A stretch of DNA of 64,000 bases, taken from Paracoccus onchidii. Its GTDB lineage: Bacteria; Pseudomonadota; Alphaproteobacteria; Rhodobacterales; Rhodobacteraceae. Within the stretch, counting starts at the first letter, position 1. Every line of letters begins with the position of its first letter. Where the stretch lies: positions 1-64,000 of the forward strand of contig NZ_JAQBIE010000015.1 of the NCBI RefSeq assembly GCF_028294535.1, given 5' to 3'. The notes under the pieces were generated by a model that ran no database searches, was not told the DNA's origin, and worked only from the letters and a program-made list of their open reading frames with translations. Shown piece by piece: positions 1 to 64,000 of the stretch. Both the position numbers and the translations under genes were made by a program.

Positions 1-26
1 TCACGGACTTCGGATAATGTACGCCC

Positions 27-830
27 TTGAACTCGATCACGCCAACCGCCTTTTTCCAACTCCCTGACAACGCTGACATATCATGCGCGCCCAGAAAGTC
101 GAAAGTTTGCGACAAAACCGCCAATTACTGCGATGACGCGGAATTGCTGGCTCATATCGAAATCGATACCACGCATGGTACCGCCCTGGACTTCAGCGTC
201 GACGCGGCTACCGCGGACAAGATTGCCAACGCCGCACGAGTCGACGCCGATATCGTGCGGTCGTTGACCTTTCCGACAATGACGCCAGAAGAAGCCTTGT
301 TGACGGCCCAGATTCAATTCCAGCATTGCCCGCTGTGCTCTCGACAGGGTCTTTCGCTCAAGCATTGGAGGCGGGCTTGGGCATTTGACTGTCAGGTTTG
401 CCGGACGAGACTTGTGCAGACCCATGGCAAACCCGGAGAGGAACAAATATCCGAAAAACTGATGTACCGAGCGCGCCGCGGGGCAGGGATGTTGGAACAC
501 GCTGTGCGACAACGCTGCCCAAGGCGACTTCGGCGCGCTATGCGAGCTGTTACATTTGCCATGTCACTGAAGACCATCCGCGGGGATCCGTCATTCGCAC
601 TACAAAACCTCAGATCGGAAGTGAGGCTGTTTTGTCTCGCCGCGATCGCTGCCGTTCACTCTCGCCCATTGGCTAAGGCAGCCATCGTGAGCCAAAGTAT
701 CGACGACTATGCAAGGGTTGCTCTCTTGCGCGCCTTCGAGAACGAGCCTCGAGTGCTTGCCGCGGTTGATCACATCGCGCAAAGGCGCGCGACCAGCGCA
801 GGACTAATGACGGTCAAATCTCACAATTAA
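27..830 (+). pseudogene. TniQ-like transposition protein remnant
   Basis: The 267-codon frame carries a CPLC (residues 101-104), an HWRRAW (113-118) and a CQVC (122-125). This is the zinc-finger pattern of TniQ proteins, the target-selection partners of TniA/TniB in Tn5053- and Tn7-like transposons. The helical stretch before it (about 40-85) also resembles TniQ. A stop codon lies in frame at 15-17 and the only early start is TTG at 27, with no clear ribosome binding site. The first 30 codons overlap a 57-bp sequence repeated at 2587-2644. I infer that a deletion joined a transposon-end sequence to a tniQ gene. No tniA or tniB is visible. The family call is fairly good; whether any protein is made is doubtful. 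Confidence 0.5.
64..120 (+). repeat. Imperfect direct repeat, copy A (possible transposon end)
   Basis: CTGACAACGCTGACATATCA at 64-83 matches 18 of 20 bases at 2587-2606. GAAAGTTTGCGACAAAACCG at 101-120 matches 18 of 20 bases at 2625-2644. Both copies have the same orientation and nearly the same spacing between the two blocks. Arrays of about 20-bp repeats are typical of transposase-binding ends of TniA/TnsB-type transposons, which fits the TniQ-like frame covering this copy. The assignment to an element end is inference. Confidence 0.45.
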
Positions 831-995
831 GGACAAAACATGTCGCTGAACGCGTCCTATCTCAGATTTAAGGGCAACGCGACACAAAGCCATCACAGCT
901 CGACAATGTTAGCTTTGAGGTCTCGAAAAAACCTTTCATATTCACATCGAATCATCGAGACAGTCGATGCAAGCCAAATCGCGCCAGGAGTCTGA

Positions 996-1871
996 ATGAC
1001 AGGGCTAGTTATCTCCCTGACGACCATACCACCACGGTTGAACAGGATTCACCCCACCTTAAGGGATCTACTCAATCAAACTGCCCCGATAGACGAAATT
1101 CGCCTCTATCTACCGCGCCGGCATCGTAGGTTCCCTTTGCTTGAGGCAAAAATCCCCGAACTTCCCAACGGGATCAAATTGATCTTGATCGACGACGACT
1201 GGGGTCCAGCGACCAAAGTTCTTCCCGCCGCGCAGGATCTGCGCGGGCAAGATGTCGAACTGATATTCTGTGATGACGATCAGAAATATGATCCGGATTG
1301 GGCCATGCGGTTTCTGGAGGCACGAAAGCAGCTCCCCGACGCCTGCCTGGTTCAGAAGGGGTATAACCTTGAGGATCGACCAAACGGTACGAAGTATTTT
1401 CCACTGCACGACGCGTCACAGTATCCCCGCGCACAACGGTTCCGTCGCGATATGTGGTATCGCTTGCGACGCGCCGCAAGCTTTGGATCGTGGCGTCCTG
1501 CCCAGCCCTTTTCCTGCGGTGGCTATGTCGATATTCTTGAAGGCTATCGGGGCGCAATGATCCGCCCGGACTTCTTGCCCCAAGAGGCGTGGAACATTCC
1601 AGACGTATTGTGGACCGTCGACGATCCGTGGCTGTCAGGGCATCTGTTGCGAAACAATCATCCCATCTGGTTGATTTCCGATTGTCCGCCGCCAATCGCC
1701 ACTCACGACGCACATCACGTGAGTGGGTTGCGGGATTTCGTCTATCAAGGGCATGGTCGTCGCGAGGCAGATACTTTGGCTATCGAATACTTTCGTAAGC
1801 ATCATCGACTTTGGCCGGACAGGCTGCCGCCGCAGCAACGTGTTCGGCCTATCCCTCCCGATATGGCTTAG
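996..1871 (+). CDS. Glycosyltransferase-like protein (GT-A type)
   Basis: This is an intact 291-residue frame with a well-placed GGAG at 987-990 before ATG 996. The N-terminus (ISLTTIPPRL, residues 6-15) is followed by a line typical of small bacterial glycosyltransferases that start with a nucleotide-sugar fold. An acidic DDD motif at residues 93-95, followed by Q96, could be the metal-binding DXD signature. A second acidic segment (TVDDPWLSGH) lies about residues 207-216. No membrane segment or signal peptide is apparent, so it should act in the cytoplasm on a nucleotide sugar. Acceptor and sugar are unknown. It is flanked on both sides by mobile-element debris and no partner polysaccharide genes are present, so it may have arrived as cargo. 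Confidence 0.6.
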   Translation: MTGLVISLTTIPPRLNRIHPTLRDLLNQTAPIDEIRLYLPRRHRRFPLLEAKIPELPNGIKLILIDDDWGPATKVLPAAQDLRGQDVELIFCDDDQKYDPDWAMRFLEARKQLPDACLVQKGYNLEDRPNGTKYFPLHDASQYPRAQRFRRDMWYRLRRAASFGSWRPAQPFSCGGYVDILEGYRGAMIRPDFLPQEAWNIPDVLWTVDDPWLSGHLLRNNHPIWLISDCPPPIATHDAHHVSGLRDFVYQGHGRREADTLAIEYFRKHHRLWPDRLPPQQRVRPIPPDMA

Positions 1872-2448
1872 CGTCCGCTGAGGATTGCCAACTTGGTCGC
1901 GGTGTGTTGGTTGGCTAAGCCTTGAGCGTGAACATGCCTTCCATTTTGCCCCCCTGAAAAGGATCCCGTTGTCCAGTCAGATAGTGGCGGATGCCATCTG
2001 GACCTGCCATCGCTTCTCTTTCGGCGGCGCAAGTGCTGAGGGCCTTCTGGTTGAGAGGGGTAGGATGGGCAGCTGGAAAACTGTGCGGCAATGGGTATGA
2101 GGTACACCCCATCTCGTAGACAGGAACTGACGTCATCTAGGTTTTGTCAACTTCATTCGCTGTGCGCGACGAGATGGCCGGTGTTTGGGCGTCAGATGCT
2201 TGCGGCCTCCTTCCAGGCGTCGAAGGCGTCCTTTCTGTGATAGCGTGTTGCGTTTGCAAAAAAGCGCCGCCCGGTCTGCCCATGGCCGGGCGGTGGTACT
2301 GGTCTTGTTGCTTCGACGATTTCGATGCCGTGCCCTGCATTGCCCTGCCGGGATATTCGCGGAAAGGTTTCCGCCTGCCGCCGTAACCCGGCCACAACCG
2401 CCGCGGCCCCCGCAGCTTGTTCAGGCGCAGATTCTTGCGACAAAGCCG
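1872..2448. other. Intergenic DNA without recognisable genes
   Basis: Between the glycosyltransferase and the IS3-like fragment the open frames are short, overlap on both strands and lack ribosome binding sites. A minus-strand frame at 1915-2136 starts right after a stop codon and matches no family I know. The stretch is probably decayed insertion-sequence or transposon DNA. Confidence 0.4.
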
Positions 2449-2578
2449 CCCTTGCCCCGTGAGAACTTCAACCTGCCCTAACTTCGTGACAATCTCTTCT
2501 GGCGTTGGTCGCTTGTTTGCCATGTGTTTGCTCCGTTCTCTAAACATAGCGGAGGGCCACTTCAGTGGGGGAAGATCA
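2449..2578 (-). mobile_element. IS3-family end with truncated orfA
   Basis: Read on the minus strand, the element starts at TGATCTTCCCCCACTG (2578 downward). It then enters an orfA with ATG at 2523 whose first 25 residues (KRPTPEEIVTKLGQVEVLTG core) are nearly identical to the start of the helix-turn-helix OrfA of IS407-group IS3 elements. After LTGQG the similarity stops and the frame continues into unrelated sequence, so only the left end and about 25 codons survive. No orfB or right end was found. Confidence 0.7.
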
Positions 2579-2586
2579 CCAGCCTA

Positions 2587-2644
2587 CTGAGAACGTTGAC
2601 ATATCAGTCGAAAGCGAGGAACGGGAAAGTTTGCGACATTACCG
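2587..2644 (+). repeat. Imperfect direct repeat, copy B (possible transposon end)
   Basis: This is the partner of the repeat at 64-120 (18/20 matches in each of two blocks). A third, weaker version of the first block, TGACAACGTCAAAG, occurs at 2679-2692. Repeated TGACAACG/GAAAGTTTGCGAC units are what a TniA-like transposase-binding end would look like. The copies bracket the TniQ-like remnant, the glycosyltransferase and an IS fragment. Confidence 0.4.
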
Positions 2645-2714
2645 ATACGCGCCATTTCGCAAAGATGCCTTGTTAATGTGACAACGTCAAAGCCGGTCAG
2701 TCTGCTCTTTTAAA

Positions 2715-2967
2715 TCAGTTCAGCCCTGCAGCCTTTCGCAACGCTTCATTCATGCGCGTCTGCCAGCCCGGCCCCCTCGGATTTGAAGCGGGACACCACT
2801 TCAGGATCAAGGCGCAAAGATACGGCGACCTTCGGGTTCTCGGCCTTCGGACGACCACCCGCATTCTTGCGCATTTTCTCGGCCAGCGCCGGAAACGCCT
2901 TGGCGAAGGGCTTCGCCAAGGCGAGCTGTGTGTCAGTAGCCTCCGGTGCATCCGGGTCGCTGGCGAT
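2715..2967 (-). pseudogene. BrnA-like antitoxin, frameshifted and 5'-truncated
   Basis: Two minus-strand frames together spell a BrnA/DUF4415-type antitoxin. The upstream frame gives KAFPALAEKM, GGRPKAENPKVAV and SLRLDPEVVSRFKSEG; the downstream frame gives PGWQTRMNEALRKAAGLN. This is the ribbon-helix-helix C-terminal pattern typical of the family. The frame changes inside a C-run at about 2772-2776. The 5' end is lost at 2967 where an IS3-type end begins, and no BrnT toxin lies upstream. The gene is therefore dead twice over. Single-base error in the homopolymer could explain the frameshift but not the missing start. Confidence 0.65.
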
Positions 2968-3137
2968 TGAACCCCACCGGGTTTGCCGGAGGCTCCAACT
3001 CCTGAGTAGGATGGAGCATCATGAGCAAGACGACGAACAAGTTTTCCCCTGAGGTTCGCGAGCGCGCGGTGCGGCTGGTTCTCGATACGGGCGGTGCAAC
3101 GCAGGTTGTCGCGTTACAGGCTGGAATGCCTGCATGA
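2968..3137 (+). mobile_element. IS3-type left end with truncated orfA
   Basis: A TGAACCCCACCGGGTTTGCC terminus at 2968 is followed by GGATGGAGC and ATG 3021. The frame MSKTTNKFSPEVRERAVRLV is a typical OrfA N-terminus of IS3 elements. It departs from the family after about residue 22 and ends at TGA 3135-3137. The insertion point coincides with the lost 5' end of the brnA-like gene, so this element probably inactivated it before being deleted itself. DNA from 3138 to 3250 shows no further recognisable feature. Confidence 0.65.
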
Positions 3138-3252
3138 GCTGAAAGGCAGAACACGACCTGACCGCGGTACGCGCTAGCTGCCCGAGGCCCTTATCTTCGA
3201 GCTGCAACTCAAGATGCTTTCCCCAATTCTTTAAATCTGTCTTGAATGCACA

Positions 3253-3278
3253 GGCCCGTTTGTAGAAACGAACGGGCC
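3253..3278 (-). terminator. Terminator hairpin after nrdE
   Basis: GGCCCGTT at 3253-3260 pairs with AACGGGCC at 3271-3278 around a 10-base loop. It lies 11 bases beyond the nrdE stop codon on the minus strand. A terminator directly after nrdE indicates that the operon ends without nrdF. Confidence 0.6.
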
Positions 3279-3288
3279 CCGGCCTTGT

Positions 3289-5412
3289 TTACAAGGTGCA
3301 GGACACGCAGCCCTCGACCTCGGTCCCTTCCAGTGCGGCTTGGCGCAGCCGGATGTAGTAGATCGTCTTGATCCCCTTCTTCCACGCATAGATCTGGGCG
3401 CGGTTGATGTCGCGGGTCGTGGCCTCGGCGGGGAAGAACAATGTCAGCGACAGGCCCTGGTCGACATGCTCGGTCGCCGCGGCATAGGTGTCGATGATCG
3501 CCTCGGGGCCGATCTCATAGGCGTCGCGATAATAATGCAGGTTCTCGTTCGTCATGAACGCCGCCGGATAATAGACGCGACCGATCTTGCCTTCCTTGCG
3601 GATCTCGATCTTGCTGACGATCGGGTGGATGGAGCTGGTCGAGTTGTTGATATAGCTGATCGATCCGGTCGGCGGCACGGCCTGCAGATTGCGGTTATAC
3701 AGCCCGTGTTCCATCACCTGCGCCTTCAGCGCGGACCAGTCGTCGCGCGTGGGCAGGGTGATCCCGTCAAAGACGCGCGCGACATCGGGCAGCGCGGGCA
3801 GCCAGTCGCGTTCGGTATATTTGTCAAAGAAGCTGCCATCGGCATAGGTCGATTTCTCGAACCCTTTGAAGGTCGCACCCTTTTCACGGGCCAGCAGCAT
3901 GGATGCGCGGATCGCGTGATAGGCGATTGCGGCGAAATAGACGCTGGTGAATTCGACGCCTTCCGGGCTGCCATAGTGGATATGCTCGCGCGCCAGGAAC
4001 CCGTGCAGGTTCATCTGACCCAGACCGACGGCATGCGCCTCGTCATTGCCCTTGCGGATCGAGGGCACGGAATCAATCGCCGACATTTCCGACACGGCAG
4101 TCAATGCGCGGATCGCGGCCTCGACCGTGGCGCCGAAATCGGGGCCGTCCATGGTCTTGGCGATGTTCAGCGACCCCAGATTGCAGGAAATATCTGTACC
4201 CATATGGGCATAGCCAAGGTCGTCGTTGAATGTTGACGCCTCGTTCACCTGCAGGATTTCCGAACACAGGTTCGACATGGTGATGCGCCCGTCGATCGGG
4301 TTGGCGCGGTTCACCGTGTCTTCGAACATGATATAGGGATAGCCGCTTTCGAACTGGATCTCGGCCAGCGTCTGGAAGAAGGCGCGGGCATTGATCTTTT
4401 TCTTGCGGATGCGCTTGTCATCGACCATCTCGGCATATTTCTCGGTCACCGAGATTTCCGAGAAGGGCACCCCATAGACACGTTCGATATCATGGGGCGA
4501 AAACAGGTACATATCCTCGTTCCGCTTGGCCAGATCGAAGGTGATATCGGGGATCACCACGCCAAGCGACAGCGTCTTGATGCGGATCTTCTCATCCGCG
4601 TTTTCGCGCTTGGTATCCAGAAAACGCAGGATGTCGGGATGGTGCGCGTTCAGATAGACCGCGCCCGCGCCCTGCCGTGCGCCCAGCTGGTTGGCATAGC
4701 TGAAGCTGTCCTCCAGCAGTTTCATGATCGGAATGACGCCCGAGGACTGGTTCTCGATGCCTTTGATCGGCGCGCCGGATTCGCGGATATTGGTCAGCAT
4801 CAGGGCGACGCCGCCGCCGCGCTTGGACAGTTGCAGCGACGAATTGATCGCCCGACCGATCGATTCCATGTTGTCTTCAAGACGCAGCAGGAAACAGGAG
4901 ATCAGCTCGCCGCGCGATTTCTTGCCCGCGTTCAGGAAGGTCGGCGTCGCCGGCTGGAACCGGCCCGACAGGATTTCATCCATGAAGCTCATCGCCAGAT
5001 CCTGATCGCCGCGCGCCAGCGCCAGCGCGACCATGACCACCCGATCCTCGTAACGTTCCAGGAAACGCTGCCCGTCGCGGGTCTTCAGCGTGTAGCTGGT
5101 GTAATATTTGAACGCGCCAAGAAAGGTCGGAAAGCGGAACTTCTTGGCGAAGGCCGCAGCCCAGATCCTGTGCAGGAAGTCGCGCGGATAGGCGTCCAGA
5201 ACCTGCGGTTCGTAATAGCCTTCGTCGACAAGGTAATCCAGCTTCTCGTCGAGGCTGTGGAAGAACACCGTGTTCTGGTTCACATGCTGCAGGAAATACT
5301 GCCGCGCGGCCATGCGGTCGGCGTCAAAACGGATATGACCCTTATCGTCATAAAGGTTCAGCATCGCGTTCAGCGCGTGGTAGTCGAGGTCGGGCTTCAC
5401 ACTGTCAAGCAT
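3289..5412 (-). CDS. nrdE: Class Ib ribonucleotide reductase, catalytic subunit NrdE
   Basis: NrdE reduces ribonucleoside diphosphates to deoxyribonucleotides in the cytoplasm, using a radical generated by a NrdF manganese/iron subunit. The 707-residue length is normal. Visible signatures are the reducible cysteine C173 in ELISCFLL, the catalytic NLCSEI (381-386, Cys383 and Glu385), the paired tyrosines in GRVYYPAA and a C-terminal CVSC that accepts electrons from NrdH. The N-terminal ATP-cone of class Ia enzymes is missing, as expected for class Ib. It overlaps nrdI by 16 bases. nrdF normally follows in nrdHIEF operons but here a terminator and IS debris follow instead. Confidence 0.96.
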
Positions 5413-5810
5413 TCCATTTCCTGCAGCTTGTTCAGCCCGTCACGAACACGGGCAATATCGGTTGGGGTTCCCGCCAGCTCGAATCGATACAGCACGGGAA
5501 CGCGGCATTTATCGGCAATGACGCGGGCCGCCAAGGCAAAGGTCTGGCCAAAGTTGCGATTGCCCGCGCCTATCACGCCCCGCAGCCCGGCGCGGCGTGA
5601 TTCAACATTCAGAAACCGGATGACCTGTTTGGGTACAGCCCCACGCCCCTCGCCATCGGCATAGGTCGGGCAGATCATCACATAGGGCTGGTCGGGTTCC
5701 GGCATGGGCTGGTCCATACGTACCGGGATGCGTTGCGCGGGCATATCCAGCCCGGCGACAAAACGGGCTGTGTTGCCCGAACCCGATGAATAATAGATCA
5801 GCCCGACCAT
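5397..5810 (-). CDS. nrdI: NrdI flavodoxin-like protein
   Basis: NrdI is a small flavodoxin that supplies oxidant to assemble the manganese-tyrosyl cofactor of NrdF. The 137-residue protein begins [11 protein letters not shown], the FMN phosphate-binding loop, and contains the [11 protein letters not shown] segment (about 83-93) characteristic of NrdI. It sits between nrdH (9-base gap) and nrdE (16-base overlap), so translation is probably coupled. Retention of nrdI suggests that the cell still uses a class Ib enzyme, although no nrdF lies in the window. Confidence 0.95.
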
Positions 5811-5819
5811 CGGAACGGA

Positions 5820-6041
5820 TCAGGCCAGCTGGCCGATCATGTCGGGACGGAAACCGGCCCAATGGCTTTCGCCGGCGATCACGACCGGGGCCTGACGATA
5901 ACCAAGCGAGGTAACATGTTCCATGGCCTCGGCATCTTGTGTCAGGTCGATGATGCTATAGTCCAGACCACGGGCGTCCAGGGCGCGGGTGGTTGCAGTG
6001 CATTGGACACAGGCGGGTTTGGAATAGACGGTTATGGTCAT
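5820..6041 (-). CDS. nrdH: NrdH glutaredoxin-like electron donor
   Basis: This 73-residue protein has the NrdH-redoxin signature CVQC (residues 12-15) in SKPACVQCTATTRAL and the C-terminal WAGFRPD substrate-specificity motif. It passes electrons, usually from thioredoxin reductase, to the C-terminal cysteines of NrdE. It is the first gene of the operon and starts 100 bases downstream of the cobalamin riboswitch, so its translation or the read-through into the operon should be B12-controlled. Confidence 0.95.
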   Translation of the reverse strand: MTITVYSKPACVQCTATTRALDARGLDYSIIDLTQDAEAMEHVTSLGYRQAPVVIAGESHWAGFRPDMIGQLA

Positions 6042-6140
6042 GTGCTCGGCTCCTGGTTTCTGGTCCGGAAGCGGGCACAGGGTTGATCGCTGGCAACACC
6101 AGCAACCACGCCGCCGGACCCGCCGTCCGATGTCGTTTCT

Positions 6141-6303
6141 GTGCTATGGCAGGTCTCCTGGCTTGCAGCTTCTTACGACTGGCCTTCCCGGATTTCCCCA
6201 GTGGCATATCAGCCGATCTGACCGCTTACAGTTGCGGGGGCAGCGCCGGCATTGCACCGGCTTCCCTTTTCACCTTAGACGCGAGTCACCGGCACCATAG
6301 CCA
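6141..6303 (-). promoter_or_regulatory. Cobalamin (B12) riboswitch controlling nrdHIE
   Basis: On the minus strand the element carries the perfect B12 box AGCCAGGAGACCTGCC (complement of 6148-6163). The closing P1 helix is formed by 6143-6149 and 6295-6301. The conserved core GCCACTG (complement of 6199-6205) and the GCCGGTGCAATGCCGGC hairpin region (about 6246-6262) are also present. The only gene downstream is nrdH. Cobalamin riboswitches normally repress B12-independent isozymes when B12 is available, so this fits repression of the class Ib reductase while a B12-dependent NrdJ works. NrdJ is not in the window. Confidence 0.9.
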
Positions 6304-6308
6304 CATCA

Positions 6309-6337
6309 CTTAGCCATCTAAACCATGTTAGTGTCAA
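6309..6337 (-). promoter_or_regulatory. Putative promoter of the nrdHIE operon
   Basis: Read on the minus strand, TTGACA (complement of 6332-6337) is followed after 17 bases by GCTAAG (complement of 6309-6314), just before the riboswitch begins. The -35 is a consensus match, the -10 is weak. No convincing NrdR box was seen. Confidence 0.4.
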
Positions 6338-6530
6338 TATCTGGTGGTCGGGCCGAGGGGAACTTTCTTTGCTTGACAGCGTTGCGCCCTGCAATCGCGA
6401 CGCCTTTCCATGCATGTGTCCGATCGGATCTGCGACAAAGCGATACCTTTGGCGGGGGTGCGTTTCAACGGGCGTTGTTGTGCATATCTGTTAGTCGTTA
6501 GGATCATGGCAGTCAGGCAAAAGGTGAGAC

Positions 6531-7820
6531 ATGGAACTTATCGCAAAGGCGACGGCCCTTATTGGCGGCACGGTGGCATTGATGCGGCGTCTGGGTGCGC
6601 CCCAACATCAGGCCGTTGGCGCAAGCCCACAAATCCCCGAGGCCAGAAAGCAAGGCATCATGACGTTGAAAATGCCGGTGGCAGAAGGCTGGAAAGACGG
6701 GCATCTGCCGACCTGTGCGCAGGGCTTGAAGGTCAATGCCTTTGCGACCGGACTGGATCACCCGAGGTGGATCGAGGTGCTTCCCAATGGTGATGTCCTC
6801 GTTGCCGAATCAAAGGAGCAGGCGGCGCCACCCAAGACATTAATGGATCACGCTGCTCAGGCGACCATGCGCCGGGTGAAAGCGATCGGCGAGAGCGCCA
6901 ATCGCGTCACCTTGTGGCGGGATCAGGATGGGGATGGTGTGGCCGAAATCCGCGAGGTTTTCGTGCAGGATCAGAACCAGCCGTTCGGAATGGCGTTGGC
7001 CGGTGACAGGTTCTTCCTGGGGAATACCGATGGGATCGTCGAATTCGACTATCAGCCGGGCGCGACATCTCTTGCAGGGGTGAGGCGCAAGCTGGTCGAG
7101 TTCAAGCCGCATGGCCATTGGACCCGCAGTCTGATCCTGTCACCTGACGGATCGAAGCTATATGCAGGTGTCGGTTCACTGACCAATATTGCTGATCAGG
7201 GCATGGAGGTCGAGGAAGGCCGGGCCGCCATCTGGGAACTGGATCTGGCTTCGGGCGCTGCGCGTATCTATGCGTCTGGCCTGCGAAACGCTGTCGGCAT
7301 GGCGTGGGAGCCAGAAAGGTCCGTGCTGTGGACCGTGGTCAACGAACGCGACGGGCTGGGCGATGAAACACCGCCGGACTATCTGACATCGGTCAGGGAT
7401 GGCGGGTTTTACGGATGGCCCTATTCCTATTGGGGCGGAACCGTGGATGACCGTGTGCCCCAGGACCCCGATCAGGTAGCGCGTGCAATAGCGCCGGATT
7501 ACGCCTTGGGTGGGCATACCGCGTCCCTTGGGCTGTGCTGGATGCCGGCAGGCACACTTCCCGGGTTCGGCGATGGCATGGTCATCGGGCAGCATGGATC
7601 ATGGAATCGTTCGAAATTAAGTGGTTACAGGCTGATCTTCGTTCCGTTTGACAAAGGCGAACCCAGCGGGCCGCCGCGCGACATTCTTAGCGGTTTTCTG
7701 TCTGATGATGAAAAGCTGGCCTATGGCCGGCCCGTTGGCGTGACGATCGGGCCGGACCGGAAATCCTTGTTGATGGCGGATGACGTCGGTGACGTGATCT
7801 GGCGCGTTACGGGTGCCTGA
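6531..7820 (+). CDS. PQQ-dependent sugar dehydrogenase family (sorbosone dehydrogenase-like)
   Basis: The 429-residue protein has the six-bladed propeller pattern of the soluble glucose/sorbosone dehydrogenase family. Signatures are FATGLDHPRWIEVLPNGDVL (about 66-85), SLILSPDGSKLYAGVGS (about 199-215), ASGLRNAVGMAWEP (about 248-261) and GQHGSWNRSKLSGY (about 354-367). Members oxidise aldoses or aldonic derivatives with PQQ, usually in the periplasm. The first 25 residues are mildly hydrophobic but do not form a clear signal peptide. ATG 6531 follows AAAGGTGAG. The gene is single and converges on the ZntA gene with a 14-base 3' overlap. PQQ synthesis genes are not present here, and the substrate cannot be told. 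Confidence 0.8.
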   Translation: MELIAKATALIGGTVALMRRLGAPQHQAVGASPQIPEARKQGIMTLKMPVAEGWKDGHLPTCAQGLKVNAFATGLDHPRWIEVLPNGDVLVAESKEQAAPPKTLMDHAAQATMRRVKAIGESANRVTLWRDQDGDGVAEIREVFVQDQNQPFGMALAGDRFFLGNTDGIVEFDYQPGATSLAGVRRKLVEFKPHGHWTRSLILSPDGSKLYAGVGSLTNIADQGMEVEEGRAAIWELDLASGAARIYASGLRNAVGMAWEPERSVLWTVVNERDGLGDETPPDYLTSVRDGGFYGWPYSYWGGTVDDRVPQDPDQVARAIAPDYALGGHTASLGLCWMPAGTLPGFGDGMVIGQHGSWNRSKLSGYRLIFVPFDKGEPSGPPRDILSGFLSDDEKLAYGRPVGVTIGPDRKSLLMADDVGDVIWRVTGA

Positions 7821-9972
7821 CCTCTCTTGTCTGGCTTGCGGGTGCCTGGCCGATGCCGGTGCGCCTGTTGGCCAGCAGGCGCATCGAGTTCAGTGTAACC
7901 AGCACGGTGGCCCCCGTGTCGGCCAGAATTGCTGGCCAAAGCCCGGTTAGCCCGGCAATGGTGGTCACCAGAAAGACCAGCTTCAGCCCCAATGCCATGG
8001 CGACATTCTGACGGATCACGTCCATTGTGCGTCGGGCTTTGGTAATCATGCGCGGCACGTCACTGATCCGGTCGCTCATCAAGACCGCATCCGCTGCCTC
8101 CATCGCGACATCCGTGCCAGAGCCGATGGCCACCCCGACCTGTGCTGCCGCCAGCGCCGGTGCGTCATTCACGCCGTCACCGACCATGATCACAGTGCCA
8201 GCCCCCGCCAATGCGGCCACGGTTTCAGCCTTTTCCTCGGGCAGCATATTCGCCTTGAAATCAATGCCCAATTTGGTGGCAATGGCTGTGGCCGTACCCG
8301 AATTGTCGCCTGTCAGCATCAGCGCGCCAAGCCCAAGTCTGCGGATTTCCTGCATGGCTGTGGCGGATTCGGGCCTTGGCTCATCGCGCAAGGCAACCAA
8401 TCCGATCAGTTCTTGCCCCAGACAAATGGTGGAAACCGTCTTCCCCTGTGCTTCCATCGCGCTGATCTGCGCTGAAATCCGAAGGTCTTCGCGCAGATGT
8501 TCAGGTGCGGCACTGGTCTTGCCGACATAGACCTTTGCGCCGTCAATGGTCCCTTCCATGCCGATGCCGGGCAAGACGCGAATGTCGCGTGGCTGATAGC
8601 GCCGCGTCGAGGCCGTTTCGCCATAGGAAATCAGCGCGCTGGCCAAAGGATGTGCGCTTTCGCGTTCCAGCGCCACCGCAAGGCCGAGCGTGTCATGCCG
8701 TCCCTGAGCGAGATCGATGAAATCGGTCACATGTGGACGCCCGGCGGTCAATGTTCCGGTCTTGTCCAACACAACGCGTTGACCATGCGCAAGCGTTTCC
8801 AGAACAGCACCGCCCTTGATCAGCACGCCATCACGGGCCAGAGCAGCCAGACTTGAGGCAATCGCGGCGGGCACCGAAATCACCAACGCGCAGGGACAAC
8901 CGATCAACAACAAGGCCAACCCGCGATAGATCCAGTCCTGCCAGTCTTGGCCCAACAGCACGGGCGGCACGATGGCGACCAGCGTGGCGATGGCGATCAC
9001 GATTGGCATATAGGCAAGTGAGAACCGGTCGATGAAACGTTCGGTCGGGGCCTTGGCCCCCTGAGCGTCCTCGACCAGTGTGATGATGCGCGAGATCGTG
9101 TTGTCGGAACTGTCACGATCAACGGCGACCCGCAGCGTTGCTTCATGATTGATTGAACCCGCGCTGACGCGATCTCCGGGCGTTTTCGCCACGGGGATAC
9201 TTTCGCCGGTAAGGGTCGATTCATCGACCGCACTTGCGCCCGACGTGATGATCCCGTCGGCGGCGATACGGTCACCTGCGCGGATCACGATCTGGTCCCC
9301 GATAGCAAGATCGCGCGTCGCGACCGGCCGCAATTGCCCGTCACGGTCTTCGACAAGGGCATGGTCTGGCAACAGCGCGGCCAGGGCGCGAATCCCGGAT
9401 TGGGCCTTTCTGGCCGCCAGACCTTCCAGCATTTCACCCAGAATGAACAACAGGATCACGAATATGGCTTCGGTCTGTTCGCCGATAATGACCGCACCCA
9501 GCGCTGCGATCGTCATCAACATCTGGATTGTGAAGACAGCACCCATACGGGCTGCTGCCACCGCACGACGGGCAATCGGCGCAAGCGTCAACAGGGCCGC
9601 TATTGAAAATGCCCATGCCCCGAATTCGGGTCTCACGGCGGCAAGCGCATATGCACCAGCAACCGACAGGACCGCCAGGGCAAGATGCGCCGCCTTTTGT
9701 GATCGCCACGGTGCAGGTCCCGGGGCCGGCTGAGTTTCCGTGACGCGCTCTGCCACATATCCAAGCCGTTTCATGATGCGCTGGACATCGGCGGGTGTCG
9801 TCGCCGATGGCGACAGCTCCAACCGCATTTCCTGGCGGGGGACGGAGATGTCGATTTCCCTGATCCCTTGCATGCCTTCAAGTGCCGTGCGGATCGTGGC
9901 GGCACATCCACCACAATCCATGCCCTGGACTTTGAAAAGAAATTGGTGCTGTGGGTCTGAAACATTGGTCAC
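7807..9972 (-). CDS. zntA: Zn/Cd/Pb-exporting P1B-type ATPase (ZntA/CadA-like)
   Basis: The 721-residue protein has one N-terminal heavy-metal domain with MDCGGC (about residues 19-24), then the membrane CPC motif in IGCPCALVISVPAA. This is followed by the phosphorylation site DKTGT in VVLDKTGTLTAGRPH, and by GDGVNDAPAL. The sequence around CPC and the LIKGGAVLETL segment match P1B-2 pumps, which export Zn(II), Cd(II) and Pb(II) from the cytoplasm. It is transcribed away from copA, behind a MerR-type promoter with a 19-base spacer. A ZntR-like regulator lies 6 kb away. Metal preference is inferred from motifs. Confidence 0.9.
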   Translation of the reverse strand: MTNVSDPQHQFLFKVQGMDCGGCAATIRTALEGMQGIREIDISVPRQEMRLELSPSATTPADVQRIMKRLGYVAERVTETQPAPGPAPWRSQKAAHLALAVLSVAGAYALAAVRPEFGAWAFSIAALLTLAPIARRAVAAARMGAVFTIQMLMTIAALGAVIIGEQTEAIFVILLFILGEMLEGLAARKAQSGIRALAALLPDHALVEDRDGQLRPVATRDLAIGDQIVIRAGDRIAADGIITSGASAVDESTLTGESIPVAKTPGDRVSAGSINHEATLRVAVDRDSSDNTISRIITLVEDAQGAKAPTERFIDRFSLAYMPIVIAIATLVAIVPPVLLGQDWQDWIYRGLALLLIGCPCALVISVPAAIASSLAALARDGVLIKGGAVLETLAHGQRVVLDKTGTLTAGRPHVTDFIDLAQGRHDTLGLAVALERESAHPLASALISYGETASTRRYQPRDIRVLPGIGMEGTIDGAKVYVGKTSAAPEHLREDLRISAQISAMEAQGKTVSTICLGQELIGLVALRDEPRPESATAMQEIRRLGLGALMLTGDNSGTATAIATKLGIDFKANMLPEEKAETVAALAGAGTVIMVGDGVNDAPALAAAQVGVAIGSGTDVAMEAADAVLMSDRISDVPRMITKARRTMDVIRQNVAMALGLKLVFLVTTIAGLTGLWPAILADTGATVLVTLNSMRLLANRRTGIGQAPASQTREVRHP

Positions 9973-10000
9973 GGCGCGATCTCCTGCGGATTCGCCAGTA

Positions 10001-10031
10001 TAGATAAGACCTCTAGCCGCTATAGGTTCAA
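10001..10031 (-). promoter_or_regulatory. MerR-type promoter/operator of zntA
   Basis: On the minus strand TTGAAC (complement of 10026-10031) and TATCTA (complement of 10001-10006) are separated by 19 bases, the long spacer typical of MerR-activated promoters. The spacer contains the dyad ACCTATAG-CGG-CTAGAGGT (10009-10027), resembling ZntR/CadR sites. The direction is toward zntA. Confidence 0.7.
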
Positions 10032-10068
10032 GGGGTTTCTCGCCGGTAAGTATTTTTTTGATGGGACG

Positions 10069-10099
10069 TTGACCCTCTAGCTACTGGAAGCATTAAGTG
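10069..10099 (+). promoter_or_regulatory. MerR/CueR-type promoter of copA
   Basis: TTGACC (10069-10074) is followed by a 19-base spacer and TAAGTG (10094-10099). The spacer holds an imperfect dyad, CCTCTAG-CTA-CTGGAAG, reminiscent of CueR/HmrR sites. It lies 37 bases before the copA start. The -10 is poor, as expected for an activator-dependent promoter. Confidence 0.5.
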
Positions 10100-10135
10100 A
10101 AGCGCTGAACAGCAAGGCGGGAAAGGAATGTCACC

Positions 10136-12595
10136 ATGCAGCCGCGTCAGGTAATCAAGGTCGGTATTGACGGTATGAACTGCGCGTCCTGTGTCGGACG
10201 TGTGGAAAGAGCGCTTGGTTCCCGGCCGGCCGTTCGGGGCGCAGATGTCAATCTGGCTACGGCAACCGCCACGATTACCCATGACGGCAACCTGACAATA
10301 AGCGATGTCGAAACATTGTTGCGGGATGCCGGGTATCCGGCCCGGCTGAACACTTCGGTCTTTGATATTGAAGGAATGTCTTGCGCGTCATGTGTCGCCC
10401 GAGTCGAGGCCGCCCTGATGGCCGCGCCGGAAATCGCCAGTGCTCAGGTCAATTTTGCCGCCGGATCCGCAAAGGTCAGACATGCTGAACAGATGGGCAC
10501 GGGTCAGATTGCAGAACTCATTGAAAGATCGGGCTACAAGGCAAGCCCGCATCAGGCGGGGCAGGCCGAGCCAGGGGGGGATCGGACAAGCGTTCTGAAG
10601 CGCGATACCGTTCTGGCGTTTCTGCTGGCATTGCCGGTATTCCTGCTTGAGATGGGGGGGCATGTCGTCCCCGCATTTCGTGATCTGATCGTCGGGGCGC
10701 TTGGCACGCAGAACCTGAGGTTGCTTCAGTTCGTGTTGACGACGCTGATCCTTATGGGGCCGGGCCGTCAGTTCTTTCGCAGCGGCGTTCCTGCATTGCT
10801 GAAAGCAGCGCCTGATATGAACTCTCTTGTCGCGTTGGGGACGGCGGCAGCCTATGGGTATTCGACGGTCGTCACCTTTTGGGGTTCGGCGCTGCCGGAA
10901 GACAGCCGGCATGTATATTTCGAAGCGGCTGCGGTGATTGTCGCCCTGCTGCTGCTTGGGCGCTACCTCGAGGCGCGGGCCAAGGGACGTACGGGAGAGG
11001 CGATCCGCAAGCTGGCCGGGCTGCGCGCCAGATCGGCCCGGATCGAACGTGATGGGTCTGTAGTCGAATTGTCGATCGAGCAAATCAGGGTCGATGACGT
11101 GGTTCATGTTCGCCCCGGTGAAAAGATCGCCGTCGACGGCGAGGTCATATCCGGCCAGTCATGGGTCGATGAAAGCATGATCTCCGGAGAGCCGGTGCCA
11201 GTGTCGAAACAGCAGGGTGCTGACGTGACCGGCGGGACCATCAATGGCAATGGCACCTTGACCTTTCGCGCGATGCGGGTCGGCAGAGATACGGTTCTGG
11301 CCCGCATCATCGCCATGGTCGAAGATGCACAAGCCGCTCGTTTGCCCATTCAAGGGCTGGTCAATCGGGTGACCATGTATTTTGTACCAGCGGTCATCGC
11401 AATCGCCGCACTGACCGCCGTGTTGTGGTTCGCCCTTGGTCCTCAGCCGCGATTGACACATGCCTTGGTCGCAGGTGTCGCGGTGCTGATCATTGCCTGC
11501 CCATGCGCGATGGGGCTGGCAACGCCGACATCGATCATGGTCGGCACGGGGCGCGCGGCGGAAATGGGCGTGTTGTTTCGCAAGGGTGATGCTTTGCAGG
11601 CCCTGCAGGGGGTAAAGGTCGTGGCATTCGACAAGACCGGCACATTGACGCAGGGGATTCCGGTCATGACCGATTTCGAGGCCGTGGCGGGGGTGGATCG
11701 CAAGGGGTTGCTGGCGCAGGTGGCTGGGGCCGAGGCCGCGTCTGAACATCCGGTTGCCACAGCGATTTTTGCCGGCGCGAAGGATGAAGATATACAACCC
11801 ATGCAGGCCACCGGGTTCGAGGCCATCACCGGCATGGGGGTCAGGGCCCGCATTGGCGATCACGATCTGCTGATAGGAGCGGAACGGCTGATGTCACGAT
11901 CAGATCTCGATGTCGGGCCATTGGCCGAAGGCGCCCGCGTTTTGTCGGAACAGGGGAAAACGACCATGTTTGTGGCTCGTGACGGGCGGGTTGTCGGTTT
12001 GGTCGCAGTGGCCGACCCGGTGCGAGACAGCGCCCGGTCCATGGTCCGGCAATTGCATGGTCGCGGAATTCGGGTCGCGATGATCACGGGCGATGGTCGC
12101 AAGACCGCCGAGCGGGTGGGCGCGACGCTTGGCATCGAGGATGTCGTCGCCGAGGTCATGCCGGATGGCAAAGTAGCCGCGATCGAGGAATTGCGCCAAC
12201 TCGGGCCTGTGGCCTTTGTGGGGGACGGTATCAATGACGCCCCGGCCTTGGCCTCGGCGGATGTCGGTGTCGCGATTGGAAACGGGACCGATATCGCAAT
12301 CGAAAGCGCCGATATCGTGTTGATGGGACATGATCTGGGGGGCGTTTCGAACGCCTTTGCTATCAGTGCGGCAACGATGAGCAATATCCGACAGAACCTG
12401 TTCTGGGCATTTGGTTACAACACGCTGTTGATTCCGATTGCAGCCGGGGCGCTGTATCCGGTGAATGGCATGTTGCTGTCGCCTATGTTGGCGGCGGGGG
12501 CGATGGCATTGTCCAGTGTGCTTGTCGTAACAAATGCCTTGCGGCTTCGTCTGGTGCGCCCCGTTGCGACGCAACCGATGCCTGCGGCGGCGTGA
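10136..12595 (+). CDS. copA: Cu(I)-exporting P1B-type ATPase CopA
   Basis: The 819-residue protein has two N-terminal heavy-metal domains with CASC at residues 16-19 and 83-86. Eight membrane segments follow, with CPC in [15 protein letters not shown], then DKTGT in [13 protein letters not shown] and [16 protein letters not shown]. The YN...MLSPM motifs in the last helices ([25 protein letters not shown]) are those that bind Cu(I) in P1B-1 pumps. It moves cytoplasmic Cu(I) to the periplasm. It is divergent from zntA. No CueR with the usual copper-site tail, CopZ or multicopper oxidase is adjacent. Confidence 0.95.
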
Positions 12596-12631
12596 TTGTT
12601 TCACTGGGAACCACGCCCCGCCGGAGATCAT

Positions 12632-12649
12632 TGCAACCGATTGCAAAAT
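12632..12649 (+). promoter_or_regulatory. LacI-type operator upstream of iolG
   Basis: TGCAACCGATTGCAAAAT lies 155 bases before the iolG start; with the preceding T it forms the palindrome TTGCAA-CCGA-TTGCAA. It differs by one base from an 18-bp sequence at 24552-24569 in front of a lacI-family gene, so both are probably sites for that regulator. Confidence 0.65.
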
Positions 12650-12804
12650 CTGTAACCTCGCCGCGATGCCATGGCCCGAATCGGGGATGACAAACCTGTC
12701 ACGCCACCGGTGTCGCTTGGTTGGAGGAGACAGGCAGGTGTAGCAACAGCCGGGCGCTGACACGGGGCGCGGCAGCCTGCATATCGCGAAAAAAGGAGCG
12801 CGGG

Positions 12805-13791
12805 ATGATAGGGATAGGAATACTGGGCTGCGGCCGTATCGGGCAGGTTCATGCCCGAACATTGGCGGGGTTGCCCGATGCATGTGTGACGGCCGTTTCG
12901 GATGCATTGCCAGAAGCAGCCGCATCATTGGCCGAGACGACGGGCGCGGCAATTCGCGACCCTCAAGACCTGATTGAAGCAAGTGATGTCGATGCGGTGA
13001 TCATCGGCACACCGACCTCGACCCACGCCGAATTGATCGAAGCTGCCGCGCGTGCGGGAAAGGCGATCTTCTGCGAAAAGCCTGTGGATTTGTCAGCCGA
13101 TCGGATTCGCGATCTGATCGGCGTGGTCTCGGATGCCGGTGTGCCGTTCATGACTGCGTTCAACCGTCGATTCGACCCCAGCTTCGTAGAGCTGAAAAGG
13201 CGATTGGCCGACGGCGCGCTGGGACAGGTCGAGATTGTCACGATTCTGTCCCGCGACCCGACCCCGCCCCCGATCGGCTATGTCCGGACATCGGGCGGCC
13301 TGTTCCGTGACATGATGATTCACGACCTTGATATGGCCCGCTTCCTGCTGGGAGAAGAACCGGTGCAAATTCACGCGGTCGGCTCGTCTCTGGTCGATGC
13401 CGAGATCGGTGCCGCCGGTGATGTCGATACTGCAGCGGTGACCATGACGACCGCAAGCGGCAAGATTTGCCAGATCAGCAATTCGCGCCGTGCAACCTAT
13501 GGATATGATCAGCGGATAGAAGTTCATGGCGAAAAGGGAATGCTGCGCGCTGCCAATCAGCTTGAGCACAGTGTTGAACAGGCAGGGCCGCAAGGTTTTG
13601 CAACTGCGCCGGCACAGCATTTCTTCCTGCAACGCTACGCGGCTGCCTATTCGGCCGAAATGCGCCACTTTGTCGATGCGCTGAAGTCAGGCAAGGCGCC
13701 GCAGCCAGGAATCGAAGACGGGCTGAAAGCACAGATCCTGGCCGATGCCGCAACTGAAAGCTGGCAGAGCGGCAATGTTGTAAAGCTATGA
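12805..13791 (+). CDS. iolG: Inositol 2-dehydrogenase family (IolG)
   Basis: The start is set at ATG 12805, eight bases after AAGGAG; a longer frame from TTG 12721 lacks support. The 328-residue length is normal for the Gfo/Idh/MocA family. It has the NAD-binding GILGCGRIGQVHA at the N-terminus, the EKPVD lysine motif (about 92-96) and IHDLDMARF (about 171-179), whose Asp and His complete the catalytic set of IolG. It would oxidise myo-inositol to scyllo-inosose in the cytoplasm. Other iol genes are absent, so the substrate could be another cyclitol or sugar. A LacI-type operator precedes it, and it converges on a lysR gene. Confidence 0.85.
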   Translation: MIGIGILGCGRIGQVHARTLAGLPDACVTAVSDALPEAAASLAETTGAAIRDPQDLIEASDVDAVIIGTPTSTHAELIEAAARAGKAIFCEKPVDLSADRIRDLIGVVSDAGVPFMTAFNRRFDPSFVELKRRLADGALGQVEIVTILSRDPTPPPIGYVRTSGGLFRDMMIHDLDMARFLLGEEPVQIHAVGSSLVDAEIGAAGDVDTAAVTMTTASGKICQISNSRRATYGYDQRIEVHGEKGMLRAANQLEHSVEQAGPQGFATAPAQHFFLQRYAAAYSAEMRHFVDALKSGKAPQPGIEDGLKAQILADAATESWQSGNVVKL

Positions 13792-13797
13792 TGACGG

Positions 13798-13825
13798 GGC
13801 GGGTCAGCCGTTGGGCTGGCCCGCC
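13798..13825. terminator. Bidirectional terminator between iolG and lysR
   Basis: GGCGGGTCAGCC at 13798-13809 pairs perfectly with GGCTGGCCCGCC at 13814-13825 around GTTG. It lies 7 bases after iolG and covers the last codons of the convergent lysR gene. GTTTCC follows on the plus strand; no long T-run. Confidence 0.65.
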
Positions 13826-14706
13826 GTTTCCGGGGTGGCACAGTCCAGAAACCGGGCTTCGGCCAGGGACAGCCTGCGTTCTTTGTGGCGCAAGGCGAAG
13901 AACTTGCGCACGGGCAGGTCCAGATCGACGCAGGCGATCCGGCCCGTCTGGCGTGATGGCTGAATGACCAGAGTAGACAGAATCGCCGCGCCACCGCCGG
14001 CCTCGACAGCGGTGCGAACCGCCTCGTTCGAGGGCAGTTCATAGGCGATCCGCATCATGGCGGCATCCAGCCCATGCTGGCCCAGCAATTCATCCCACAC
14101 CGCGCGGGTTCCCGAACCCGGTTCGCGCAACACCCATTCCGTGGCGCGCAGTTGGTCGGGGCCGTGCGGTGCGGTGTGTGCCCATGGGTGATCCGGCGCG
14201 ACGACCAGAGCCATTTCATCGCCCGTCAGTTCGGTTAGCGACAAAGCGGGCATATCCACAATGCCTTCGACAAATCCCAGGTCGATGGTCGCGCCCAGGA
14301 CCATTGCGGCGATTTCCTGCGTGTTTCCGGTCTCAAGGCTGAGCGAGAATCCGGGGTGATCGCGATGAAACCTCTGCATGACCTCTGGCAGCCAGTAATT
14401 CGCGACCGTCTGGCTTGCACCCAGGCGCAAGGTGCCGCGACGCAGCTGAGCCAGATCCGCCAGCAATCGTTCGGCTTGTTCCGCGCGTCCCAATACCGCA
14501 CGGGCTTCGTTCAGAAACTGACGGCCCGCATCCGTCAGGACGATCCGCCGGCCAACGCGGTCAAACAATCTGACCGCATGTCGCTGTTCCAGCGCCGCAA
14601 TCGCGGCGCTGGTCGCGCTTTGGGTCAGATTGAGCGAGGCCGCCGCCTGCGTCATATGCTGACGCTCGGCGACGGCGATGAAGATGCGTAGCTGTTCCAG
14701 GGTCAT
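13804..14706 (-). CDS. LysR-family regulator, likely of yeiH
   Basis: The 300-residue protein has the N-terminal LysR winged helix (MTLEQLRIFIAVAERQHMTQ..., residues 1-60) and a substrate-binding domain with LRLGASQTVANYWLP at about 92-106. It overlaps the end of yeiH by 4 bases (ATGA), so the two are co-transcribed and translationally coupled. CysB/CbbR-type relatives often regulate YeiH-family genes. The effector is unknown. Control of its own operon through the dyad at 15812-15828 is inference. Confidence 0.88.
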   Translation of the reverse strand: MTLEQLRIFIAVAERQHMTQAAASLNLTQSATSAAIAALEQRHAVRLFDRVGRRIVLTDAGRQFLNEARAVLGRAEQAERLLADLAQLRRGTLRLGASQTVANYWLPEVMQRFHRDHPGFSLSLETGNTQEIAAMVLGATIDLGFVEGIVDMPALSLTELTGDEMALVVAPDHPWAHTAPHGPDQLRATEWVLREPGSGTRAVWDELLGQHGLDAAMMRIAYELPSNEAVRTAVEAGGGAAILSTLVIQPSRQTGRIACVDLDLPVRKFFALRHKERRLSLAEARFLDCATPETAGQPNG

Positions 14707-15755
14707 GTTGTCATAAGCACCAAGATCAAACTGAACGCAGAGATGAACAACCAGGCACCTGCCCCCAGCAGGGCGGGGCGCGGACCTTCTGCCACCAGCT
14801 TGCGCAGATCGGTTTCAAGTCCCATGGCGGCCAGTGCCATTGCAAGCAGGAATTGCGTCGCGCCGGTCGAGAACGGTTCCAGACCTGCGGGCAGCCATCC
14901 GGTGCTGGCCACGCCAACCATGGCAACAAAGCCCAGCACGAACCACGGAACCGGAACGCTGCCGCCCTCATGTTGCTGACCCGCGCGCCGCATGCGTTGT
15001 GCGGCGGCCACCCCAAGCAGCAATACCATCGGCGCCAACAGCATCACACGGGTCAATTTGGTGAGCGTGCCAAATTCACCGGCCTCTTGTCCGCGGGCAT
15101 AGGCAGCGGCGACGACTTGTGCCACCTCGTGGATGGACGCACCGGTCCACAGGCCGAATGCATGTGAATCCATCCCCATGAAACCACCAACCAAAGGCAT
15201 CAGGACCATCGAGAGCGAACCGAAAATGGTTACGCAGGCAACGGCATAGGCAACATCTTCATCGCGCGCGCGGGTAACGGTATTTGTGGCGATCACCGCC
15301 GATGCGCCACAGATCGAGCTGCCCGCCGCGATCAGCTGGGTCAGGCCTGCCTCAACCTTCAACATCTTTCCAAGCCAGGTCGTGAACGCAAAGGTCGCCA
15401 ATAGCGACAGCACGATTACAATTACGCCAACACCGCCGACCTGCACCACCTGCTGCATGGTCAGTTGCAGGCCAAGCAGGACGATGCCTGCCCGCAACAC
15501 CCGCTTGAGACTGAACTTGATGCCCGGTTTTGCAATCGCCGGTGCGCCGAAAAGATTATGGATCACCATGCCGATGATGATGGCAAGAATGAGCGGGCTA
15601 AGTGCGGAAATCCCCGGGATTAACCGTAACCCAAAGGCTGCAGCGGCAATCAGGGCAGTCAAGATCAACCCGGGAACGGTTTTCTGAAATTCGGGACCGG
15701 TTCGGTGATGCGGGGCGTCCTGGTCCTGGTAACGCGTGCTGTCCAGATTGCTCAT
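14703..15755 (-). CDS. yeiH: YeiH/UPF0324 family membrane protein (putative sulfate exporter family)
   Basis: This 350-residue integral membrane protein has about ten hydrophobic segments. It carries the conserved UPF0324 motifs GMVIHNLFG (about 61-69), LRAGIVLLGLQLT (about 87-99), GSSICGASAV (about 145-154) and GASIHEVAQVVAAA (about 204-217). The family is annotated as putative sulfate or sulfonate-derived anion exporters; function is proven for few members. It is followed directly by its lysR partner and is divergent from a MerR gene. No sulfonate degradation genes are nearby. Confidence 0.88.
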   Translation of the reverse strand: MSNLDSTRYQDQDAPHHRTGPEFQKTVPGLILTALIAAAAFGLRLIPGISALSPLILAIIIGMVIHNLFGAPAIAKPGIKFSLKRVLRAGIVLLGLQLTMQQVVQVGGVGVIVIVLSLLATFAFTTWLGKMLKVEAGLTQLIAAGSSICGASAVIATNTVTRARDEDVAYAVACVTIFGSLSMVLMPLVGGFMGMDSHAFGLWTGASIHEVAQVVAAAYARGQEAGEFGTLTKLTRVMLLAPMVLLLGVAAAQRMRRAGQQHEGGSVPVPWFVLGFVAMVGVASTGWLPAGLEPFSTGATQFLLAMALAAMGLETDLRKLVAEGPRPALLGAGAWLFISAFSLILVLMTT

Positions 15756-15811
15756 GCTGCGTTGTCCCTATGTCCTTAGAAGATTGGTCTGACAGCTAGA
15801 CCACCTGAAAC

Positions 15812-15828
15812 AATCAATCCAATTGATT
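15812..15828 (-). promoter_or_regulatory. Candidate LysR-type site upstream of yeiH
   Basis: AATCAA (15812-15817) and TTGATT (15823-15828) form an inverted repeat containing the T-N11-A pattern of LysR boxes, 57 bases before the yeiH start. The surrounding DNA is AT-rich and could hold promoters for both yeiH and the divergent merR gene. Confidence 0.45.
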
Positions 15829-15927
15829 ATAATATCCGAAATGTTCGTATTTATCGATTGATTGACAATCCGTTGACCTCCTGTTTCCGATAGTGGTCTT
15901 GGCAGCCGTGCAAACAGGGAACTCAAC

Positions 15928-16347
15928 ATGCAGATCGGTATCGGGGCGCTTTCGCGCGAGACGGGCATCAAGGTTCCGACAATTCGCTATTACGAAAAGA
16001 TCGGCCTGATCAGGCCGGGCGAACGAACCGAAGGGAATCAGCGCCGCTACGATCAGGCCGATGTAGACCGGCTGCGTTTTATCCGGCATTCGCGCGACCT
16101 TGGCTTTGATCTTGCCGCGATCCGGGAATTGCTGTCGATGTCGGAGACACCTCAGGCGTCCTGCCACGAAGTTGACAGCATCGCCCATGAACATCTGGCC
16201 GAGGTCGAACGGCGTATCGCGCAGTTGCAGGCGCTTCGGGAAGAGTTGAGCCGCATGATCGCCGAATGCAGCCATGGCCGGGTCTGTGATTGCAATGTGA
16301 TCAACGTTCTGGCCGATCACGCGAATTGTCTTCATGACCAGCATTGA
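15928..16347 (+). CDS. MerR-family metal sensor, ZntR-like
   Basis: The 139-residue protein has the MerR helix-turn-helix (IGALSRETGIKVPTIRYYEK, residues 5-24) and a long dimerisation helix. It also has a metal-site pattern close to ZntR: a cysteine in QASCHEV (about 79) and a C-terminal loop AECSHGRVCDCNV (about 112-124). These match the Cys79 and C-terminal Cys/His ligands of the zinc and cadmium sensors. The tail has a further NCLHDQH. It is the only MerR regulator in the window, so it may act at the zntA promoter at 10001-10031; this is inference. A TTGACC lies 63 bases upstream of its start. Confidence 0.85.
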   Translation: MQIGIGALSRETGIKVPTIRYYEKIGLIRPGERTEGNQRRYDQADVDRLRFIRHSRDLGFDLAAIRELLSMSETPQASCHEVDSIAHEHLAEVERRIAQLQALREELSRMIAECSHGRVCDCNVINVLADHANCLHDQH

Positions 16348-16381
16348 TCCGGTCGGCCCGTGCCCTGACAAGGATGATCTC

Positions 16382-17329
16382 ATGTCAACGACCGGCGAGG
16401 TTCATGTCAGCGTATTGCTGTTCGACTATTTTTCGAACCATTGTCTTGCCAATGCGGTGGAACCACTGCGCGCTGCCAACACCCTTTCGGAAAAGCGCCT
16501 GTTCAGTTGGCAATTCCTGACCCCTGATGGCAGGGCTGTCCGGTCATCCAGTGACCTGCCCGTGCAGCCATCCGGAAAGCTGGGGCGGGACGGTGGCGGG
16601 GATTATTTGCTGTTGCTGCCCAGCTATCGCTATCTTGGCCATGATGACGCGACAATGCGGCGGTCCCTGCGGGCGGCCGCGGGCCGGTATGGCGCTGTTG
16701 TCGGGCTGGATACCGGCGCCTGGCTGATGGCATCGGCGGGGCTGCTGGACGGGATCGAGGCCACGATTCACTGGGATGAGTTTTCCGAGTTTTCCGAACG
16801 GTTCCCGGATGTTCAGGCGCGTCCGGCCCGATATGTGATTGCCGGAAATCGTATCACATGTGGCGGCGCGGCTGCGACCTTCGAATTGGTGATCGAGCTG
16901 ATCCAGCGCCGTTTTGGGGCTGCGTTGGCGTTGAATGTCGGTGCGTTATTCATGCATGGCGAATGGCCGGCGCAGATGGCCCATGATCTGCCGGTTTCCG
17001 GGCGGGGGCGCGTGGATCGAGCCACGGCATTGATGCGGCGCCATATCGAACATCCCTTGGCGATCTCGGATATAGCGGGACAGGTCGCCGTAACGCAGCG
17101 GATGTTGGAGTCCGAGTTTCGTCAGTATCTGAAAATGTCGCCAAGCGCGGCGTATCGCCAATTGCGCCTGGAAGCCGCGCGGCGTCTTCTGGAAACGGGT
17201 CAAGACCCAGTGTCCGAGGTTGCGACACGCTGTGGTTGGGCGGATCACAGCGCCTTTGCGCGGGCGTTCCGGCAGCAATTTTCCATGACACCGCGGGAAT
17301 GGCGTCTGGCGCGGTGCAGTGCGCATTAG
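16382..17329 (+). CDS. GlxA-type AraC-family regulator with DJ-1/PfpI domain
   Basis: The N-terminal half (about residues 5-170) is a class I glutamine-amidotransferase-like domain, with GAVVGLDTGAWLMASAGLLD where the usual nucleophile cysteine is replaced, as is normal in regulators. The last 100 residues are a double helix-turn-helix AraC domain ending RCGWADHSAFARAFRQQFSMTPREWR. Relatives (GlxA, CdhR, GbdR) control catabolism of quaternary amines and amino acids. ATG 16382, after AAGGATGATCTC, is preferred over ATG 16334, which would overlap merR by 14 bases. No obvious target operon adjoins it; the next gene converges. Confidence 0.85.
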   Translation: MSTTGEVHVSVLLFDYFSNHCLANAVEPLRAANTLSEKRLFSWQFLTPDGRAVRSSSDLPVQPSGKLGRDGGGDYLLLLPSYRYLGHDDATMRRSLRAAAGRYGAVVGLDTGAWLMASAGLLDGIEATIHWDEFSEFSERFPDVQARPARYVIAGNRITCGGAAATFELVIELIQRRFGAALALNVGALFMHGEWPAQMAHDLPVSGRGRVDRATALMRRHIEHPLAISDIAGQVAVTQRMLESEFRQYLKMSPSAAYRQLRLEAARRLLETGQDPVSEVATRCGWADHSAFARAFRQQFSMTPREWRLARCSAH

Positions 17330-17350
17330 GTCCGGATCAGGTGAGGAGGC

Positions 17351-17371
17351 GGGCGGATACGCGATCCGCCC
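17351..17371. terminator. Terminator hairpin between glxA-type gene and dehydratase gene
   Basis: GGGCGGAT (17351-17358) pairs with ATCCGCCC (17364-17371) around ACGCG. It lies between two convergent genes and could end both transcripts. Confidence 0.5.
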
Positions 17372-17391
17372 GGTCCCCTGTATCATCCGCG

Positions 17392-19188
17392 CTAATGGCT
17401 GTGGCGTGGCATCGACTTGTTCGCGATGTCCTGAAATTTATCCGCGCCGTCCAGAACCATCCCGTCACTGAACTGCCGGACCCGATCCCGGAAGATCGCT
17501 TGCCACGGCGATTGGCTTTCTGGCACCTGATAGCCCCCCGCAGCATCCAATGACGCGCGGCGTGCGGCAATTTCCTGATCGTCCAGAAGCAATTCGACCT
17601 TGCGGGTGTTCAGGTCGATGCGCAGACGGTCGCGATCTTGCAGAATGGCCAGGTTCCCACCATCCGCAGCTTCGGGAGATGCGTTCAGGATCGACGCCGA
17701 CCCGGACGTGCCCGATTGCCGCCCGTCGCCAAGGCAAGGCAGGCCGCGAATCCCCTGTTTGATCAAATAGGATGGCGGGCGCATGTTCACCACCTCGGCA
17801 CCGCCGGGATAACCTTTCGGGCCTGCGCCGCGCATGACAAGAATACTGTCTGCGGTGATGCCCAGTTCTGGGTCGTCAATGCGCTTGTGGAAATCCTCTG
17901 GCCCGTCAAACACGAATGCCGGACCCTCAAACGCCATTGGATCATCCGCGTGCGACAGGTAGCGATCGCGGAAATCCTGCGTGATGACCGATGTTTTCAT
18001 GATCGCCGTGTCAAACAGGTTGCCCGTCATGTTCAGAAAGCCGGCCTTGGCTGTCAGGGCGCGATCGATCGTTCGGATCACGTCATCGTTTTCACAGGGC
18101 GCGTCAGCATAGAGCGAGCCGAATTTCTGACCGGTAACCGTGATGGCATCGTCATGCGGGATCAATCCGCCCCGCAACAACTCTGCGACGATGGCGGGCA
18201 GGCCACCGGCAAGGTGGAAATCTTCGGACAGATATGCGCCGGCAGGTTGCACATTGGCCAGAAGCGGCACGTCATAGCCGATGCTTTCCCAATCGGCATT
18301 CGTAATGTCGATGCCCAGATGCCTTGCAATCGCGACCAGGTGGATCGGTGCGTTGGTCGATCCGCCAATGGCGGAATTGACAACGATGGCGTTTTCGAAG
18401 GCGGCGCGGGTCATGACATCGGATGGGCGCAGATCTTCATGAACCATTTCGACGATGCGGGTGCCGGTGTGATACGCCATCTGCCCGCGTTCGCGATACG
18501 GGGCCGGGATGGATGCCGAACCGGGCAGCTGCATGCCGAGCGCCTCGGCCAGCGAATTCATGGTCGAGGCGGTTCCCATCGTGTTGCAATAGCCAACCGA
18601 CGGGGCCGACGCCGCCGCCATGTTCAGAAAGCCCTCGCCGTCGATTTCGCCCGTGGCGTATTTCTCGCGGGCTTTCCAGACGATCGCACCCGATCCGGCG
18701 CGCTCGCCCTTGTACCAACCGTTCAGCATCGGGCCTACGGAAAATGCAATCGCCGGAATGTTCACGGTGGCTGCGGCCATCAACAATGCAGGGGTGGTCT
18801 TGTCGCAGCCGATGGTCAGCACCACGCCGTCGATGGGATAGCCATACAGGCTTTCCACCAGGCTGAGATAGGCAAGGTTGCGATCCAGCATGGCCGTGGG
18901 GCGTTTGCCGGTTTCCTGGATCGGATGGACCGGGATCTCCAATGGGATACCCCCGGCGGCGATGATGCCGTCGCGGGTCCGCTTGGCCAGCTCGACATGG
19001 TGCCGGTTGCAGGGGGACAGGTCGGATCCGGTCTGGGCGATGCCGATAATGGGCTTCCCGGACCGCAGCTCCTCCAGCGTCAGTCCGTAGTTCAGGTAAC
19101 GCTCCAGATACAGGGCGGTCATTTCAGGATCGGCCAGATCGTTGAACCAGCTTTCGGACCGAAGTGATTTACGTTTGCTATCTGTCAT
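17392..19188 (-). CDS. IlvD/Edd-family sugar-acid dehydratase (xylonate dehydratase-like)
   Basis: The 598-residue protein follows the Fe-S dehydratase family throughout: [22 protein letters not shown] (split at about residues 40-61), [12 protein letters not shown] (about 122-133), [13 protein letters not shown] (about 195-207) and the C-terminal PRHSH. It most resembles D-xylonate/L-arabonate dehydratases, which convert aldonic acids to 2-keto-3-deoxy acids, rather than branched-chain IlvD. The cysteines in SPCN, GCDKT and YCNTM should ligate the cluster. It is the last gene of a TRAP transporter operon (15-base gap), so its substrate is probably the acid imported. It could also supply the galactonate dehydratase step missing from the galactoside operon; that is speculation. 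Confidence 0.85.
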
Positions 19189-19203
19189 GGATGGCTCCGA
19201 AAA

Positions 19204-20520
19204 TTAGTGCCCGGTGATGCCTGGAAAGGCGATGAGAACGGCAACCGCAAGGATCTGCATGCCGATGAAAGGAAGCAGGGAGCGGAATATCTCGCCCAGT
19301 GAAATATCGGGCGGGGCAACCGATTTGAGATAGAAGGCCGCAGGACCGAAGGGCGGCGACAAAAAGCTGACCTGCATGTTCATTGCAAAGACGACACCGA
19401 ACCAGACCGGATCATAGCCCATGTCCCGTACGATCGGCACAAAGATAGGCATGCACAGCAAGGCAATCCCGACCCAATCGAGGAACATCCCAAGGACGAA
19501 CAGGATCAGCATCATGAACAGGATCACGACGGTCGGATTGTCGGAAATGCCGGTGATCAGGTTCGACACGAAGGTGATGCCGCCCATCAGGTTGAACACA
19601 CCGACCAATGCCGACGCGCCGATGCCGATCCAAACGATCATGCCAACGGTGCGTAGCGTTTGTTTGGCGGCACCGATCATCAGCTCGGTCGAGAACTCGC
19701 CACGGATAATGGTCGACAGGGTGACGCCGATCACGCCGATGGCCGAAGCTTCGGTCACCGATGCAATCCCGCCATAGATCGAACCAAGCACAAAGATCAC
19801 CACCAGGATCGGCAGGAACAACCCTTTGAGCAGGCGAAGTTTCTCGGCGCGGGTGATATCCTCGGGCTCGGCGATGGGCGCAAGTGCGGGGTTGGTATAG
19901 GCGCGGATCAGGATATAAGTGGCATAAAAACCCGCCAGCATCAGCCCCGGCAGGAAGGCCGCCGAGAACAGGTCTCCGACCGAAACATTGGCCGTCAGGC
20001 CATAGATGATCAGCACGATCGATGGCGGCACCATGGTGCCAAGCGCGCCGCCTGCACAGCAGACCCCGATGGCCAGCTTGCGGTCATAGCCCAGTCGCAA
20101 CATCTGTGGCAACGCCAGCAAACCCAGCAGGATGACCTCGCCGCCGATGATGCCCGACATGGCGGCCAGCACAACCGCGACCAGCAGGGTCTGGATCGCG
20201 ACACCGCCGCGAATACGGCCGGCCAGCACCTTCATGGCGTCAAACAGGTCGCGCGCGATCCCCGAGCGGTCGAGTATCGCCGCCATCAGGACAAACATCG
20301 GGACCGAAACGAACACGAAGCTGTTCACAAAGCTGAAGATCCGCGAGGTGATCAGTGGGACCGCCATCGGCCCGAACCAGCCCAATGCAAAAATCAGCGC
20401 AACCAGCAAGGTGACGAACGCCAGGGGCATGCCGGTCAGCAGCAGCGCCATCAGCATGACGAACATCGCCAGAGTCGCGCCGCCGATTCCAAGCGACTGG
20501 AAATCAAATAGAAAATCCAT
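19204..20520 (-). CDS. dctM: TRAP transporter large permease (DctM)
   Basis: With the start at ATG 20520 this is a 438-residue, roughly 12-helix membrane protein of the TRAP large-subunit family. Typical motifs are PMFVLMAAILDRSGIARDLF, GAALG-like GALGTMVPPSIVLIIYG, and the C-terminal DWVGIALLCMPIFVPI. A longer frame from 20742 overlaps dctQ and is not real. dctM overlaps the dctQ stop by one base. It uses the sodium or proton gradient to move the ligand delivered by DctP. Confidence 0.93.
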   Translation of the reverse strand: MDFLFDFQSLGIGGATLAMFVMLMALLLTGMPLAFVTLLVALIFALGWFGPMAVPLITSRIFSFVNSFVFVSVPMFVLMAAILDRSGIARDLFDAMKVLAGRIRGGVAIQTLLVAVVLAAMSGIIGGEVILLGLLALPQMLRLGYDRKLAIGVCCAGGALGTMVPPSIVLIIYGLTANVSVGDLFSAAFLPGLMLAGFYATYILIRAYTNPALAPIAEPEDITRAEKLRLLKGLFLPILVVIFVLGSIYGGIASVTEASAIGVIGVTLSTIIRGEFSTELMIGAAKQTLRTVGMIVWIGIGASALVGVFNLMGGITFVSNLITGISDNPTVVILFMMLILFVLGMFLDWVGIALLCMPIFVPIVRDMGYDPVWFGVVFAMNMQVSFLSPPFGPAAFYLKSVAPPDISLGEIFRSLLPFIGMQILAVAVLIAFPGITGH

Positions 20521-21089
20521 CAGTGATCGCCTTTTTTGCGCAGATAGTTGACGGTAAAGATGGAAAATTGCACGACCAACAGGATCAGGATGACGAAAAG
20601 AAAGATCTTGAGCAGCCCGGGATAAGGCGGGTTCCACGCCGAGCCTGACGTTTCCAGCCGGAAATCGCCTTGTGGTGTCCATGCAGCCCGCTGCACGCTG
20701 AGCCATGCCGCCCAGGAAAAGAACAAAGATGCGATCAGGCAAACCAGCGAAATCGCGACATTGAACACGCGTTTCAAACCTGTCGACAAGCGATCATAGA
20801 AGATGACCACCCGGATATGCTTGTCGATTGCCGCCGCATATAGGCCGCCATAGACAAAGGCCAGCGCACTCAGAAACACGACGGTTTCATGCACCCAGCG
20901 TGTCGGCGCGTTAAAGACGTACCGCATCACGACCTCGTAGAAAAGCAGCCCTGCAGCCGCAAGGATGCCGATGGCGAACAACACACCCAGCGCGTTTACC
21001 GCGCGGCCAAACAGGCCGGCTTCGGGCACGGGGTCGGGGGTTTTGTTGTGACTGGCAAGGGTTTCGTCGATGACGTCGGTCATGGGCAC
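20520..21089 (-). CDS. dctQ: TRAP transporter small permease (DctQ)
   Basis: This 189-residue protein has four predicted membrane helices starting at about residue 28 (AVNALGVLFAIGILAAAGLLFYEVVMRYVFN). The motif PTRWVHETVVFLSALAFVYGG is characteristic of DctQ. It pairs with DctM to form the TRAP channel. It lies 68 bases after dctP, with a strong hairpin in the gap, and runs into dctM without spacing. Confidence 0.9.
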   Translation of the reverse strand: MPMTDVIDETLASHNKTPDPVPEAGLFGRAVNALGVLFAIGILAAAGLLFYEVVMRYVFNAPTRWVHETVVFLSALAFVYGGLYAAAIDKHIRVVIFYDRLSTGLKRVFNVAISLVCLIASLFFSWAAWLSVQRAAWTPQGDFRLETSGSAWNPPYPGLLKIFLFVILILLVVQFSIFTVNYLRKKGDH

Positions 21090-21117
21090 GCGCTGACTAT
21101 GGGTTGAATGTGGAAAA

Positions 21118-21136
21118 CCCCCGGCCGGGCCGGGGG
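21118..21136 (-). terminator. Hairpin between dctP and dctQ
   Basis: CCCCCGGCC and GGCCGGGGG form a compact stem; on the minus strand it is followed by TTTTCC. It lies just after the dctP stop codon. Such hairpins usually stabilise the binding-protein message or attenuate read-through. Confidence 0.6.
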
Positions 21137-21157
21137 TCAGGATCGTAAAGGGCGGTG

Positions 21158-22186
21158 TTACTGTTCCGACATCAGCCCTTTTTCGACCAGATAGGTGGTC
21201 AAGGTGTCATAGACCTTTTGCGAGTTTTCCGAGGCCTCGGCCGCCTTTTCCCATTGGCTGCGCGCAATGGCACGGAACTTTGCGCGATCTTCATCGGACC
21301 AGTCATGCACGGTGATTTCGCCGCCCGCCTTGGCCTCTTCGACGGCTTCCATGTCGCGCTTCAGAACCGTTTCGGATTGATAGGTCGCGAATTCGCGAAC
21401 CGAATCCTCCATTGCGGTTTTCAAGTCGTCCGGCAACGAGTCCCATTTGGTCTTGTTCACCGATACCTCGATCAGCGGCATCGAGTGGAACCCCGGATAG
21501 ACCGGATGCTTGGCCACGTCGTGCAGACCCTGCGCCGCGTTGGTCGAGAAGGTGTTGTAATCGGCCGCGTCAATCACGCCCTTGTCCAAAGACGTGAAAA
21601 CTTCGGAGCCGGGCAGGTTCACCGGTGCGGCCCCCGCAGCGGCAAAGACATTCTGGACCATGCCTTCGGGTGCGCGCAGCTTCAGGCCTTGCAGGTCGTC
21701 CACGCCTTCCAGCGGCACCTTGGAAACGAACGCTTCTAGGCCGGGCGTGGTGGCGCCGATGAAATGCAATCCGTATGGTTCGAGCATTTCATTCATCAGG
21801 GCCTTGCCGCCGCCATTTTCCATGAAATCGAACATCTGATCGGGCGAAGACCACGCACCCACCGGATTGGCGATCAGGCCAAATGCCGGATCCTTGCCCG
21901 AAGCATAGGAAGTATCAGTGAAATGTCCGTCCAGAATGCCTGCGGCGACGGCGTCCATCGTTTCGGAATGCGCAACGATGGTTTCCACCGGCAGCATCTC
22001 GACCGCGATGCGGCCATCGGTCTTTTCCGAAACCATCTCGGCCCATTCTTTTTGCAGCACGAAGTTCGTGTTGCCTGCGGGGTCCGAGGACTGGATGCGG
22101 AAGGTGAATTCCTGGGCCTGCGCTGTGCCGGTCAAGGCAAAGGCAATGGCGCTTCCCAAGAACAGGGTGCGACGTGTCAGGGTCAT
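21158..22186 (-). CDS. dctP: TRAP transporter solute-binding protein (DctP)
   Basis: ATG 22186 follows GGGAGG by 8 bases, better than the upstream ATG 22204. The 342-residue product has a signal peptide (MTLTRRTLFLGSAIAFALTGTAQA) and the DctP fold. LKLRAPEGMVQNVFAAAGA at about 160-178 is the arginine-containing ligand motif. Binding of a carboxylate by that arginine is the family rule, which agrees with a sugar acid and with the dehydratase gene at the end of the operon. It is divergent from a GntR-like LacI regulator. Confidence 0.92.
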   Translation of the reverse strand: MTLTRRTLFLGSAIAFALTGTAQAQEFTFRIQSSDPAGNTNFVLQKEWAEMVSEKTDGRIAVEMLPVETIVAHSETMDAVAAGILDGHFTDTSYASGKDPAFGLIANPVGAWSSPDQMFDFMENGGGKALMNEMLEPYGLHFIGATTPGLEAFVSKVPLEGVDDLQGLKLRAPEGMVQNVFAAAGAAPVNLPGSEVFTSLDKGVIDAADYNTFSTNAAQGLHDVAKHPVYPGFHSMPLIEVSVNKTKWDSLPDDLKTAMEDSVREFATYQSETVLKRDMEAVEEAKAGGEITVHDWSDEDRAKFRAIARSQWEKAAEASENSQKVYDTLTTYLVEKGLMSEQ

Positions 22187-22457
22187 GCTGTGTTTCCTCC
22201 CCAAGGTGATCAGTCTGTGGCGCGGTGCTTGGACTGCGCCTCAATCCCTGATCACATTACGTGACATAAAATGACAGCGCAATCATCTTTATTTCAAATG
22301 AACTGCATGCCAATATCGCGGCAGCGCGGATGTTTCCCGGTATGCGGCGACCGCTTGCCGGGAATTCAGAAAGGCCTATGATGTAGGATATTGTATTTAT
22401 TTTATATATTTTATTCAGACGCAGGTTGGATCTTGCGAATAGGAAAGCGGTTCACGG

Positions 22458-23489
22458 ATGGCACGTAAAAGCACAGACCGATCGGGTCGTCCCACTTTGG
22501 TCGATGTCGCAAAAGAGGCGGGTGTTAGCGCGATCACAGTGTCACGCACGATTCGCTCGCCCGAAATCGTTTCGGCGGCGGCGCGGCAAAAGGTCGAAGC
22601 AGCCATCCGAAAGCTTGGCTACACACCAGACCCCGCAGCCTCTGCACTTGCATCGCACAGCACATCGACCATAGGGCTGCTGGTTCCGTCCCTGACGAAT
22701 AACGTGTTCTCGGATGTCTTGCGCGGGGTTTATGACGGGGTCGAGGGGACGCGGTATTTCGTTCAGATCGGGAACTATCGTTACAGCGCACTTGAAGAAG
22801 AAGGGTTGATTCGCAACTTTCTCAGCCAGCGACCGGCCGGGTTGGTCATTTCGTCGATGGACCAGACACCGGCGGCGCGGGCATTGCTGGAATCGGCACC
22901 TTGTCCAGTGGTGCAGATCATGGAAATTGCCGATCGCGCCGTTGATATGAGCGTCGGGTTCGATCAGCTGGCGGCGGTGCGGGCAGGGGCGCGGCATTTG
23001 TTTGATTGTGGTTATCGTCGGCCCGGTTTTCTTAGCGCCCGAATGGACCCGCGTGCGCAACGCAGGCTGGCTGCCTTTCGTGATTTCAACGAAGCGGCCG
23101 GGGTGTTGGATGACCGACGGATCATGACCACGCCTCAGCCTTCTTCGGTGGGCATGGGACGCCTTTTGATGGAACAGTTGCTGTCGCGAGCGCCGGAAAC
23201 CGATGCGGTCATGTGCAACAATGACGACCTTGCCGTCGGCGCATTGATGGAGGCCAAGCGCCGGAACATCCCTGTCCCCTCAATGTTGGGGATTTGCAGT
23301 TTCAATGACATCGAAATGGTCCGTCAGATGGTGCCTTCGTTGACTGCGGTGGCATCCCCGAGACGAGAGATCGGGGTCCGGGCCATTGCCATGCTGCTGG
23401 CGGAAATCGCCGAGCCCGGCTCGGTGGCCGACAGGCATGTCGATCTTGGGTATCAGATGATCGCGCGTGAATCGACGTCGCGCCGCTAG
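22458..23489 (+). CDS. LacI-family regulator (GntR-like) of the TRAP/dehydratase operon
   Basis: The 343-residue protein has a LacI helix-turn-helix (PTLVDVAKEAGVSAITVSRT, about residues 12-31) and the hinge ASALASHSTSTIGLLVP. The HTH with SAITVSRT and the ...EIVSAAARQKVEAAI... stretch look like gluconate repressor GntR. It is divergent from dctP, across an AT-rich 271-base gap that probably holds both promoters. It is likely to repress dctPQM and the dehydratase until an aldonate binds. Its 3' end overlaps the convergent second lacI by 4 bases. Confidence 0.88.
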   Translation: MARKSTDRSGRPTLVDVAKEAGVSAITVSRTIRSPEIVSAAARQKVEAAIRKLGYTPDPAASALASHSTSTIGLLVPSLTNNVFSDVLRGVYDGVEGTRYFVQIGNYRYSALEEEGLIRNFLSQRPAGLVISSMDQTPAARALLESAPCPVVQIMEIADRAVDMSVGFDQLAAVRAGARHLFDCGYRRPGFLSARMDPRAQRRLAAFRDFNEAAGVLDDRRIMTTPQPSSVGMGRLLMEQLLSRAPETDAVMCNNDDLAVGALMEAKRRNIPVPSMLGICSFNDIEMVRQMVPSLTAVASPRREIGVRAIAMLLAEIAEPGSVADRHVDLGYQMIARESTSRR

Positions 23490-24484
23490 GCGATCGGGCG
23501 CAATGTTGCGCGCTCGACCACGTGGCAGGGGAACAGGCGGGCTTCTGGATAGCGATCGGGTTCGCTCAGCATGGCTGACATCAGCTCGATGGATGAATTG
23601 ACGATCTGTTGGATCGGTTGATGGATGGTCGTCAGGTCAATTCCGGCCCAGGCCGCCATCTCCATGTCATTCAGTCCGATGATGCCGACGTCCTGACCGG
23701 GGGTCAGCCCGTGATCGCGCAGTGCAGACAGGGCGCCAATCGATAGAACGTCATCGGCGCAGAAATAGGCTTCCGCGACACCTTCCTGCAATTGTTGCTG
23801 CATGGCCCGACGGCCGGCTTCGAACGAGTAATTGTCGGCAAAACAATGGCTCGCGGTCAGCGCGGGGTGTTTTGCGGCCTCTTCCATGAAGCCGCTCAGA
23901 CGGTCCTGGGTCGAGGTTGCCGTTTCTGGGCCGCCCAAAAAGCCAATCCTGCCATACTGCCTTTGTGTCAACGTGCGCAGCGCCATTCGGCCGCATTCGA
24001 CATTGTCTATTCCCACGATATGGACTTTTGGCGAGCTGTCATATTTACCAAAGGCATGCACAACCGCGATCCCCGCGTCCCGGAAGGCCAGCGCAAAATC
24101 GGTGGGCAGGGTCGAGGATGCAACGATAACGCCATCTACCGAATACTGGCGCAGCATGCGGACCGATTTTTCCGGGTCGGTTTCTTCTGACAGGTTCACC
24201 AGCAATGGCCGCAGGTCGCGATCTTGCAAGCCCCGCGTGAACAGGTCGAACATCTGCAGGAACATCGGGTTGTGAAAGTTGTTCGAGACCAGGCCAATCA
24301 GGCTGGTGCGTCCGGTATTGAGACTGCGGGCCAATACATTTGGCGAATAACCCAGTTCACGCGCAGCTTTCTCGACCTTGCGCCGGGTCTTGACGGATAC
24401 AGAGGCACCGGTGGTGAAGGTGCGAGATACGGCTGATCGCGATACGCCTGCGCGTTCTGCAACTTCTTTCAGGGTAACGACCAT
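23486..24484 (-). CDS. LacI-family transcriptional regulator
   Basis: ATG 24484, close behind GGAGCCCC, gives 332 residues starting MVVTLKEVAERAGVSRSAVS, the LacI helix-turn-helix. An upstream start at 24532 adds an unrelated leader. The C-terminal domain has the periplasmic-binding-protein fold (YFCADDVLSIGALSALRDHG). The operator-like TGCAACCGCTTGCAAAAT, 68 bases upstream, points to autoregulation. The near-identical site before iolG suggests that iolG is a distant target. Effector unknown; inositol or a related cyclitol would be consistent. Confidence 0.87.
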   Translation of the reverse strand: MVVTLKEVAERAGVSRSAVSRTFTTGASVSVKTRRKVEKAARELGYSPNVLARSLNTGRTSLIGLVSNNFHNPMFLQMFDLFTRGLQDRDLRPLLVNLSEETDPEKSVRMLRQYSVDGVIVASSTLPTDFALAFRDAGIAVVHAFGKYDSSPKVHIVGIDNVECGRMALRTLTQRQYGRIGFLGGPETATSTQDRLSGFMEEAAKHPALTASHCFADNYSFEAGRRAMQQQLQEGVAEAYFCADDVLSIGALSALRDHGLTPGQDVGIIGLNDMEMAAWAGIDLTTIHQPIQQIVNSSIELMSAMLSEPDRYPEARLFPCHVVERATLRPIA

Positions 24485-24814
24485 TGGGGCTCCGATATTC
24501 TGTCTGGGTGCAGGCGGGAATGCGACAGGCACGAGATGAATCTACTTCAAATGCAACCGCTTGCAAAATAGTCTTTTCAGTCAGTGCCGGGGTAGACACC
24601 CCAGCAAGGTTCTGGCCGCAACCCGTGGCCGGGTGCCATGGTGGCTATGGGCCGCAGGGAACTGCGCGATCTCGTATGGATTGATCCAAGGCAGAAATCG
24701 CCGCGCAATGCGGCGAACGCGACGTTTTGCGTCAATCGGGCTTTGTGCTGAAATCGTGAAAGTCAGCGGTCACGGCGCTATACGGCTGGCCATTCCGCTT
24801 TGGACTATGCCGTC
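24485..24814. promoter_or_regulatory. Intergenic region with LacI-type operator
   Basis: This 330-base gap lies upstream of the lacI gene and downstream of the His-rich protein gene. It holds TGCAACCGCTTGCAAAAT at 24552-24569, matching 17 of 18 bases of the site before iolG. The rest shows no convincing gene, RNA or repeat. Small open frames on the plus strand have no ribosome binding sites. Confidence 0.6.
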
Positions 24815-25345
24815 TCAGCGGGGATCTTCGACCGATATATAGACCAGCTGGTGCCCGGAATAAGCCGCCTGAAACCAGCTGTTGCCGCATTGCTTGTACA
24901 GGTGTTTGTCGACCTGGACATCGCGGCAATCGGCCGGAACGCTGTCGACCATGCTGCCGATTGCAAGCCCGGCGGTCGCGCCCCAGAAGAAATCATCGCC
25001 GTCATCCCAATAGCCCGGCCAATAAGGGGCAGGGGCTGGTCCGTGGTGATGGTGGTGATCGTCGTCGTGGTGATGATCGTGATGGTGATCGCCCCCGTGA
25101 TGGTCCCCGTCGTGGTGATCCCCGCCGTGATGGTCGCCGCCATGGTGCCCCCCGCCATGATGTCCGCCGCCCGCATGCGCACCCCCGCCGAAATGAGAGC
25201 CTCCGCCCATATGGCCTGCGCCACCCATATGCATTCCGCCCATGCGGCCGCCTCCGAATCCGCCGCGCGCTTCGGCGATGGACGAGGTTGCGACAAGTGC
25301 CGACAGCAAGGCAATCAAGGTTGTTCCGCCGGTATTGATGATCAT
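24815..25345 (-). CDS. Secreted His/Gly/Asp-rich protein
   Basis: ATG 25345 overlaps the stop of the DUF2092 gene (ATGA), giving 176 residues. A signal peptide (about 1-27, ending in AEA) is followed by a Gly/Met/His tract and then by a long run of HHGGD/HHDGD-type repeats (about residues 60-105) rich in His and Asp. A C-terminal region follows with GATAGLAIGSMVDSVPADC, YKQCGNSWFQ and VYISVE. The tail resembles the DUF6515-type C-terminus of other proteobacterial secreted proteins. The His/Asp tract should bind divalent metals in the periplasm or at the surface. A role in metal buffering is inference; no function is established. Confidence 0.7.
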   Translation of the reverse strand: MIINTGGTTLIALLSALVATSSIAEARGGFGGGRMGGMHMGGAGHMGGGSHFGGGAHAGGGHHGGGHHGGDHHGGDHHDGDHHGGDHHHDHHHDDDHHHHHGPAPAPYWPGYWDDGDDFFWGATAGLAIGSMVDSVPADCRDVQVDKHLYKQCGNSWFQAAYSGHQLVYISVEDPR

Positions 25346-26109
25346 TCGTCCTCTCCTTCGTTGGCGGTCGCGGCAAGGTCGCTTTGGGCAAATTCGATCA
25401 GCTGCATGTCGTCGGACGGCATATAGGCAAAGCTGTCGGCGTCGATTGTCGCCTCGGGGGTCCATTCATAGGTTGCGCTAAACCGTGGCAGGGCGGGATC
25501 GGTTCGATCAACATAGGAAATGCGCAGCGGCAAAGGGTCGCCTTCGGCCTGTAGCCAGACCTCCCAGTCCTGAGATTCGGTGCGATAGGCCCAGTGGTTC
25601 ACCGATTGGCCCGCGATTGTTGCGGGGCCGACCAGAAACCCTTCCGTGATCTGGTCAACCGGCTCATGTTCCGTGCCCCAGATGAACAGGTCTGCGGCTG
25701 GAAAATTCAGGCCGTATTTCTGCGATGCCAGCTCAAGCAACTCGTGGATGCTATCCGGCGCTTCGGGAATGACGGCATAATAACCCTGATCGGGTGAAAC
25801 ATAGATTGCGGTCTGGCCGTCGTAATAAAATTCGCGCTGCAAGACGTCGGTATCCAGCGCCACCCGCAATCCGTCGGGCCTGCGGACATCATACATGATT
25901 TTCCCGCCGATGGTCAGCTTCTGGTCGCTGTCCAGAACGACCTCCATTTCGGTTTCGGCCGAAAGGTGAAAGCTTTCCAACCCGCTCAGGGCTTGTCCCA
26001 TTTGCTCGAGTGCTGCCACCGCTGCAGGCTCGACCAGTTGCTCGGCGGCATGGGCGTAACTGATGCTGGACAGCATGATTGCGGTCGCGGCGCAACATTT
26101 CAAATTCAC
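25342..26109 (-). CDS. DUF2092 periplasmic protein (LolA-like fold)
   Basis: The 255-residue protein begins with a signal peptide ending SYAHA (about residue 21). It then follows the DUF2092 pattern: IGGKIMYDVRRPDGLRVALDTD (about 67-88), REFYYDGQTAIYVSPDQGYYAVIP and SVNHWAYRTESQDWEVWLQ (about 167-185). The family is predicted to have a half-barrel related to the lipoprotein carrier LolA and to bind a hydrophobic ligand in the periplasm; its role is unknown. Its overlap with the His-rich protein gene means that the two are translated together. Confidence 0.8.
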   Translation of the reverse strand: MNLKCCAATAIMLSSISYAHAAEQLVEPAAVAALEQMGQALSGLESFHLSAETEMEVVLDSDQKLTIGGKIMYDVRRPDGLRVALDTDVLQREFYYDGQTAIYVSPDQGYYAVIPEAPDSIHELLELASQKYGLNFPAADLFIWGTEHEPVDQITEGFLVGPATIAGQSVNHWAYRTESQDWEVWLQAEGDPLPLRISYVDRTDPALPRFSATYEWTPEATIDADSFAYMPSDDMQLIEFAQSDLAATANEGEDE

Positions 26110-26260
26110 GGCTTTCTCCTTTGCGTGGTCGCGGGCGCATGAGTGGGTGGATCACAGGGACCATGACCTGCCTGACGGTACCAGCATTGCCCGAACCGTC
26201 CGCAAAGTGAAGGCAATTCCTTTTCTTTACAGGGGTGCATTCAGCGCGATCGAATAACTG

Positions 26261-26290
26261 GGGCCGAGATATTCTGGAATATCCCGGCCC
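26261..26290 (-). terminator. Terminator-like hairpin after the ATPase gene
   Basis: GGGCCGAGATATT (26261-26273) pairs with AATATCCCGGCCC (26278-26290), with one mismatched pair of bases inside the stem. It follows the ATPase stop codon by 8 bases on the minus strand. There is no T-run. Confidence 0.5.
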
Positions 26291-26298
26291 TGCTTGCG

Positions 26299-27384
26299 CT
26301 AGGCCATTGCCGCCTCGGTGATGGGGCGCAATCTCTGTTCGGTGTCCGGGTCGAAATACAGCGCCTCAGCCGGATCAAAATCAATGATGACGTTGGTGCC
26401 TTCGTCCAGTTTGGCGTCATCGCGGGATTCTGCCACCAGGCGTGTGCCATCGGTGCAGTTGACGTAATCATAGGATACCCCGCCCAGGCGCTCTCTCAAA
26501 TCCAACCGCAGGGCGGAATCTCCTGGGCTTACGCGAAGATGCTGGGGGCGCAGCCCGACCAGAACCTTGCCCGAAGCAGTGCCGGGCAGCGATGGTGCGG
26601 CGATTTTTCTGTCGCCCAAGGCGGGAATGCGGATGCTGTCACCTTCGACCACGCCATTCAGAAAATTCATGCTGGGTGAACCGATGAATCCGGCCACGAA
26701 TTTGTTGTCCGGGTTCTGATACAGTTCCATCGGAGTGCCGACCTGTTCGATGGATCCGGCGCGCAGCACCACGATCTTGTCGGCAAGGGTCATGGCCTCG
26801 ACCTGATCATGGGTCACGTAGATCATCGTCGCGCCGATTTCCTTGTGCAGCCGGGCAATCTCGACCCGCATATCGACCCGCAATTCGGCATCAAGGTTGG
26901 ACAAGGGTTCATCGAACAGGAAGACCTCGGGACCGCGCACGATCGCGCGGCCGATCGCGACGCGCTGGCGTTGCCCACCGGACAGCGCCTTTGGTTTGCG
27001 GCTGAGATAGTCTTCGAGTTTCAGGATTCGCGCGGCCTCCGAAACCTTGGCCTTGATTTCATCCTTGGGCTGGCCGTTCATCTTCAGGCCGAACCCCATA
27101 TTTTCTTCCACGGTCATATGCGGATACAATGCATATGTCTGGAAAACCATCGCAACGCCGCGCTCGGCCGGGTCGGCATGGGTCACATCGCGCGACCCGA
27201 TGCTGACATTGCCTCCGGTGGTTTCCTCAAGGCCGGCGATCATCCGCAGCAATGTTGACTTGCCACATCCAGACGGTCCGACAAAGACGCAGAATTCGCC
27301 GTCGTCGATTTCCAGATCGACGCCATGGACGACCTGAACAGGCCCGTATTTCTTGATGACATTCCTAAGCGTGACGCCGGTCAT
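26299..27384 (-). CDS. ABC transporter ATPase, UgpC/MsmK type, for the galactoside transporter
   Basis: The 361-residue protein has Walker [10 protein letters not shown] (about 37-45), signature LSGGQRQRV, Walker B VFLFDEP, and a C-terminal TOBE region with [10 protein letters not shown]. This is the CUT1 (MalK-like) subfamily, which energises di- and oligosaccharide uptake. The binding protein and two permeases start on the other strand at 28291 and lack their own ATPase, so this gene completes that transporter. Its start overlaps the end of the iclR gene by 4 bases. MalK-type ATPases can be shared between transporters. Confidence 0.92.
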
Positions 27385-28184
27385 TGGTTGGTCTCCTCCG
27401 TGTTGCGTTCCGGAAAACGCCAGTTTTCTGCATTGCGGGCGATTTCAGCCGCGATCCGCTTTAGTTCAGAAGCGTGTTCTGCCAGATCGTTCAATGACTT
27501 GCGGGCAGTATGCGCCGTCAGGGACAACCCGCCAAGCACGGATCCGCTGCGGGCCAGAATGGGAACCGCACAGCAGATGATGCCCGGTTCATGTTCTTCC
27601 CGGTCAAAGGCATGCCCGTCTTGGCGGATCTGTTCCAGTTCCGCCAAAAGGGCATCGGTGCTGGTCAATGTATGGGCCGTGTGGGGGTGAAAACTTTGCG
27701 CGGTCAGTGCGCGCTGAAGTGCATCGGCGGAAAGATAGGCCATCATGGCCTTGCCGACGCCGGTGCAATAGGCGGGGCCGACACGTCCGGCCTGCGAGAA
27801 CATCTCGATGCTTTGAATGGCGCTGCGCTTGTCGACATACAGAACCTGCCCGCGATCAAGCTGTGCGACATGGACGGTTTCACCGGTCTGTTGCGCCAGG
27901 GCATCGACCAGGGGCCGCGCCAGCGGGGCCAGCGAGGATTGCGCCCATGCGGAATGGGCCAGTCGCACCAGGCGCACCCCAAGCGCATAAGTCCCCTGAT
28001 CGGGTTCGTGGTGCAGCATCCCCTGATTCGCGAGGGTCTGCAGCAGGCGATAGAGTGTCGCCTTGGGATAGGGCGATTGTGCCAGCAGGTCGATAAAGCG
28101 CACGGGACGGCCATGATTTGCCACCATATCAAGGACATCCAGCGCCTTGCCTACGGTTCCGTCCGAATGTCCTTCGGCACCCAT
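27381..28184 (-). CDS. IclR-family regulator of the galactoside regulon
   Basis: ATG 28184 with GGAGGAGACC upstream gives 267 residues; an upstream start at 28244 reaches into the promoter region. The N-terminal winged helix covers [17 protein letters not shown] to [16 protein letters not shown] (about 11-58). The effector domain has [17 protein letters not shown] (about 145-161), the usual IclR ligand pocket. It forms an operon with the ATPase and diverges from the galactoside operon across 106 bases holding an inverted repeat. It is probably the regulator of both arms. Confidence 0.9.
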
Positions 28185-28209
28185 TTCCCCGGTCTCCTCC
28201 ACCCTGCTC

Positions 28210-28270
28210 TTGACAGGAATAGCAATGTTGCAGATAGTTTTCAATATTCAAGACCAAGTTTCGAATAATG
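28210..28270 (+). promoter_or_regulatory. Promoter and IclR-type inverted repeat of the galactoside operon
   Basis: TTGACA (28210-28215) is followed after 17 bases by GATAGT (28233-28238). Just downstream CAATATTCAAGAC (28242-28254) and GTTTCGAATAATG (28258-28270) form an inverted repeat with 10 of 13 matching positions around CAA. It lies near the expected transcription start, where it could bind the divergently encoded IclR protein. Confidence 0.55.
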
Positions 28271-28290
28271 GAACCATAAGGGAGGAATTC

Positions 28291-29535
28291 ATGGTTCATT
28301 ATCGCACTGGCGCATTGGCGCTGACCGCGGTTCTGATGATGTCCACGGCCGCTATGGCGCAGGACAAGCGTATCGTAACCTATAATGCCGACTTCGATCC
28401 CGCGCCCCTTGCCGCGATGGAACAGGTGATCGCGTCCTTCGAGGAGGCGAATCCCGATATCGACGTGCAGCTGAACAATTTCGATCACGAAGGTTACAAG
28501 ACCTCGATCCGGAATTTCCTCAGCGCGGATGCCCCTGACCTTGCCAATTGGTATGCAGGCAACCGGATGAAGCCCTTTGTCGATGCAGGGCAGTTCGCGG
28601 ATGTTTCCGACGTCTGGGAGGAAAACGGCCTCAAGGAATCGCTGGCCTCGGCCTTGCCGTCGATGACCTTTGACGACAAGCAATGGGGCGTTCCCTATAC
28701 CTATTACCAGTGGGGAATTTACTACAACAAGGACGCTTACGAAGCCGCCGGCGTCGAACTGCCCGGCCCCGAAGGCGTCACATGGGATCAGTTCGTTCAG
28801 AGCTGCGAAAAGTTCCAGGCCGAGGAAATCGATTGCGTGACCACCGGCACCAAGGCGCTGTGGCCGGGGGCGGGGATCTTTGACTATATGAACCTGCGCA
28901 CCAATGGATATGAATTCCATATGCAGCTGACAGGTGGCGAAGTTGCCTGGACTGATGATCGCGTCAAGGCGACCTTTGCGGAATTCGCCAAGGTCCAGCC
29001 CTATATCACCCGTAACCACGCTGCGCTTGACTGGCAGGATGCGGCGGCATTGCTGGTTCAGGGCAAAGCCGCGAACTATGTGATGGGCAATTTCGCGGTG
29101 GCTGTCTTCAAGGAAGGCGGGATGACCGACGAAAACCTTGGTTTCATGGGATTCCCGACCATCACCGAAGGCGTGCCTCGTGCAGAAGACGCGCCGACCG
29201 ACACGGTTCACGTTACCTCGGGCGCCAAGAACCCCGAAGATGCACGCAAGTTCCTTGCCTATCTTGCAACAGCAGAGGCGCAGACCACGATCAACAACGC
29301 GATGGGGCAGTTGCCGATCAACAAGGACGCGACTGTCGGCGACGATCAGTTCCTGCAGGCGGGCTTTGAAATGTTGTCCACCGCCGATGGCGGCATAGCG
29401 CAGTTCTTTGACCGTGATGCCCCGGCCGAAATGGCCAAGGCCGGCATGGAGGGTTTCCAAGAATTCATGGTCAAACCCGAGAATGTCGACCGTATTCTTG
29501 AGCGGCTCGAGAAAATTCGCGGCCGGGTCTACTGA
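28291..29535 (+). CDS. Sugar ABC transporter solute-binding protein (galactoside type)
   Basis: ATG 28291 follows GGGAGG by 6 bases, giving 414 residues with a signal peptide cleaved after TAAMA. The fold is that of family 1 extracellular sugar-binding proteins (CUT1): WGVPYTYYQWGIYYNKDAY at about 132-150 and an aromatic-rich binding cleft. A longer frame from 28147 runs through the promoter and is rejected. The alpha- and beta-galactosidases downstream in the operon suggest galactosides, for example galactosylglycerol, melibiose or galactan oligomers. Ligand is not determinable from sequence. Confidence 0.9.
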   Translation: MVHYRTGALALTAVLMMSTAAMAQDKRIVTYNADFDPAPLAAMEQVIASFEEANPDIDVQLNNFDHEGYKTSIRNFLSADAPDLANWYAGNRMKPFVDAGQFADVSDVWEENGLKESLASALPSMTFDDKQWGVPYTYYQWGIYYNKDAYEAAGVELPGPEGVTWDQFVQSCEKFQAEEIDCVTTGTKALWPGAGIFDYMNLRTNGYEFHMQLTGGEVAWTDDRVKATFAEFAKVQPYITRNHAALDWQDAAALLVQGKAANYVMGNFAVAVFKEGGMTDENLGFMGFPTITEGVPRAEDAPTDTVHVTSGAKNPEDARKFLAYLATAEAQTTINNAMGQLPINKDATVGDDQFLQAGFEMLSTADGGIAQFFDRDAPAEMAKAGMEGFQEFMVKPENVDRILERLEKIRGRVY

Positions 29536-29554
29536 TTTCACTAGCCGTATCGAC

Positions 29555-29581
29555 AGGCTGTCCCATGTTCTGGGGCAGCCT
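29555..29581 (+). terminator. Intercistronic hairpin after binding-protein gene
   Basis: AGGCTGTCCC (29555-29564) pairs with GGGGCAGCCT (29572-29581), with one G-U, 19 bases after the stop codon. No T-run follows. It probably raises binding-protein message relative to the permeases. Confidence 0.55.
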
Positions 29582-29605
29582 TAACCGAATGACCGGGGAC
29601 TGAAG

Positions 29606-30496
29606 ATGGCGAATACCGTCTGGAAGGCAAACCAACGGAGTCTTGCTCCGTGGCTGTTCCTTGCGCCCGGGCTGATCATGTTTATCGTTTATGTGATCAT
29701 CCCGATTTTCCAGAGCATGTGGATCAGTTTTTATGACTGGGACGGGCTTGGCGAAAAGACTTGGCTGGGTTTGGCCAATTATGCCGAGCTTCTTGACGAT
29801 GATGCATTCTATACATCGTTGAAGAACAATGTGATCTGGCTTGTGTTGTATATGCTGGCGCTGCCGGCCGGCCTTTTGATCGCGATCTTCCTGAACCAGT
29901 CGATCCGGGGAATGCGCCTGTACAAGTCGTTGTTCTTCTTTCCCTTCGTGATCTCGCAGGTCGTTGTCGGCCTGATGTTTTCATGGTTCTACGCACCTGA
30001 TTTCGGATTGTTCTACAACCTGATCGAGTCGTTGACAGGGCAGGGGATTGCGATTCTGGCAGATGATCGGTTCGTCACATATGGGATCATTGTCGCGGGG
30101 CTGTGGCCGCAGATTGCCTATGTGATGATTCTGTATCTGACCGGATTGAACAATGTCGCCCCGGATCAGGTCGAGGCCGCACGCCTTGACGGTGCCAAGG
30201 GCTGGAAGATGCTTTGGTATGTCGTCCTGCCACAACTGCGTCCCGCGACATTCATTGCTGTCGTGGTCACCGTGATCGGCGCATTGCGGTCGTTCGATCT
30301 GGTGTCGGTCATGACCGATGGTGGGCCATATGGGTCTTCACGGGTGCTGTCATTCTACATGTATGAACAGGCACTGTCTGAATACGGATATCGCATGGGT
30401 TACGGCGCCGCGATTGCCGTCGTCCTGTTTGCGATCATGATGATCTTCATTTCGGGCTTCATCTGGAAGATGTGGCGCGACGAGAGGGGGCGCTGA
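29606..30496 (+). CDS. Sugar ABC transporter permease (MalF-like)
   Basis: The 296-residue protein has six membrane segments, starting with LAPWLFLAPGLIMFIVYVII (split at residues 11-30). The EAA loop, EAARLDGAKGWKMLWYVVLP, at about 191-210 docks onto the ATPase. It is the first of two permeases in the operon, three bases before the next gene. Confidence 0.92.
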   Translation: MANTVWKANQRSLAPWLFLAPGLIMFIVYVIIPIFQSMWISFYDWDGLGEKTWLGLANYAELLDDDAFYTSLKNNVIWLVLYMLALPAGLLIAIFLNQSIRGMRLYKSLFFFPFVISQVVVGLMFSWFYAPDFGLFYNLIESLTGQGIAILADDRFVTYGIIVAGLWPQIAYVMILYLTGLNNVAPDQVEAARLDGAKGWKMLWYVVLPQLRPATFIAVVVTVIGALRSFDLVSVMTDGGPYGSSRVLSFYMYEQALSEYGYRMGYGAAIAVVLFAIMMIFISGFIWKMWRDERGR

Positions 30497-30499
30497 GCC

Positions 30500-31345
30500 A
30501 TGTTTCCACGTCCAATCGAACAGACATCTCCGCTTGGTCAATGGGCCTACAAGATCGCCGTCCCGGTCGCTCTGGTCCTGTGGTTGTTGCCCTTGCTGGG
30601 GGTTGCGCTGACGTCGGTGCGGCCTGCCTCTGATCTCGCGCAGGGCAATTACTTTGGCATGCCTTCGGCCATTGCGCTTGGCAACTATGTCCAGATTTTC
30701 ACCGATTCACCCATTGCCGGCTATATGCTGAATTCCTTCAAGGTCACGGTGCCCACAGTTATCGGTGCGGTCGCATTGTCCTGCATGACGGGATTTGCAC
30801 TGGCGATCTATGGGTTCCGGTCGAACATGATCATCTTTTTCATGTTCGTTGCGGGAAATTTCGTGCCCTTTCAAATTCTGATGGTGCCGGTGCGCGACCT
30901 GACGCTGAAAATGGGCATGTATAACAGCTGGACTGGTCTGGCGATGTTCCACATCGCGTTTCAAACCGGGTTCTGCACGCTGTTCATGCGAAACTTCATC
31001 AAGGCCCTGCCGCATGAGCTGATCGAGGCCGCGCGGGTCGAGGGGGTAAGCGAGTGGCAGATTTTCTGGCATGTCGTCTTGCCGTTGATGCGACCGGCCA
31101 TCGCGGCGCTGTCGGTGCTGATCTTCACCTTCATCTGGAACGATTATTTCTGGGCCACCGTGCTGACCACATCGGCGGATTCCCAACCGATTACGGCAGG
31201 GCTTTCATCGCTGAACGGGCAATGGATCGCGCAATGGCATCTGGTCAGTGCGGGTTCTATCCTGGCGGCATTGCCACCGGTCCTGATGTTCTTCCTGATG
31301 CAGCGTCACTTCATTGCCGGCCTGACGCTTGGAGCCGTGAAATGA
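30500..31345 (+). CDS. Sugar ABC transporter permease (MalG-like)
   Basis: The 281-residue protein has six membrane segments and the EAA motif EAARVEGVSEWQIFWHVVLP (about 175-194). It is the MalG-type partner in the CUT1 transporter. Its stop codon overlaps the start of the alpha-galactosidase gene (ATGA), so import and hydrolysis are translationally coupled. Confidence 0.92.
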   Translation: MFPRPIEQTSPLGQWAYKIAVPVALVLWLLPLLGVALTSVRPASDLAQGNYFGMPSAIALGNYVQIFTDSPIAGYMLNSFKVTVPTVIGAVALSCMTGFALAIYGFRSNMIIFFMFVAGNFVPFQILMVPVRDLTLKMGMYNSWTGLAMFHIAFQTGFCTLFMRNFIKALPHELIEAARVEGVSEWQIFWHVVLPLMRPAIAALSVLIFTFIWNDYFWATVLTTSADSQPITAGLSSLNGQWIAQWHLVSAGSILAALPPVLMFFLMQRHFIAGLTLGAVK

Positions 31346-33423
31346 GCCACGCCTGGCATCTTCGCCAAGATCGGCAAAGTCTTGTCCTGGCCTCATCCGG
31401 GACGGGCTTGCCCAGGGTGATTTACTGGGGCCCCCCGTTGCCGGAAGATGAATCTACCGATGCCATGCTGGCAGCGGATGGGCTGGATTATACCGGTGGA
31501 ATGATGGACGGTATCCCCGACCTGTCCATTTGCCCCGAGGCGCGGCGCAGTTTTCCGGGACAACCGGGGCTGGGTATCCGCGATGAAAACGGCAAGCCCT
31601 TGGCGCCGGTTTTCGAATTCGCTGGTTGCGATGAACATGACGATGGGATTGTTCTGACTTATGTGGATGCCGGTCTTGGTCTGACCTATACCGCGACATT
31701 CGGATTGCATCGCTCTGGGATCATCAGGACAAGTGCGGGCCTGTCATCGCAACGTCCGCTACGCGTGGAATGGCTGGCGGCCCCGGTCATGCCCGCGCCA
31801 CAGCTCTCGGATGAGCTGATTGATTTCGCAGGACGCTGGGTTGGTGAATTCCAGTTGTGCCGCAGCGGTTGGGGCGCGGGTATACGCATGCGCGAATCCC
31901 GCACCGGTCGTAGCGGGCATGAACATTTCCCCGGCTTGATCCTGCCGGTTCGTGGGGCCACGAATACGCAAGGCCAGGCCTATGCGTTTCATTATGGCTG
32001 GTCCGGCGGCCATCGCATGATCGCCGAGGAACTGCCTGACGGCCGGCGCCAGATCCAGTTTGGCCATGCCGCAGGCACCGAGTTGGAGGCGGGCACGCAG
32101 TTTCAGACCGCGCCACTTCTGCTGACCTTTTCCGATCAAGGGCTGAATGGCTGCGCGGTAGCGTTTCAGCGGCATTTGCGCAACGAGGTCGTGCGCTTTC
32201 CCGACCCCGACCGTGCGCGCCCGTTGCATTACAACTGCTGGGAAGCAGTCTATTTCAAACATGATCTGGATGAGCTGAAGAAAATCGCGACGATGGCCGC
32301 CGATCTGGGTGCCGAGCGTTTCGTGCTGGATGACGGCTGGTTTGGAAATCGCGACGATGACCTGCGCGCCCTGGGTGATTGGGTGGTGGATACGCGAAAA
32401 TATCCGGACGGTCTCGATCCTCTGATCGCCCATATCCACAGTTTGGGAATGAGTTTCGGGATCTGGTTTGAGCCCGAGATGGTAAATCCCGACAGTGACC
32501 TGTATCGCGCCCATCCGGATTGGGCGCTGGGTGATCCGGATCAGCTGCTGGGGCGGCAACAGATGGTTCTGGACATGTCGCGCACCGATGTACGGGATTA
32601 CCTGTATGATCGCATCGCGACTGTTCTGGCGGATCACGCGGTGGATTATGTCAAATGGGATCATAACCGTTTGTTGCCCATGCCGGATGCTGCGCAGACG
32701 CGTGGGGTCTATGCATTGATCGACCGGCTGCGCGCGGATTTCCCCGGGGTCGAGATCGAAAGCTGTGCGTCGGGTGGCGGGCGCATCGATGCCGGTATTC
32801 TGTCGCGCACCCATCGTGTCTGGCTGTCCGACAGCAATGATGCACAGGAACGATTGCGTATCCAGCACGATGCCGCGCTGTTCTTGCCGGCCTGCATTAC
32901 CGGCAGCCATGTCGGACCACGAGAATGTCATACCTCGGGGCGCGTGCTGGACATCCGTTTTCGCGCATGGGTCGCCGCGCAGCGGCATATGGGTTTTGAA
33001 ATGGATCCACGAGAGCTGACTTTGGACGAGGCAGATGTGCTGCGCGAGGTGACCTCTTGGTGGAAGCGCAATCGCGATTGGATGATGGGGGCCGATATCC
33101 TGCGGCTGGACGGCGCGGACCCTTCCGTGATCGCGGAACAGCAGGTCGCGGCGGATGGTTCACAATTCGTGCTGTTTGCCGGTGTCGCTCAGACTTCGCC
33201 TCAGATCTCTCAGCGACCGTTGCGATTGACCGGATTGCAGCCTGATGCACGCTATCGTGTCGATCTTTGCAATCGGGGGGAAGCCGGACCTGCATCCCGG
33301 GGTCGCCCGGCGCTGAAGGAGGCGCCACTGGAACTGAGCGGCCGCTATCTGATGAACCACGGCATTGTCCTGCCCAACAGCTTCCCGCAACGGATCTGGG
33401 TGGTCGAGGGCAAACGGCTGTGA
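31342..33423 (+). CDS. GH36 alpha-galactosidase
   Basis: ATG 31342 overlaps the permease stop; a longer frame from 31054 lies inside the permease gene. The 693-residue protein has an N-terminal beta-supersandwich and a catalytic barrel. The catalytic pair is visible: the nucleophile aspartate in YVKWDHNR and the acid/base aspartate in VWLSDSNDAQER. SCASGGGRIDAGIL and GIWFEPEMVNPDSDLY are further GH36 marks. No signal peptide is present, so it cleaves imported alpha-galactosides in the cytoplasm and releases galactose. Substrates could be melibiose, raffinose or the algal solute floridoside (galactosylglycerol). Confidence 0.94.
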   Translation: MSHAWHLRQDRQSLVLASSGTGLPRVIYWGPPLPEDESTDAMLAADGLDYTGGMMDGIPDLSICPEARRSFPGQPGLGIRDENGKPLAPVFEFAGCDEHDDGIVLTYVDAGLGLTYTATFGLHRSGIIRTSAGLSSQRPLRVEWLAAPVMPAPQLSDELIDFAGRWVGEFQLCRSGWGAGIRMRESRTGRSGHEHFPGLILPVRGATNTQGQAYAFHYGWSGGHRMIAEELPDGRRQIQFGHAAGTELEAGTQFQTAPLLLTFSDQGLNGCAVAFQRHLRNEVVRFPDPDRARPLHYNCWEAVYFKHDLDELKKIATMAADLGAERFVLDDGWFGNRDDDLRALGDWVVDTRKYPDGLDPLIAHIHSLGMSFGIWFEPEMVNPDSDLYRAHPDWALGDPDQLLGRQQMVLDMSRTDVRDYLYDRIATVLADHAVDYVKWDHNRLLPMPDAAQTRGVYALIDRLRADFPGVEIESCASGGGRIDAGILSRTHRVWLSDSNDAQERLRIQHDAALFLPACITGSHVGPRECHTSGRVLDIRFRAWVAAQRHMGFEMDPRELTLDEADVLREVTSWWKRNRDWMMGADILRLDGADPSVIAEQQVAADGSQFVLFAGVAQTSPQISQRPLRLTGLQPDARYRVDLCNRGEAGPASRGRPALKEAPLELSGRYLMNHGIVLPNSFPQRIWVVEGKRL

Positions 33424-33464
33424 TCATGGCGCGGCCGGGCAGGCTGCGCCGATCTGAATATTCC

Positions 33465-33485
33465 GGCGGGCGTGAAAGACCCGCC
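33465..33485 (+). other. Small intercistronic hairpin before the SDR gene
   Basis: GGCGGG (33465-33470) pairs with CCCGCC (33480-33485) between the alpha-galactosidase and SDR genes. It may be a processing or stability element; no T-run follows. Confidence 0.35.
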
Positions 33486-33504
33486 TTGCCACAACGGAGA
33501 GCCA

Positions 33505-34278
33505 ATGATGAACGATATTGCGACCTATCACGATCTGAAAGATGCGTCGGTATTCATCACCGGGGGTGGGTCGGGCATAGGTGCCAGCCTGACCGAAGGC
33601 TTTCTTCGCCAGGGGGCTAAGGTCGCCTTTGTCCAGCGGTCTGACTGCTCTGAATTCGTCGAAGAGATGTTTCGCAAGACTGGCATCCGGCCCCTGTTCA
33701 TCAAATGCGACATTACCGATACCGCCGCGCTGAAATCGGCGATCGATCAGGCTGGTCAGGCGCATGGGCCAGTGCAGGTGCTTGTGAACAACGCCGCCAA
33801 TGACAAGAGGCACAACACCCTCGAAGTCGAAGAGGAATTCTGGGACTGGTCCATGTCCATCAACCTCAAGGCCTATTTCTTTGCGGCCCAGGCGGTTCTG
33901 CCCCAGATGATCGAGGCCGGTGGCGGATCGATCATCAATTTTTCGTCCGTCAGTTACATGATGGGCAATGCCGGTTATCCCGCTTATGTCGCGGCAAATT
34001 CCGGTATCAACGGGTTGTCACGGGCCTTGGCACGAGAATTCGGCCCGGATCGGGTGCGCGTGAATTCATTGGCGCCGGGATGGGTGCTGACCCAGAAGCA
34101 GAAGGATCTTTGGGTGACACCCGAAGGTCTGTCCGCGCATCTGGACCGCCAATGCCTGAAGGATACGCTTGATCCAGACGATATCATCGGCGGGGTGCTG
34201 TTCCTTGCGTCGCGTGCGTCGAGAATGATGACAGGTCAGGCGCTGGTCATTGATGGCGGCGTCGTGGTCACAGGATGA
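33505..34278 (+). CDS. SDR-family dehydrogenase, probably galactose 1-dehydrogenase
   Basis: The 257-residue protein (ATG 33505 after CGGAGAG) has the Rossmann motif TGGGSGIG (19-26), NNAAN (95-99) and FSSVS (146-150). Close relatives in rhizobial and rhodobacterial galactose clusters are sugar 1-dehydrogenases that form the aldonolactone. Its operon partners (lactonase, DgoK, DgoA) support galactose oxidation. Oddly the catalytic YxxxK reads Y161-V-A-A-N165: the lysine that binds NAD(P) and lowers the tyrosine pKa is asparagine (codon AAT at 33997-33999). It may be altered in function, inactive, or hold a base error. Confidence 0.8.
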   Translation: MMNDIATYHDLKDASVFITGGGSGIGASLTEGFLRQGAKVAFVQRSDCSEFVEEMFRKTGIRPLFIKCDITDTAALKSAIDQAGQAHGPVQVLVNNAANDKRHNTLEVEEEFWDWSMSINLKAYFFAAQAVLPQMIEAGGGSIINFSSVSYMMGNAGYPAYVAANSGINGLSRALAREFGPDRVRVNSLAPGWVLTQKQKDLWVTPEGLSAHLDRQCLKDTLDPDDIIGGVLFLASRASRMMTGQALVIDGGVVVTG

Positions 34279-35216
34279 GCGTGGCCGAGACCTGCGATCT
34301 GTCCGCTGTCGATTGGATTGCCGTCGACTGGGGGACATCGAACCTGCGCCTGTGGTTGATGGATCGTGATGATCGGGTGCTGGCGCAACGCAGCAGTGAT
34401 CAGGGTATGTCCGGCCTGACCCGCGCCGAATTTGAACCTGTTCTGCTTGACCTGATTTCTGACGTGGCAACCGTTGCGGACAGGATTGACGTCATTTGTT
34501 GCGGTATGGCGGGATCCCGGCAGGGCTGGGCCGAGGCGCCGTATCGTACGCTGCCCTGTTCGCCGGTCGATTTTATGGCCGCGACACGTGTTTCGACACG
34601 CGATTCCCGCTTGTCGGTGCGTATTCTGCCGGGGTTGCGTCAGGATCGTCCCGATGACGTCATGCGCGGAGAGGAAACCCAGATCGGGGGGTTTCTTGCG
34701 CATCGGCCCGATTTCAAGGGCACGATATGCCTGCCCGGAACCCATTGCAAATGGGTCCATGTTTCCGATGGTCAGGTGAAGGGATTTACCAGCTTCATGA
34801 CCGGAGAGCTGTTTGCCCTGCTATCGAAATCTTCGGTTCTGCGTCACTCGGTTGATAGCGATCAGGTCGATCATGACAGCTTTCTGGCCGCGGTTTCGGA
34901 CGCACTTGCCACGCCCGAGCTGTTGACCAGCGCCCTGTTTTCGCTGCGCGCGGCATCGCTGTTGCGCGATGTTGGGCCTGCGGAATCGCGATCGCGCCTG
35001 TCGGGGTTGCTGATCGGCACCGAACTGGCGGCGACGCGGCGTTTCTGGTTGGACCAGCCAGTGGCAATCATCGGTGCCTCGGGGCTGGGGCGGGCCTATC
35101 AGTCCGCAATGCACAGTCAGGGTGTCGAAGCCGAAATCGTTGATGTCGCCGAACAGACAATTCGCGGGCTGTGTGCCGCGCGCACCGCATGGAAGGAGTT
35201 TACCCATGAATCGTGA
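34275..35216 (+). CDS. dgoK: 2-Dehydro-3-deoxygalactonokinase (DgoK)
   Basis: DgoK phosphorylates 2-keto-3-deoxygalactonate to its 6-phosphate in the De Ley-Doudoroff pathway. The 313-residue protein has the characteristic N-terminal phosphate loop AVDWGTSNLRLWLMD (about 16-30), then CCGMAGSRQGW (about 75-85), MRGEETQIGG (about 132-141) and LPGTHCKWV (about 154-162). Its start overlaps the SDR gene end by 4 bases and its end overlaps dgoA, so translation is coupled along the operon. Confidence 0.94.
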   Translation: MSVAETCDLSAVDWIAVDWGTSNLRLWLMDRDDRVLAQRSSDQGMSGLTRAEFEPVLLDLISDVATVADRIDVICCGMAGSRQGWAEAPYRTLPCSPVDFMAATRVSTRDSRLSVRILPGLRQDRPDDVMRGEETQIGGFLAHRPDFKGTICLPGTHCKWVHVSDGQVKGFTSFMTGELFALLSKSSVLRHSVDSDQVDHDSFLAAVSDALATPELLTSALFSLRAASLLRDVGPAESRSRLSGLLIGTELAATRRFWLDQPVAIIGASGLGRAYQSAMHSQGVEAEIVDVAEQTIRGLCAARTAWKEFTHES

Positions 35217-35814
35217 GATCATTGCAATTCTGCGTGGAATTACGCCCGATCAGGCCGAGGAGGTCGCCGCCGTCCTGATCGATGCGGGTATATCCAAGAT
35301 TGAGGTTCCCCTGAATTCACCGCGCCCCTTCGAAAGCATTCAGCGCATTCTGAGCGTCGCGGGTGAAAGCGCGATCGTCGGCGCGGGGACCGTGCTGACG
35401 GTCGAGGATGTGCAACAGCTTTCCGCGATTGGCGGACAGATGGTCGTGTCACCCGATTGCAACCCCGAAGTGATCGCGGCGACCAAGGCCATCGGAATGC
35501 AATCCTATCCCGGCGTGATGACCCCAAGCGAATGCTTTTCGGCGCTTCGTGCCGGGGCAGACGGGTTGAAACTGTTTCCGGCCAGCCTGATTGGAACTGC
35601 CGGACTGACGGCCATTCGTGCGGTGTTGCCCGAAGGCACGCGCACCTATGCGGTTGGCGGTGCCGGACCGGACAATTTCGCCCAGTGGCAGCAGGCCGGA
35701 GTGGTCGGGTTCGGGATCGGCACCGGGATCTTCAAGCCCGGCTTTACCACCGCCGAAGTCGCCACCCGCGCAAAGGATATCGTCAGCGCCTATGACAAGG
35801 CGTTTAAGGCATGA
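35206..35814 (+). CDS. dgoA: 2-Dehydro-3-deoxy-6-phosphogalactonate aldolase (DgoA)
   Basis: ATG 35206 after AAGGAG gives 202 residues, right for this class I aldolase. The frame upstream to 35074 lies in dgoK. Signatures are the catalytic base region KIEVPLNSP (about 30-38), GAGTVLT (about 61-67) and the Schiff-base lysine in GLKLFPAS (about 124-131). It splits 2-keto-3-deoxy-6-phosphogalactonate into pyruvate and glyceraldehyde 3-phosphate. The PLNSP sequence is typical of the galactonate branch rather than Eda. Confidence 0.93.
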   Translation: MNREIIAILRGITPDQAEEVAAVLIDAGISKIEVPLNSPRPFESIQRILSVAGESAIVGAGTVLTVEDVQQLSAIGGQMVVSPDCNPEVIAATKAIGMQSYPGVMTPSECFSALRAGADGLKLFPASLIGTAGLTAIRAVLPEGTRTYAVGGAGPDNFAQWQQAGVVGFGIGTGIFKPGFTTAEVATRAKDIVSAYDKAFKA

Positions 35815-36659
35815 CCGCGAGGGTCTTTTCCGACACCCGGTGCCAGCTGGGCGAGGGGCCATTGTGGCACCCGCTGCGAGAGGAATTGTTCTGGTTCGAC
35901 ATATTGGGCCAATGCCTGATGGCCCGGCCCATGCAAGGCGAGGAACGCCGCTGGCAGTTCGACGAATATGTCAGCGCGGCAGGTTGGGTCGATCATCAGA
36001 GCCTGTTGCTTGCATCAGAGACCGGATTGTATCGTTTTGACATAGCGTCAGGACAACGCAGCCTGATTGTCCCGCTTGAGGCCGACAACCCCGTGACGCG
36101 CTCCAATGACGGGCGGGCCGATCCATGGCGCGGGTTCTGGATAGGCACGATGGGCAAGAATGCCGAACCGGAGGCTGGTGCGATCTATCGCTTTTACGAG
36201 GGTGAACTGCGCAAGCTGGTTTCGGGCATGACGATCACGAATGCGATCTGTTTCGCGCCGGACAAGACGCAGGCATATTATGTGGATACGGCCAAAGGTC
36301 AGGTCATGCGACAACCCCTGAACCGGGAAAACGGCTGGCCCGATGGGGCCCCGTCGGTCTATCTCGATTTCTCGGGTCAGGATGTCGGGGCAGACGGGGC
36401 CGTCACGGACCGGGACGGATGTTTCTGTGTGGCGCTTTGGGGGGGCGCGCGCGTCGAATGCTATGATGGTCAGGGGATCTTGCGCAATCGTGTCGAGCTA
36501 CCGGCATCGCAGGCGACCTGCCCGGCCTTTGGCGGCGAAGGCATGAAGACGATGTTCGTGACCAGCGCCGCCAAGGATGACGAGATGCAGGGCGCAGGCA
36601 TGACCTTTGCGGTCGAAACCACGGTCGCGGGCAATCCCGAGCCGCGGGTAAGGCTGTAA
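35811..36659 (+). CDS. SMP-30/gluconolactonase-family sugar lactonase
   Basis: The 282-residue beta-propeller protein has [19 protein letters not shown] (about 13-31), whose Glu binds the divalent metal. [19 protein letters not shown] (about 97-115) and [20 protein letters not shown] (about 198-217) supply the Asn and Asp ligands. It should hydrolyse the lactone made by the dehydrogenase, here probably galactonolactone, to the acid. It overlaps dgoA by 4 bases and is two bases before the GH42 gene. Confidence 0.9.
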
Positions 36660-36661
36660 CC

Positions 36662-38596
36662 ATGATGAACAGAGAGCTGGGGGTTTGCTACTATCCCGAA
36701 CACTGGCCGCAAGAGCAATGGGCCGAAGATGCCCGCCGCATGTCGGATCTTGGGTTGAAATGGGTGCGTATCGGGGAATTTGCCTGGTCACGGATCGAGC
36801 CAAGGCCGGGGCAATTTGATTGGGAATGGCTGGATCGGGCGATCGAGGTGCTGGGCGCGCATGGCTTGCGTGTCGTATTGGGAACGCCTACGGCGACGCC
36901 TCCGAAATGGGTCCTCGATCGACATCCGGACATGCTGGCCGTTGATGCGGATGGCAGGCCCCGGAAATTCGGGTCGCGCCGACATTACTGTTTCAGCCAT
37001 CAAGGCTATCGCGAGGAATCGGCCCGGATTGTCACCGAATTTGTACGCCGATACGGGCGCAGCCCCCATGTCGGGGCATGGCAGACGGACAATGAATACG
37101 GATGCCACGATACCGTCCTGTCCTATTCGGAAGCGGCGCGCCGGGCATTTCGCGACTGGTTGCGCGCACGCTTTGCCGCGCCAGATCGCAACGACGGAGA
37201 CATCGGCGCGCTGAACCGGGCGTGGGGCAATATCTTCTGGTCGATGGAATATGACGATTTTGACGATATCGACCTGCCCAACCTGACGGTCACCGAACCG
37301 AACCCTGCACATGCGCTTGCGTTCAGGCGGTTCAGTTCCGATCAGGTGGCCAGCTACAATCAGATGCAGGCACAGATCATCCGCCAGCATTCCGATGCGC
37401 CGATTTCACACAACTATATGGGGCGCGTGACCGAGTTTGATCACTACAAGGTCGGGGCGGATCTGGATATCGCGACCTGGGACAGCTATCCGCTGGGGTT
37501 TCTGGAAGATCGCGTCGGTGCCACGGCCGAGATGCAGCGCCGGTTCGCGCGTCAAGGGGATCCGGATTTTCAGGCGTTTCATCACGACCTTTACCGGGCG
37601 GTCGGACGTGGCCGTTGGTGGGTGATGGAACAGCAGCCCGGACCGGTGAACTGGGCACCATACAATCCGGCGCCTGCGCCCGGAATGGTGCGTCTGTGGA
37701 CCTGGGAGGCGTTTGCACATGGCGCCGAGGCCGTCTGTTTCTTCCGTTGGAGGCAGGCCCCTTTCGCGCAGGAACAGATGCATGCCGGCCTGTTGCGTCC
37801 AGACAATGCCGAGGCCGAGGCGCTGCCCGAGATACGTCAGGTCGCCGCCGAGATCGCCGAGGCCGCCCGGGTACAGCCTTCTTCGGCTTCAGTGGCGTTG
37901 ATCTTTGACTATGATGCGGAATGGGCGTGGGACGTGCAGCCTCATGGCAAGGGTTTGTCCTATTTCGGGCTTGTGCTGGATCATTATCGGGCGTTGCGCC
38001 GCGCCGGCCTTTCGGTCGATATTGTCCCCCCCGAGGTCGATGCGATCGAGGGATATCGGCTGGTTCTCGCACCGGGTTTGATGCATACGCCCCCGGCATT
38101 GAAAGAGGCATTGAAGGGCAGCGATGCGACCGTATTGCTTGGGCCGCGTAGCGGAGCGCGTGATGCCCATATGTCGATACCGGTGCCGCTGCCGCCCGCG
38201 ATGCCGGGGTTTGATGTCACCGTCAGCCGATGCGAAAGCCTGCGACCTGATATGCCCGAGGCGATTGACGGTGGCGGATGTATACTGGGATATCGTGAAC
38301 ATCTGGACAGTTCCGCGCCGGCGTTGTTGTCAGATGAACTGGGGCGCGCCGTTGCCATCGAAGAAGGCAACCTGATCTATATGGGGGCGTGCGGAGATCG
38401 GGCCGCGCTGGATCGGTTGGTCGCCATCTTGTGTGAACGCGCCGATCTTCCTTGTGCCAACTTGTCCGATGGGGTGCGTTGTCGCGACACGGCGGCTGAA
38501 CGTTTCTGGTTCAATTACAATCTGGAACCCATTGATCTTGACGGGGTGGGGCATCTGCCCGCCTGCGGGGTTCTGCGCCAAAAGCTGTGGGCCTGA
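36662..38596 (+). CDS. GH42 beta-galactosidase
   Basis: The 644-residue protein shows the GH42 barrel from residue 6 ([21 protein letters not shown], split). The acid/base glutamate is in [11 protein letters not shown] (about 140-150) and the nucleophile glutamate in [13 protein letters not shown] (about 319-331). The trimerisation and C-terminal domains follow to a normal end. No signal peptide, so it acts on imported beta-galactosides. Together with GH36 it lets one operon release galactose from either anomer. It is the last gene; a convergent hairpin follows. Confidence 0.95.
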
Positions 38597-38603
38597 TTAC
38601 GTG

Positions 38604-38619
38604 ATGGCGGCTGCCATCA
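38604..38619. terminator. Small convergent hairpin
   Basis: GATGGC (38604-38609) pairs with GCCATC (38614-38619) between the ends of the GH42 gene and the convergent HTH gene, touching the latter's last codons. Weak terminator candidate. Confidence 0.35.
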
Positions 38620-39606
38620 TGCGGCGGCCGTCCAGAGCCGGAAGCGCTTGGTTCCGGTGACCTCGCGGACAAGACCCATTGCCAAAAACCTGCCCAGCAG
38701 ACGTTCGGCGGTGTCACGGCTGATGCCGGCATGTTCTTCGACCATCGCCGTGGTCATCAGGGGTTGCGCGGCCAAAGCGTGAATGACGCGCAGGGGATTG
38801 CTGCCCTTGATGCGGTCCGTGCGCTCGGCCGCCGTTCTTGCCCAGCTGTTGACGCGTTGCAGCTGTTGTCTTGCTTCGGCGGCGCCTTCAGTAACGGCGG
38901 AAAGGTGGCGCAACAACCTGTCATCAGGGTCGCCGCCATCGATCCAAACCCTGCGGCCATGTCGCCCAAGCGGTACGAAGCTCAGCGTTTCACAGCATTC
39001 GGCCATCGCCCGCCCTGTCCAGACCGCCGCTTCGGTCAGGTCATCTGTCGGGGACAGATCGGCCAATCGCCACAGGATTCGTGTCACCGGTGATCGGGCC
39101 AAAGGATGTAATTCGGTAAATTCCGCAAGCTTTTCGGAAAATTCATGCGCGGCCTCGTCCAGTTCTTCCCCGGCGGGGCGCAGCGCCATTGCCTCGGTCA
39201 GACGGCTGACTTCGGATTTTCGCAATCCGAGGAAATCGCGAATGTCCTCTAGCCGTCCTTGCCCTTCAAGCCGCCGCAAGGCCCATCTTGCCAGATGCAT
39301 GGCGTCCAGATCGGTATCCACCCGTGCCTGCATGATGTCACGGCCGATCTCTTCGCGCCGTACCGGGCTGCCTTGCGCCCATAGCATCGCCTCGACTTCC
39401 GTAAGGGCGAGGCGGCGGATCGCACCGGCGCGATTTGCGGCGGACATTTCGCTGATCAGCGCATCCAGGCGCCCAACCGCCAATGCTGCCGCTGCAAGCT
39501 GAGTTGCACATCTTGCCTGCGCAGAAAACCATGGCGTGGCGGGCACCGCATCTTGATGCTGCGCAAGTGGAAGCGGTGGCGCGAAGGGCGGGGTGTCGTG
39601 ATCCAT
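38617..39606 (-). CDS. RHE_PE00001-family protein (DUF1612 plus HTH)
   Basis: With ATG 39606 the product has 329 residues; the longer frame from 39690 has a poor leader. It matches the layout of a family best known from rhizobial plasmids. An N-terminal Fic-like/DUF1612 stretch (LAVGRLDALISEM, EVEAMLWAQGSPV, about 44-85) is followed by a middle helical domain. A C-terminal helix-turn-helix (HALAAQPLMTTAMVEEHAGISRDTAERLL) ends the protein. Function is unknown; a link to plasmid biology is only by occurrence. It is single, and unrelated to the sugar operons on either side. Confidence 0.65.
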   Translation of the reverse strand: MDHDTPPFAPPLPLAQHQDAVPATPWFSAQARCATQLAAAALAVGRLDALISEMSAANRAGAIRRLALTEVEAMLWAQGSPVRREEIGRDIMQARVDTDLDAMHLARWALRRLEGQGRLEDIRDFLGLRKSEVSRLTEAMALRPAGEELDEAAHEFSEKLAEFTELHPLARSPVTRILWRLADLSPTDDLTEAAVWTGRAMAECCETLSFVPLGRHGRRVWIDGGDPDDRLLRHLSAVTEGAAEARQQLQRVNSWARTAAERTDRIKGSNPLRVIHALAAQPLMTTAMVEEHAGISRDTAERLLGRFLAMGLVREVTGTKRFRLWTAAA

Positions 39607-39705
39607 CAGGTCCGATCGGTCATTTTGGCGACCGACATGATAGCGGTTTTGCGGGCAAGCGAAATGCCTCACTGATTTGTGGGTTATCAATATCTCCGCC
39701 TGACC

Positions 39706-40725
39706 TCAGGCGGCAGGATGTTCCCTGACCGCACAGCTTGTGGCGCCCTGGGTCAGTTCTCCATGCACCAGCAATTCCGCATATTGCGCCATGGGTGCGC
39801 GAATGCGGCGGATCAATGTTTCGGCAAGGGTCTGGCCCAGTGAATAGGGCCGGATCGAAATTGTGGTCAAGGGCACGGCTGCCAACGCGGCTTCTTCGAT
39901 GCCGTCAAAGCCGACGATGGAAATATCCTCGCCCGGCCGCAGCCCGGCCCGGGAAAGGGCCAGTGACGCCCCAAGGGCGATCATGTCGCCGTTGCACACA
40001 ATCGCCGTGATCTCGGGGTGCTCGCGGTGGAGCTGTTGAAAGGCGACCATTCCTGCCTTGCGGCTATCCTCGCATGGCCAGACAATTTGCGCGGCCAAGC
40101 CGCGCTGGGTCATGATCTCGCGATATCCGGCAATGCGGTCGCGGCGGGATTCCACGTCAAGATTGCCGCCCAGATAAGCGATGTGGCGATGTCCCAGATC
40201 GGCAAGATGGGCGGTGGCGATGCGCGTAGCGGCGCTGTTGTGCACACCTACGTGATCCGCGGCATGATTGGGCGCGTGGCGCAGAAAGGTGACATTCGGC
40301 ACAGCATGGGCACGCAACAGGGCCACGGTTTCCGGGGGCGTGTCCAGTGCGGGCACCCACATCAGACCGGCGCGGGTGTTGCGAACCAGCAGTTCGATCT
40401 GTCGGCGCTGGCGCGTGGCGTCGTCCCGGCTATCAAGAACCGATGCCAGATACCCCTGACTGTCCAGATAATCGGTCACGCCGCTGACCACTTCGGCGTT
40501 GAACGGGTTTGACACATGGTGAACCAGCAACCCCACTTCGCGAACCTCGCCCGAACGCATCGATGCAGCCCGACCGTCCGGGACATAGTTCAGACGTTGC
40601 GCGGCATTCAGGACCTTTTCACGTGTCTCTTCCGAGATACGCCCAACGCCGCGCAGAACCTGGCTGGCGGTGGCAACCGACACGGCAGCTTCGGCGGCAA
40701 CAGATCTGAGCGTCGGTTTCTTCAT
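39706..40725 (-). CDS. LacI-family repressor of the mannosylglycerate-type operon
   Basis: The 339-residue protein has a LacI helix-turn-helix (TLRSVAAEAAVSVATASQVL, about 4-23), hinge GRAASMRSGEVREVGLLV and a periplasmic-binding-protein-like effector domain ending in SIRPYSLGQTLAETLI. It is divergent from the ABC operon that starts at 40930. The 18-bp perfect palindrome at 40826-40843 overlaps that operon's promoter and is its likely operator. The effector is probably the imported glycoside or a product of it. Confidence 0.88.
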   Translation of the reverse strand: MKKPTLRSVAAEAAVSVATASQVLRGVGRISEETREKVLNAAQRLNYVPDGRAASMRSGEVREVGLLVHHVSNPFNAEVVSGVTDYLDSQGYLASVLDSRDDATRQRRQIELLVRNTRAGLMWVPALDTPPETVALLRAHAVPNVTFLRHAPNHAADHVGVHNSAATRIATAHLADLGHRHIAYLGGNLDVESRRDRIAGYREIMTQRGLAAQIVWPCEDSRKAGMVAFQQLHREHPEITAIVCNGDMIALGASLALSRAGLRPGEDISIVGFDGIEEAALAAVPLTTISIRPYSLGQTLAETLIRRIRAPMAQYAELLVHGELTQGATSCAVREHPAA

Positions 40726-40818
40726 TCTTGTCCAGCAGATTTATCGTTCTATCACCGTGAGCGAAATTTTCGGTCAATACTAGCGGTTATCCTGACGAAT
40801 ATCCAACAATGAAAGTAT

Positions 40819-40847
40819 TTGACAGTGGTATAACGTTATACCATGCT
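40819..40847 (+). promoter_or_regulatory. Promoter and palindromic operator of the mannosylglycerate-type operon
   Basis: TTGACA (40819-40824) is followed by the perfect 18-bp palindrome TGGTATAACGTTATACCA (40826-40843), which fills the spacer. A weak -10 (CATGCT, 40842-40847) lies at 17-base spacing. A LacI-type repressor bound here would block RNA polymerase. Confidence 0.75.
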
Positions 40848-40929
40848 TAAAGGCATGGGAATCGCTGCTCGGGGCAAAGGGGGCGGTGATCGTGACTGTT
40901 GCGGCATATGGCCGCTTGGGAGGAAGAAG

Positions 40930-42195
40930 ATGACTTCATTCAAGACATTTCTTGGCGCTGTTTCGGGACTGGCGCTGACCTTTGGCGCGGTTTCCGCCCA
41001 GGCCGAGGTTCTGTTCTGGTCCACGCAGGCTCAGCCGGTTGAGGAAACCCAGAAGATGCGCGACGAGGTGGTCGCGGGTTTTGAGCCGGGCGTTGATTAT
41101 CAGGCGCCGGAAACCGGCCCATGGCTGACCCGCGCCCAGGCCGAGCTGTCGGCGGGTTCGGGTGCGGTGGGCATTCTGGGCGGCCTGCATGGCGACCTGA
41201 CGGCGGTTCGGGGTGGGCTGTCGGATTTGGGCGATATTGATATTTCGGCAATTCCGGCTGATCTTGCCGCATTCGGCAAGCTGGAAACCGATCAACAAAA
41301 ATACATTCCCTGGATGCAGGCCACCTTCCTGATGGTCGCCAACAAGAAGGCGTTGGACTATCTGCCCGAGGGGGCTGATCTGAATGCGCTGAGCTATGAT
41401 CAGCTGATCGAATGGTCCAGGGCGATGGCGGAAGGCGAGGGATCACCCAAGTTCGGCTTTCCGGCTGGCCCCAAGGGGCTGAAACACCGGTTTTTCCAAG
41501 GGTTCCTGCTGCCCAGCTATTCCGGCTCGACCGTGACGGAATTCCGCTCGGCCGAAGCGGAAGAGGCCTGGGGCAAGTTCCGCGACCTGTGGCAGTATAC
41601 CAATCCTGCCTCGACCAACTACAATTTCATGCAGGAGCAACTGGTCAATGACGAAGTCTGGCTGACCTTTGATCATATTGCCCGGATTTCCGAGGCGTTC
41701 AATTCGCGGCCAGATGATTTCGTTGCCTTCCCCGTTCCCTCGGGACCGAAAGGCCGTGGTTTCATGACCGTGGTCGCGGGGATGGGTGTGCCCGAAACCG
41801 CGCCGGACAAGGATGAGGCCAAGGCATTGATCGAATACATGCTGAAGCCGGAAACCCAGATCGCGACCCTCCGCGCAACCAATTTCTATCCGGTGGTTGC
41901 GGTGGATCTGCCTGAAGATGTTCCGGCATCGGTCAAGGCCTCCGGTCCGGCGATCGAGGCGATGACATCGGCCGAAGATGCGCTGCCGGTCTTGCTGCCG
42001 ATGGGGATGGGGGATCTGAACGGTCAGTTCAATCAAGTCTATGTCGACACGTTCGAGCAGATCGTTCTGGCCGGTCGCGACATTCGCCCGACCCTTGAAC
42101 AACAGGCCGAGGCCCTGCGCGCGCTGATGAACCAGGCCGAGGCACCTTGTTGGCTGCCGGACGCGCCTTCCCAGGGGGCTTGCCCGGTCAACTGA
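40930..42195 (+). CDS. ABC transporter solute-binding protein (mannosyl/glucosylglycerate candidate)
   Basis: ATG 40930 after GGGAGGAAG gives 421 residues with a signal peptide cleaved after VSAQA (about residue 23). The protein is a family 1 sugar-binding protein, but lacks close resemblance to maltose or galactoside binders that I can name. It ends with a Cys pair (APCWLPDAPSQGACPVN) that may form a disulfide. The operon encodes an MGH1-like hydrolase, a mannose-type isomerase and glycerate kinase, so a glycosylglycerate is the best ligand guess. A longer frame from 40843 overlaps the operator and is rejected. Confidence 0.88.
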   Translation: MTSFKTFLGAVSGLALTFGAVSAQAEVLFWSTQAQPVEETQKMRDEVVAGFEPGVDYQAPETGPWLTRAQAELSAGSGAVGILGGLHGDLTAVRGGLSDLGDIDISAIPADLAAFGKLETDQQKYIPWMQATFLMVANKKALDYLPEGADLNALSYDQLIEWSRAMAEGEGSPKFGFPAGPKGLKHRFFQGFLLPSYSGSTVTEFRSAEAEEAWGKFRDLWQYTNPASTNYNFMQEQLVNDEVWLTFDHIARISEAFNSRPDDFVAFPVPSGPKGRGFMTVVAGMGVPETAPDKDEAKALIEYMLKPETQIATLRATNFYPVVAVDLPEDVPASVKASGPAIEAMTSAEDALPVLLPMGMGDLNGQFNQVYVDTFEQIVLAGRDIRPTLEQQAEALRALMNQAEAPCWLPDAPSQGACPVN

Positions 42196-42208
42196 TCTCC
42201 GGACCGGC

Positions 42209-42232
42209 GGCGCGGCCCTGACCGGCCGCGCC
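42209..42232 (+). terminator. Intercistronic hairpin after binding-protein gene
   Basis: GGCGCGGCC (42209-42217) pairs perfectly with GGCCGCGCC (42224-42232) around CTGACC, 13 bases after the stop codon. It sits between binding protein and permease, as in the other transporter operons here. Confidence 0.6.
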
Positions 42233-42274
42233 CGACAACCCGAAACCCAGCCAGCCTGACATCACGGGGTCATC

Positions 42275-43117
42275 ATGCCGCGCTATCTACCGTATTTGCT
42301 GTTGCTGCCGGCAACAGTGTTTCTGATCATCTTTTTTCTGTATCCCTTTACGCAGGTCGCCATAGAGAGCGTGACCTCGAACGGGGAATGGAGCCTTGCC
42401 AATTTCCAGAAGGCGACAAGCCACTGGAAGTTCGGCGAAGCCTTCAAGAACACGATGCTGCTCGCTGCGCTGGTGGTGCCGATCCAGCTTGTGATGTCGC
42501 TGACAATGGCAACGGTCGTGCAAAAGTTGCAAAAGGGCCGCAGCGCGATCCTGTATATCTTTGCAATTCCTCTGGGGATTTCGGATCTGGCCGCCGGTCT
42601 TATCTGGCTGTCCATCTTCGAGCAATCCGGGTTCCTGAACAGCATGTTGGTGGGGCTTGGCCTGATCGAACAGCCGATCCTTTACCTCAGCTATCAATCG
42701 CCCTGGATCATCCTGTTTGCTATCGTTCTGGCCGAGGTCTGGCGTGCGACCGCCATCATGATGGTGATCATCGTCGCGGGGCTGGGACTGATCCCGCGAG
42801 AATATGGCGAGGCAGCCGAGGTGTTTGGTGCCACGCGCTGGCAGCGGTTCTACAAGGTCACGTTGCCGATGCTGCGCCCGTCACTGCAAACGGCGCTGAT
42901 CTTGCGGGTTATTCTGGCGTTCGAGGTGTTTGCAGTGGTCATTGCCTTGGGCGGCACCCAGATGCCAGTGCTGATGAGTGAAACCTTCAACTGGCAGTTC
43001 AACTTGCAGGACCGTGGAGTTGCCGCAGCCTATGCCATGGTGATCCTGGCGGTTTCGGTTCTGTTCACCCTGATCATTCTGCGTGCATTGCACGTCCCAA
43101 AGGAGGCACGGACATGA
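42275..43117 (+). CDS. Sugar ABC transporter permease (MalF-like)
   Basis: The 280-residue protein has six membrane segments from residue 4 (YLPYLLLLPATVFLIIFFLY). The coupling loop EYGEAAEVFGATRWQRFYKV is at about 173-192. It overlaps the next permease gene by 4 bases. CUT1-type subunit of the glycosylglycerate-candidate transporter. Confidence 0.92.
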   Translation: MPRYLPYLLLLPATVFLIIFFLYPFTQVAIESVTSNGEWSLANFQKATSHWKFGEAFKNTMLLAALVVPIQLVMSLTMATVVQKLQKGRSAILYIFAIPLGISDLAAGLIWLSIFEQSGFLNSMLVGLGLIEQPILYLSYQSPWIILFAIVLAEVWRATAIMMVIIVAGLGLIPREYGEAAEVFGATRWQRFYKVTLPMLRPSLQTALILRVILAFEVFAVVIALGGTQMPVLMSETFNWQFNLQDRGVAAAYAMVILAVSVLFTLIILRALHVPKEART

Positions 43118-43947
43118 GCGATACCGCCACTGTCGCGCCCTCGGTCCGCAAGGCTGGCCGCTGGGTCTTTGTCAGCGGGATCGTGCTGCTTTGCGTCTGG
43201 ACGCTACTGCCGATCTATCTATTGATGGTCAATGCGCTGTCCACACCCGAAGAAGTGAACGGATTCCCCAAGTCGTTCATCCCGTCTTTCGATTTGTCGT
43301 CACTGCGCTTTTTCCTTGAATTCGAGGGGGTTCTGAACGCGCTGTGGAATTCGATCCGGGTCGCGGTCGTCACCATGATCCTGTCGATCGGCTTTGGTGC
43401 CCCGGCCGGATATGCACTGTCGCGGTTCGATTTTCCCGGCAAGGAGGTCTTTCGCTTTCTTGTGGTCATGACGCGGGCCTTCCCGCTGCCCTTGTTGGCG
43501 CTGCCCCTGGCGGTCATGTTCCTGCGCGTCGGCCTTGATGACTCGGTGCTTGGATTGGCGCTGGTCCATACGACACTTGCGCTGCCATTTGCCGTGCTGA
43601 TCACCTATTCGCTGTTCTCGGGTATTCCCTTCGAACTGGAAGAAGCCGCTTTCACACTGGGTTGCACGCGTTTTCAGGCGTTTCGCAAGGTTGTGCTGCC
43701 CCTGGCGGCCCCCGGCATCGCCGCCAGCGCGGTCTTTGCCTTCGTGATTTCCTGGAACGAGGTTTTCGCGGCCGCCGTGCTGACGATCAAGAACCGTACC
43801 CTTACCGCCTTTCTCATGCAATCGCTGGACTGGTCCCCGCTGCACCTAAAATTTGCCGGTGCCGCCGCGCTTGTCCTTCCCGCCCTCATCTTCATCTTCG
43901 CAGTCAGGAAATACCTGTTCGCGATGTGGGGCATAGCAAACCGATAG
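43114..43947 (+). CDS. Sugar ABC transporter permease (MalG-like)
   Basis: The 277-residue protein has six membrane segments and the loop ELEEAAFTLGCTRFQAFRKV (about 173-192). It overlaps the upstream permease and lies 9 bases before the ATPase gene, so subunit stoichiometry is coupled. It should form the channel with the product of 42275-43117. Confidence 0.92.
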   Translation: MSDTATVAPSVRKAGRWVFVSGIVLLCVWTLLPIYLLMVNALSTPEEVNGFPKSFIPSFDLSSLRFFLEFEGVLNALWNSIRVAVVTMILSIGFGAPAGYALSRFDFPGKEVFRFLVVMTRAFPLPLLALPLAVMFLRVGLDDSVLGLALVHTTLALPFAVLITYSLFSGIPFELEEAAFTLGCTRFQAFRKVVLPLAAPGIAASAVFAFVISWNEVFAAAVLTIKNRTLTAFLMQSLDWSPLHLKFAGAAALVLPALIFIFAVRKYLFAMWGIANR

Positions 43948-43956
43948 GAGCCGAAC

Positions 43957-45003
43957 ATGGCCGAGATCCAGATCAAGGGCGTCGCCAAGTCATTCGGGGC
44001 CTTTACCGCCCTGCACTCTGTCGACATGACCATTTCCGACCGCGAATTCATGGTGCTTTTGGGTGCCTCGGGATGTGGCAAGACCACATTGCTGCGCATC
44101 ATTGCCGGACTTGAGACCCCGACCAAGGGCGAGGTGTGGATTGGCGGGCGGCGCGTTGACCACCTGCCGCCGAAGGAACGCGGCATCGCCATGGTGTTCC
44201 AGAACTATGCCGTCTTTCCGCATCTGACCGTGTTCGAGAACATCGCCTTCGGGTTGCGGATGCAGAAAATGCCACAGGCCGAGGTGCAGCGCCGCGTGCA
44301 CCGCTGCGCTGAGCTGATGCATATCGAACAGTTGCTCAAGCGGTATTCGGGTCAGCTGTCGGGGGGGCAACGTCAACGTGTGGCAGTTGCCCGCGCGCTG
44401 GCCATGGAACCGGAGGTGATCCTGATGGATGAGCCATTGTCCAATCTGGACGCGCTCTTGCGTCTTGAAATGCGTTCGGAACTGAAAGGGGTGCTGGCTG
44501 AATCCAAGACGACAGCAATCTATGTGACCCATGATCAGGTCGAAGCGATGAGCCTGGCCGACAGGATTTCTGTCATGAATGGCGGGCATATCGTGCAATC
44601 CGCCGACCCCGTCGAAGTGTATCGCAACCCGGCCGCACGTTTTGTCGCCGGGTTCATCGGCAATCCGCCCATGAATTTCCTGCCGGCGGAAAAGGTCGGG
44701 TCAGGGCGCTATCGCGTCGCGGGAACCGATGTAGCGGGGCCGGACACAGATACCCGGATCGATTACGCGATTCGCCCCGAGGATCTGACCCTTGCCGAGC
44801 CCGGGCAGGGACTGGCCGCAACCATTCGCGTCGTTGAACCGCTTGGCGCCCACACATTGGTGACCTGTGATGTCGATGGCGCCTCGTTCCGCGCGGTGAT
44901 CGACAGCGATTCCCGCGTTAATCCGGGCGACAGGCTAAGCCTGGCCCCCATGGCTGACCGTGTGCGCTGGTTTGACAAGGAAACCGGCCTTTCGGTCCAA
45001 TAA
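43957..45003 (+). CDS. Sugar ABC transporter ATPase (UgpC/MalK type)
   Basis: The 348-residue protein has Walker A GASGCGKTT (about 36-44), signature LSGGQRQRV, Walker B VILMDEP and a TOBE domain with AIRPEDLTLAE. Unlike the galactoside transporter, this operon carries its own ATPase in line. A GGAG-type site (ATAGGAGCCGAAC) precedes ATG 43957. The next gene starts two bases after the stop. Confidence 0.93.
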   Translation: MAEIQIKGVAKSFGAFTALHSVDMTISDREFMVLLGASGCGKTTLLRIIAGLETPTKGEVWIGGRRVDHLPPKERGIAMVFQNYAVFPHLTVFENIAFGLRMQKMPQAEVQRRVHRCAELMHIEQLLKRYSGQLSGGQRQRVAVARALAMEPEVILMDEPLSNLDALLRLEMRSELKGVLAESKTTAIYVTHDQVEAMSLADRISVMNGGHIVQSADPVEVYRNPAARFVAGFIGNPPMNFLPAEKVGSGRYRVAGTDVAGPDTDTRIDYAIRPEDLTLAEPGQGLAATIRVVEPLGAHTLVTCDVDGASFRAVIDSDSRVNPGDRLSLAPMADRVRWFDKETGLSVQ

Positions 45004-45005
45004 AG

Positions 45006-46301
45006 ATGACCAACATGCCTGAAAATGCCGATCAACTGATCGCCCGCGCCATCGAGATCGTGACCGAAAACGACCGTGGCAGCTATACGGTTCCGACCAA
45101 GGGGCTGTATCCGTATCAATGGAACTGGGACAGTTGCCTGACCGCTCTGGGGCAGGCACATTTCGATGAAGCGCGTGCCTGGGCCGAGATTGAAACACTG
45201 ATGGCGCATCAATGGCCTTGCGGAATGGTGCCCCACATCATCTTCCACGAAGAAAGTGATAGCTATTTCCCCGGCCCGGATGTCTGGCGCACGGGGCGGC
45301 CCGTGCCAACAACGGGCATCACCCAGCCGGCGGTCGCAGGTTTTGCGATGGCGCGGTTGTTTGCACGTGCCAAGGATCGTGCGTTGGCAACCCGTTCGGT
45401 GCGAAAGCTGTTGCCCAGAATTTCGGCCTGGCATGACTGGTTCTATCGGACGCGCGACCCCGAAGCGACGGGCCTTGTCGCGATCATCCACCCTTGGGAA
45501 TCCGGGCGCGACAATTCGATTGATTGGGACGCCGCGCTGGCGCGTGTGCCGACCGACGGGCTGGAACCCTTTACGCGCCAGGACATCTTGCACGCCAATC
45601 CCGATCACCGGCCGACCCAGGCCCAGTATGATCGATATATCTGGTTGGTGCAGCATTTCCGCAGCCTGGGTTGGGACACCGAAAGGCTGCATGATGCCTC
45701 GCCGTTTCGTGTCGTGGATCCCGGCTTTAACGCCATCCTGATCCGGGCCTGCGACGAATTGGCGAATGTGGCCGAGGAATTGGGCGAAGCCGAGCTGGCG
45801 GTTCGAAACCGCACCTATGCTCAGCGTGGTCGCGCTGCGCTGAACAGCCTGTGGAATGCGGATCTGGGGCAGTATCTGTGCTTTGACAGGGCAATCAGCG
45901 AACAGGTGAACAGCCCATCAGTCGGGGGTATTCTGACTGTCTTTGCCGGCCTGCCGAAAACCCGCGTCGCACATTTGGCCACGCGGGTGGAAGAGTTGGC
46001 ATCGCGTTGCGGGTATCTGGTGCCCAGCCACGACCCCGCCGCCGCGGCCTTCGAAGCACTTCGATATTGGCGCGGGCCAGCCTGGTTGGTGGTCAACTAT
46101 CTGATCGCTGACGGTTTCCGTCTGGCCGAACATGCGGAAATGGCAGAACGAATTGATGCGGATAGTCTTCGACTGATTGCCGAGTCGGGTTTTGCGGAAT
46201 ATTACGATCCCATTACCGCAGAACCATGTGGCGGTGGGCGCTTTACCTGGACTGCAGCGATGGTTCTTGAAATCCTGAATGGACAAAAGGCAGACGCATG
46301 A
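45006..46301 (+). CDS. MGH1/GH63-like glycoside hydrolase (mannosyl- or glucosylglycerate hydrolase candidate)
   Basis: The 431-residue protein shows the (alpha/alpha)6-barrel pattern of MGH1-like enzymes related to GH63 and trehalases. Marks are GLYPYQWNWDSCLTALGQ (about 33-50), PCGMVPHIIFHE (about 71-82), IIHPWESGRDNSIDWD (about 160-175) and a late WRGPAWLVVNY (about 357-367). The Asp in SGRDNS and a late Glu in the family form the inverting pair. Known relatives cleave mannosylglycerate or glucosylglycerate to sugar plus D-glycerate in the cytoplasm. No signal peptide. Glycerate kinase two genes downstream supports this; the sugar is uncertain, with mannose favoured by the isomerase gene. 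Confidence 0.8.
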   Translation: MTNMPENADQLIARAIEIVTENDRGSYTVPTKGLYPYQWNWDSCLTALGQAHFDEARAWAEIETLMAHQWPCGMVPHIIFHEESDSYFPGPDVWRTGRPVPTTGITQPAVAGFAMARLFARAKDRALATRSVRKLLPRISAWHDWFYRTRDPEATGLVAIIHPWESGRDNSIDWDAALARVPTDGLEPFTRQDILHANPDHRPTQAQYDRYIWLVQHFRSLGWDTERLHDASPFRVVDPGFNAILIRACDELANVAEELGEAELAVRNRTYAQRGRAALNSLWNADLGQYLCFDRAISEQVNSPSVGGILTVFAGLPKTRVAHLATRVEELASRCGYLVPSHDPAAAAFEALRYWRGPAWLVVNYLIADGFRLAEHAEMAERIDADSLRLIAESGFAEYYDPITAEPCGGGRFTWTAAMVLEILNGQKADA

Positions 46302-46984
46302 AACGTTCCCGCATCAATGCCATCATGGCGCAAGCTGACCAGATGATCCGTGAATACGGGTTTGTGTTGCCGCCCTTCGCTCGTTGGAGCCCCGATGAAT
46401 TCCGCGCGCGTGCCCCACAGGCGCGTCACGTCATAGAGGCCCGCTGCGGCTGGGACATCACCGATTACGGGGCCGGGAATTTTGACGAAATGGGTCTGTT
46501 CCTGTTCACGTTGCGCAACGGTTTGCTGTCTGACCTGCAAAACGGCACGGGCATGTGCTATGCGGAAAAGCTGTTGATCTCTCGTCAGGATCAACTGTCA
46601 CCCATGCATACCCATGTCATCAAGGCCGAAGACATCATCAATCGCGGCGGCGCCACCCTGGTGATCGAGCTGTTCGGCAGCGACGATCAGGGCAACTTTG
46701 CTGAAGACCGTGGTGGTCGGGTCTGGTGTGATGGGATCGCGCGCGACTATGCGCCGGGCGAGAAGCTGAAGCTTGCGCCAGGCGAAAGCGTGACCCTGCG
46801 CCCCGGCGATTGGCACGCGTTCTGGGGCGAGGGCGGCGATGTGCTGATCGGCGAGGTTTCGACTGTCAATGACGATGAGGCTGACAATATCTTCCGCGAG
46901 CCGATCGGGCGTTTTTCGACCATCGAAGAGGACGAAGATCCCACGCATCTTCTGGTCAGCGATTATGCCCGTCTGCTGAGCTGA
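46298..46984 (+). CDS. D-Lyxose/D-mannose isomerase (cupin type)
   Basis: The 228-residue protein closely follows the enterobacterial D-lyxose isomerase: MKRSRINAIM at the start, LPPFARWSPDEF (about 25-36), GWDITDYGAGNF (about 51-62), metal ligands in PMHTHVIKAEDI (about 103-114), and DWHAFWGEGGDVLIGEVSTVND. These enzymes interconvert D-lyxose with D-xylulose and D-mannose with D-fructose. Here it would turn the mannose released by the hydrolase into fructose. It overlaps the hydrolase gene by 4 bases and precedes the kinase gene by one base, so all three are co-translated. No fructokinase is in the operon. Confidence 0.9.
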   Translation: MKRSRINAIMAQADQMIREYGFVLPPFARWSPDEFRARAPQARHVIEARCGWDITDYGAGNFDEMGLFLFTLRNGLLSDLQNGTGMCYAEKLLISRQDQLSPMHTHVIKAEDIINRGGATLVIELFGSDDQGNFAEDRGGRVWCDGIARDYAPGEKLKLAPGESVTLRPGDWHAFWGEGGDVLIGEVSTVNDDEADNIFREPIGRFSTIEEDEDPTHLLVSDYARLLS

Positions 46985-46985
46985 C

Positions 46986-48290
46986 GTGATGGACCGGCCC
47001 CCGATCAATGATCCGGAATCCTACTTGCGCGGCCTGTTCGACCTTGCGGTTGAAACAGCGGATCCGATGCGCGTCGTTCCCGCGCATCTTCCGCCGCGGC
47101 CAAAGGGGCGGCTGATCGTCATCGGGGCCGGCAAGGCCAGCGCCCGCATGGCCGAGGCCGTCGAGGCCCATTACGGTGAATGCGAAGGCCTAGTCATTAC
47201 ACGATATGGCTATGGCCGGCCCTGTCGCGGAATACGCATTGTCGAAGCTGCGCATCCGGTGCCTGATCAGGCCGGGGTGGACGCCACGAACGACATGCTT
47301 GAACTGCTGCGGGGGCTGGCGCCCGATGATCTGGTCCTTGCGCTGATTTCAGGGGGCGGATCGGCATTGCTGTGCGCGCCGGCTTTCGGATTGGATCTGG
47401 ACCAGAAACGCGCCATCAACGATGCCTTGCTGGCATCCGGTGCGCCTATTTCCCAGATGAATCTGTTGCGCAAGCATCTTAGCCGGGTCAAGGGTGGACA
47501 GCTGGCCGCAACCGCCCATCCGGCAACGATGTTGTCGCTGCTGATGTCGGATGTGCCCGGAGATGATCCGGCCATGATCGCCTCTGGCCCGACGGTGGGA
47601 GATGACAGTACCCCGGAAGCGGCGCTTGCGATTGCCGAGCAGTGGAAGATTCCCTTGCCCGATGTTGCGCGACGGGCGCTGACCCAAGGCCATAGCGGGG
47701 TCGTGGCATCAGGATCGGCGCGTCTTGAAGCTGCCAGCACGGTCATCGTCGCAGCTCCGTCGCAATCCCTGGCCGCCGCGCGCGATGCCGCCCGGCGCGA
47801 TGGGATCGAGGTGCGGTTGCTGGGGGATCAGGTTGAAGGTGAAGCCCGCGATGTCGCCGCAGATCAGGCCGCACAGGCGCAGGAAATCGCCACAAACATG
47901 GGCGCGACCGACACGCCTGTTCTGTTGCTGTCCGGAGGAGAGCTGACGGTGACCCGAAACGGTTCGGGGGTGGGTGGACCCAATGCCGAATTTGTTTTGT
48001 CGGCCGCAATCAACTTGCAGGGGCATCCGCGGATATTCGTTCTGGCCTGTGATACCGATGGGGTGGACGGAGCTGCCGAAATCGCGGGCGCCGTTGCGGG
48101 GCCGTGCACGCTGGCGCAGGCCCAAGCAAAGGGCGTTTCGCCACAGGCGGCCTTGGCAGACAATGACGCCCACCGATTTTTCGGTCAGATCAATGGGCAG
48201 GTCGTCACCGGTCCGACCCTGACCAATGTCAATGATTTCCGGGCATTCCTGATCCTGCCGCCGGAACGGCAGGATCAGGACGAAAGCTAG
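46986..48290 (+). CDS. Glycerate 2-kinase (TtuD/GckA, MOFRL family)
   Basis: The 434-residue protein has IVIGAGKASARMAEAVEAHY (about 37-56), LALISGGGSALLCAP (about 117-131) and the MOFRL C-terminal region with LLLSGGELTVTRNGSGVGGPN (split) and DTDGVDGAAEIAGA (about 357-370). It phosphorylates D-glycerate to 2-phosphoglycerate, feeding glycolysis. As the last gene of the operon it handles the glycerate expected from mannosyl- or glucosylglycerate hydrolysis. TtuD also occurs in tartrate and glyoxylate pathways, but none of their other genes is here. Its end overlaps the convergent aldehyde dehydrogenase by 4 bases. Confidence 0.93.
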   Translation: MMDRPPINDPESYLRGLFDLAVETADPMRVVPAHLPPRPKGRLIVIGAGKASARMAEAVEAHYGECEGLVITRYGYGRPCRGIRIVEAAHPVPDQAGVDATNDMLELLRGLAPDDLVLALISGGGSALLCAPAFGLDLDQKRAINDALLASGAPISQMNLLRKHLSRVKGGQLAATAHPATMLSLLMSDVPGDDPAMIASGPTVGDDSTPEAALAIAEQWKIPLPDVARRALTQGHSGVVASGSARLEAASTVIVAAPSQSLAAARDAARRDGIEVRLLGDQVEGEARDVAADQAAQAQEIATNMGATDTPVLLLSGGELTVTRNGSGVGGPNAEFVLSAAINLQGHPRIFVLACDTDGVDGAAEIAGAVAGPCTLAQAQAKGVSPQAALADNDAHRFFGQINGQVVTGPTLTNVNDFRAFLILPPERQDQDES

Positions 48291-50668
48291 GCACCATATG
48301 GCACCCAGATCGTCTTGATCTGGGTCGCCATGTCCGTCCATTGACGTCCGCGCGCAACGTTGTCATCGAACCAATCGGTTGCGGTGCCGGCATTGGTCCA
48401 GACCTGTTTCAGATTTCCTGCCGCGCCGGCCTCGACAGCGGCGGCACCTGGTGCAGAACCGTGATACCAAAGCGCATCTACCGCATCATGTTCCGCCAGC
48501 GTTTTGGCAAGCACGTCGCGATCACCGCTGATCAGGTTAACGACTCCGGCGGGCAAATCCGAGGTGTCGAAAATCTGATACAGAGCCTGAGCGATCAAGG
48601 CATGCGCCGGCGATGGTATGGCGACGACCCTGTTTCCTGCAGCGATCAAGGGCAATATCAGCGACATCAAACCCAATAGCGGCGCATTGTCGGATGCCAG
48701 CACACCGACCACGCCGATCGGTTCCTTGACCGCCAATGTCAGATGTCGTGGTTTGGTGGCATGAATCGCGCCGTCGTCCTTATCCGCCATTCCGGCATAA
48801 TAGAAACACCGTTCCAGCGTTTTTTGAACTTCGGCACCGGCTTCGGATTTCCCGGTGCCGGTCATGTTTTGCAAAAGGCTGATCAGCTCTGACGCGCGGG
48901 CGGCGATGTTTTCAGCCAGAAAGAACAGGACCTGCGCCCTGCCATGGGCGTTCGCGGCCCAGGCACCGGCCTTGGTCGCGGCCTCCACGGCGTTGCGTAT
49001 ATCCTTTCTGGCCGAAAGCGGTGCCAAGCCCAATGGCCGGTTCTTGTGGTCCCGCACCACATAGCTTGCCCCCCCGTCGGGACGGGCCTGTTTGCCACCG
49101 ACATAGTTTTTCATGGTGCGGTCAAGCGCGTCATCGAGCGGGCCTTCGCCAAGCCGTGTGGGGCTGAAATCGACATCGACCGGCTTGGCGGGTTTGCTGC
49201 GCGATGTGGGAATGGCTTCGAGATAGGCTTGCATGCCTTCCCGTGCGCCTTCCCGGCCGAACCCGCTTTCCTTGACGCCGCCAAACGGAGCATTGGCGTC
49301 AAAGACATTGGTGGCGTTGATCCAGACCACCCCTGCCTTGATCCGCGCGGCCAGTTCAGTCGCGGCATTGATGTTTTCGGACCAGATCGAGGCCGACAGG
49401 CCGTAACCCGTATTGTTGGCCAGATCGACTGCTTCGTCGATGGTTCGAAAGCTGGTCGTGACGGCGATCGGGCCGAAAATCTCGACCTGCGAGATTTCAG
49501 ATGCCGGCTCGGCATCGGCAAAGAAGCCCGGCGAAACAAAATGCCCCTGTTCGGGCAGGGCACAGCTTGATTGTTCAAGCCTGTTGCCCTGTCGGGACGC
49601 ATTGGCCAGCAGGTTTTCGATGCGTGATTTCTGGCGCGCGGATACGATGGCCCCCATATCCGTCGATTTGTCCAATGGATCGCCGACGCGGATCTTTTCC
49701 ACGCGCGCCCTCAGCTTGTCCAGAAAACGCGGGGCGATCCCCTCCTGGACCAGCAGCCTTGATCCCGCGCAGCACACCTCGCCCTGGTTGAACCAGACGC
49801 CTTCGACAACACCTTCTACCGCGGCATCCAGATCTGCATCGGTGCAGATAACGAAAGGAGATTTCCCGCCAAGCTCCAGCGTCAGGCGTTTTCCCGAACC
49901 CGCGGTTTCGCGGCGGATTTCACGCCCCACGGCTGTCGATCCGGTAAAGGCAATCTTGGCGATGTCCGGGTGGCGCACGATCAGGGCACCGGTTTCCGCG
50001 CCTCCTTGCACGATATTGACGACCCCTTTGGGCAAGCCGATCTCGACAAGCAGTTCCGCGAAGGCGACCGAGGTCAGGGGCGTCAGATCTGCCGGTTTCA
50101 GAACGACTGTATTTCCGGCCGCCAGCGCGGGGGCGACTTTCCAGGCCAGCATCAGCAGCGGAAAGTTCCACGGGATGATCTGGCCGCACACCCCAAGCGC
50201 CTGTTGGCCCGAGAATTCGGTTTCCGCCATCGCGGCCCAACCGGCATGATGATAGAAATGGCGCACCGCAAGCGGCAGATCGGCGGTGCGGCTTTCGCGG
50301 ATTGCCTTGCCGTTATCCATCGTCTCGAGAACCGAGAAAAGTCGCTCGCGCTTTTGCAGACCGCGCGCCATTGCGTATAGAAACTGGCTGCGTTCATACC
50401 CCGATTTGCGCGACCAGGGACCGAAGGCGATCTTGGCGGCCTTGACGGCGGCGTCGACCTCTGCCTGTCCCGCTTGGGGAATATGGGCAAGGGTTTCACC
50501 CGTAGCGGGGTTTTCGACGGCCAGATCTGCGCTTGCCGCCCCTTGAAACGCGCCATTGATGAAATGTCCCAACCGGCGGTCATGGGCATCGAGCCAGGCC
50601 TGTGCGGCGCCTTGATCTTCGGGCGAGGGTCCGTAATCCATGGAAGCCATGATATCCTTGATGTTCAT
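48287..50668 (-). CDS. ALDH16-type aldehyde dehydrogenase with truncated second domain
   Basis: The 793-residue protein holds a full aldehyde dehydrogenase unit (about 1-480) with TLELGGKSPFV for the general base and FNQGEVCCAGSR with the catalytic cysteine. It is followed by a second, shorter unit (about 500-793) that lacks the cysteine loop. This is the ALDH16 architecture, known from vertebrates and from the marine alphaproteobacterium Loktanella. It ends the operon after deoC (10-base gap), so acetaldehyde released by DeoC, or another aldehyde of the pathway, is its likely substrate. The role of the second domain is structural in known members. Confidence 0.88.
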   Translation of the reverse strand: MNIKDIMASMDYGPSPEDQGAAQAWLDAHDRRLGHFINGAFQGAASADLAVENPATGETLAHIPQAGQAEVDAAVKAAKIAFGPWSRKSGYERSQFLYAMARGLQKRERLFSVLETMDNGKAIRESRTADLPLAVRHFYHHAGWAAMAETEFSGQQALGVCGQIIPWNFPLLMLAWKVAPALAAGNTVVLKPADLTPLTSVAFAELLVEIGLPKGVVNIVQGGAETGALIVRHPDIAKIAFTGSTAVGREIRRETAGSGKRLTLELGGKSPFVICTDADLDAAVEGVVEGVWFNQGEVCCAGSRLLVQEGIAPRFLDKLRARVEKIRVGDPLDKSTDMGAIVSARQKSRIENLLANASRQGNRLEQSSCALPEQGHFVSPGFFADAEPASEISQVEIFGPIAVTTSFRTIDEAVDLANNTGYGLSASIWSENINAATELAARIKAGVVWINATNVFDANAPFGGVKESGFGREGAREGMQAYLEAIPTSRSKPAKPVDVDFSPTRLGEGPLDDALDRTMKNYVGGKQARPDGGASYVVRDHKNRPLGLAPLSARKDIRNAVEAATKAGAWAANAHGRAQVLFFLAENIAARASELISLLQNMTGTGKSEAGAEVQKTLERCFYYAGMADKDDGAIHATKPRHLTLAVKEPIGVVGVLASDNAPLLGLMSLILPLIAAGNRVVAIPSPAHALIAQALYQIFDTSDLPAGVVNLISGDRDVLAKTLAEHDAVDALWYHGSAPGAAAVEAGAAGNLKQVWTNAGTATDWFDDNVARGRQWTDMATQIKTIWVPYGA

Positions 50669-50678
50669 CGGGTTTGCC

Positions 50679-51638
50679 TCAGCTCAGAGCGTGGTGATCG
50701 GCGCTGGCATAGCGGCCGGTGACGTGATGTTCGAGCTGGCGCTCGATATCGGCAAGCAACGAAGATGCCCCGATCCTGAACAGGTCGGGGCGCAACCAGG
50801 GGGCGCCCAGTTCCTCTTTCATCAGGGCAAGCCAGGCCATCGCGTCCTTGGCGGTGCGTAATCCGCCGGCCGGTTTGAAGCCGACATGATGCCCGGTCTG
50901 TTCACCGTAATCGCGGATGGCGCGCAACATGGTCAATGAAACGGGCAGGGTGGCATTCACCGGTTCCTTGCCCGTCGAGGTCTTGATGAAATCCGATCCG
51001 GCCTGCATCGCGACCATTGACGCACGATAGACATTGGTCAGGGTGCCCAGCTCTCCTGTGGCGAGGATGGCCTTCATATGGGCATCTCCGCAGGCTTCGC
51101 GCATGGCGCATATTTCGTCATACAGGGCCTGCCAGTTGCCAAGCAGCACATGCTCGCGGGTGATGACAATGTCGATTTCAGCGGCACCTTCGTCGACCGC
51201 GTAATGTATTTCGGCCAGACGCTGCGTCATGGGGGTCAAACCCGCCGGAAACCCGGTGGCCACCGAGGCCACGGGAATGCCTGATCCCTGCAACGCCTGA
51301 ACTGCGTGGCGCACCATCGTTGGATAGACGCAAACCGCGCCGGTGGTCATGCCGATATCCTGCACATCCATTGCGGACAACAGGTCGTGGCGCACTGGCT
51401 GACGTGCCTTGGCGCACAGGCGCCGGACCCGCCCCGGGGTGTCATCCCCCGCCAACGTCGTCAGGTCGATACATTGAATGGCGCGCAGCAACCACGCGGC
51501 CTGGTGCTGTTTCTTGACGCTGCGGCCGGACGCGATGTTCGCGGCCCGCCGTTCGGCTGCAGTCCGGTTGATATTAACGTCCTCGAACCTGTCGCGTTGC
51601 AGCGCGGTGCCTGGATTGCGTGCCCAGTTTTCTGACAT
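50679..51638 (-). CDS. deoC: Deoxyribose-phosphate aldolase (DeoC)
   Basis: ATG 51638 after GAGAGG gives 319 residues, as for the longer DeoC type; the frame extending to 51749 enters the kinase gene. Marks are CVYPTMV (about 103-109), EIDIVITREHVLLG (about 151-164), the Schiff-base lysine segment FIKTSTGKEPVNATL (about 217-231) and HVGFKPAGGLRTAKDA (about 254-269). It splits 2-deoxyribose 5-phosphate to acetaldehyde and glyceraldehyde 3-phosphate. With a kinase upstream and an aldehyde dehydrogenase downstream the three steps of deoxyribose breakdown are complete. Confidence 0.93.
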   Translation of the reverse strand: MSENWARNPGTALQRDRFEDVNINRTAAERRAANIASGRSVKKQHQAAWLLRAIQCIDLTTLAGDDTPGRVRRLCAKARQPVRHDLLSAMDVQDIGMTTGAVCVYPTMVRHAVQALQGSGIPVASVATGFPAGLTPMTQRLAEIHYAVDEGAAEIDIVITREHVLLGNWQALYDEICAMREACGDAHMKAILATGELGTLTNVYRASMVAMQAGSDFIKTSTGKEPVNATLPVSLTMLRAIRDYGEQTGHHVGFKPAGGLRTAKDAMAWLALMKEELGAPWLRPDLFRIGASSLLADIERQLEHHVTGRYASADHHALS

Positions 51639-51648
51639 TGCGTTCCTC

Positions 51649-52599
51649 TCAGTCCGCGGATGCGGCGGTTTTCGTGCAGAAGAGTGCGAATTCTGCCGCA
51701 GTTGCATAGGATTTCTGTGTGCCGCGGCGCGTGACCGAATAGGCGGCATAGCGCGCGGCCTGCTTCAAGGCATCTTCGGCTTGCCCCGAGCGTGCCAGAA
51801 AATGCGCGAAAGCACCAATAAACGCATCGCCCGCGCCCGTGGTGTCCACAGGTGAAACGGTGATGGCGGGGATGGGCGTCACATTTTCGGCGGTGATCAG
51901 GCGCGCACCGCGTCCGCCAAGCGTCACGATCACGGTCCCGATACCCTGCGCGATCAGGCTGCGTGCCGCCTGGGTGATCTGTTCTTCGGTGTCCGTTGGC
52001 TGCCCCGACAGCAATGCCAGTTCGGTTTCATTGGGAACCAGATAGCTGAGATCGCGCAGATCCCCGACCTGCAATTCAGGGCTGGCAGGGGCCGGATTCA
52101 GGATCGTGCGCACGCCCCATTCGGCGGCGCGCCGGACCGTGTGGCGCACCGTTTCAAGGGGGATTTCCAGCTGCATCAGGATCAGATCGGCGGTTGCCAG
52201 AACATCCTGGGCGGCGTCGACATCTGCCGGCGACAAGGTAGCGTTGGCGCCCTTGACGATCAGGATCGAGTTTTCTCCGGATGGCTCGACGAAGATCGGC
52301 GCGACCCCTGAGGTCATGCCGGGAACCTTGGCGACATGGCGGGTGTCGATGCCATGCGCTGCAAAGTTCCCAATGGTATTGTCGCCGAACATATCATCGC
52401 CGACCTTGCTGACCATTGCCACGGATGATCCCAGCAATGCGGCTGCGACGGCCTGATTTGCACCTTTGCCACCACAACCGATTTCAAAGCTGGGCGCTTC
52501 GAGGGTTTCGCCCGGAGCAGGCATGCGGCTGGTATAGGTGACCAGATCGACCATGTTCGATCCGACCACAGCGATACGTCCGGTGCCGTTGTCGGCCAT
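51649..52599 (-). CDS. Ribokinase-family kinase, probably (deoxy)ribokinase
   Basis: The 316-residue PfkB-family protein has GCGGKGANQAVAAALLG (about 37-53), the substrate-binding GGKGAN signature of ribokinases, and the anion-hole/catalytic motif VDTTGAGDAFIGAFAHFL (about 247-264, catalytic Asp in GAGD). It should phosphorylate ribose or deoxyribose at the 5-position. The deoC partner favours deoxyribose. It overlaps the DUF4432 gene by one base and lies 10 bases before deoC. Confidence 0.9.
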   Translation of the reverse strand: MADNGTGRIAVVGSNMVDLVTYTSRMPAPGETLEAPSFEIGCGGKGANQAVAAALLGSSVAMVSKVGDDMFGDNTIGNFAAHGIDTRHVAKVPGMTSGVAPIFVEPSGENSILIVKGANATLSPADVDAAQDVLATADLILMQLEIPLETVRHTVRRAAEWGVRTILNPAPASPELQVGDLRDLSYLVPNETELALLSGQPTDTEEQITQAARSLIAQGIGTVIVTLGGRGARLITAENVTPIPAITVSPVDTTGAGDAFIGAFAHFLARSGQAEDALKQAARYAAYSVTRRGTQKSYATAAEFALFCTKTAASAD

Positions 52600-53711
52600 C
52601 AGTTTTTCTCCCCTTGCAATGTCGCGATCTGGTCGAATGTCCGGGCCGCCTCTGCTGGATTCAGGTGGCCAAGCGTGACCGGAAAACGAGCGATCTCTTT
52701 CGGGGCCAGCATCCTGACATGACCTTTGGCTTTCTCGGCGGTGTACCCTTCGGGTTCGCAGGTCGATGGCAAGGCAAAAGCCGCCACCTGCGCATCGCCA
52801 TCATTCAGGATCCAACGCACGCAATGAGGAAAGTCACGGGTTGAATAGGCAACGCTGACGGCATCGCCCTGTGGAAATTCCATCGCAAGCCGGGTGTTTC
52901 CGTCCTGATCCGTGCCCGGTGATTTGATGTAGAACACCTGTTCCGGGCTATAGATCTCGGGTTCGGACAGGTATTCCATGCGCGCCGGGTTTCGCGCCAG
53001 ATCGGCAAGCAGGGCCGTGAACTCGGCCGATGGCGTGACATGACCGGGCACCGTGTCGCGCACGCGCGTGTGTTCGGGATCAAATGGCGCGGGTTGATGA
53101 ATGCGTGCATCGGCGGCAAAGTCGAAATTCGCGTGCAGCATATACATCAGTTCCATGGGGTGCGCAGACAGGTTTTCGACCTGCATTTCGATGTCCATCA
53201 CCCCTTGATCGGCCCCCAGACGGATGCGTGGACTGGCCAGATAATGTGCGCCAAAGCCCATGACATATTCGTATTGGCTGCGCAGCTCGATATAGGTGCC
53301 CGACCGGTCGCGCCCCAAATGCAGCGAGGCGCTGTCCATGCGGGCGACGGGCATTTCACCATGCAGCGGATGTGAATCTTCGGGGCCCGGCGTCCCGTTG
53401 CGCAGCAATCCGGCGTGATAGGCGAACGCCCCATAGGCTTCCAGAATAGAGGCGCCGTGACGCGGGGCGGAAAACGAATTGCCCATCCCAAGGGACCGAC
53501 CATCGAAGGTCGCGCTCCAGATCATTTGCCCAAGATAGGGCAAAGCCACGATCTCGCCCCGCCGGTTGCGGATCTTCAGACCCTCGATGCCCGTGATATA
53601 GCGAAAGGCCTCGACGGTGAAATCTGCGTTCCGAAGCAGGGTTCTTGTGGCATCCGCGGGGAAAAGATCAGGCGCAAGCGGTATTGTCGTGACGTCGAAA
53701 TCATCGCTCAT
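52599..53711 (-). CDS. DUF4432 protein (aldose-1-epimerase-like fold)
   Basis: The 370-residue protein follows the DUF4432 family, related to galactose mutarotase: GLKIRNRRGEIVALPYLGQMIWSATFDG (split, about 44-71), SILEAYGAFAYHAGLLRNG, DSHPLHGEMPVARMD and MELMYMLHANFDF. Catalytic His candidates lie in the HPLHGE and LHANF motifs. In sugar operons these proteins are thought to interconvert anomers. Here it would equilibrate deoxyribose before the kinase, which is inference. It overlaps its permease neighbour by 4 bases and the kinase gene by one. Confidence 0.8.
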   Translation of the reverse strand: MSDDFDVTTIPLAPDLFPADATRTLLRNADFTVEAFRYITGIEGLKIRNRRGEIVALPYLGQMIWSATFDGRSLGMGNSFSAPRHGASILEAYGAFAYHAGLLRNGTPGPEDSHPLHGEMPVARMDSASLHLGRDRSGTYIELRSQYEYVMGFGAHYLASPRIRLGADQGVMDIEMQVENLSAHPMELMYMLHANFDFAADARIHQPAPFDPEHTRVRDTVPGHVTPSAEFTALLADLARNPARMEYLSEPEIYSPEQVFYIKSPGTDQDGNTRLAMEFPQGDAVSVAYSTRDFPHCVRWILNDGDAQVAAFALPSTCEPEGYTAEKAKGHVRMLAPKEIARFPVTLGHLNPAEAARTFDQIATLQGEKN

Positions 53712-54718
53712 TTCGCGGACCTCAGATAGTTGATAGCGATTACAAGCACCAGAAAGCCACCCCAGACAGCATCGATCATAAAGTTCGACACCCGCATCAT
53801 CTGCAGCCCCGATGACAGGAAGGTCAGCGCCAGCAGGGCCAGAAGAACCCCCAGCACGCGGCCTTTGCCGCCAGCGGGGTTGGTGCCGCCCAATACGGCG
53901 ATCAGCACCGCTTGCAACAAATAGGAAGATCCGAAATCCGCCTTGGCCGAATTTGTTCGTCCCGACAGCAAGATTCCCGCAATCGCCGCCAGCACGCCGG
54001 AAAGCGCATAGCTGTAAAGGATCATGCGGCTACTGCGAATGCCGGCGAAAATTGCGGCGCGTGCGTTCGTGCCGATCAGCATCAGATTGACACCCAGATT
54101 GGTGCGGCGCAGCAAAATTGCGACAACGCTGGCCACGATGATCATGATCCAGAACGGCGTCGCCACCCCCAGCAGCTTGCCGGTTCCGATCCAGTTCCAG
54201 GTGGGGGGGTATCCGACGATCGCCGGGCCGCCGGTCAGAACCAGTGCCAGCCCGCCAAAGACCTGTCCGGTGCCGAGCGTTGCCAGAATGGGGATGATCC
54301 GCAGGCGGGAAATCAGGATGCCGTTCAGCAACCCCGCCGCCAACCCAACCATCAGGGCAATCATGACACCGGCAATGGTGTGCAGGATCAGCGCGGCACC
54401 GCCCGCACCCATCGTTTCGGCCACGATTGGGTTGCGAAAATAAACCCCGGCGGTGATCGCGGCCAGATTTGCAATGGCAACAACGGAAAGATCGATCCCG
54501 CCGGTCAGCATCGCGATCATCATGGCAATGCACAGGATGCCCAGTTCCGGCATCAGATAGGTCATGGATTCAAAGTTGTAATAGCTGAGGAACCGGCCTG
54601 AATTCAGAACGGTCATCAACACAAAGATCACCAACGTGACAATGATCAGCTGCGCGATCGCCGCGTCTCGGCCAAGAATTCGACCTAGCAAACGGGGTTC
54701 TGCGGATTTCGTGCTCAT
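53708..54718 (-). CDS. Ribose-type ABC transporter permease
   Basis: ATG 54718 gives 336 residues with about ten membrane segments and the CUT2 mark GGIDLSVVAIANLAAITAG (about 82-100). LGTGQVFGGLALVLTGGPAI and the C-terminal LLQAVLIAVLGGTNPAGGKG are also RbsC-like. A longer frame to 55042 overlaps the other permease gene. It is the second of two permeases, so the channel is likely a heterodimer. Confidence 0.92.
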   Translation of the reverse strand: MSTKSAEPRLLGRILGRDAAIAQLIIVTLVIFVLMTVLNSGRFLSYYNFESMTYLMPELGILCIAMMIAMLTGGIDLSVVAIANLAAITAGVYFRNPIVAETMGAGGAALILHTIAGVMIALMVGLAAGLLNGILISRLRIIPILATLGTGQVFGGLALVLTGGPAIVGYPPTWNWIGTGKLLGVATPFWIMIIVASVVAILLRRTNLGVNLMLIGTNARAAIFAGIRSSRMILYSYALSGVLAAIAGILLSGRTNSAKADFGSSYLLQAVLIAVLGGTNPAGGKGRVLGVLLALLALTFLSSGLQMMRVSNFMIDAVWGGFLVLVIAINYLRSAK

Positions 54719-54732
54719 GCGTCTGCTCCCGT

Positions 54733-55710
54733 TCAAACCAGTTTCTTGCGGTCGCGCCAGGCGGTGATCGCAGTGGCCGCAATGATGATCACCCCGACGA
54801 CAACCCGTTGCCAGGTCGTGTCGACCTTCATCAGGATCAGCGAATTCTTGACCATCACCAGGGTGAACACCCCGATCATCGTGCCCAGCACCGATCCGCG
54901 TCCGCCAAATATCGATGCTCCGCCCAGGACGACCGCGGCAATCACATCCAGTTCCAGCCCGATAAAGTCGCGCGGATTGGCCTGCCAGATCATCGAACTG
55001 TGCAGAAGGCCCGCAAACCCGGCAAGAAGACCCGCAGTGCAATAAACGAAAAAGATCGTTCTGCGGGTATTGATGCCTGCACGGCGTGCGGATTCCGCGT
55101 CGCCCCCATAGGCATAGATCGACCGCCCGATCATCGTGTATTTCAACATCAGATGGACCACGACCGCGATGGCCAGATACACCAGAACCATTGCCGTAAG
55201 ACCAACGGTTGCGCCGTTCTGGGCGGTTACGCTGACCAGATCCTGCTTGCCGAACTCGATCAGTTCCTTGGGCATCTTGTTGATATTCACGATTGATGTG
55301 CCCAGCAGGCCAAGGACCAGCCCCCGGATGATCGATGCCGTCCCCAAAGTGACGATCAGCGGGATCATCTTGAATCTGTCGATGATGACCGCGTTCAGCG
55401 CCCCAAGCGACATGCCGATGACGCAGGCCGCGATGAAGGGCAGCATTACCCCGTCATATCCAAGCGCCACCATGCTGCGGACGGTGATGTAAAGCGCCGC
55501 CACCGAGATGGCCGGGAATGAGACATCAATGCCGCCTGATATCATGATCAGCAAGACCCCAAGCGCCATGATGCCGATGACGACATTGGATTTGGCAAGG
55601 CTGAAAAGGTTGCTGACCCCCCAGAATGCCGGATTGACCAATCCGATTGCGAACATCACCAAAATCAGCACCAGGGCGATTACGGCTTCTGTCGATTGAA
55701 ATATTCTCAT
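54733..55710 (-). CDS. Ribose-type ABC transporter permease
   Basis: The 325-residue RbsC-like protein has about nine membrane segments, ISGGIDVSFPAISVAALYIT (about 57-76) and LDVIAAVVLGGASIFGGRGS (about 249-268). It starts 10 bases after the ATPase gene and ends 14 bases before the second permease. It works with the binding protein at 57309-58355. Confidence 0.92.
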   Translation of the reverse strand: MRIFQSTEAVIALVLILVMFAIGLVNPAFWGVSNLFSLAKSNVVIGIMALGVLLIMISGGIDVSFPAISVAALYITVRSMVALGYDGVMLPFIAACVIGMSLGALNAVIIDRFKMIPLIVTLGTASIIRGLVLGLLGTSIVNINKMPKELIEFGKQDLVSVTAQNGATVGLTAMVLVYLAIAVVVHLMLKYTMIGRSIYAYGGDAESARRAGINTRRTIFFVYCTAGLLAGFAGLLHSSMIWQANPRDFIGLELDVIAAVVLGGASIFGGRGSVLGTMIGVFTLVMVKNSLILMKVDTTWQRVVVGVIIIAATAITAWRDRKKLV

Positions 55711-55720
55711 CCGGGCCGCC

Positions 55721-57217
55721 TCAGTTCAGGGATTTCAGACTGTCGTTGATGCCGGCCTCGGTCATGTCGGCACCTGACAATTCGGCAACGAAGCGGCCTT
55801 CATGCATGACATGGATGCTGCTGCAATTTCCCACCAGTTCGGGCACATCGTCGGAAATCATGATCACCGCCAGCCCCTCGTTCCGGGCCAGGTCGCGGAT
55901 GATCCGATGGATCTTGGCCTTTGATCCGACATCGACCCCGACCGTGGGCCCGTTCAGGATCAGGATCTTCGCACCGGTCAACAGCCACCGGCCCAACATC
56001 ACGCGTTGGGCATTGCCGCCCGACAGATTGCCGACAGCCGTATCCGCCGACGGTGCCGCGATCTGCATGGCGTCAAACATTTCCTCGGTGCGGTTGCGCA
56101 TCCGTGCATGATCAAGAAACAGACCTTTTCTCAGGCGTTCCAGAATACTGACAACCATATTGCGTTCGATCGATTGCGTCAGGAACAGCCCCTCGCTCAG
56201 CCGATCTTCGGGGACATATGCCACCCCAAGAGCGATTGCCTGCTGGACCGAACGTGGAAACTGGTCTTTGCCGTTGATCACGATCTGGCCGCTGGCGGCT
56301 GGCTCCATTCCGAACAACGCGCGCGCAAATTCCGTGCGACCGGACCCGATCAGGCCCGATATGCCGACGATTTCCCCCGGCCGGATCGTCAGATCCACAT
56401 CCGAGACGCTATCTGGAACACGCAAACCCGAAACCTGCAGAACCGGCGCTTTGTTCGAAGACAGCTGTGCCAGATAGGGTTCATCATTCAGTTCCAGCCC
56501 GGTCATGGCATGGGTGATCGATGCTTCGTCAAAGTCGCGCATATCGCCCTCGGCCACTTTGCGGCCGTTGCGAAAGACGGTCAGGCGTTCGGATATTTCC
56601 AGCATTTCCCGCATCTTGTGGCTGACAAACAGGACCGCGATTCCATGTGATTGGAGATCGCGCACAATATCGAACAGGGCATCCACCTCGTGGCGGGTAA
56701 GGGCGGTGGTCGGCTCATCCATCACGATAAGGCGGGCCTCGGCCAGAATGGCGCGGGCGATCGCCACGATCTGCTTGCCAGAGGTCGGCAAGGTTTCGAC
56801 ATCGGCATCGATATCGATGCGCACCCCCAGACGCTCCAGCACGTCGCGCGCCATTTGCCTTGCGCGGCGCCAATCCATCCGGGAACGCCCTTCAAGAATA
56901 TAGGTGTTGAGGGCGAGATTTTCGGCCACGGTAAGATTTCCAAACAGCGAAAAATCCTGATAGATCACCTGCACGCCCTTTTGCACCGCCTGGATCGGGT
57001 CAAGCTGGGTCACTGGCGTGCCATCAATAATGATTTCGCCTTCATCGGGCTGATAAATTCCGGACATCACCTTGATGATCGTGGACTTTCCAGACCCGTT
57101 CTCGCCGGCAAGACAATGGATTTCGCCGGGCCTGATCGATATCGACACATCGTCAAGGGCGCGCACGCCGCCAAAACGCTTGCTGATGTTGCGCAGTTCT
57201 ATCAAGGGTTCTGACAT
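55721..57217 (-). CDS. Ribose-type ABC transporter ATPase (RbsA-like, two NBDs)
   Basis: ATG 57217 gives 498 residues. The N-terminal domain has Walker A GENGSGKST (about 34-42), TSGKQIVAIARAIL and Walker B VMDEPTTAL. The C-terminal domain has a degenerate Walker A (GLIGSGRTE), signature LSGGNAQRV and a Walker B that reads LILNGPTVGVDVGSK instead of LILDEPTRGVDVG. The Asp and catalytic Glu are thus replaced by Asn and Gly, so only one site should hydrolyse ATP. One degenerate domain is common in CUT2 ATPases, and this variant may define a subfamily. Confidence 0.92.
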   Translation of the reverse strand: MSEPLIELRNISKRFGGVRALDDVSISIRPGEIHCLAGENGSGKSTIIKVMSGIYQPDEGEIIIDGTPVTQLDPIQAVQKGVQVIYQDFSLFGNLTVAENLALNTYILEGRSRMDWRRARQMARDVLERLGVRIDIDADVETLPTSGKQIVAIARAILAEARLIVMDEPTTALTRHEVDALFDIVRDLQSHGIAVLFVSHKMREMLEISERLTVFRNGRKVAEGDMRDFDEASITHAMTGLELNDEPYLAQLSSNKAPVLQVSGLRVPDSVSDVDLTIRPGEIVGISGLIGSGRTEFARALFGMEPAASGQIVINGKDQFPRSVQQAIALGVAYVPEDRLSEGLFLTQSIERNMVVSILERLRKGLFLDHARMRNRTEEMFDAMQIAAPSADTAVGNLSGGNAQRVMLGRWLLTGAKILILNGPTVGVDVGSKAKIHRIIRDLARNEGLAVIMISDDVPELVGNCSSIHVMHEGRFVAELSGADMTEAGINDSLKSLN

Positions 57218-57270
57218 GGAACTTCCGTGTTGTTGTGGCAGGCACCGCATTCACGGGGGGCACTGCGATG

Positions 57271-57293
57271 GCGGGTCCGGCTGACGGACCCGC
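57271..57293 (-). terminator. Intercistronic hairpin after binding-protein gene
   Basis: GCGGGTCCG (57271-57279) pairs perfectly with CGGACCCGC (57285-57293), 15 bases after the binding-protein stop on the minus strand and before the ATPase gene. Likely attenuator or 3'-end stabiliser. Confidence 0.6.
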
Positions 57294-57308
57294 GCGTCAT
57301 CAGAAAGA

Positions 57309-58355
57309 TCAGAAGTCGTATTGATCCATGTTCTCGGCGGTTACGCCGACCCAACCAGCGCCATAAAGCAGGTTGGGTTTTTCGGCATCGGGCGCAATCA
57401 GGGATTCATACCCCACAAGACCCAGGTCCAGTCCGGCGGCAATCTGGTCCTGCTTTCCTTCAAGCGCAGCAACAGCCAGCATGTTCATCGCATACCCTGC
57501 GACCGCCGGGTCCCAGAACTGAATGTACTGGATATCGCCATTTGCCAGATATTCACCCGCGACCGAGGGCAGGCCGGTTCCTGAAAAGAACACCTTGTCC
57601 TTCAATCCGCTTTCCGCGATCAGGCGCCCCGCACCTGCCGAAGTCGGCATCGGCGCACCCAGGATCCCCGTGATGTCGGGATAGGTGGTCATCGCTTCCT
57701 TCAGTTTGGTATAGTCTGTCGCAGCGTCATCATAGGTTTCCAGCCGGTCACCGACCATTTCCATATCAGGGAAGTTTTCTTCCTGATATGCAACCGCGCC
57801 ATCGATCCATTCCATCTGGCTCTTGGAGGTCAGTGAGCCGACGGTGGTGACATATTTGCCTTTTCCACCCGTGAAGGCGCCAAGTTCTTTCATAAGGTTC
57901 GCGCCATAGGCGTGGTTGTCAAAGGCTTCCAGATCGTAATCGGTGTTTTCGAGATTGGATGCCTCGTGCGAGATCACCACGATTCCGCGTTCGCGGGCCT
58001 TCTTCAGCACCGGTTCCAGGGCTTCGACGGAAAACGGCACGACTGCAATGGCATCGACGCCTTGCGCGATCAGGTTCTCGACCAGTTGCACCTGTGCGGC
58101 GGCGTCCGCCTGGCTGGGCCCGACCATCCAGACGTCATGGCCGGTTTCGTCCTTGAACTGTTCAACCCCGTCGCGCATCCGGTCGAACCAGGCGATTCCG
58201 TCGACCTTGACCACAGTCGCGATGGTATATTTCTGGTCGTCCTTGGTTGCGATCAGGTCCTGATTGATCTTGGACGTGTCGACGATTTCCTGGGCGATGG
58301 CGGGTGCGCTCAGACATGCCAAAGCCAGCGATGCCGATGTCAGCAGCGTTTTCAT
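57309..58355 (-). CDS. Ribose/AI-2-type solute-binding protein
   Basis: The 348-residue protein has a signal peptide cleaved after PAIA (about residue 21) and a periplasmic-binding-protein fold of the RbsB/LsrB class. Marks are TIATVVKVDGIAWFDRMRDG (about 44-63), DAIAVVPFSVEALEPVL (about 100-116) and VVISHEASN (about 125-133). The sequence is nearer to autoinducer-2/rhamnose binders than to classical RbsB. The operon (DeoC, kinase, mutarotase) suggests deoxyribose or a deoxyribonucleoside-derived sugar. It heads the operon and diverges from a DeoR regulator. Confidence 0.88.
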   Translation of the reverse strand: MKTLLTSASLALACLSAPAIAQEIVDTSKINQDLIATKDDQKYTIATVVKVDGIAWFDRMRDGVEQFKDETGHDVWMVGPSQADAAAQVQLVENLIAQGVDAIAVVPFSVEALEPVLKKARERGIVVISHEASNLENTDYDLEAFDNHAYGANLMKELGAFTGGKGKYVTTVGSLTSKSQMEWIDGAVAYQEENFPDMEMVGDRLETYDDAATDYTKLKEAMTTYPDITGILGAPMPTSAGAGRLIAESGLKDKVFFSGTGLPSVAGEYLANGDIQYIQFWDPAVAGYAMNMLAVAALEGKQDQIAAGLDLGLVGYESLIAPDAEKPNLLYGAGWVGVTAENMDQYDF

Positions 58356-58416
58356 GCGTTTCTCCTCCTCATGCGCGATTCTGGTCCGGGGTGATCGGCG
58401 TCAGGTTGCGCGGTGT

Positions 58417-58440
58417 ATATTGATCAGATCGATTCAATAT
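58417..58440. promoter_or_regulatory. Inverted repeat between the binding-protein and deoR genes
   Basis: ATATTGA (58417-58423) and TCAATAT (58434-58440) form a perfect inverted repeat with a 10-base spacer. It is followed by TGTATTCATTCAAAAC, giving a further ATTCAAAA-like half-site. It lies in the divergent promoter region and is the likely binding site of the DeoR protein. Confidence 0.55.
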
Positions 58441-58503
58441 GTTTGTATTCATTCAAAACACGATGCGCCGAGTCAACCCAAACTTTTCCCTTTCACGCGG
58501 ATC

Positions 58504-59268
58504 ATGTCCGAAGAAGGGTTGGCAACGTGCACGTCAGGTCGGAGAGGTAAGGTGGGCAGACCATCGGGACGCAGCCTGCGCGTCGAGGAAATGAAGAAGC
58601 TGTGCGCCTCTGGGGCCATTGTCCATATCGGCGAGGCGGCGCGGCAATTGCAGACCTCGGAAATCACCATTCGCCGCGATTTGAGCGGTCAGGACAGCGG
58701 GCTGCTTTGTCTGGGCGGCTATATCATGTTCGCGGAAGGGGCGGGTGAGCGCTATTCGCTGTCGCGCGCGCAAGATACCAACGCCGGCGAAAAGCAGAGG
58801 CTGGCAAGGAAAGCCGCGAAGCTGATCGAACCCGGTGATACGATTTTCATCGATTGCGGTTCGACATTGCAATATCTGGCCGCTGCGGTTCCTGAAGATG
58901 CGAATGTAACCGTGGTGACGCAGGCCCTGAACATCGCCGACGAAATAGCCAAGCGCCGTGGCGTCAGCCTTATTCTGTTGGCCGGTCATTACCACCCGGA
59001 AAGCGGCAGCTTCAGTTCCCAGACTGCGTTGGACATGCTGGCCGAAGTAAATATCACGAAAGGGTTCTTTTCAGCCGCCGGTGTGCATGAAAGGGCAGGC
59101 GTGACCTGTTTCCATTTCCACGAGGTCGCGGTCAAGCGCCATGCCATCCGGCGGTCGCACAGGCGTATCCTGGTCTGTGATCCTTCGAAGCTGGGGCGTT
59201 CGCGCCCGGCGACCTTCGGGGATCTGAGTGATTTCGAGATCTGGATCGGCCAGCCCGGTTCAGGCTGA
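58504..59268 (+). CDS. DeoR-family regulator of the deoxyribose-type operon
   Basis: ATG 58504 gives 254 residues; a frame from 58264 would start inside the binding-protein gene. The N-terminal helix-turn-helix (GEAARQLQTSEITIRRDLSG, about 46-65) has the ITIRRDL recognition-helix pattern of DeoR/GlpR. The sugar-phosphate-sensing domain shows IFIDCGSTLQYLA (about 117-129) and a C-terminal ILVCDPSKLGRS. It is divergent from the transporter operon. Deoxyribose 5-phosphate is a likely effector by analogy with E. coli DeoR. Confidence 0.88.
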   Translation: MSEEGLATCTSGRRGKVGRPSGRSLRVEEMKKLCASGAIVHIGEAARQLQTSEITIRRDLSGQDSGLLCLGGYIMFAEGAGERYSLSRAQDTNAGEKQRLARKAAKLIEPGDTIFIDCGSTLQYLAAAVPEDANVTVVTQALNIADEIAKRRGVSLILLAGHYHPESGSFSSQTALDMLAEVNITKGFFSAAGVHERAGVTCFHFHEVAVKRHAIRRSHRRILVCDPSKLGRSRPATFGDLSDFEIWIGQPGSG

Positions 59269-59290
59269 CCGACTTCGTGTTCCCGACGCG

Positions 59291-60325
59291 TCAGTAACGG
59301 CCCGCCATCTCGACCAGTGTCAGGGGCCGAATGCGGGATGCATGTCCTGCCGTGCCGAACGCCTCGAAACGGTTGCGACAGATATCCGCCATCATCTCCA
59401 TCGCGGGTTTCAGATATTTGCGCGGATCGAACTCGGCCGGATCGCGGGCCAATGTCCGCCGGATCGCCGCAGTCATTGCCAGCCTGTTATCGGTGTCGAT
59501 GTTCACCTTGCGCACACCGGATCTGATGCCGCGCTGGATTTCCTCGACCGGGACACCCCATGTCGGGCGAATGTCCCCGCCATAGCTGTTGATGATTGCT
59601 TGCAGATCTTCGGGAACCGAGCTGGAACCATGCATCACCAGGTGGGTGTTGGGGATGCGCGCATGGATTGCCTCGATCACATGCATGGCCAGAATCTGAC
59701 CGTCGGGCTTGCGGGTGAACTTGTAGGCCCCGTGGCTGGTGCCCATAGCAACGGCCAACGCGTCTACGCCGGTATCGGCCACAAAACGCGCCGCTTCGTC
59801 GGGGTCGGTCAGCAACTGGTCTTCGGACAGTTTTTCGGTCGCGCCGTGGCCATCTTCCTGATCGCCCATACCGGTTTCCAGGCTGCCCAGAACGCCCAGT
59901 TCACCTTCCACCGAAACGCCGCAGGCATGGGCCATTTCCACCACGCGGGCGGTGATGTCGCGGTTGTAATCGTAGTCGGCAGGCGTTTTCCCATCGGATT
60001 TCAGGCTGCCATCCATCATGACGCTGGTGAAGCCGTTCTGGATTGCGGTCGCGCAGGTCGACAGGCCGTTGCCGTGATCCAGATGCATGCAAACAGGGAT
60101 TTCGGGAAAGGCGCGCGCAAACCCCGCGATCAACCCCGCCAGGACAAGATCATTGGCATAGGACCGCGCGCCGCGGCTGGCCTGAAGGATAACCGGGCTG
60201 TCGGTGGCCTGGGCGGCCTGCATCACTGCAAGCCCTTGTTCCATGTTGTTGATATTGAACGCAGGCACGGCATAGCCGTGTTCGGCCGCGTGATCCAAAA
60301 GTTGGCGAAGCGTGATCATTGCCAT
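59291..60325 (-). CDS. fba: Class II fructose/sedoheptulose-bisphosphate aldolase (Calvin type)
   Basis: The 344-residue zinc aldolase shows [18 protein letters not shown] (about 21-38) and the metal-binding [14 protein letters not shown] (about 77-90). [14 protein letters not shown] (about 138-151), [11 protein letters not shown] (about 192-202) and [12 protein letters not shown] (about 228-239) follow. This is the CbbA/CfxA subtype, which accepts both fructose and sedoheptulose bisphosphate. It ends an operon with an EryH/EryI-like pair and FBPase, where condensation of erythrose 4-phosphate with dihydroxyacetone phosphate would make sense. There are no RubisCO genes here. Confidence 0.94.
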
Positions 60326-60330
60326 GGCTG

Positions 60331-61308
60331 TTATCCTTTGTGGCCGGCGAGATAGGCGAGGATCGTTTCAACCTCGTCCTTTGCGCCAAAGATGAGGGGA
60401 GAAAATTCGTGCAAGCCCTGCGGTTGCCGATCAAGTATCGGCACTTGGCCGTCGCTTGCCGCGCCGCCTGCCTGCTCGATCAGAAACGCGATGGGTGCGC
60501 ATTCATAGACAAGCCGCAAGCGGCCGTCCTGATAGCCGGGCCGATGATCGGCAGGATAGAGAAACGCCCCCCCTTGCAGCAGGATGCGATGCAATTCTCC
60601 GACTGCTGCCGCCAACCAGCGCATGTTGAAATTGCGTTGGCGCGGACCGTCGGCACCGGCCCGCAGATCGCGCAGCCAGGCCTGCAGCCCGGCGGACCAG
60701 TGCCGTTCATTCGAGGCATTGTAGGCGATGGTCGTAGCTTGTGGTTTCAGCGTGACGTTCTGATGCGTCAGGCGGAATTGACCCGCTTCACCGTCATAGG
60801 TCGCGATCTGAACACCGTTTCCCGTAGACCAGCCAAAATCCAGCGAATGGCCGAATGAAGCGTATCCCGCGGCGATGATCTCGCGACCGGGGCGTTGGAA
60901 GCCGTCTTCCGCGGCCGGAAGGACCGAGAACAACATTCCCAATGGCGCGCCGATTCCAATGCTTCCGGAACCGTCGATCGGATCAATGGCCACATCATAT
61001 GCGCCGTCGGGGGCGAGGATCGCGATGTCTTCCGCTTCTTCGGACAACACTTGGCGCACACCCGTGTCACGCAATGCGGCAAGCATGTGGTGATGCGCCG
61101 CAAGATCCAGCGCCTTTTGCTTGTCGCCGCTGTCATTCACGCCGACAATCGAAGCAGGGTCGCCATGCAGCCTGCCCGCCGCCAGCCGCGCGGCCAGCGG
61201 AGGCAGCGCGTTGGCAATGGCCAGAACAACGCTTTCACGCCCCGGTTGCGTCAGGGCATCGGCTAACGGGCGGCCCGTCGCGGGGCCGTCATTTGGCAGG
61301 GTCAGCAT
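60331..61308 (-). CDS. fbp: Class I fructose-1,6-bisphosphatase (possibly SBPase)
   Basis: The 325-residue protein has the FBPase fold with the metal site SEEAEDI (about 94-100) and [10 protein letters not shown] (about 113-122), RRNFN-like ...[20 protein letters not shown], and [18 protein letters not shown] (about 270-287). The metal motif differs from the usual DPLDGSSN, and the allosteric N-terminus is short. It hydrolyses the 1-phosphate of fructose- or sedoheptulose-bisphosphate. Placed 5 bases before fba, it would pull the aldolase product to the monophosphate. Confidence 0.9.
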
Positions 61309-61326
61309 GGCAGATGGTTCCCGACC

Positions 61327-61788
61327 TCAGGCCTTGTTGTACTTGGCGTCAACGTCGTCGATGGCATTGACATTGCCGGCCGAACGGCCTGCGGCGTCAA
61401 AATTCATCGTCTCGGCCAGCCACGCATCGGCGATGGTCTTGGCGACCTCGGCCCCGATAACGCGGGCGCCCATGGTGATGATCTGGGCGTTGTTGGACAG
61501 GGCCGCGCGTTCAGCCGAATAAGTGTCATGGGTCAGGGCGGCACGAATGCCCGGCACCTTGTTTGCGGCAATGCACACGCCAATGCCGGTTCCGCAGACC
61601 AGAATGGCGCGGTCATATGTGCCATCCAGAACCTGCCCGGCCACGCGGTCAGACAGATTGGCATAAAAGGCATCGGGCCCGGCATCGGTGCGGCTGATTT
61701 CCGACACCTCGTGCTTGTCCTTCAGGTGGTCGGCCAGAACCTTGGCCAGACCTTCGCCGGCGCTGTCACCTGCAATTGCCAATTTCAT
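61327..61788 (-). CDS. RpiB/LacAB-family isomerase (EryI-like)
   Basis: ATG 61788, six bases after AAGGAG, is preferred to ATG 61803, whose own site would be missing. The 153-residue protein has the RpiB marks [10 protein letters not shown] (2-11), [20 protein letters not shown] (about 65-84) and [14 protein letters not shown] (about 97-110). RpiB paralogues next to a TpiA paralogue and a DeoR gene are EryI of Brucella and related tetrose enzymes, which isomerise erythrulose 4-phosphate to erythrose 4-phosphate. A plain ribose-5-phosphate isomerase role cannot be excluded. Confidence 0.87.
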
Positions 61789-61799
61789 TCCTGTCTCCT

Positions 61800-62558
61800 T
61801 CATAGTTTCGCGGCGCAGCGCGCCAGAATGTCAAGATAACCCTCGACCTGCCAGGCCGAGCGTCCGATGAACAGCCCGTCAATATGCGGGCATTCAATCA
61901 GCTCTTCGCAATTTCCGGGGTTGACCGAGCCGCCATAAAGGCATGGCACCTTGCGCCCCAGCATCTGTTCCGCCACCGCAATGATTTCGGCTTGTCGGGC
62001 GTCGGCATAATCCGAAGAGGCGGGGATGCCGTTCACGCCGATTGCCCAGACCGGTTCATATGCCAGCAGGATTTCTGCACCATGCTGGTCCTTGCCCAGC
62101 TTGCCCAAAGCCCCGCGGACCTGGGTTTCCAGCACCTGCCGGGCACGTCCGGCCTCGCGTTCGGCCAATGTCTCGCCGATGCAGATCAGGGGAACCAAGC
62201 CGTGGCGCACGGCGGCTTCGGTCTTCAATCCGACGGTTTCATCGGTCTCGCCGAAATGCTCGCGCCGTTCGCTATGGCCCAGCTCCACGAGGTCCAGATT
62301 GCAATCGGTCAGCATCACCGGAGACACTTCCCCTGTCCAGGCACCTTGATCGTCCCAATGCATGTTCTGCGCGCCCACCTTGACCGAACTGTCGGCAAGC
62401 ATGGCCTTGACCTCGCGCACGGCCGTGAAAGGCGGGATGACGAAGCGTTGGATGCGTGGGTCGCGGCCGGCATCGGCGGCGGCCAGGCCTTGGGCAAACA
62501 TGCGGGCCTCGGCCAGGGTCTTGTTCATCTTCCAGCTGGTGCCGATCCAGAAGGTCAT
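61800..62558 (-). CDS. TpiA-family isomerase (EryH/LerI-like)
   Basis: The 252-residue protein keeps the triose-phosphate isomerase residues: [13 protein letters not shown] with Asn and Lys (about 6-18), ELGHSERR with His (about 91-98), AYEPVWAIG with catalytic Glu (about 163-171) and [13 protein letters not shown] (about 205-217). GTSWKMNKT instead of GNWKMN marks the second-type TpiA seen in erythritol loci (EryH, L-3-tetrulose-4-phosphate isomerase). Its start overlaps the deoR gene by 4 bases and it runs into rpiB. Ordinary TPI activity remains possible. Confidence 0.87.
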
Positions 62559-63352
62559 GGGGTTGTTTCCTTTATGTCCGGGTTTTGCTGCCTGACGGGC
62601 GGCGCGATGGTCAACGCAATCCCCGCCCGGTCGATCGCGGTGCGGCTTTCCGGGGGGGCGTCGGTGATGATTGCCTCGAAGTCCGACAGATCGGCCATCC
62701 GATGCAACGCCGAGTGCCCAAAGCGGCGATGATTCACCAGCAGTATCCGGCGATCTGCGGCGGCGATCATTGCGCGTTTTACACGCACAACCGATTCATC
62801 CATATGAAAAGAGCCGAGGCCGGAAATGGCGGGCGAAGAAAGGAACGCGATATCTGCGCGCAGTTCCGACAAGACGGTTTCGGTGAGCACGCCGAAAAAC
62901 GCATTGAACTTGGCGTTGAACAAACCACCCAGGGCGATCAGCCGGATACGTGATGCATCCTTCAGCCTTTCGATGATTGCCGCGTTGTTGGTGATGACCG
63001 TCAGCGGAACTTTCTGTGTCAGCTGCGCGCCCAGCAGGGCCGCCATGGAACCGTCATTGATCATGACCGTCATGCCCGGTTCGATCAGGTCCAGCGCGGC
63101 CGCCGCCATGCGAGCCTTGGCCTCGCCATCCTGCAGTTCCCGGATGCGGAAATCGCTTTCGAATTGCGTGCCGGTTTCGATGGTGGCCCCGCCGCGCATC
63201 TTGCGCAACAGGCCGGCCTGTTCAAGATCATCCAGGTCGCGGTGGATGGTCATTTTCGATACCGCGAAACGGTCGGCAAGATCGTCCAGATCCACGGCAC
63301 GATCCGCGATCAGAATATCCATGATCGCCTGCCGGCGCTCGTCTCGTTTCAC
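62555..63352 (-). CDS. DeoR/GlpR-family regulator (EryR-like)
   Basis: GTG 63352, behind GGGGAAA, gives 265 residues. The N-terminal DeoR helix-turn-helix (DDLADRFAVSKMTIHRDLDD, about 19-38) is followed by LRKMRGGA and a sugar-phosphate domain with VMINDGSMAALLGAQL (about 95-110). The IHRDLDDLEQAGLL recognition stretch is classical. It heads an operon with the tpiA-rpiB-fbp-fba genes and is the natural candidate to repress it. In Brucella the matching deoR gene precedes tpiA2 and rpiB in the same order. Confidence 0.9.
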   Translation of the reverse strand: MKRDERRQAIMDILIADRAVDLDDLADRFAVSKMTIHRDLDDLEQAGLLRKMRGGATIETGTQFESDFRIRELQDGEAKARMAAAALDLIEPGMTVMINDGSMAALLGAQLTQKVPLTVITNNAAIIERLKDASRIRLIALGGLFNAKFNAFFGVLTETVLSELRADIAFLSSPAISGLGSFHMDESVVRVKRAMIAAADRRILLVNHRRFGHSALHRMADLSDFEAIITDAPPESRTAIDRAGIALTIAPPVRQQNPDIKETTP

Positions 63353-63407
63353 GTCGATTTCCCCAGGATCGGTCTGAATGGTTCAGTGGGTGAATAACAC
63401 AGAATGC

Positions 63408-63457
63408 CAACAAAACAACATATATAATGTTATTTTAATACAGTGAATGTGACATTC
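63408..63457 (-). promoter_or_regulatory. AT-rich promoter region with palindrome before the deoR operon
   Basis: AACAACATATATAATGTT (63414-63431) and the odd palindrome GAATGT-G-ACATTC (63445-63457) lie 60 to 105 bases upstream of the deoR start. The region is much richer in A and T than its surroundings and should hold the operon promoter and a DeoR site. Which repeat is bound cannot be told. Confidence 0.4.
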
Positions 63458-63545
63458 CGATGTGAAAACGGCACACCTGTATCAAGGTGCGCCGCTTCGG
63501 CAGATGTCAGACTGACGCGCTTCGTGGTCAGAGCGCACGGGTGGT

Positions 63546-64000
63546 TTACTGAGGTGGCAATTGCTGCTGAAGGTCGGTCAGTCCAGCCTCATCGGGGTTG
63601 AAGCGCAAAGCCTCTGCCAATGTTTCGCGCGCGCCCGGCAGATCGTCGGTTGCCGCCTGGATGCGGGCGATCATCATCCATGCGTCGACCCGCTGAGGGT
63701 CCAGCCGCACGGCTTCCTGAAACGCGCCTTTGGCCAGATCGAAATTGCGCATCGTCAGGGCGGTGCCCCCAAGCACCAGATGCGTTTCCGGAAAATCCGC
63801 GCGATTGGCAAGCTGCTGCTGCCAATCCTGCATGACGGATTGCATGTTCTCGGCCATTTGATCGGGCAGGCGGGCGATGGGGGCGTTCAGCAATTCCGGG
63901 GCAACATTGATACGCACCAGGCGCACTGGGTCCGCCAGCATGCCGATCAGGTTCTGGACGCGATCCATCGCGGACGAGCTGCGCTGCAACCTGACAGCCG
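63546..64000 (-). CDS. TPR protein, C-terminal part (cut by window edge)
   Basis: The frame is open to the right edge, so the protein start lies outside; the TTG at 63989 is not a convincing start. The visible 150 residues begin with a HEAT-like ADPVRLVRINVAPELLNAP and continue with tetratricopeptide-type helices (PETHLVLGGTALTMRNFDLAKGAFQEAVRLDP and VDAWMMIARIQAATDDLPGARETL, both split). This arrangement of a HEAT segment followed by TPRs is found at the C-terminus of some multihaem cytochrome c proteins; no CXXCH is visible here, so that is a guess. Confidence 0.6.
   Translation of the reverse strand, partial: AVRLQRSSSAMDRVQNLIGMLADPVRLVRINVAPELLNAPIARLPDQMAENMQSVMQDWQQQLANRADFPETHLVLGGTALTMRNFDLAKGAFQEAVRLDPQRVDAWMMIARIQAATDDLPGARETLAEALRFNPDEAGLTDLQQQLPPQ

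Follow-up and report, generated by a model that had tools for sequence, protein, structure and literature searches.

An operon in Paracoccus onchidii that joins predicted erythritol-type tetrulose-phosphate isomerases to an aldolase and a bisphosphatase

Positions 59291-63352 of the window, a 64,000-nucleotide stretch of contig NZ_JAQBIE010000015.1 from Paracoccus onchidii, carry five minus-strand open reading frames in the order deoR, tpi, rpiB, fbp and fba. By their sequences, these genes combine an eryR-eryH-eryI set, the lower part of the erythritol pathway, with a class I fructose-bisphosphatase and a class II fructose-bisphosphate aldolase. The operon likely serves as the lower half of erythritol catabolism, with Fba and Fbp feeding erythrose 4-phosphate (E4P) and triose phosphates onward via sedoheptulose and fructose 6-phosphate. 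The pathway is a known one, and its mechanism has been published from a different genus; what is new is the operon arrangement and the host group.

The five genes are co-directional and tightly packed (Table 1). The eryR/tpi and tpi/rpiB pairs each overlap by 4 bases, and the rpiB/fbp and fbp/fba gaps are 18 and 5 bases. The run described in the earlier note is thus present, with no gap above 18 bases, and its placing of fbp and fba in one operon with deoR-tpi-rpiB is borne out, as a prediction, by this spacing and by the recurrence of the linkage in relatives. ORF layout and profile matches place the DeoR-type regulator as the first gene of the operon, and a DeoR homologue precedes tpi-rpiB in 32 of 39 related Rhodobacterales loci. 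Of 32 upstream stretches from Rhodobacterales loci, 28 contain a loose TAACA/TGTTG pattern, where mononucleotide shuffles give an expectation of 0.095; the test is not independent because the pattern was picked after viewing the very sequences tested.

Table 1. Genes of the operon and the candidate operator (window positions)
Feature	Position	Strand	Assignment and basis
eryR	62555..63352	-	DeoR-family regulator, GTG start; Pfam HTH_DeoR and DeoRC
tpi (eryH type)	61800..62558	-	Predicted TIM-fold tetrulose-phosphate isomerase; match to 11ef, loop
rpiB (eryI/derI type)	61327..61803	-	Predicted D-erythrulose-4-phosphate isomerase; NCBIfam NF051858
fbp	60331..61308	-	Class I fructose-bisphosphatase, loop [16 protein letters not shown]; NF006780, loop comparison
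fba	59291..60325	-	Class II fructose-bisphosphate aldolase; TIGR01521, solved relative 5u7s, tree
Candidate operator, inverted half-sites TAACA-N7-TGTTG	63416..63432	-	Its first base lies 80 bases ahead of eryR

The two isomerases are assigned, from sequence, to tetrulose phosphates. RpiB passes the D-erythrulose-4-phosphate isomerase model NF051858 (246.4 bits, cut-off 240), and its nearest solved chain is 5ifz (278 bits). The best solved match of the TIM-type protein is 11ef, an 'L-erythrulose-1-phosphate isomerase' (471 bits), and the next solved TIM scores 182 bits. The protein also passes the general TIM model NF000722. In it, the loop [12 protein letters not shown] replaces PVWAIGTGRTP. 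This ery-type loop is found in 76 of 79 ery-locus TIM sequences, the window counted, and the other three are pieces of 56-77 residues without that stretch. The housekeeping loop is found in all three housekeeping copies looked at, including the second TIM of the host genome. The model match, the proximity to 11ef and the loop rule out housekeeping triose- and ribose-phosphate isomerases, and they uphold the reading of deoR-tpi-rpiB as a tetrose-type eryR-eryH-eryI set.

The upper half of the pathway is encoded elsewhere in the genome. The earlier note had placed the tetritol kinase and dehydrogenases outside the window and proposed a search for eryA- and eryB-type genes; both were found, in an eryA-B-C-D run on another contig that is divergent from an ABC transporter. 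The host EryA is 79% identical to EryA of locus L036, and EryC, which has no NCBIfam match, is named by position and homology. The genome holds further erythritol-kinase-like genes: a 49% relative lies on contig C19, and another FGGY kinase, paired with a GlpD-like protein, is encoded next to the ery transporter.

The aldolase passes TIGR01521 (601.9 bits, cut-off 496.35), and its solved relative is 5u7s (466 bits). In a tree with a long outgroup branch at its root and a bootstrap that had not settled, it does not group with the aldolases of Paracoccus cbb operons. Matches covering less than 60% of the query were left out of the trees. The host genome has only one other class II aldolase match, among genes that read as inositol-type, and the PF00274 aldolase profile matched nowhere, control genomes included, so the host may yet encode a class I aldolase. 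The bisphosphatase passes NF006780 (366.3 bits, cut-off 358) and is the only class I FBPase match in the host, which also encodes a GlpX FBPase. There was no match to phosphofructokinase in the host genome, and none to the RuBisCO large subunit (PF00016), a profile that matched in 5 of 14 controls. The description of fba as Calvin-type therefore holds at the level of TIGR01521 and fails beyond it, since the protein lies outside the cbb clade and RuBisCO is unmatched. With no RuBisCO match and both Fba and Fbp outside the cbb groups, membership of the operon in a Calvin cluster is likewise ruled out.

The linked bisphosphatase has a distinctive active-site loop, which from sequence comparison is the one new lead. 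Its GxGAPLG part is common to the ery-linked Fbp and to 14/14 Brucellaceae-type Fbp and is absent from 14/14 cbb-type Fbp; a gene-by-gene reading covered one of these cbb-type stretches, L134. The window Fbp is 49-51% identical to the Brucellaceae-type proteins. An Fbp tree, built with no outgroup, sets the cbb group apart (support 0.998), without showing that the ery-linked and Brucellaceae-type proteins are sisters. A tentative, rather doubtful extension is that the ery-linked Fbp with this loop may be a dedicated sedoheptulose 1,7-bisphosphatase subfamily. Together with Fba and the divergent transketolase of relatives, it would make up a self-contained, erythritol-induced route that draws E4P irreversibly, and without transaldolase, into the pentose phosphate cycle; three or more alphaproteobacterial orders would share it.

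The proposed reactions follow those of Brucella. EryABC would phosphorylate, oxidise and racemise erythritol to a D-tetrulose 4-phosphate, and the TIM-type EryH and RpiB-type EryI would isomerise this, via D-erythrulose 4-phosphate, to D-erythrose 4-phosphate. From E4P and dihydroxyacetone phosphate, Fba could make sedoheptulose 1,7-bisphosphate; irreversible hydrolysis of this by Fbp would then supply transketolase with sedoheptulose 7-phosphate. The same two enzymes may also convert triose phosphates to fructose 6-phosphate, and, as in Brucella, both entries would be in use. Fba and Fbp would come from the same predicted transcript as EryH and EryI, a share of the flux may run through sedoheptulose, and EryR is predicted to control the operon through an erythritol-derived signal.

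The precedent is a 2024 study of Brucella suis 513. That study describes the route from E4P and dihydroxyacetone phosphate through sedoheptulose bisphosphate to sedoheptulose 7-phosphate, with Fba and Tal addressed by deletion and Fbp and Bbp by assay (PMC11005471). Fbp is active on both bisphosphates, and condensation of E4P by Fba appears to be concluded there from mutants, the bisphosphate for the assays having been made with rabbit aldolase (PMC11005471). Growth on erythritol requires either Tal or Fba/Fbp-Bbp: a tal mutant grows but loses this ability when fba is deleted as well, bypass mutants keep growing through Tal, and an fbp glpX tal mutant grows after a long lag through the unlinked Bbp (PMC11005471). 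The linked Fbp is thus not essential even in B. suis 513. The published Fba/Fbp-Bbp route makes the chemistry suggested in the earlier note plausible (PMC11005471). Judging from gene order, the enzymes studied in B. suis are probably the ery-adjacent ones; an fba homologue beside rpiB was noted in 2013 (PMC3599248).

The arrangement recurs within the genus. In a draw of 61 Paracoccus genomes, host included, 20 have an rpiB of the window type (E <= 1e-50), and in 17 of these fba lies within 3 kb of rpiB on the same contig (coordinates, hand count), which argues that the arrangement is not due to chance. In G001, the contig stops just past rpiB; a further contig opens with a weak fbp fragment that scores under the family cut-off and with an fba match that a single stop interrupts. 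Two of the 20, G015 and G050 (81% complete), have no fba match.

By record title, the 80 related loci comprise 39 Rhodobacterales, 14 Brucellaceae-type and 27 others. L058, titled only Rhizobiales, was counted as Brucellaceae-type by gene order and Fba, and L040, L048 and L068, loosely labelled MAGs, were counted among the others. Genes were counted by tblastn with an identity floor for each (e.g., fba 65%, fbp 40%); a locus truncated at a contig end is still part of the total except where the count is given as 'with room'. The complete eryABCD set accompanies rpiB within one fetched stretch at 27/39, 13/14 and 19/27 loci of these groups (59/80). Downstream fbp on the same strand is present in 32 of the 39 Rhodobacterales loci and fba in 25; fba is missing from 10 of the 35 with room downstream. 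Divergent from eryR in 21/39 is a transketolase gene, whose naming comes from an incomplete protein (TIGR00232, 486 bits); it also stands beside the module in three of the four module-bearing plasmid regions opened.

Several named systems resemble the operon in part. The Brucella locus, eryABCD-eryR-eryH-eryI with adjacent fba-fbp, has the same isomerase, regulator, aldolase and bisphosphatase families. In all 14 Brucellaceae-type loci, however, fba-fbp lies beside rpiB on the opposite strand, whereas the window has five co-directional genes detached from eryABCD. The eryR-tpiB-rpiB operons of Sinorhizobium, Mesorhizobium and Rhizobium have the regulator and two isomerases in the window's order, but unlike the window, the loci counted as others, mostly Rhizobiales, lack a linked fba in 22 of the 23 cases with room downstream. 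The Paracoccus cbbF-cbbP-cbbT-cbbA operon combines an aldolase and a bisphosphatase for the same two reactions with a transketolase; the present host differs in having no RuBisCO match, and its Fba and Fbp lie outside the cbb groups, with a different Fbp active-site loop. The plasmid erythritol loci of Thalassospira marina and Roseibium aggregatum, from other orders of Alphaproteobacteria, share the order tpi-rpiB-fbp-fba, with a divergent transketolase and with eryAB-type kinase and dehydrogenase genes alongside. The Thalassospira gene table, which may be incomplete, shows no DeoR gene between tkt and tpi. A search of the open-licence literature found no paper describing this operon in Paracoccus.

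The weighing of alternatives is carried by the shared Fbp loop and the B. suis 513 mutant data. A rather unlikely one accepts the same erythritol module and gives Fba and Fbp only classical gluconeogenesis, turning glyceraldehyde 3-phosphate released by Tal and transketolase into fructose 6-phosphate, with no significant sedoheptulose 1,7-bisphosphate. The host does have a transaldolase-family gene, with a PF00923 match on contig C4. Its protein scores 280.6 bits against TIGR00875 (cut-off 245.95), a model named fructose-6-phosphate aldolase, and carries VSAEV and SPFIGRLDD, which we take to be transaldolase rather than fructose-6-phosphate-aldolase residues. The 'transaldolase-free' entry of the earlier note is therefore not strictly so in this host; its tetrose assignment and its fbp/fba operon are supported, as is the plausibility of its chemistry. 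In a flux balance, Tal with classical Fba/Fbp gives the same net balance as the sedoheptulose route, 3 E4P -> 2 F6P + Pi, so gene content does not separate the two. That the host has just one further class II aldolase match and a single class I FBPase match also favours gluconeogenesis alone, as do the other settings of fbp-fba in relatives. The pair is found without tpi-rpiB in Paracoccus genomes G011, G054 and G059, and in P. yeei its neighbour is a C4-dicarboxylate transporter, which points to a wider gluconeogenic role as well; Salipiger has fbp alone. Against this, B. suis 513 tal mutants grow on erythritol and tal fba mutants fail to grow (PMC11005471), the linked Fbp shares part of its unusual loop with the Brucellaceae-type enzymes, and with a GlpX FBPase in the host, the operon is not needed as a source of classical FBPase.

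The separation of the module from eryABCD was counted against the preferred erythritol reading, as were the 10 Rhodobacterales loci lacking fba and the 49-51% identity of the window Fbp to the Brucellaceae-type proteins. Very unlikely is a module for another tetrose source (D- or L-threitol, L-erythrulose or apiose), to which the kinase relative on C19 and the FGGY kinase with its GlpD-like partner could point; the host eryABCD with its 79% EryA, and its presence alongside the module in most related loci, argue for erythritol instead. Most improbable of all are housekeeping triose and pentose phosphate enzymes grouped with the adjoining deoxyribose-type cluster (SBP, ABC, DUF4432, ribokinase, DeoC and aldehyde dehydrogenase) to handle its glyceraldehyde 3-phosphate, even though a 12.7 kb block of both clusters is conserved in P. 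seriniphilus. The isomerases are of tetrose type, the two clusters converge, each with its own DeoR gene, and the 80 related loci gave no DeoC, ribokinase, DUF4432 or SBP match at the thresholds used, while the matches to ABC, permease and aldehyde dehydrogenase genes were all weak. The deoxyribose cluster is ruled out as the main link on these grounds.

These results suggest that Rhodobacterales and their relatives have gathered the Fba/Fbp entry for carbon from erythritol into one operon. They offer hosts other than Brucella for testing the route and draw attention to a group of class I FBPases in which the active-site loop is altered. In a pathogen, this entry has been described as an adaptation to placental erythritol; its occurrence as one operon in Rhodobacterales implies that it may not have arisen for virulence.

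The five genes that the earlier note read as one operon, eryR (deoR), tpi, rpiB, fbp and fba, form an operon-like run, as confirmed by strand, order and tight spacing. The eryR/tpi and tpi/rpiB junctions are 4-base overlaps, and rpiB/fbp and fbp/fba are 18 and 5 bases apart; a single transcript is therefore likely. Downstream of fba lies a second, convergent DeoR gene, part of a separate cluster that is, by gene content, of the deoxyribose catabolic type. P. seriniphilus likewise has such a cluster next to its erythritol module.

Features of the window, of two further loci of the own genome (L117, L118) and of one locus of genome G059 (L130)
Feature	Position	Strand
DeoR regulator (eryR), first in transcription order	62555-63352	minus
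TIM-family protein (tpi), second	61800-62558	minus
RpiB-family protein, third	61327-61803	minus
Class I FBPase (fbp), fourth	60331-61308	minus
Class II aldolase (fba), fifth	59291-60325	minus
Half-site pair TAACA-N7-TGTTG	63416-63432	
DeoR of deoxyribose-type cluster	about 58498-59268	plus
Deoxyribose-type cluster: ABC transporter, DUF4432 protein, ribokinase-type kinase, DeoC, 793-residue double-domain aldehyde dehydrogenase	48287-58355	minus
Solute-binding protein, ABC ATPase, mannosylglycerate-hydrolase-like enzyme (PF22422), D-lyxose isomerase (PF07385), glycerate kinase (DUF4147/MOFRL); apparent mannosyl- or glucosylglycerate utilisation cluster	40843-48290	plus
GH42 beta-galactosidase	36662-38596	plus
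Two heavy-metal P-type ATPases	7807-12595	divergent
L117: another pair of FGGY kinase and GlpD-like dehydrogenase, adjoining the ery ABC transporter; may act on a different polyol	15735-18976	
L118: 49% EryA relative; neighbours resemble, by eye, a hydroxyacid dehydrogenase and a class II aldolase/epimerase; sulfatase-like gene and taurine/nitrate-type ABC transporter nearby	1228-4493	
L130 (genome G059): eryR relative, then directly fbp-fba; tpi and rpiB absent	5816-8664	

Sequence comparison supports the assignment of both isomerases to the tetrose type. RpiB scores 246.4 bits against the curated equivalog model NF051858 (D-erythrulose-4-phosphate isomerase), above its cut-off of 240. The TIM-family protein matches solved chain 11ef, named L-erythrulose-1-phosphate isomerase, at 471 bits, against 182 for the next solved TIM, and likewise passes the general TIM model NF000722. 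The ery-type loop PVWAIG-x-x-G-I/M-PA is found in 76 of 79 ery-locus TIM sequences, the window counted, and the other three are pieces of 56-77 residues lacking that stretch. Three housekeeping TIMs, including the second of the two in the own genome, have PVWAIGTGRTP at this place; their identity to the window protein is 34-38%.

The best 80 loci with a close RpiB comprise, by title, 39 Rhodobacterales, 14 Brucellaceae-type and 27 others; the named loci nearest to the module are from Paracoccus. In these three groups, 32, 0 and 0 loci have fbp as the next gene on the same strand, and 27, 13 and 19 have the complete eryABCD set within the fetched stretch. As for fba, 25, 0 and 1 loci carry it on the strand of rpiB at most 1.8 kb away, and 0, 14 and 0 on the opposite one. 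It is missing from 10 of 35 Rhodobacterales loci with room downstream, and four of these keep fbp (L054, L063, L083 and L097, three Pseudogemmobacter and one Paracoccus-titled erythritol loci). Of the 39 Rhodobacterales loci, 21 have a transketolase gene divergent from eryR, named from a protein that is cut off at its contig end (TIGR00232, 486 bits against a full-length cut-off of 682). Within the genus, rpiB occurs in 20 of 61 genomes drawn, the own one counted; fba is within 3 kb in 17, split off by a contig end in one, and without any match in two. Six of 159 plasmid records with an Fbp relative were opened. Four carry tpi-rpiB-fbp-fba (P. seriniphilus, Paracoccus sp. TOH, Thalassospira marina and Roseibium aggregatum), all but P. 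seriniphilus with the divergent transketolase. The P. yeei plasmid has fbp-fba adjoining a C4-dicarboxylate transporter, and the Salipiger plasmid has fbp by itself. The pair also stands outside the full module in genomes G011, G054 and G059. In G059 an eryR relative still precedes it, an arrangement that would fit loss of the isomerase genes.

The tetritol kinase and dehydrogenase genes, which the note placed outside the window, were located on another contig of the own assembly (4.08 Mb, 83 contigs) where eryA, eryB, eryC and eryD follow one another, with ABC transporter genes diverging from them. The EryA orthologue is 79% identical to that of locus L036, EryB is GlpD-like, and EryC, which has no NCBIfam match, is named from position. 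P. seriniphilus plasmid p449297 covers 100% of the window's 12.7 kb block at 79.8% identity and has its EryA gene ~160 kb away, so the split is common to both; the lower module and ery genes are together in most other relatives. A candidate operator starts 80 bases upstream of eryR. Its loose pattern, picked from these same sequences, occurs in 28/32 Rhodobacterales, 0/14 Brucellaceae-type and 4/8 other upstream stretches (shuffled means < 0.1). The stretch in front of eryA lacks it, and the two halves of the pathway may therefore be under different regulators.

The label Calvin-type holds for fba only at the level of the model TIGR01521. In a tree of 61 Fba, rooted on a long outgroup branch and with bootstrap not settled, the Rhodobacterales ery-linked proteins stand apart from a branch (97/99) of Brucellaceae-type ery-adjacent and Paracoccus cbb-type proteins; RuBisCO has no match in the own genome. 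The Fbp loop is DPIDGS-G/N-SIG-x-GAPLG in 32/32 ery-linked Rhodobacterales proteins, the window counted, and in 3/3 fbp-fba pairs without rpiB. It is DPLDGSGNVGLGAPLG in 14/14 Brucellaceae-type proteins, DPLDGSSN in 14/14 cbb-type proteins (with PRK and transketolase recognised by eye in a single locus, L134) and DPIDGSSNVDV in L122, another FBPase, of genome G005. GAPLG is kept in 5/6 plasmid Fbp; that of Salipiger has GICALLG instead. The Fbp tree, built without an outgroup, sets the cbb group apart and does not make sisterhood of the ery-linked and Brucellaceae groups readable; these two are 49-51% identical.

Erythrose 4-phosphate (E4P) may enter via sedoheptulose bisphosphate through Fba and Fbp. 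For the reaction set used, flux balance of this route alone gives 3 E4P to 2 fructose 6-phosphate (F6P) + phosphate (Pi), transaldolase alone gives F6P + 2 glyceraldehyde 3-phosphate, and with neither E4P is unusable; E4P therefore requires one of the two. Transaldolase combined with classical Fba/Fbp yields the same 2 F6P + Pi as the sedoheptulose route, and gene content therefore does not show which of the two carries the flux. Against the sedoheptulose route, and against the note's "transaldolase-free" entry, the own genome encodes one transaldolase-family protein. It is above the cut-off of TIGR00875, a model named fructose-6-phosphate aldolase, and carries VSAEV and SPFIGRLDD, which we take to be residues of the transaldolase kind. 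The fbp-fba pairs outside the full module and the Rhodobacterales loci lacking linked fba, some with fbp, also argue against it. Transketolase would be needed in both routes, and the linked transketolase of relatives fits. Fbp hydrolysis would make entry of E4P carbon irreversible, and F6P could go into the Entner-Doudoroff pathway, since PFK has no match in the own genome. That genome has one class I FBPase match, one GlpX and two class II aldolases, the second outside the Fba clade and, in our reading, among inositol-type genes. A class I aldolase search gave no match there or in the controls and is uninformative.

In a study of B. suis 513 (Lazaro-Anton and others 2024; PMC11005471), the purified enzymes Fbp and Bbp hydrolysed sedoheptulose 1,7-bisphosphate that had been prepared with rabbit aldolase. 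A tal mutant grows on erythritol, an fbp glpX tal mutant still grows after a long lag, bypass mutants grow via Tal, and growth is lost in an fba tal mutant. The deleted fba is the homologue of BAB2_0365, which we infer to be the ery-adjacent gene from gene order in the 14 Brucellaceae-type loci and PMC3599248. A second paper builds on this work (PMC11508834). The proposed mechanism is thus already in print for another genus, which makes the chemistry plausible and means that the idea is not new. Searches of open-licence literature brought up no publication that describes the operon in Paracoccus. The five-gene run is real and recurrent and very probably serves erythritol; the pathway is known, the arrangement is new, and the linked bisphosphatase is possibly distinct.
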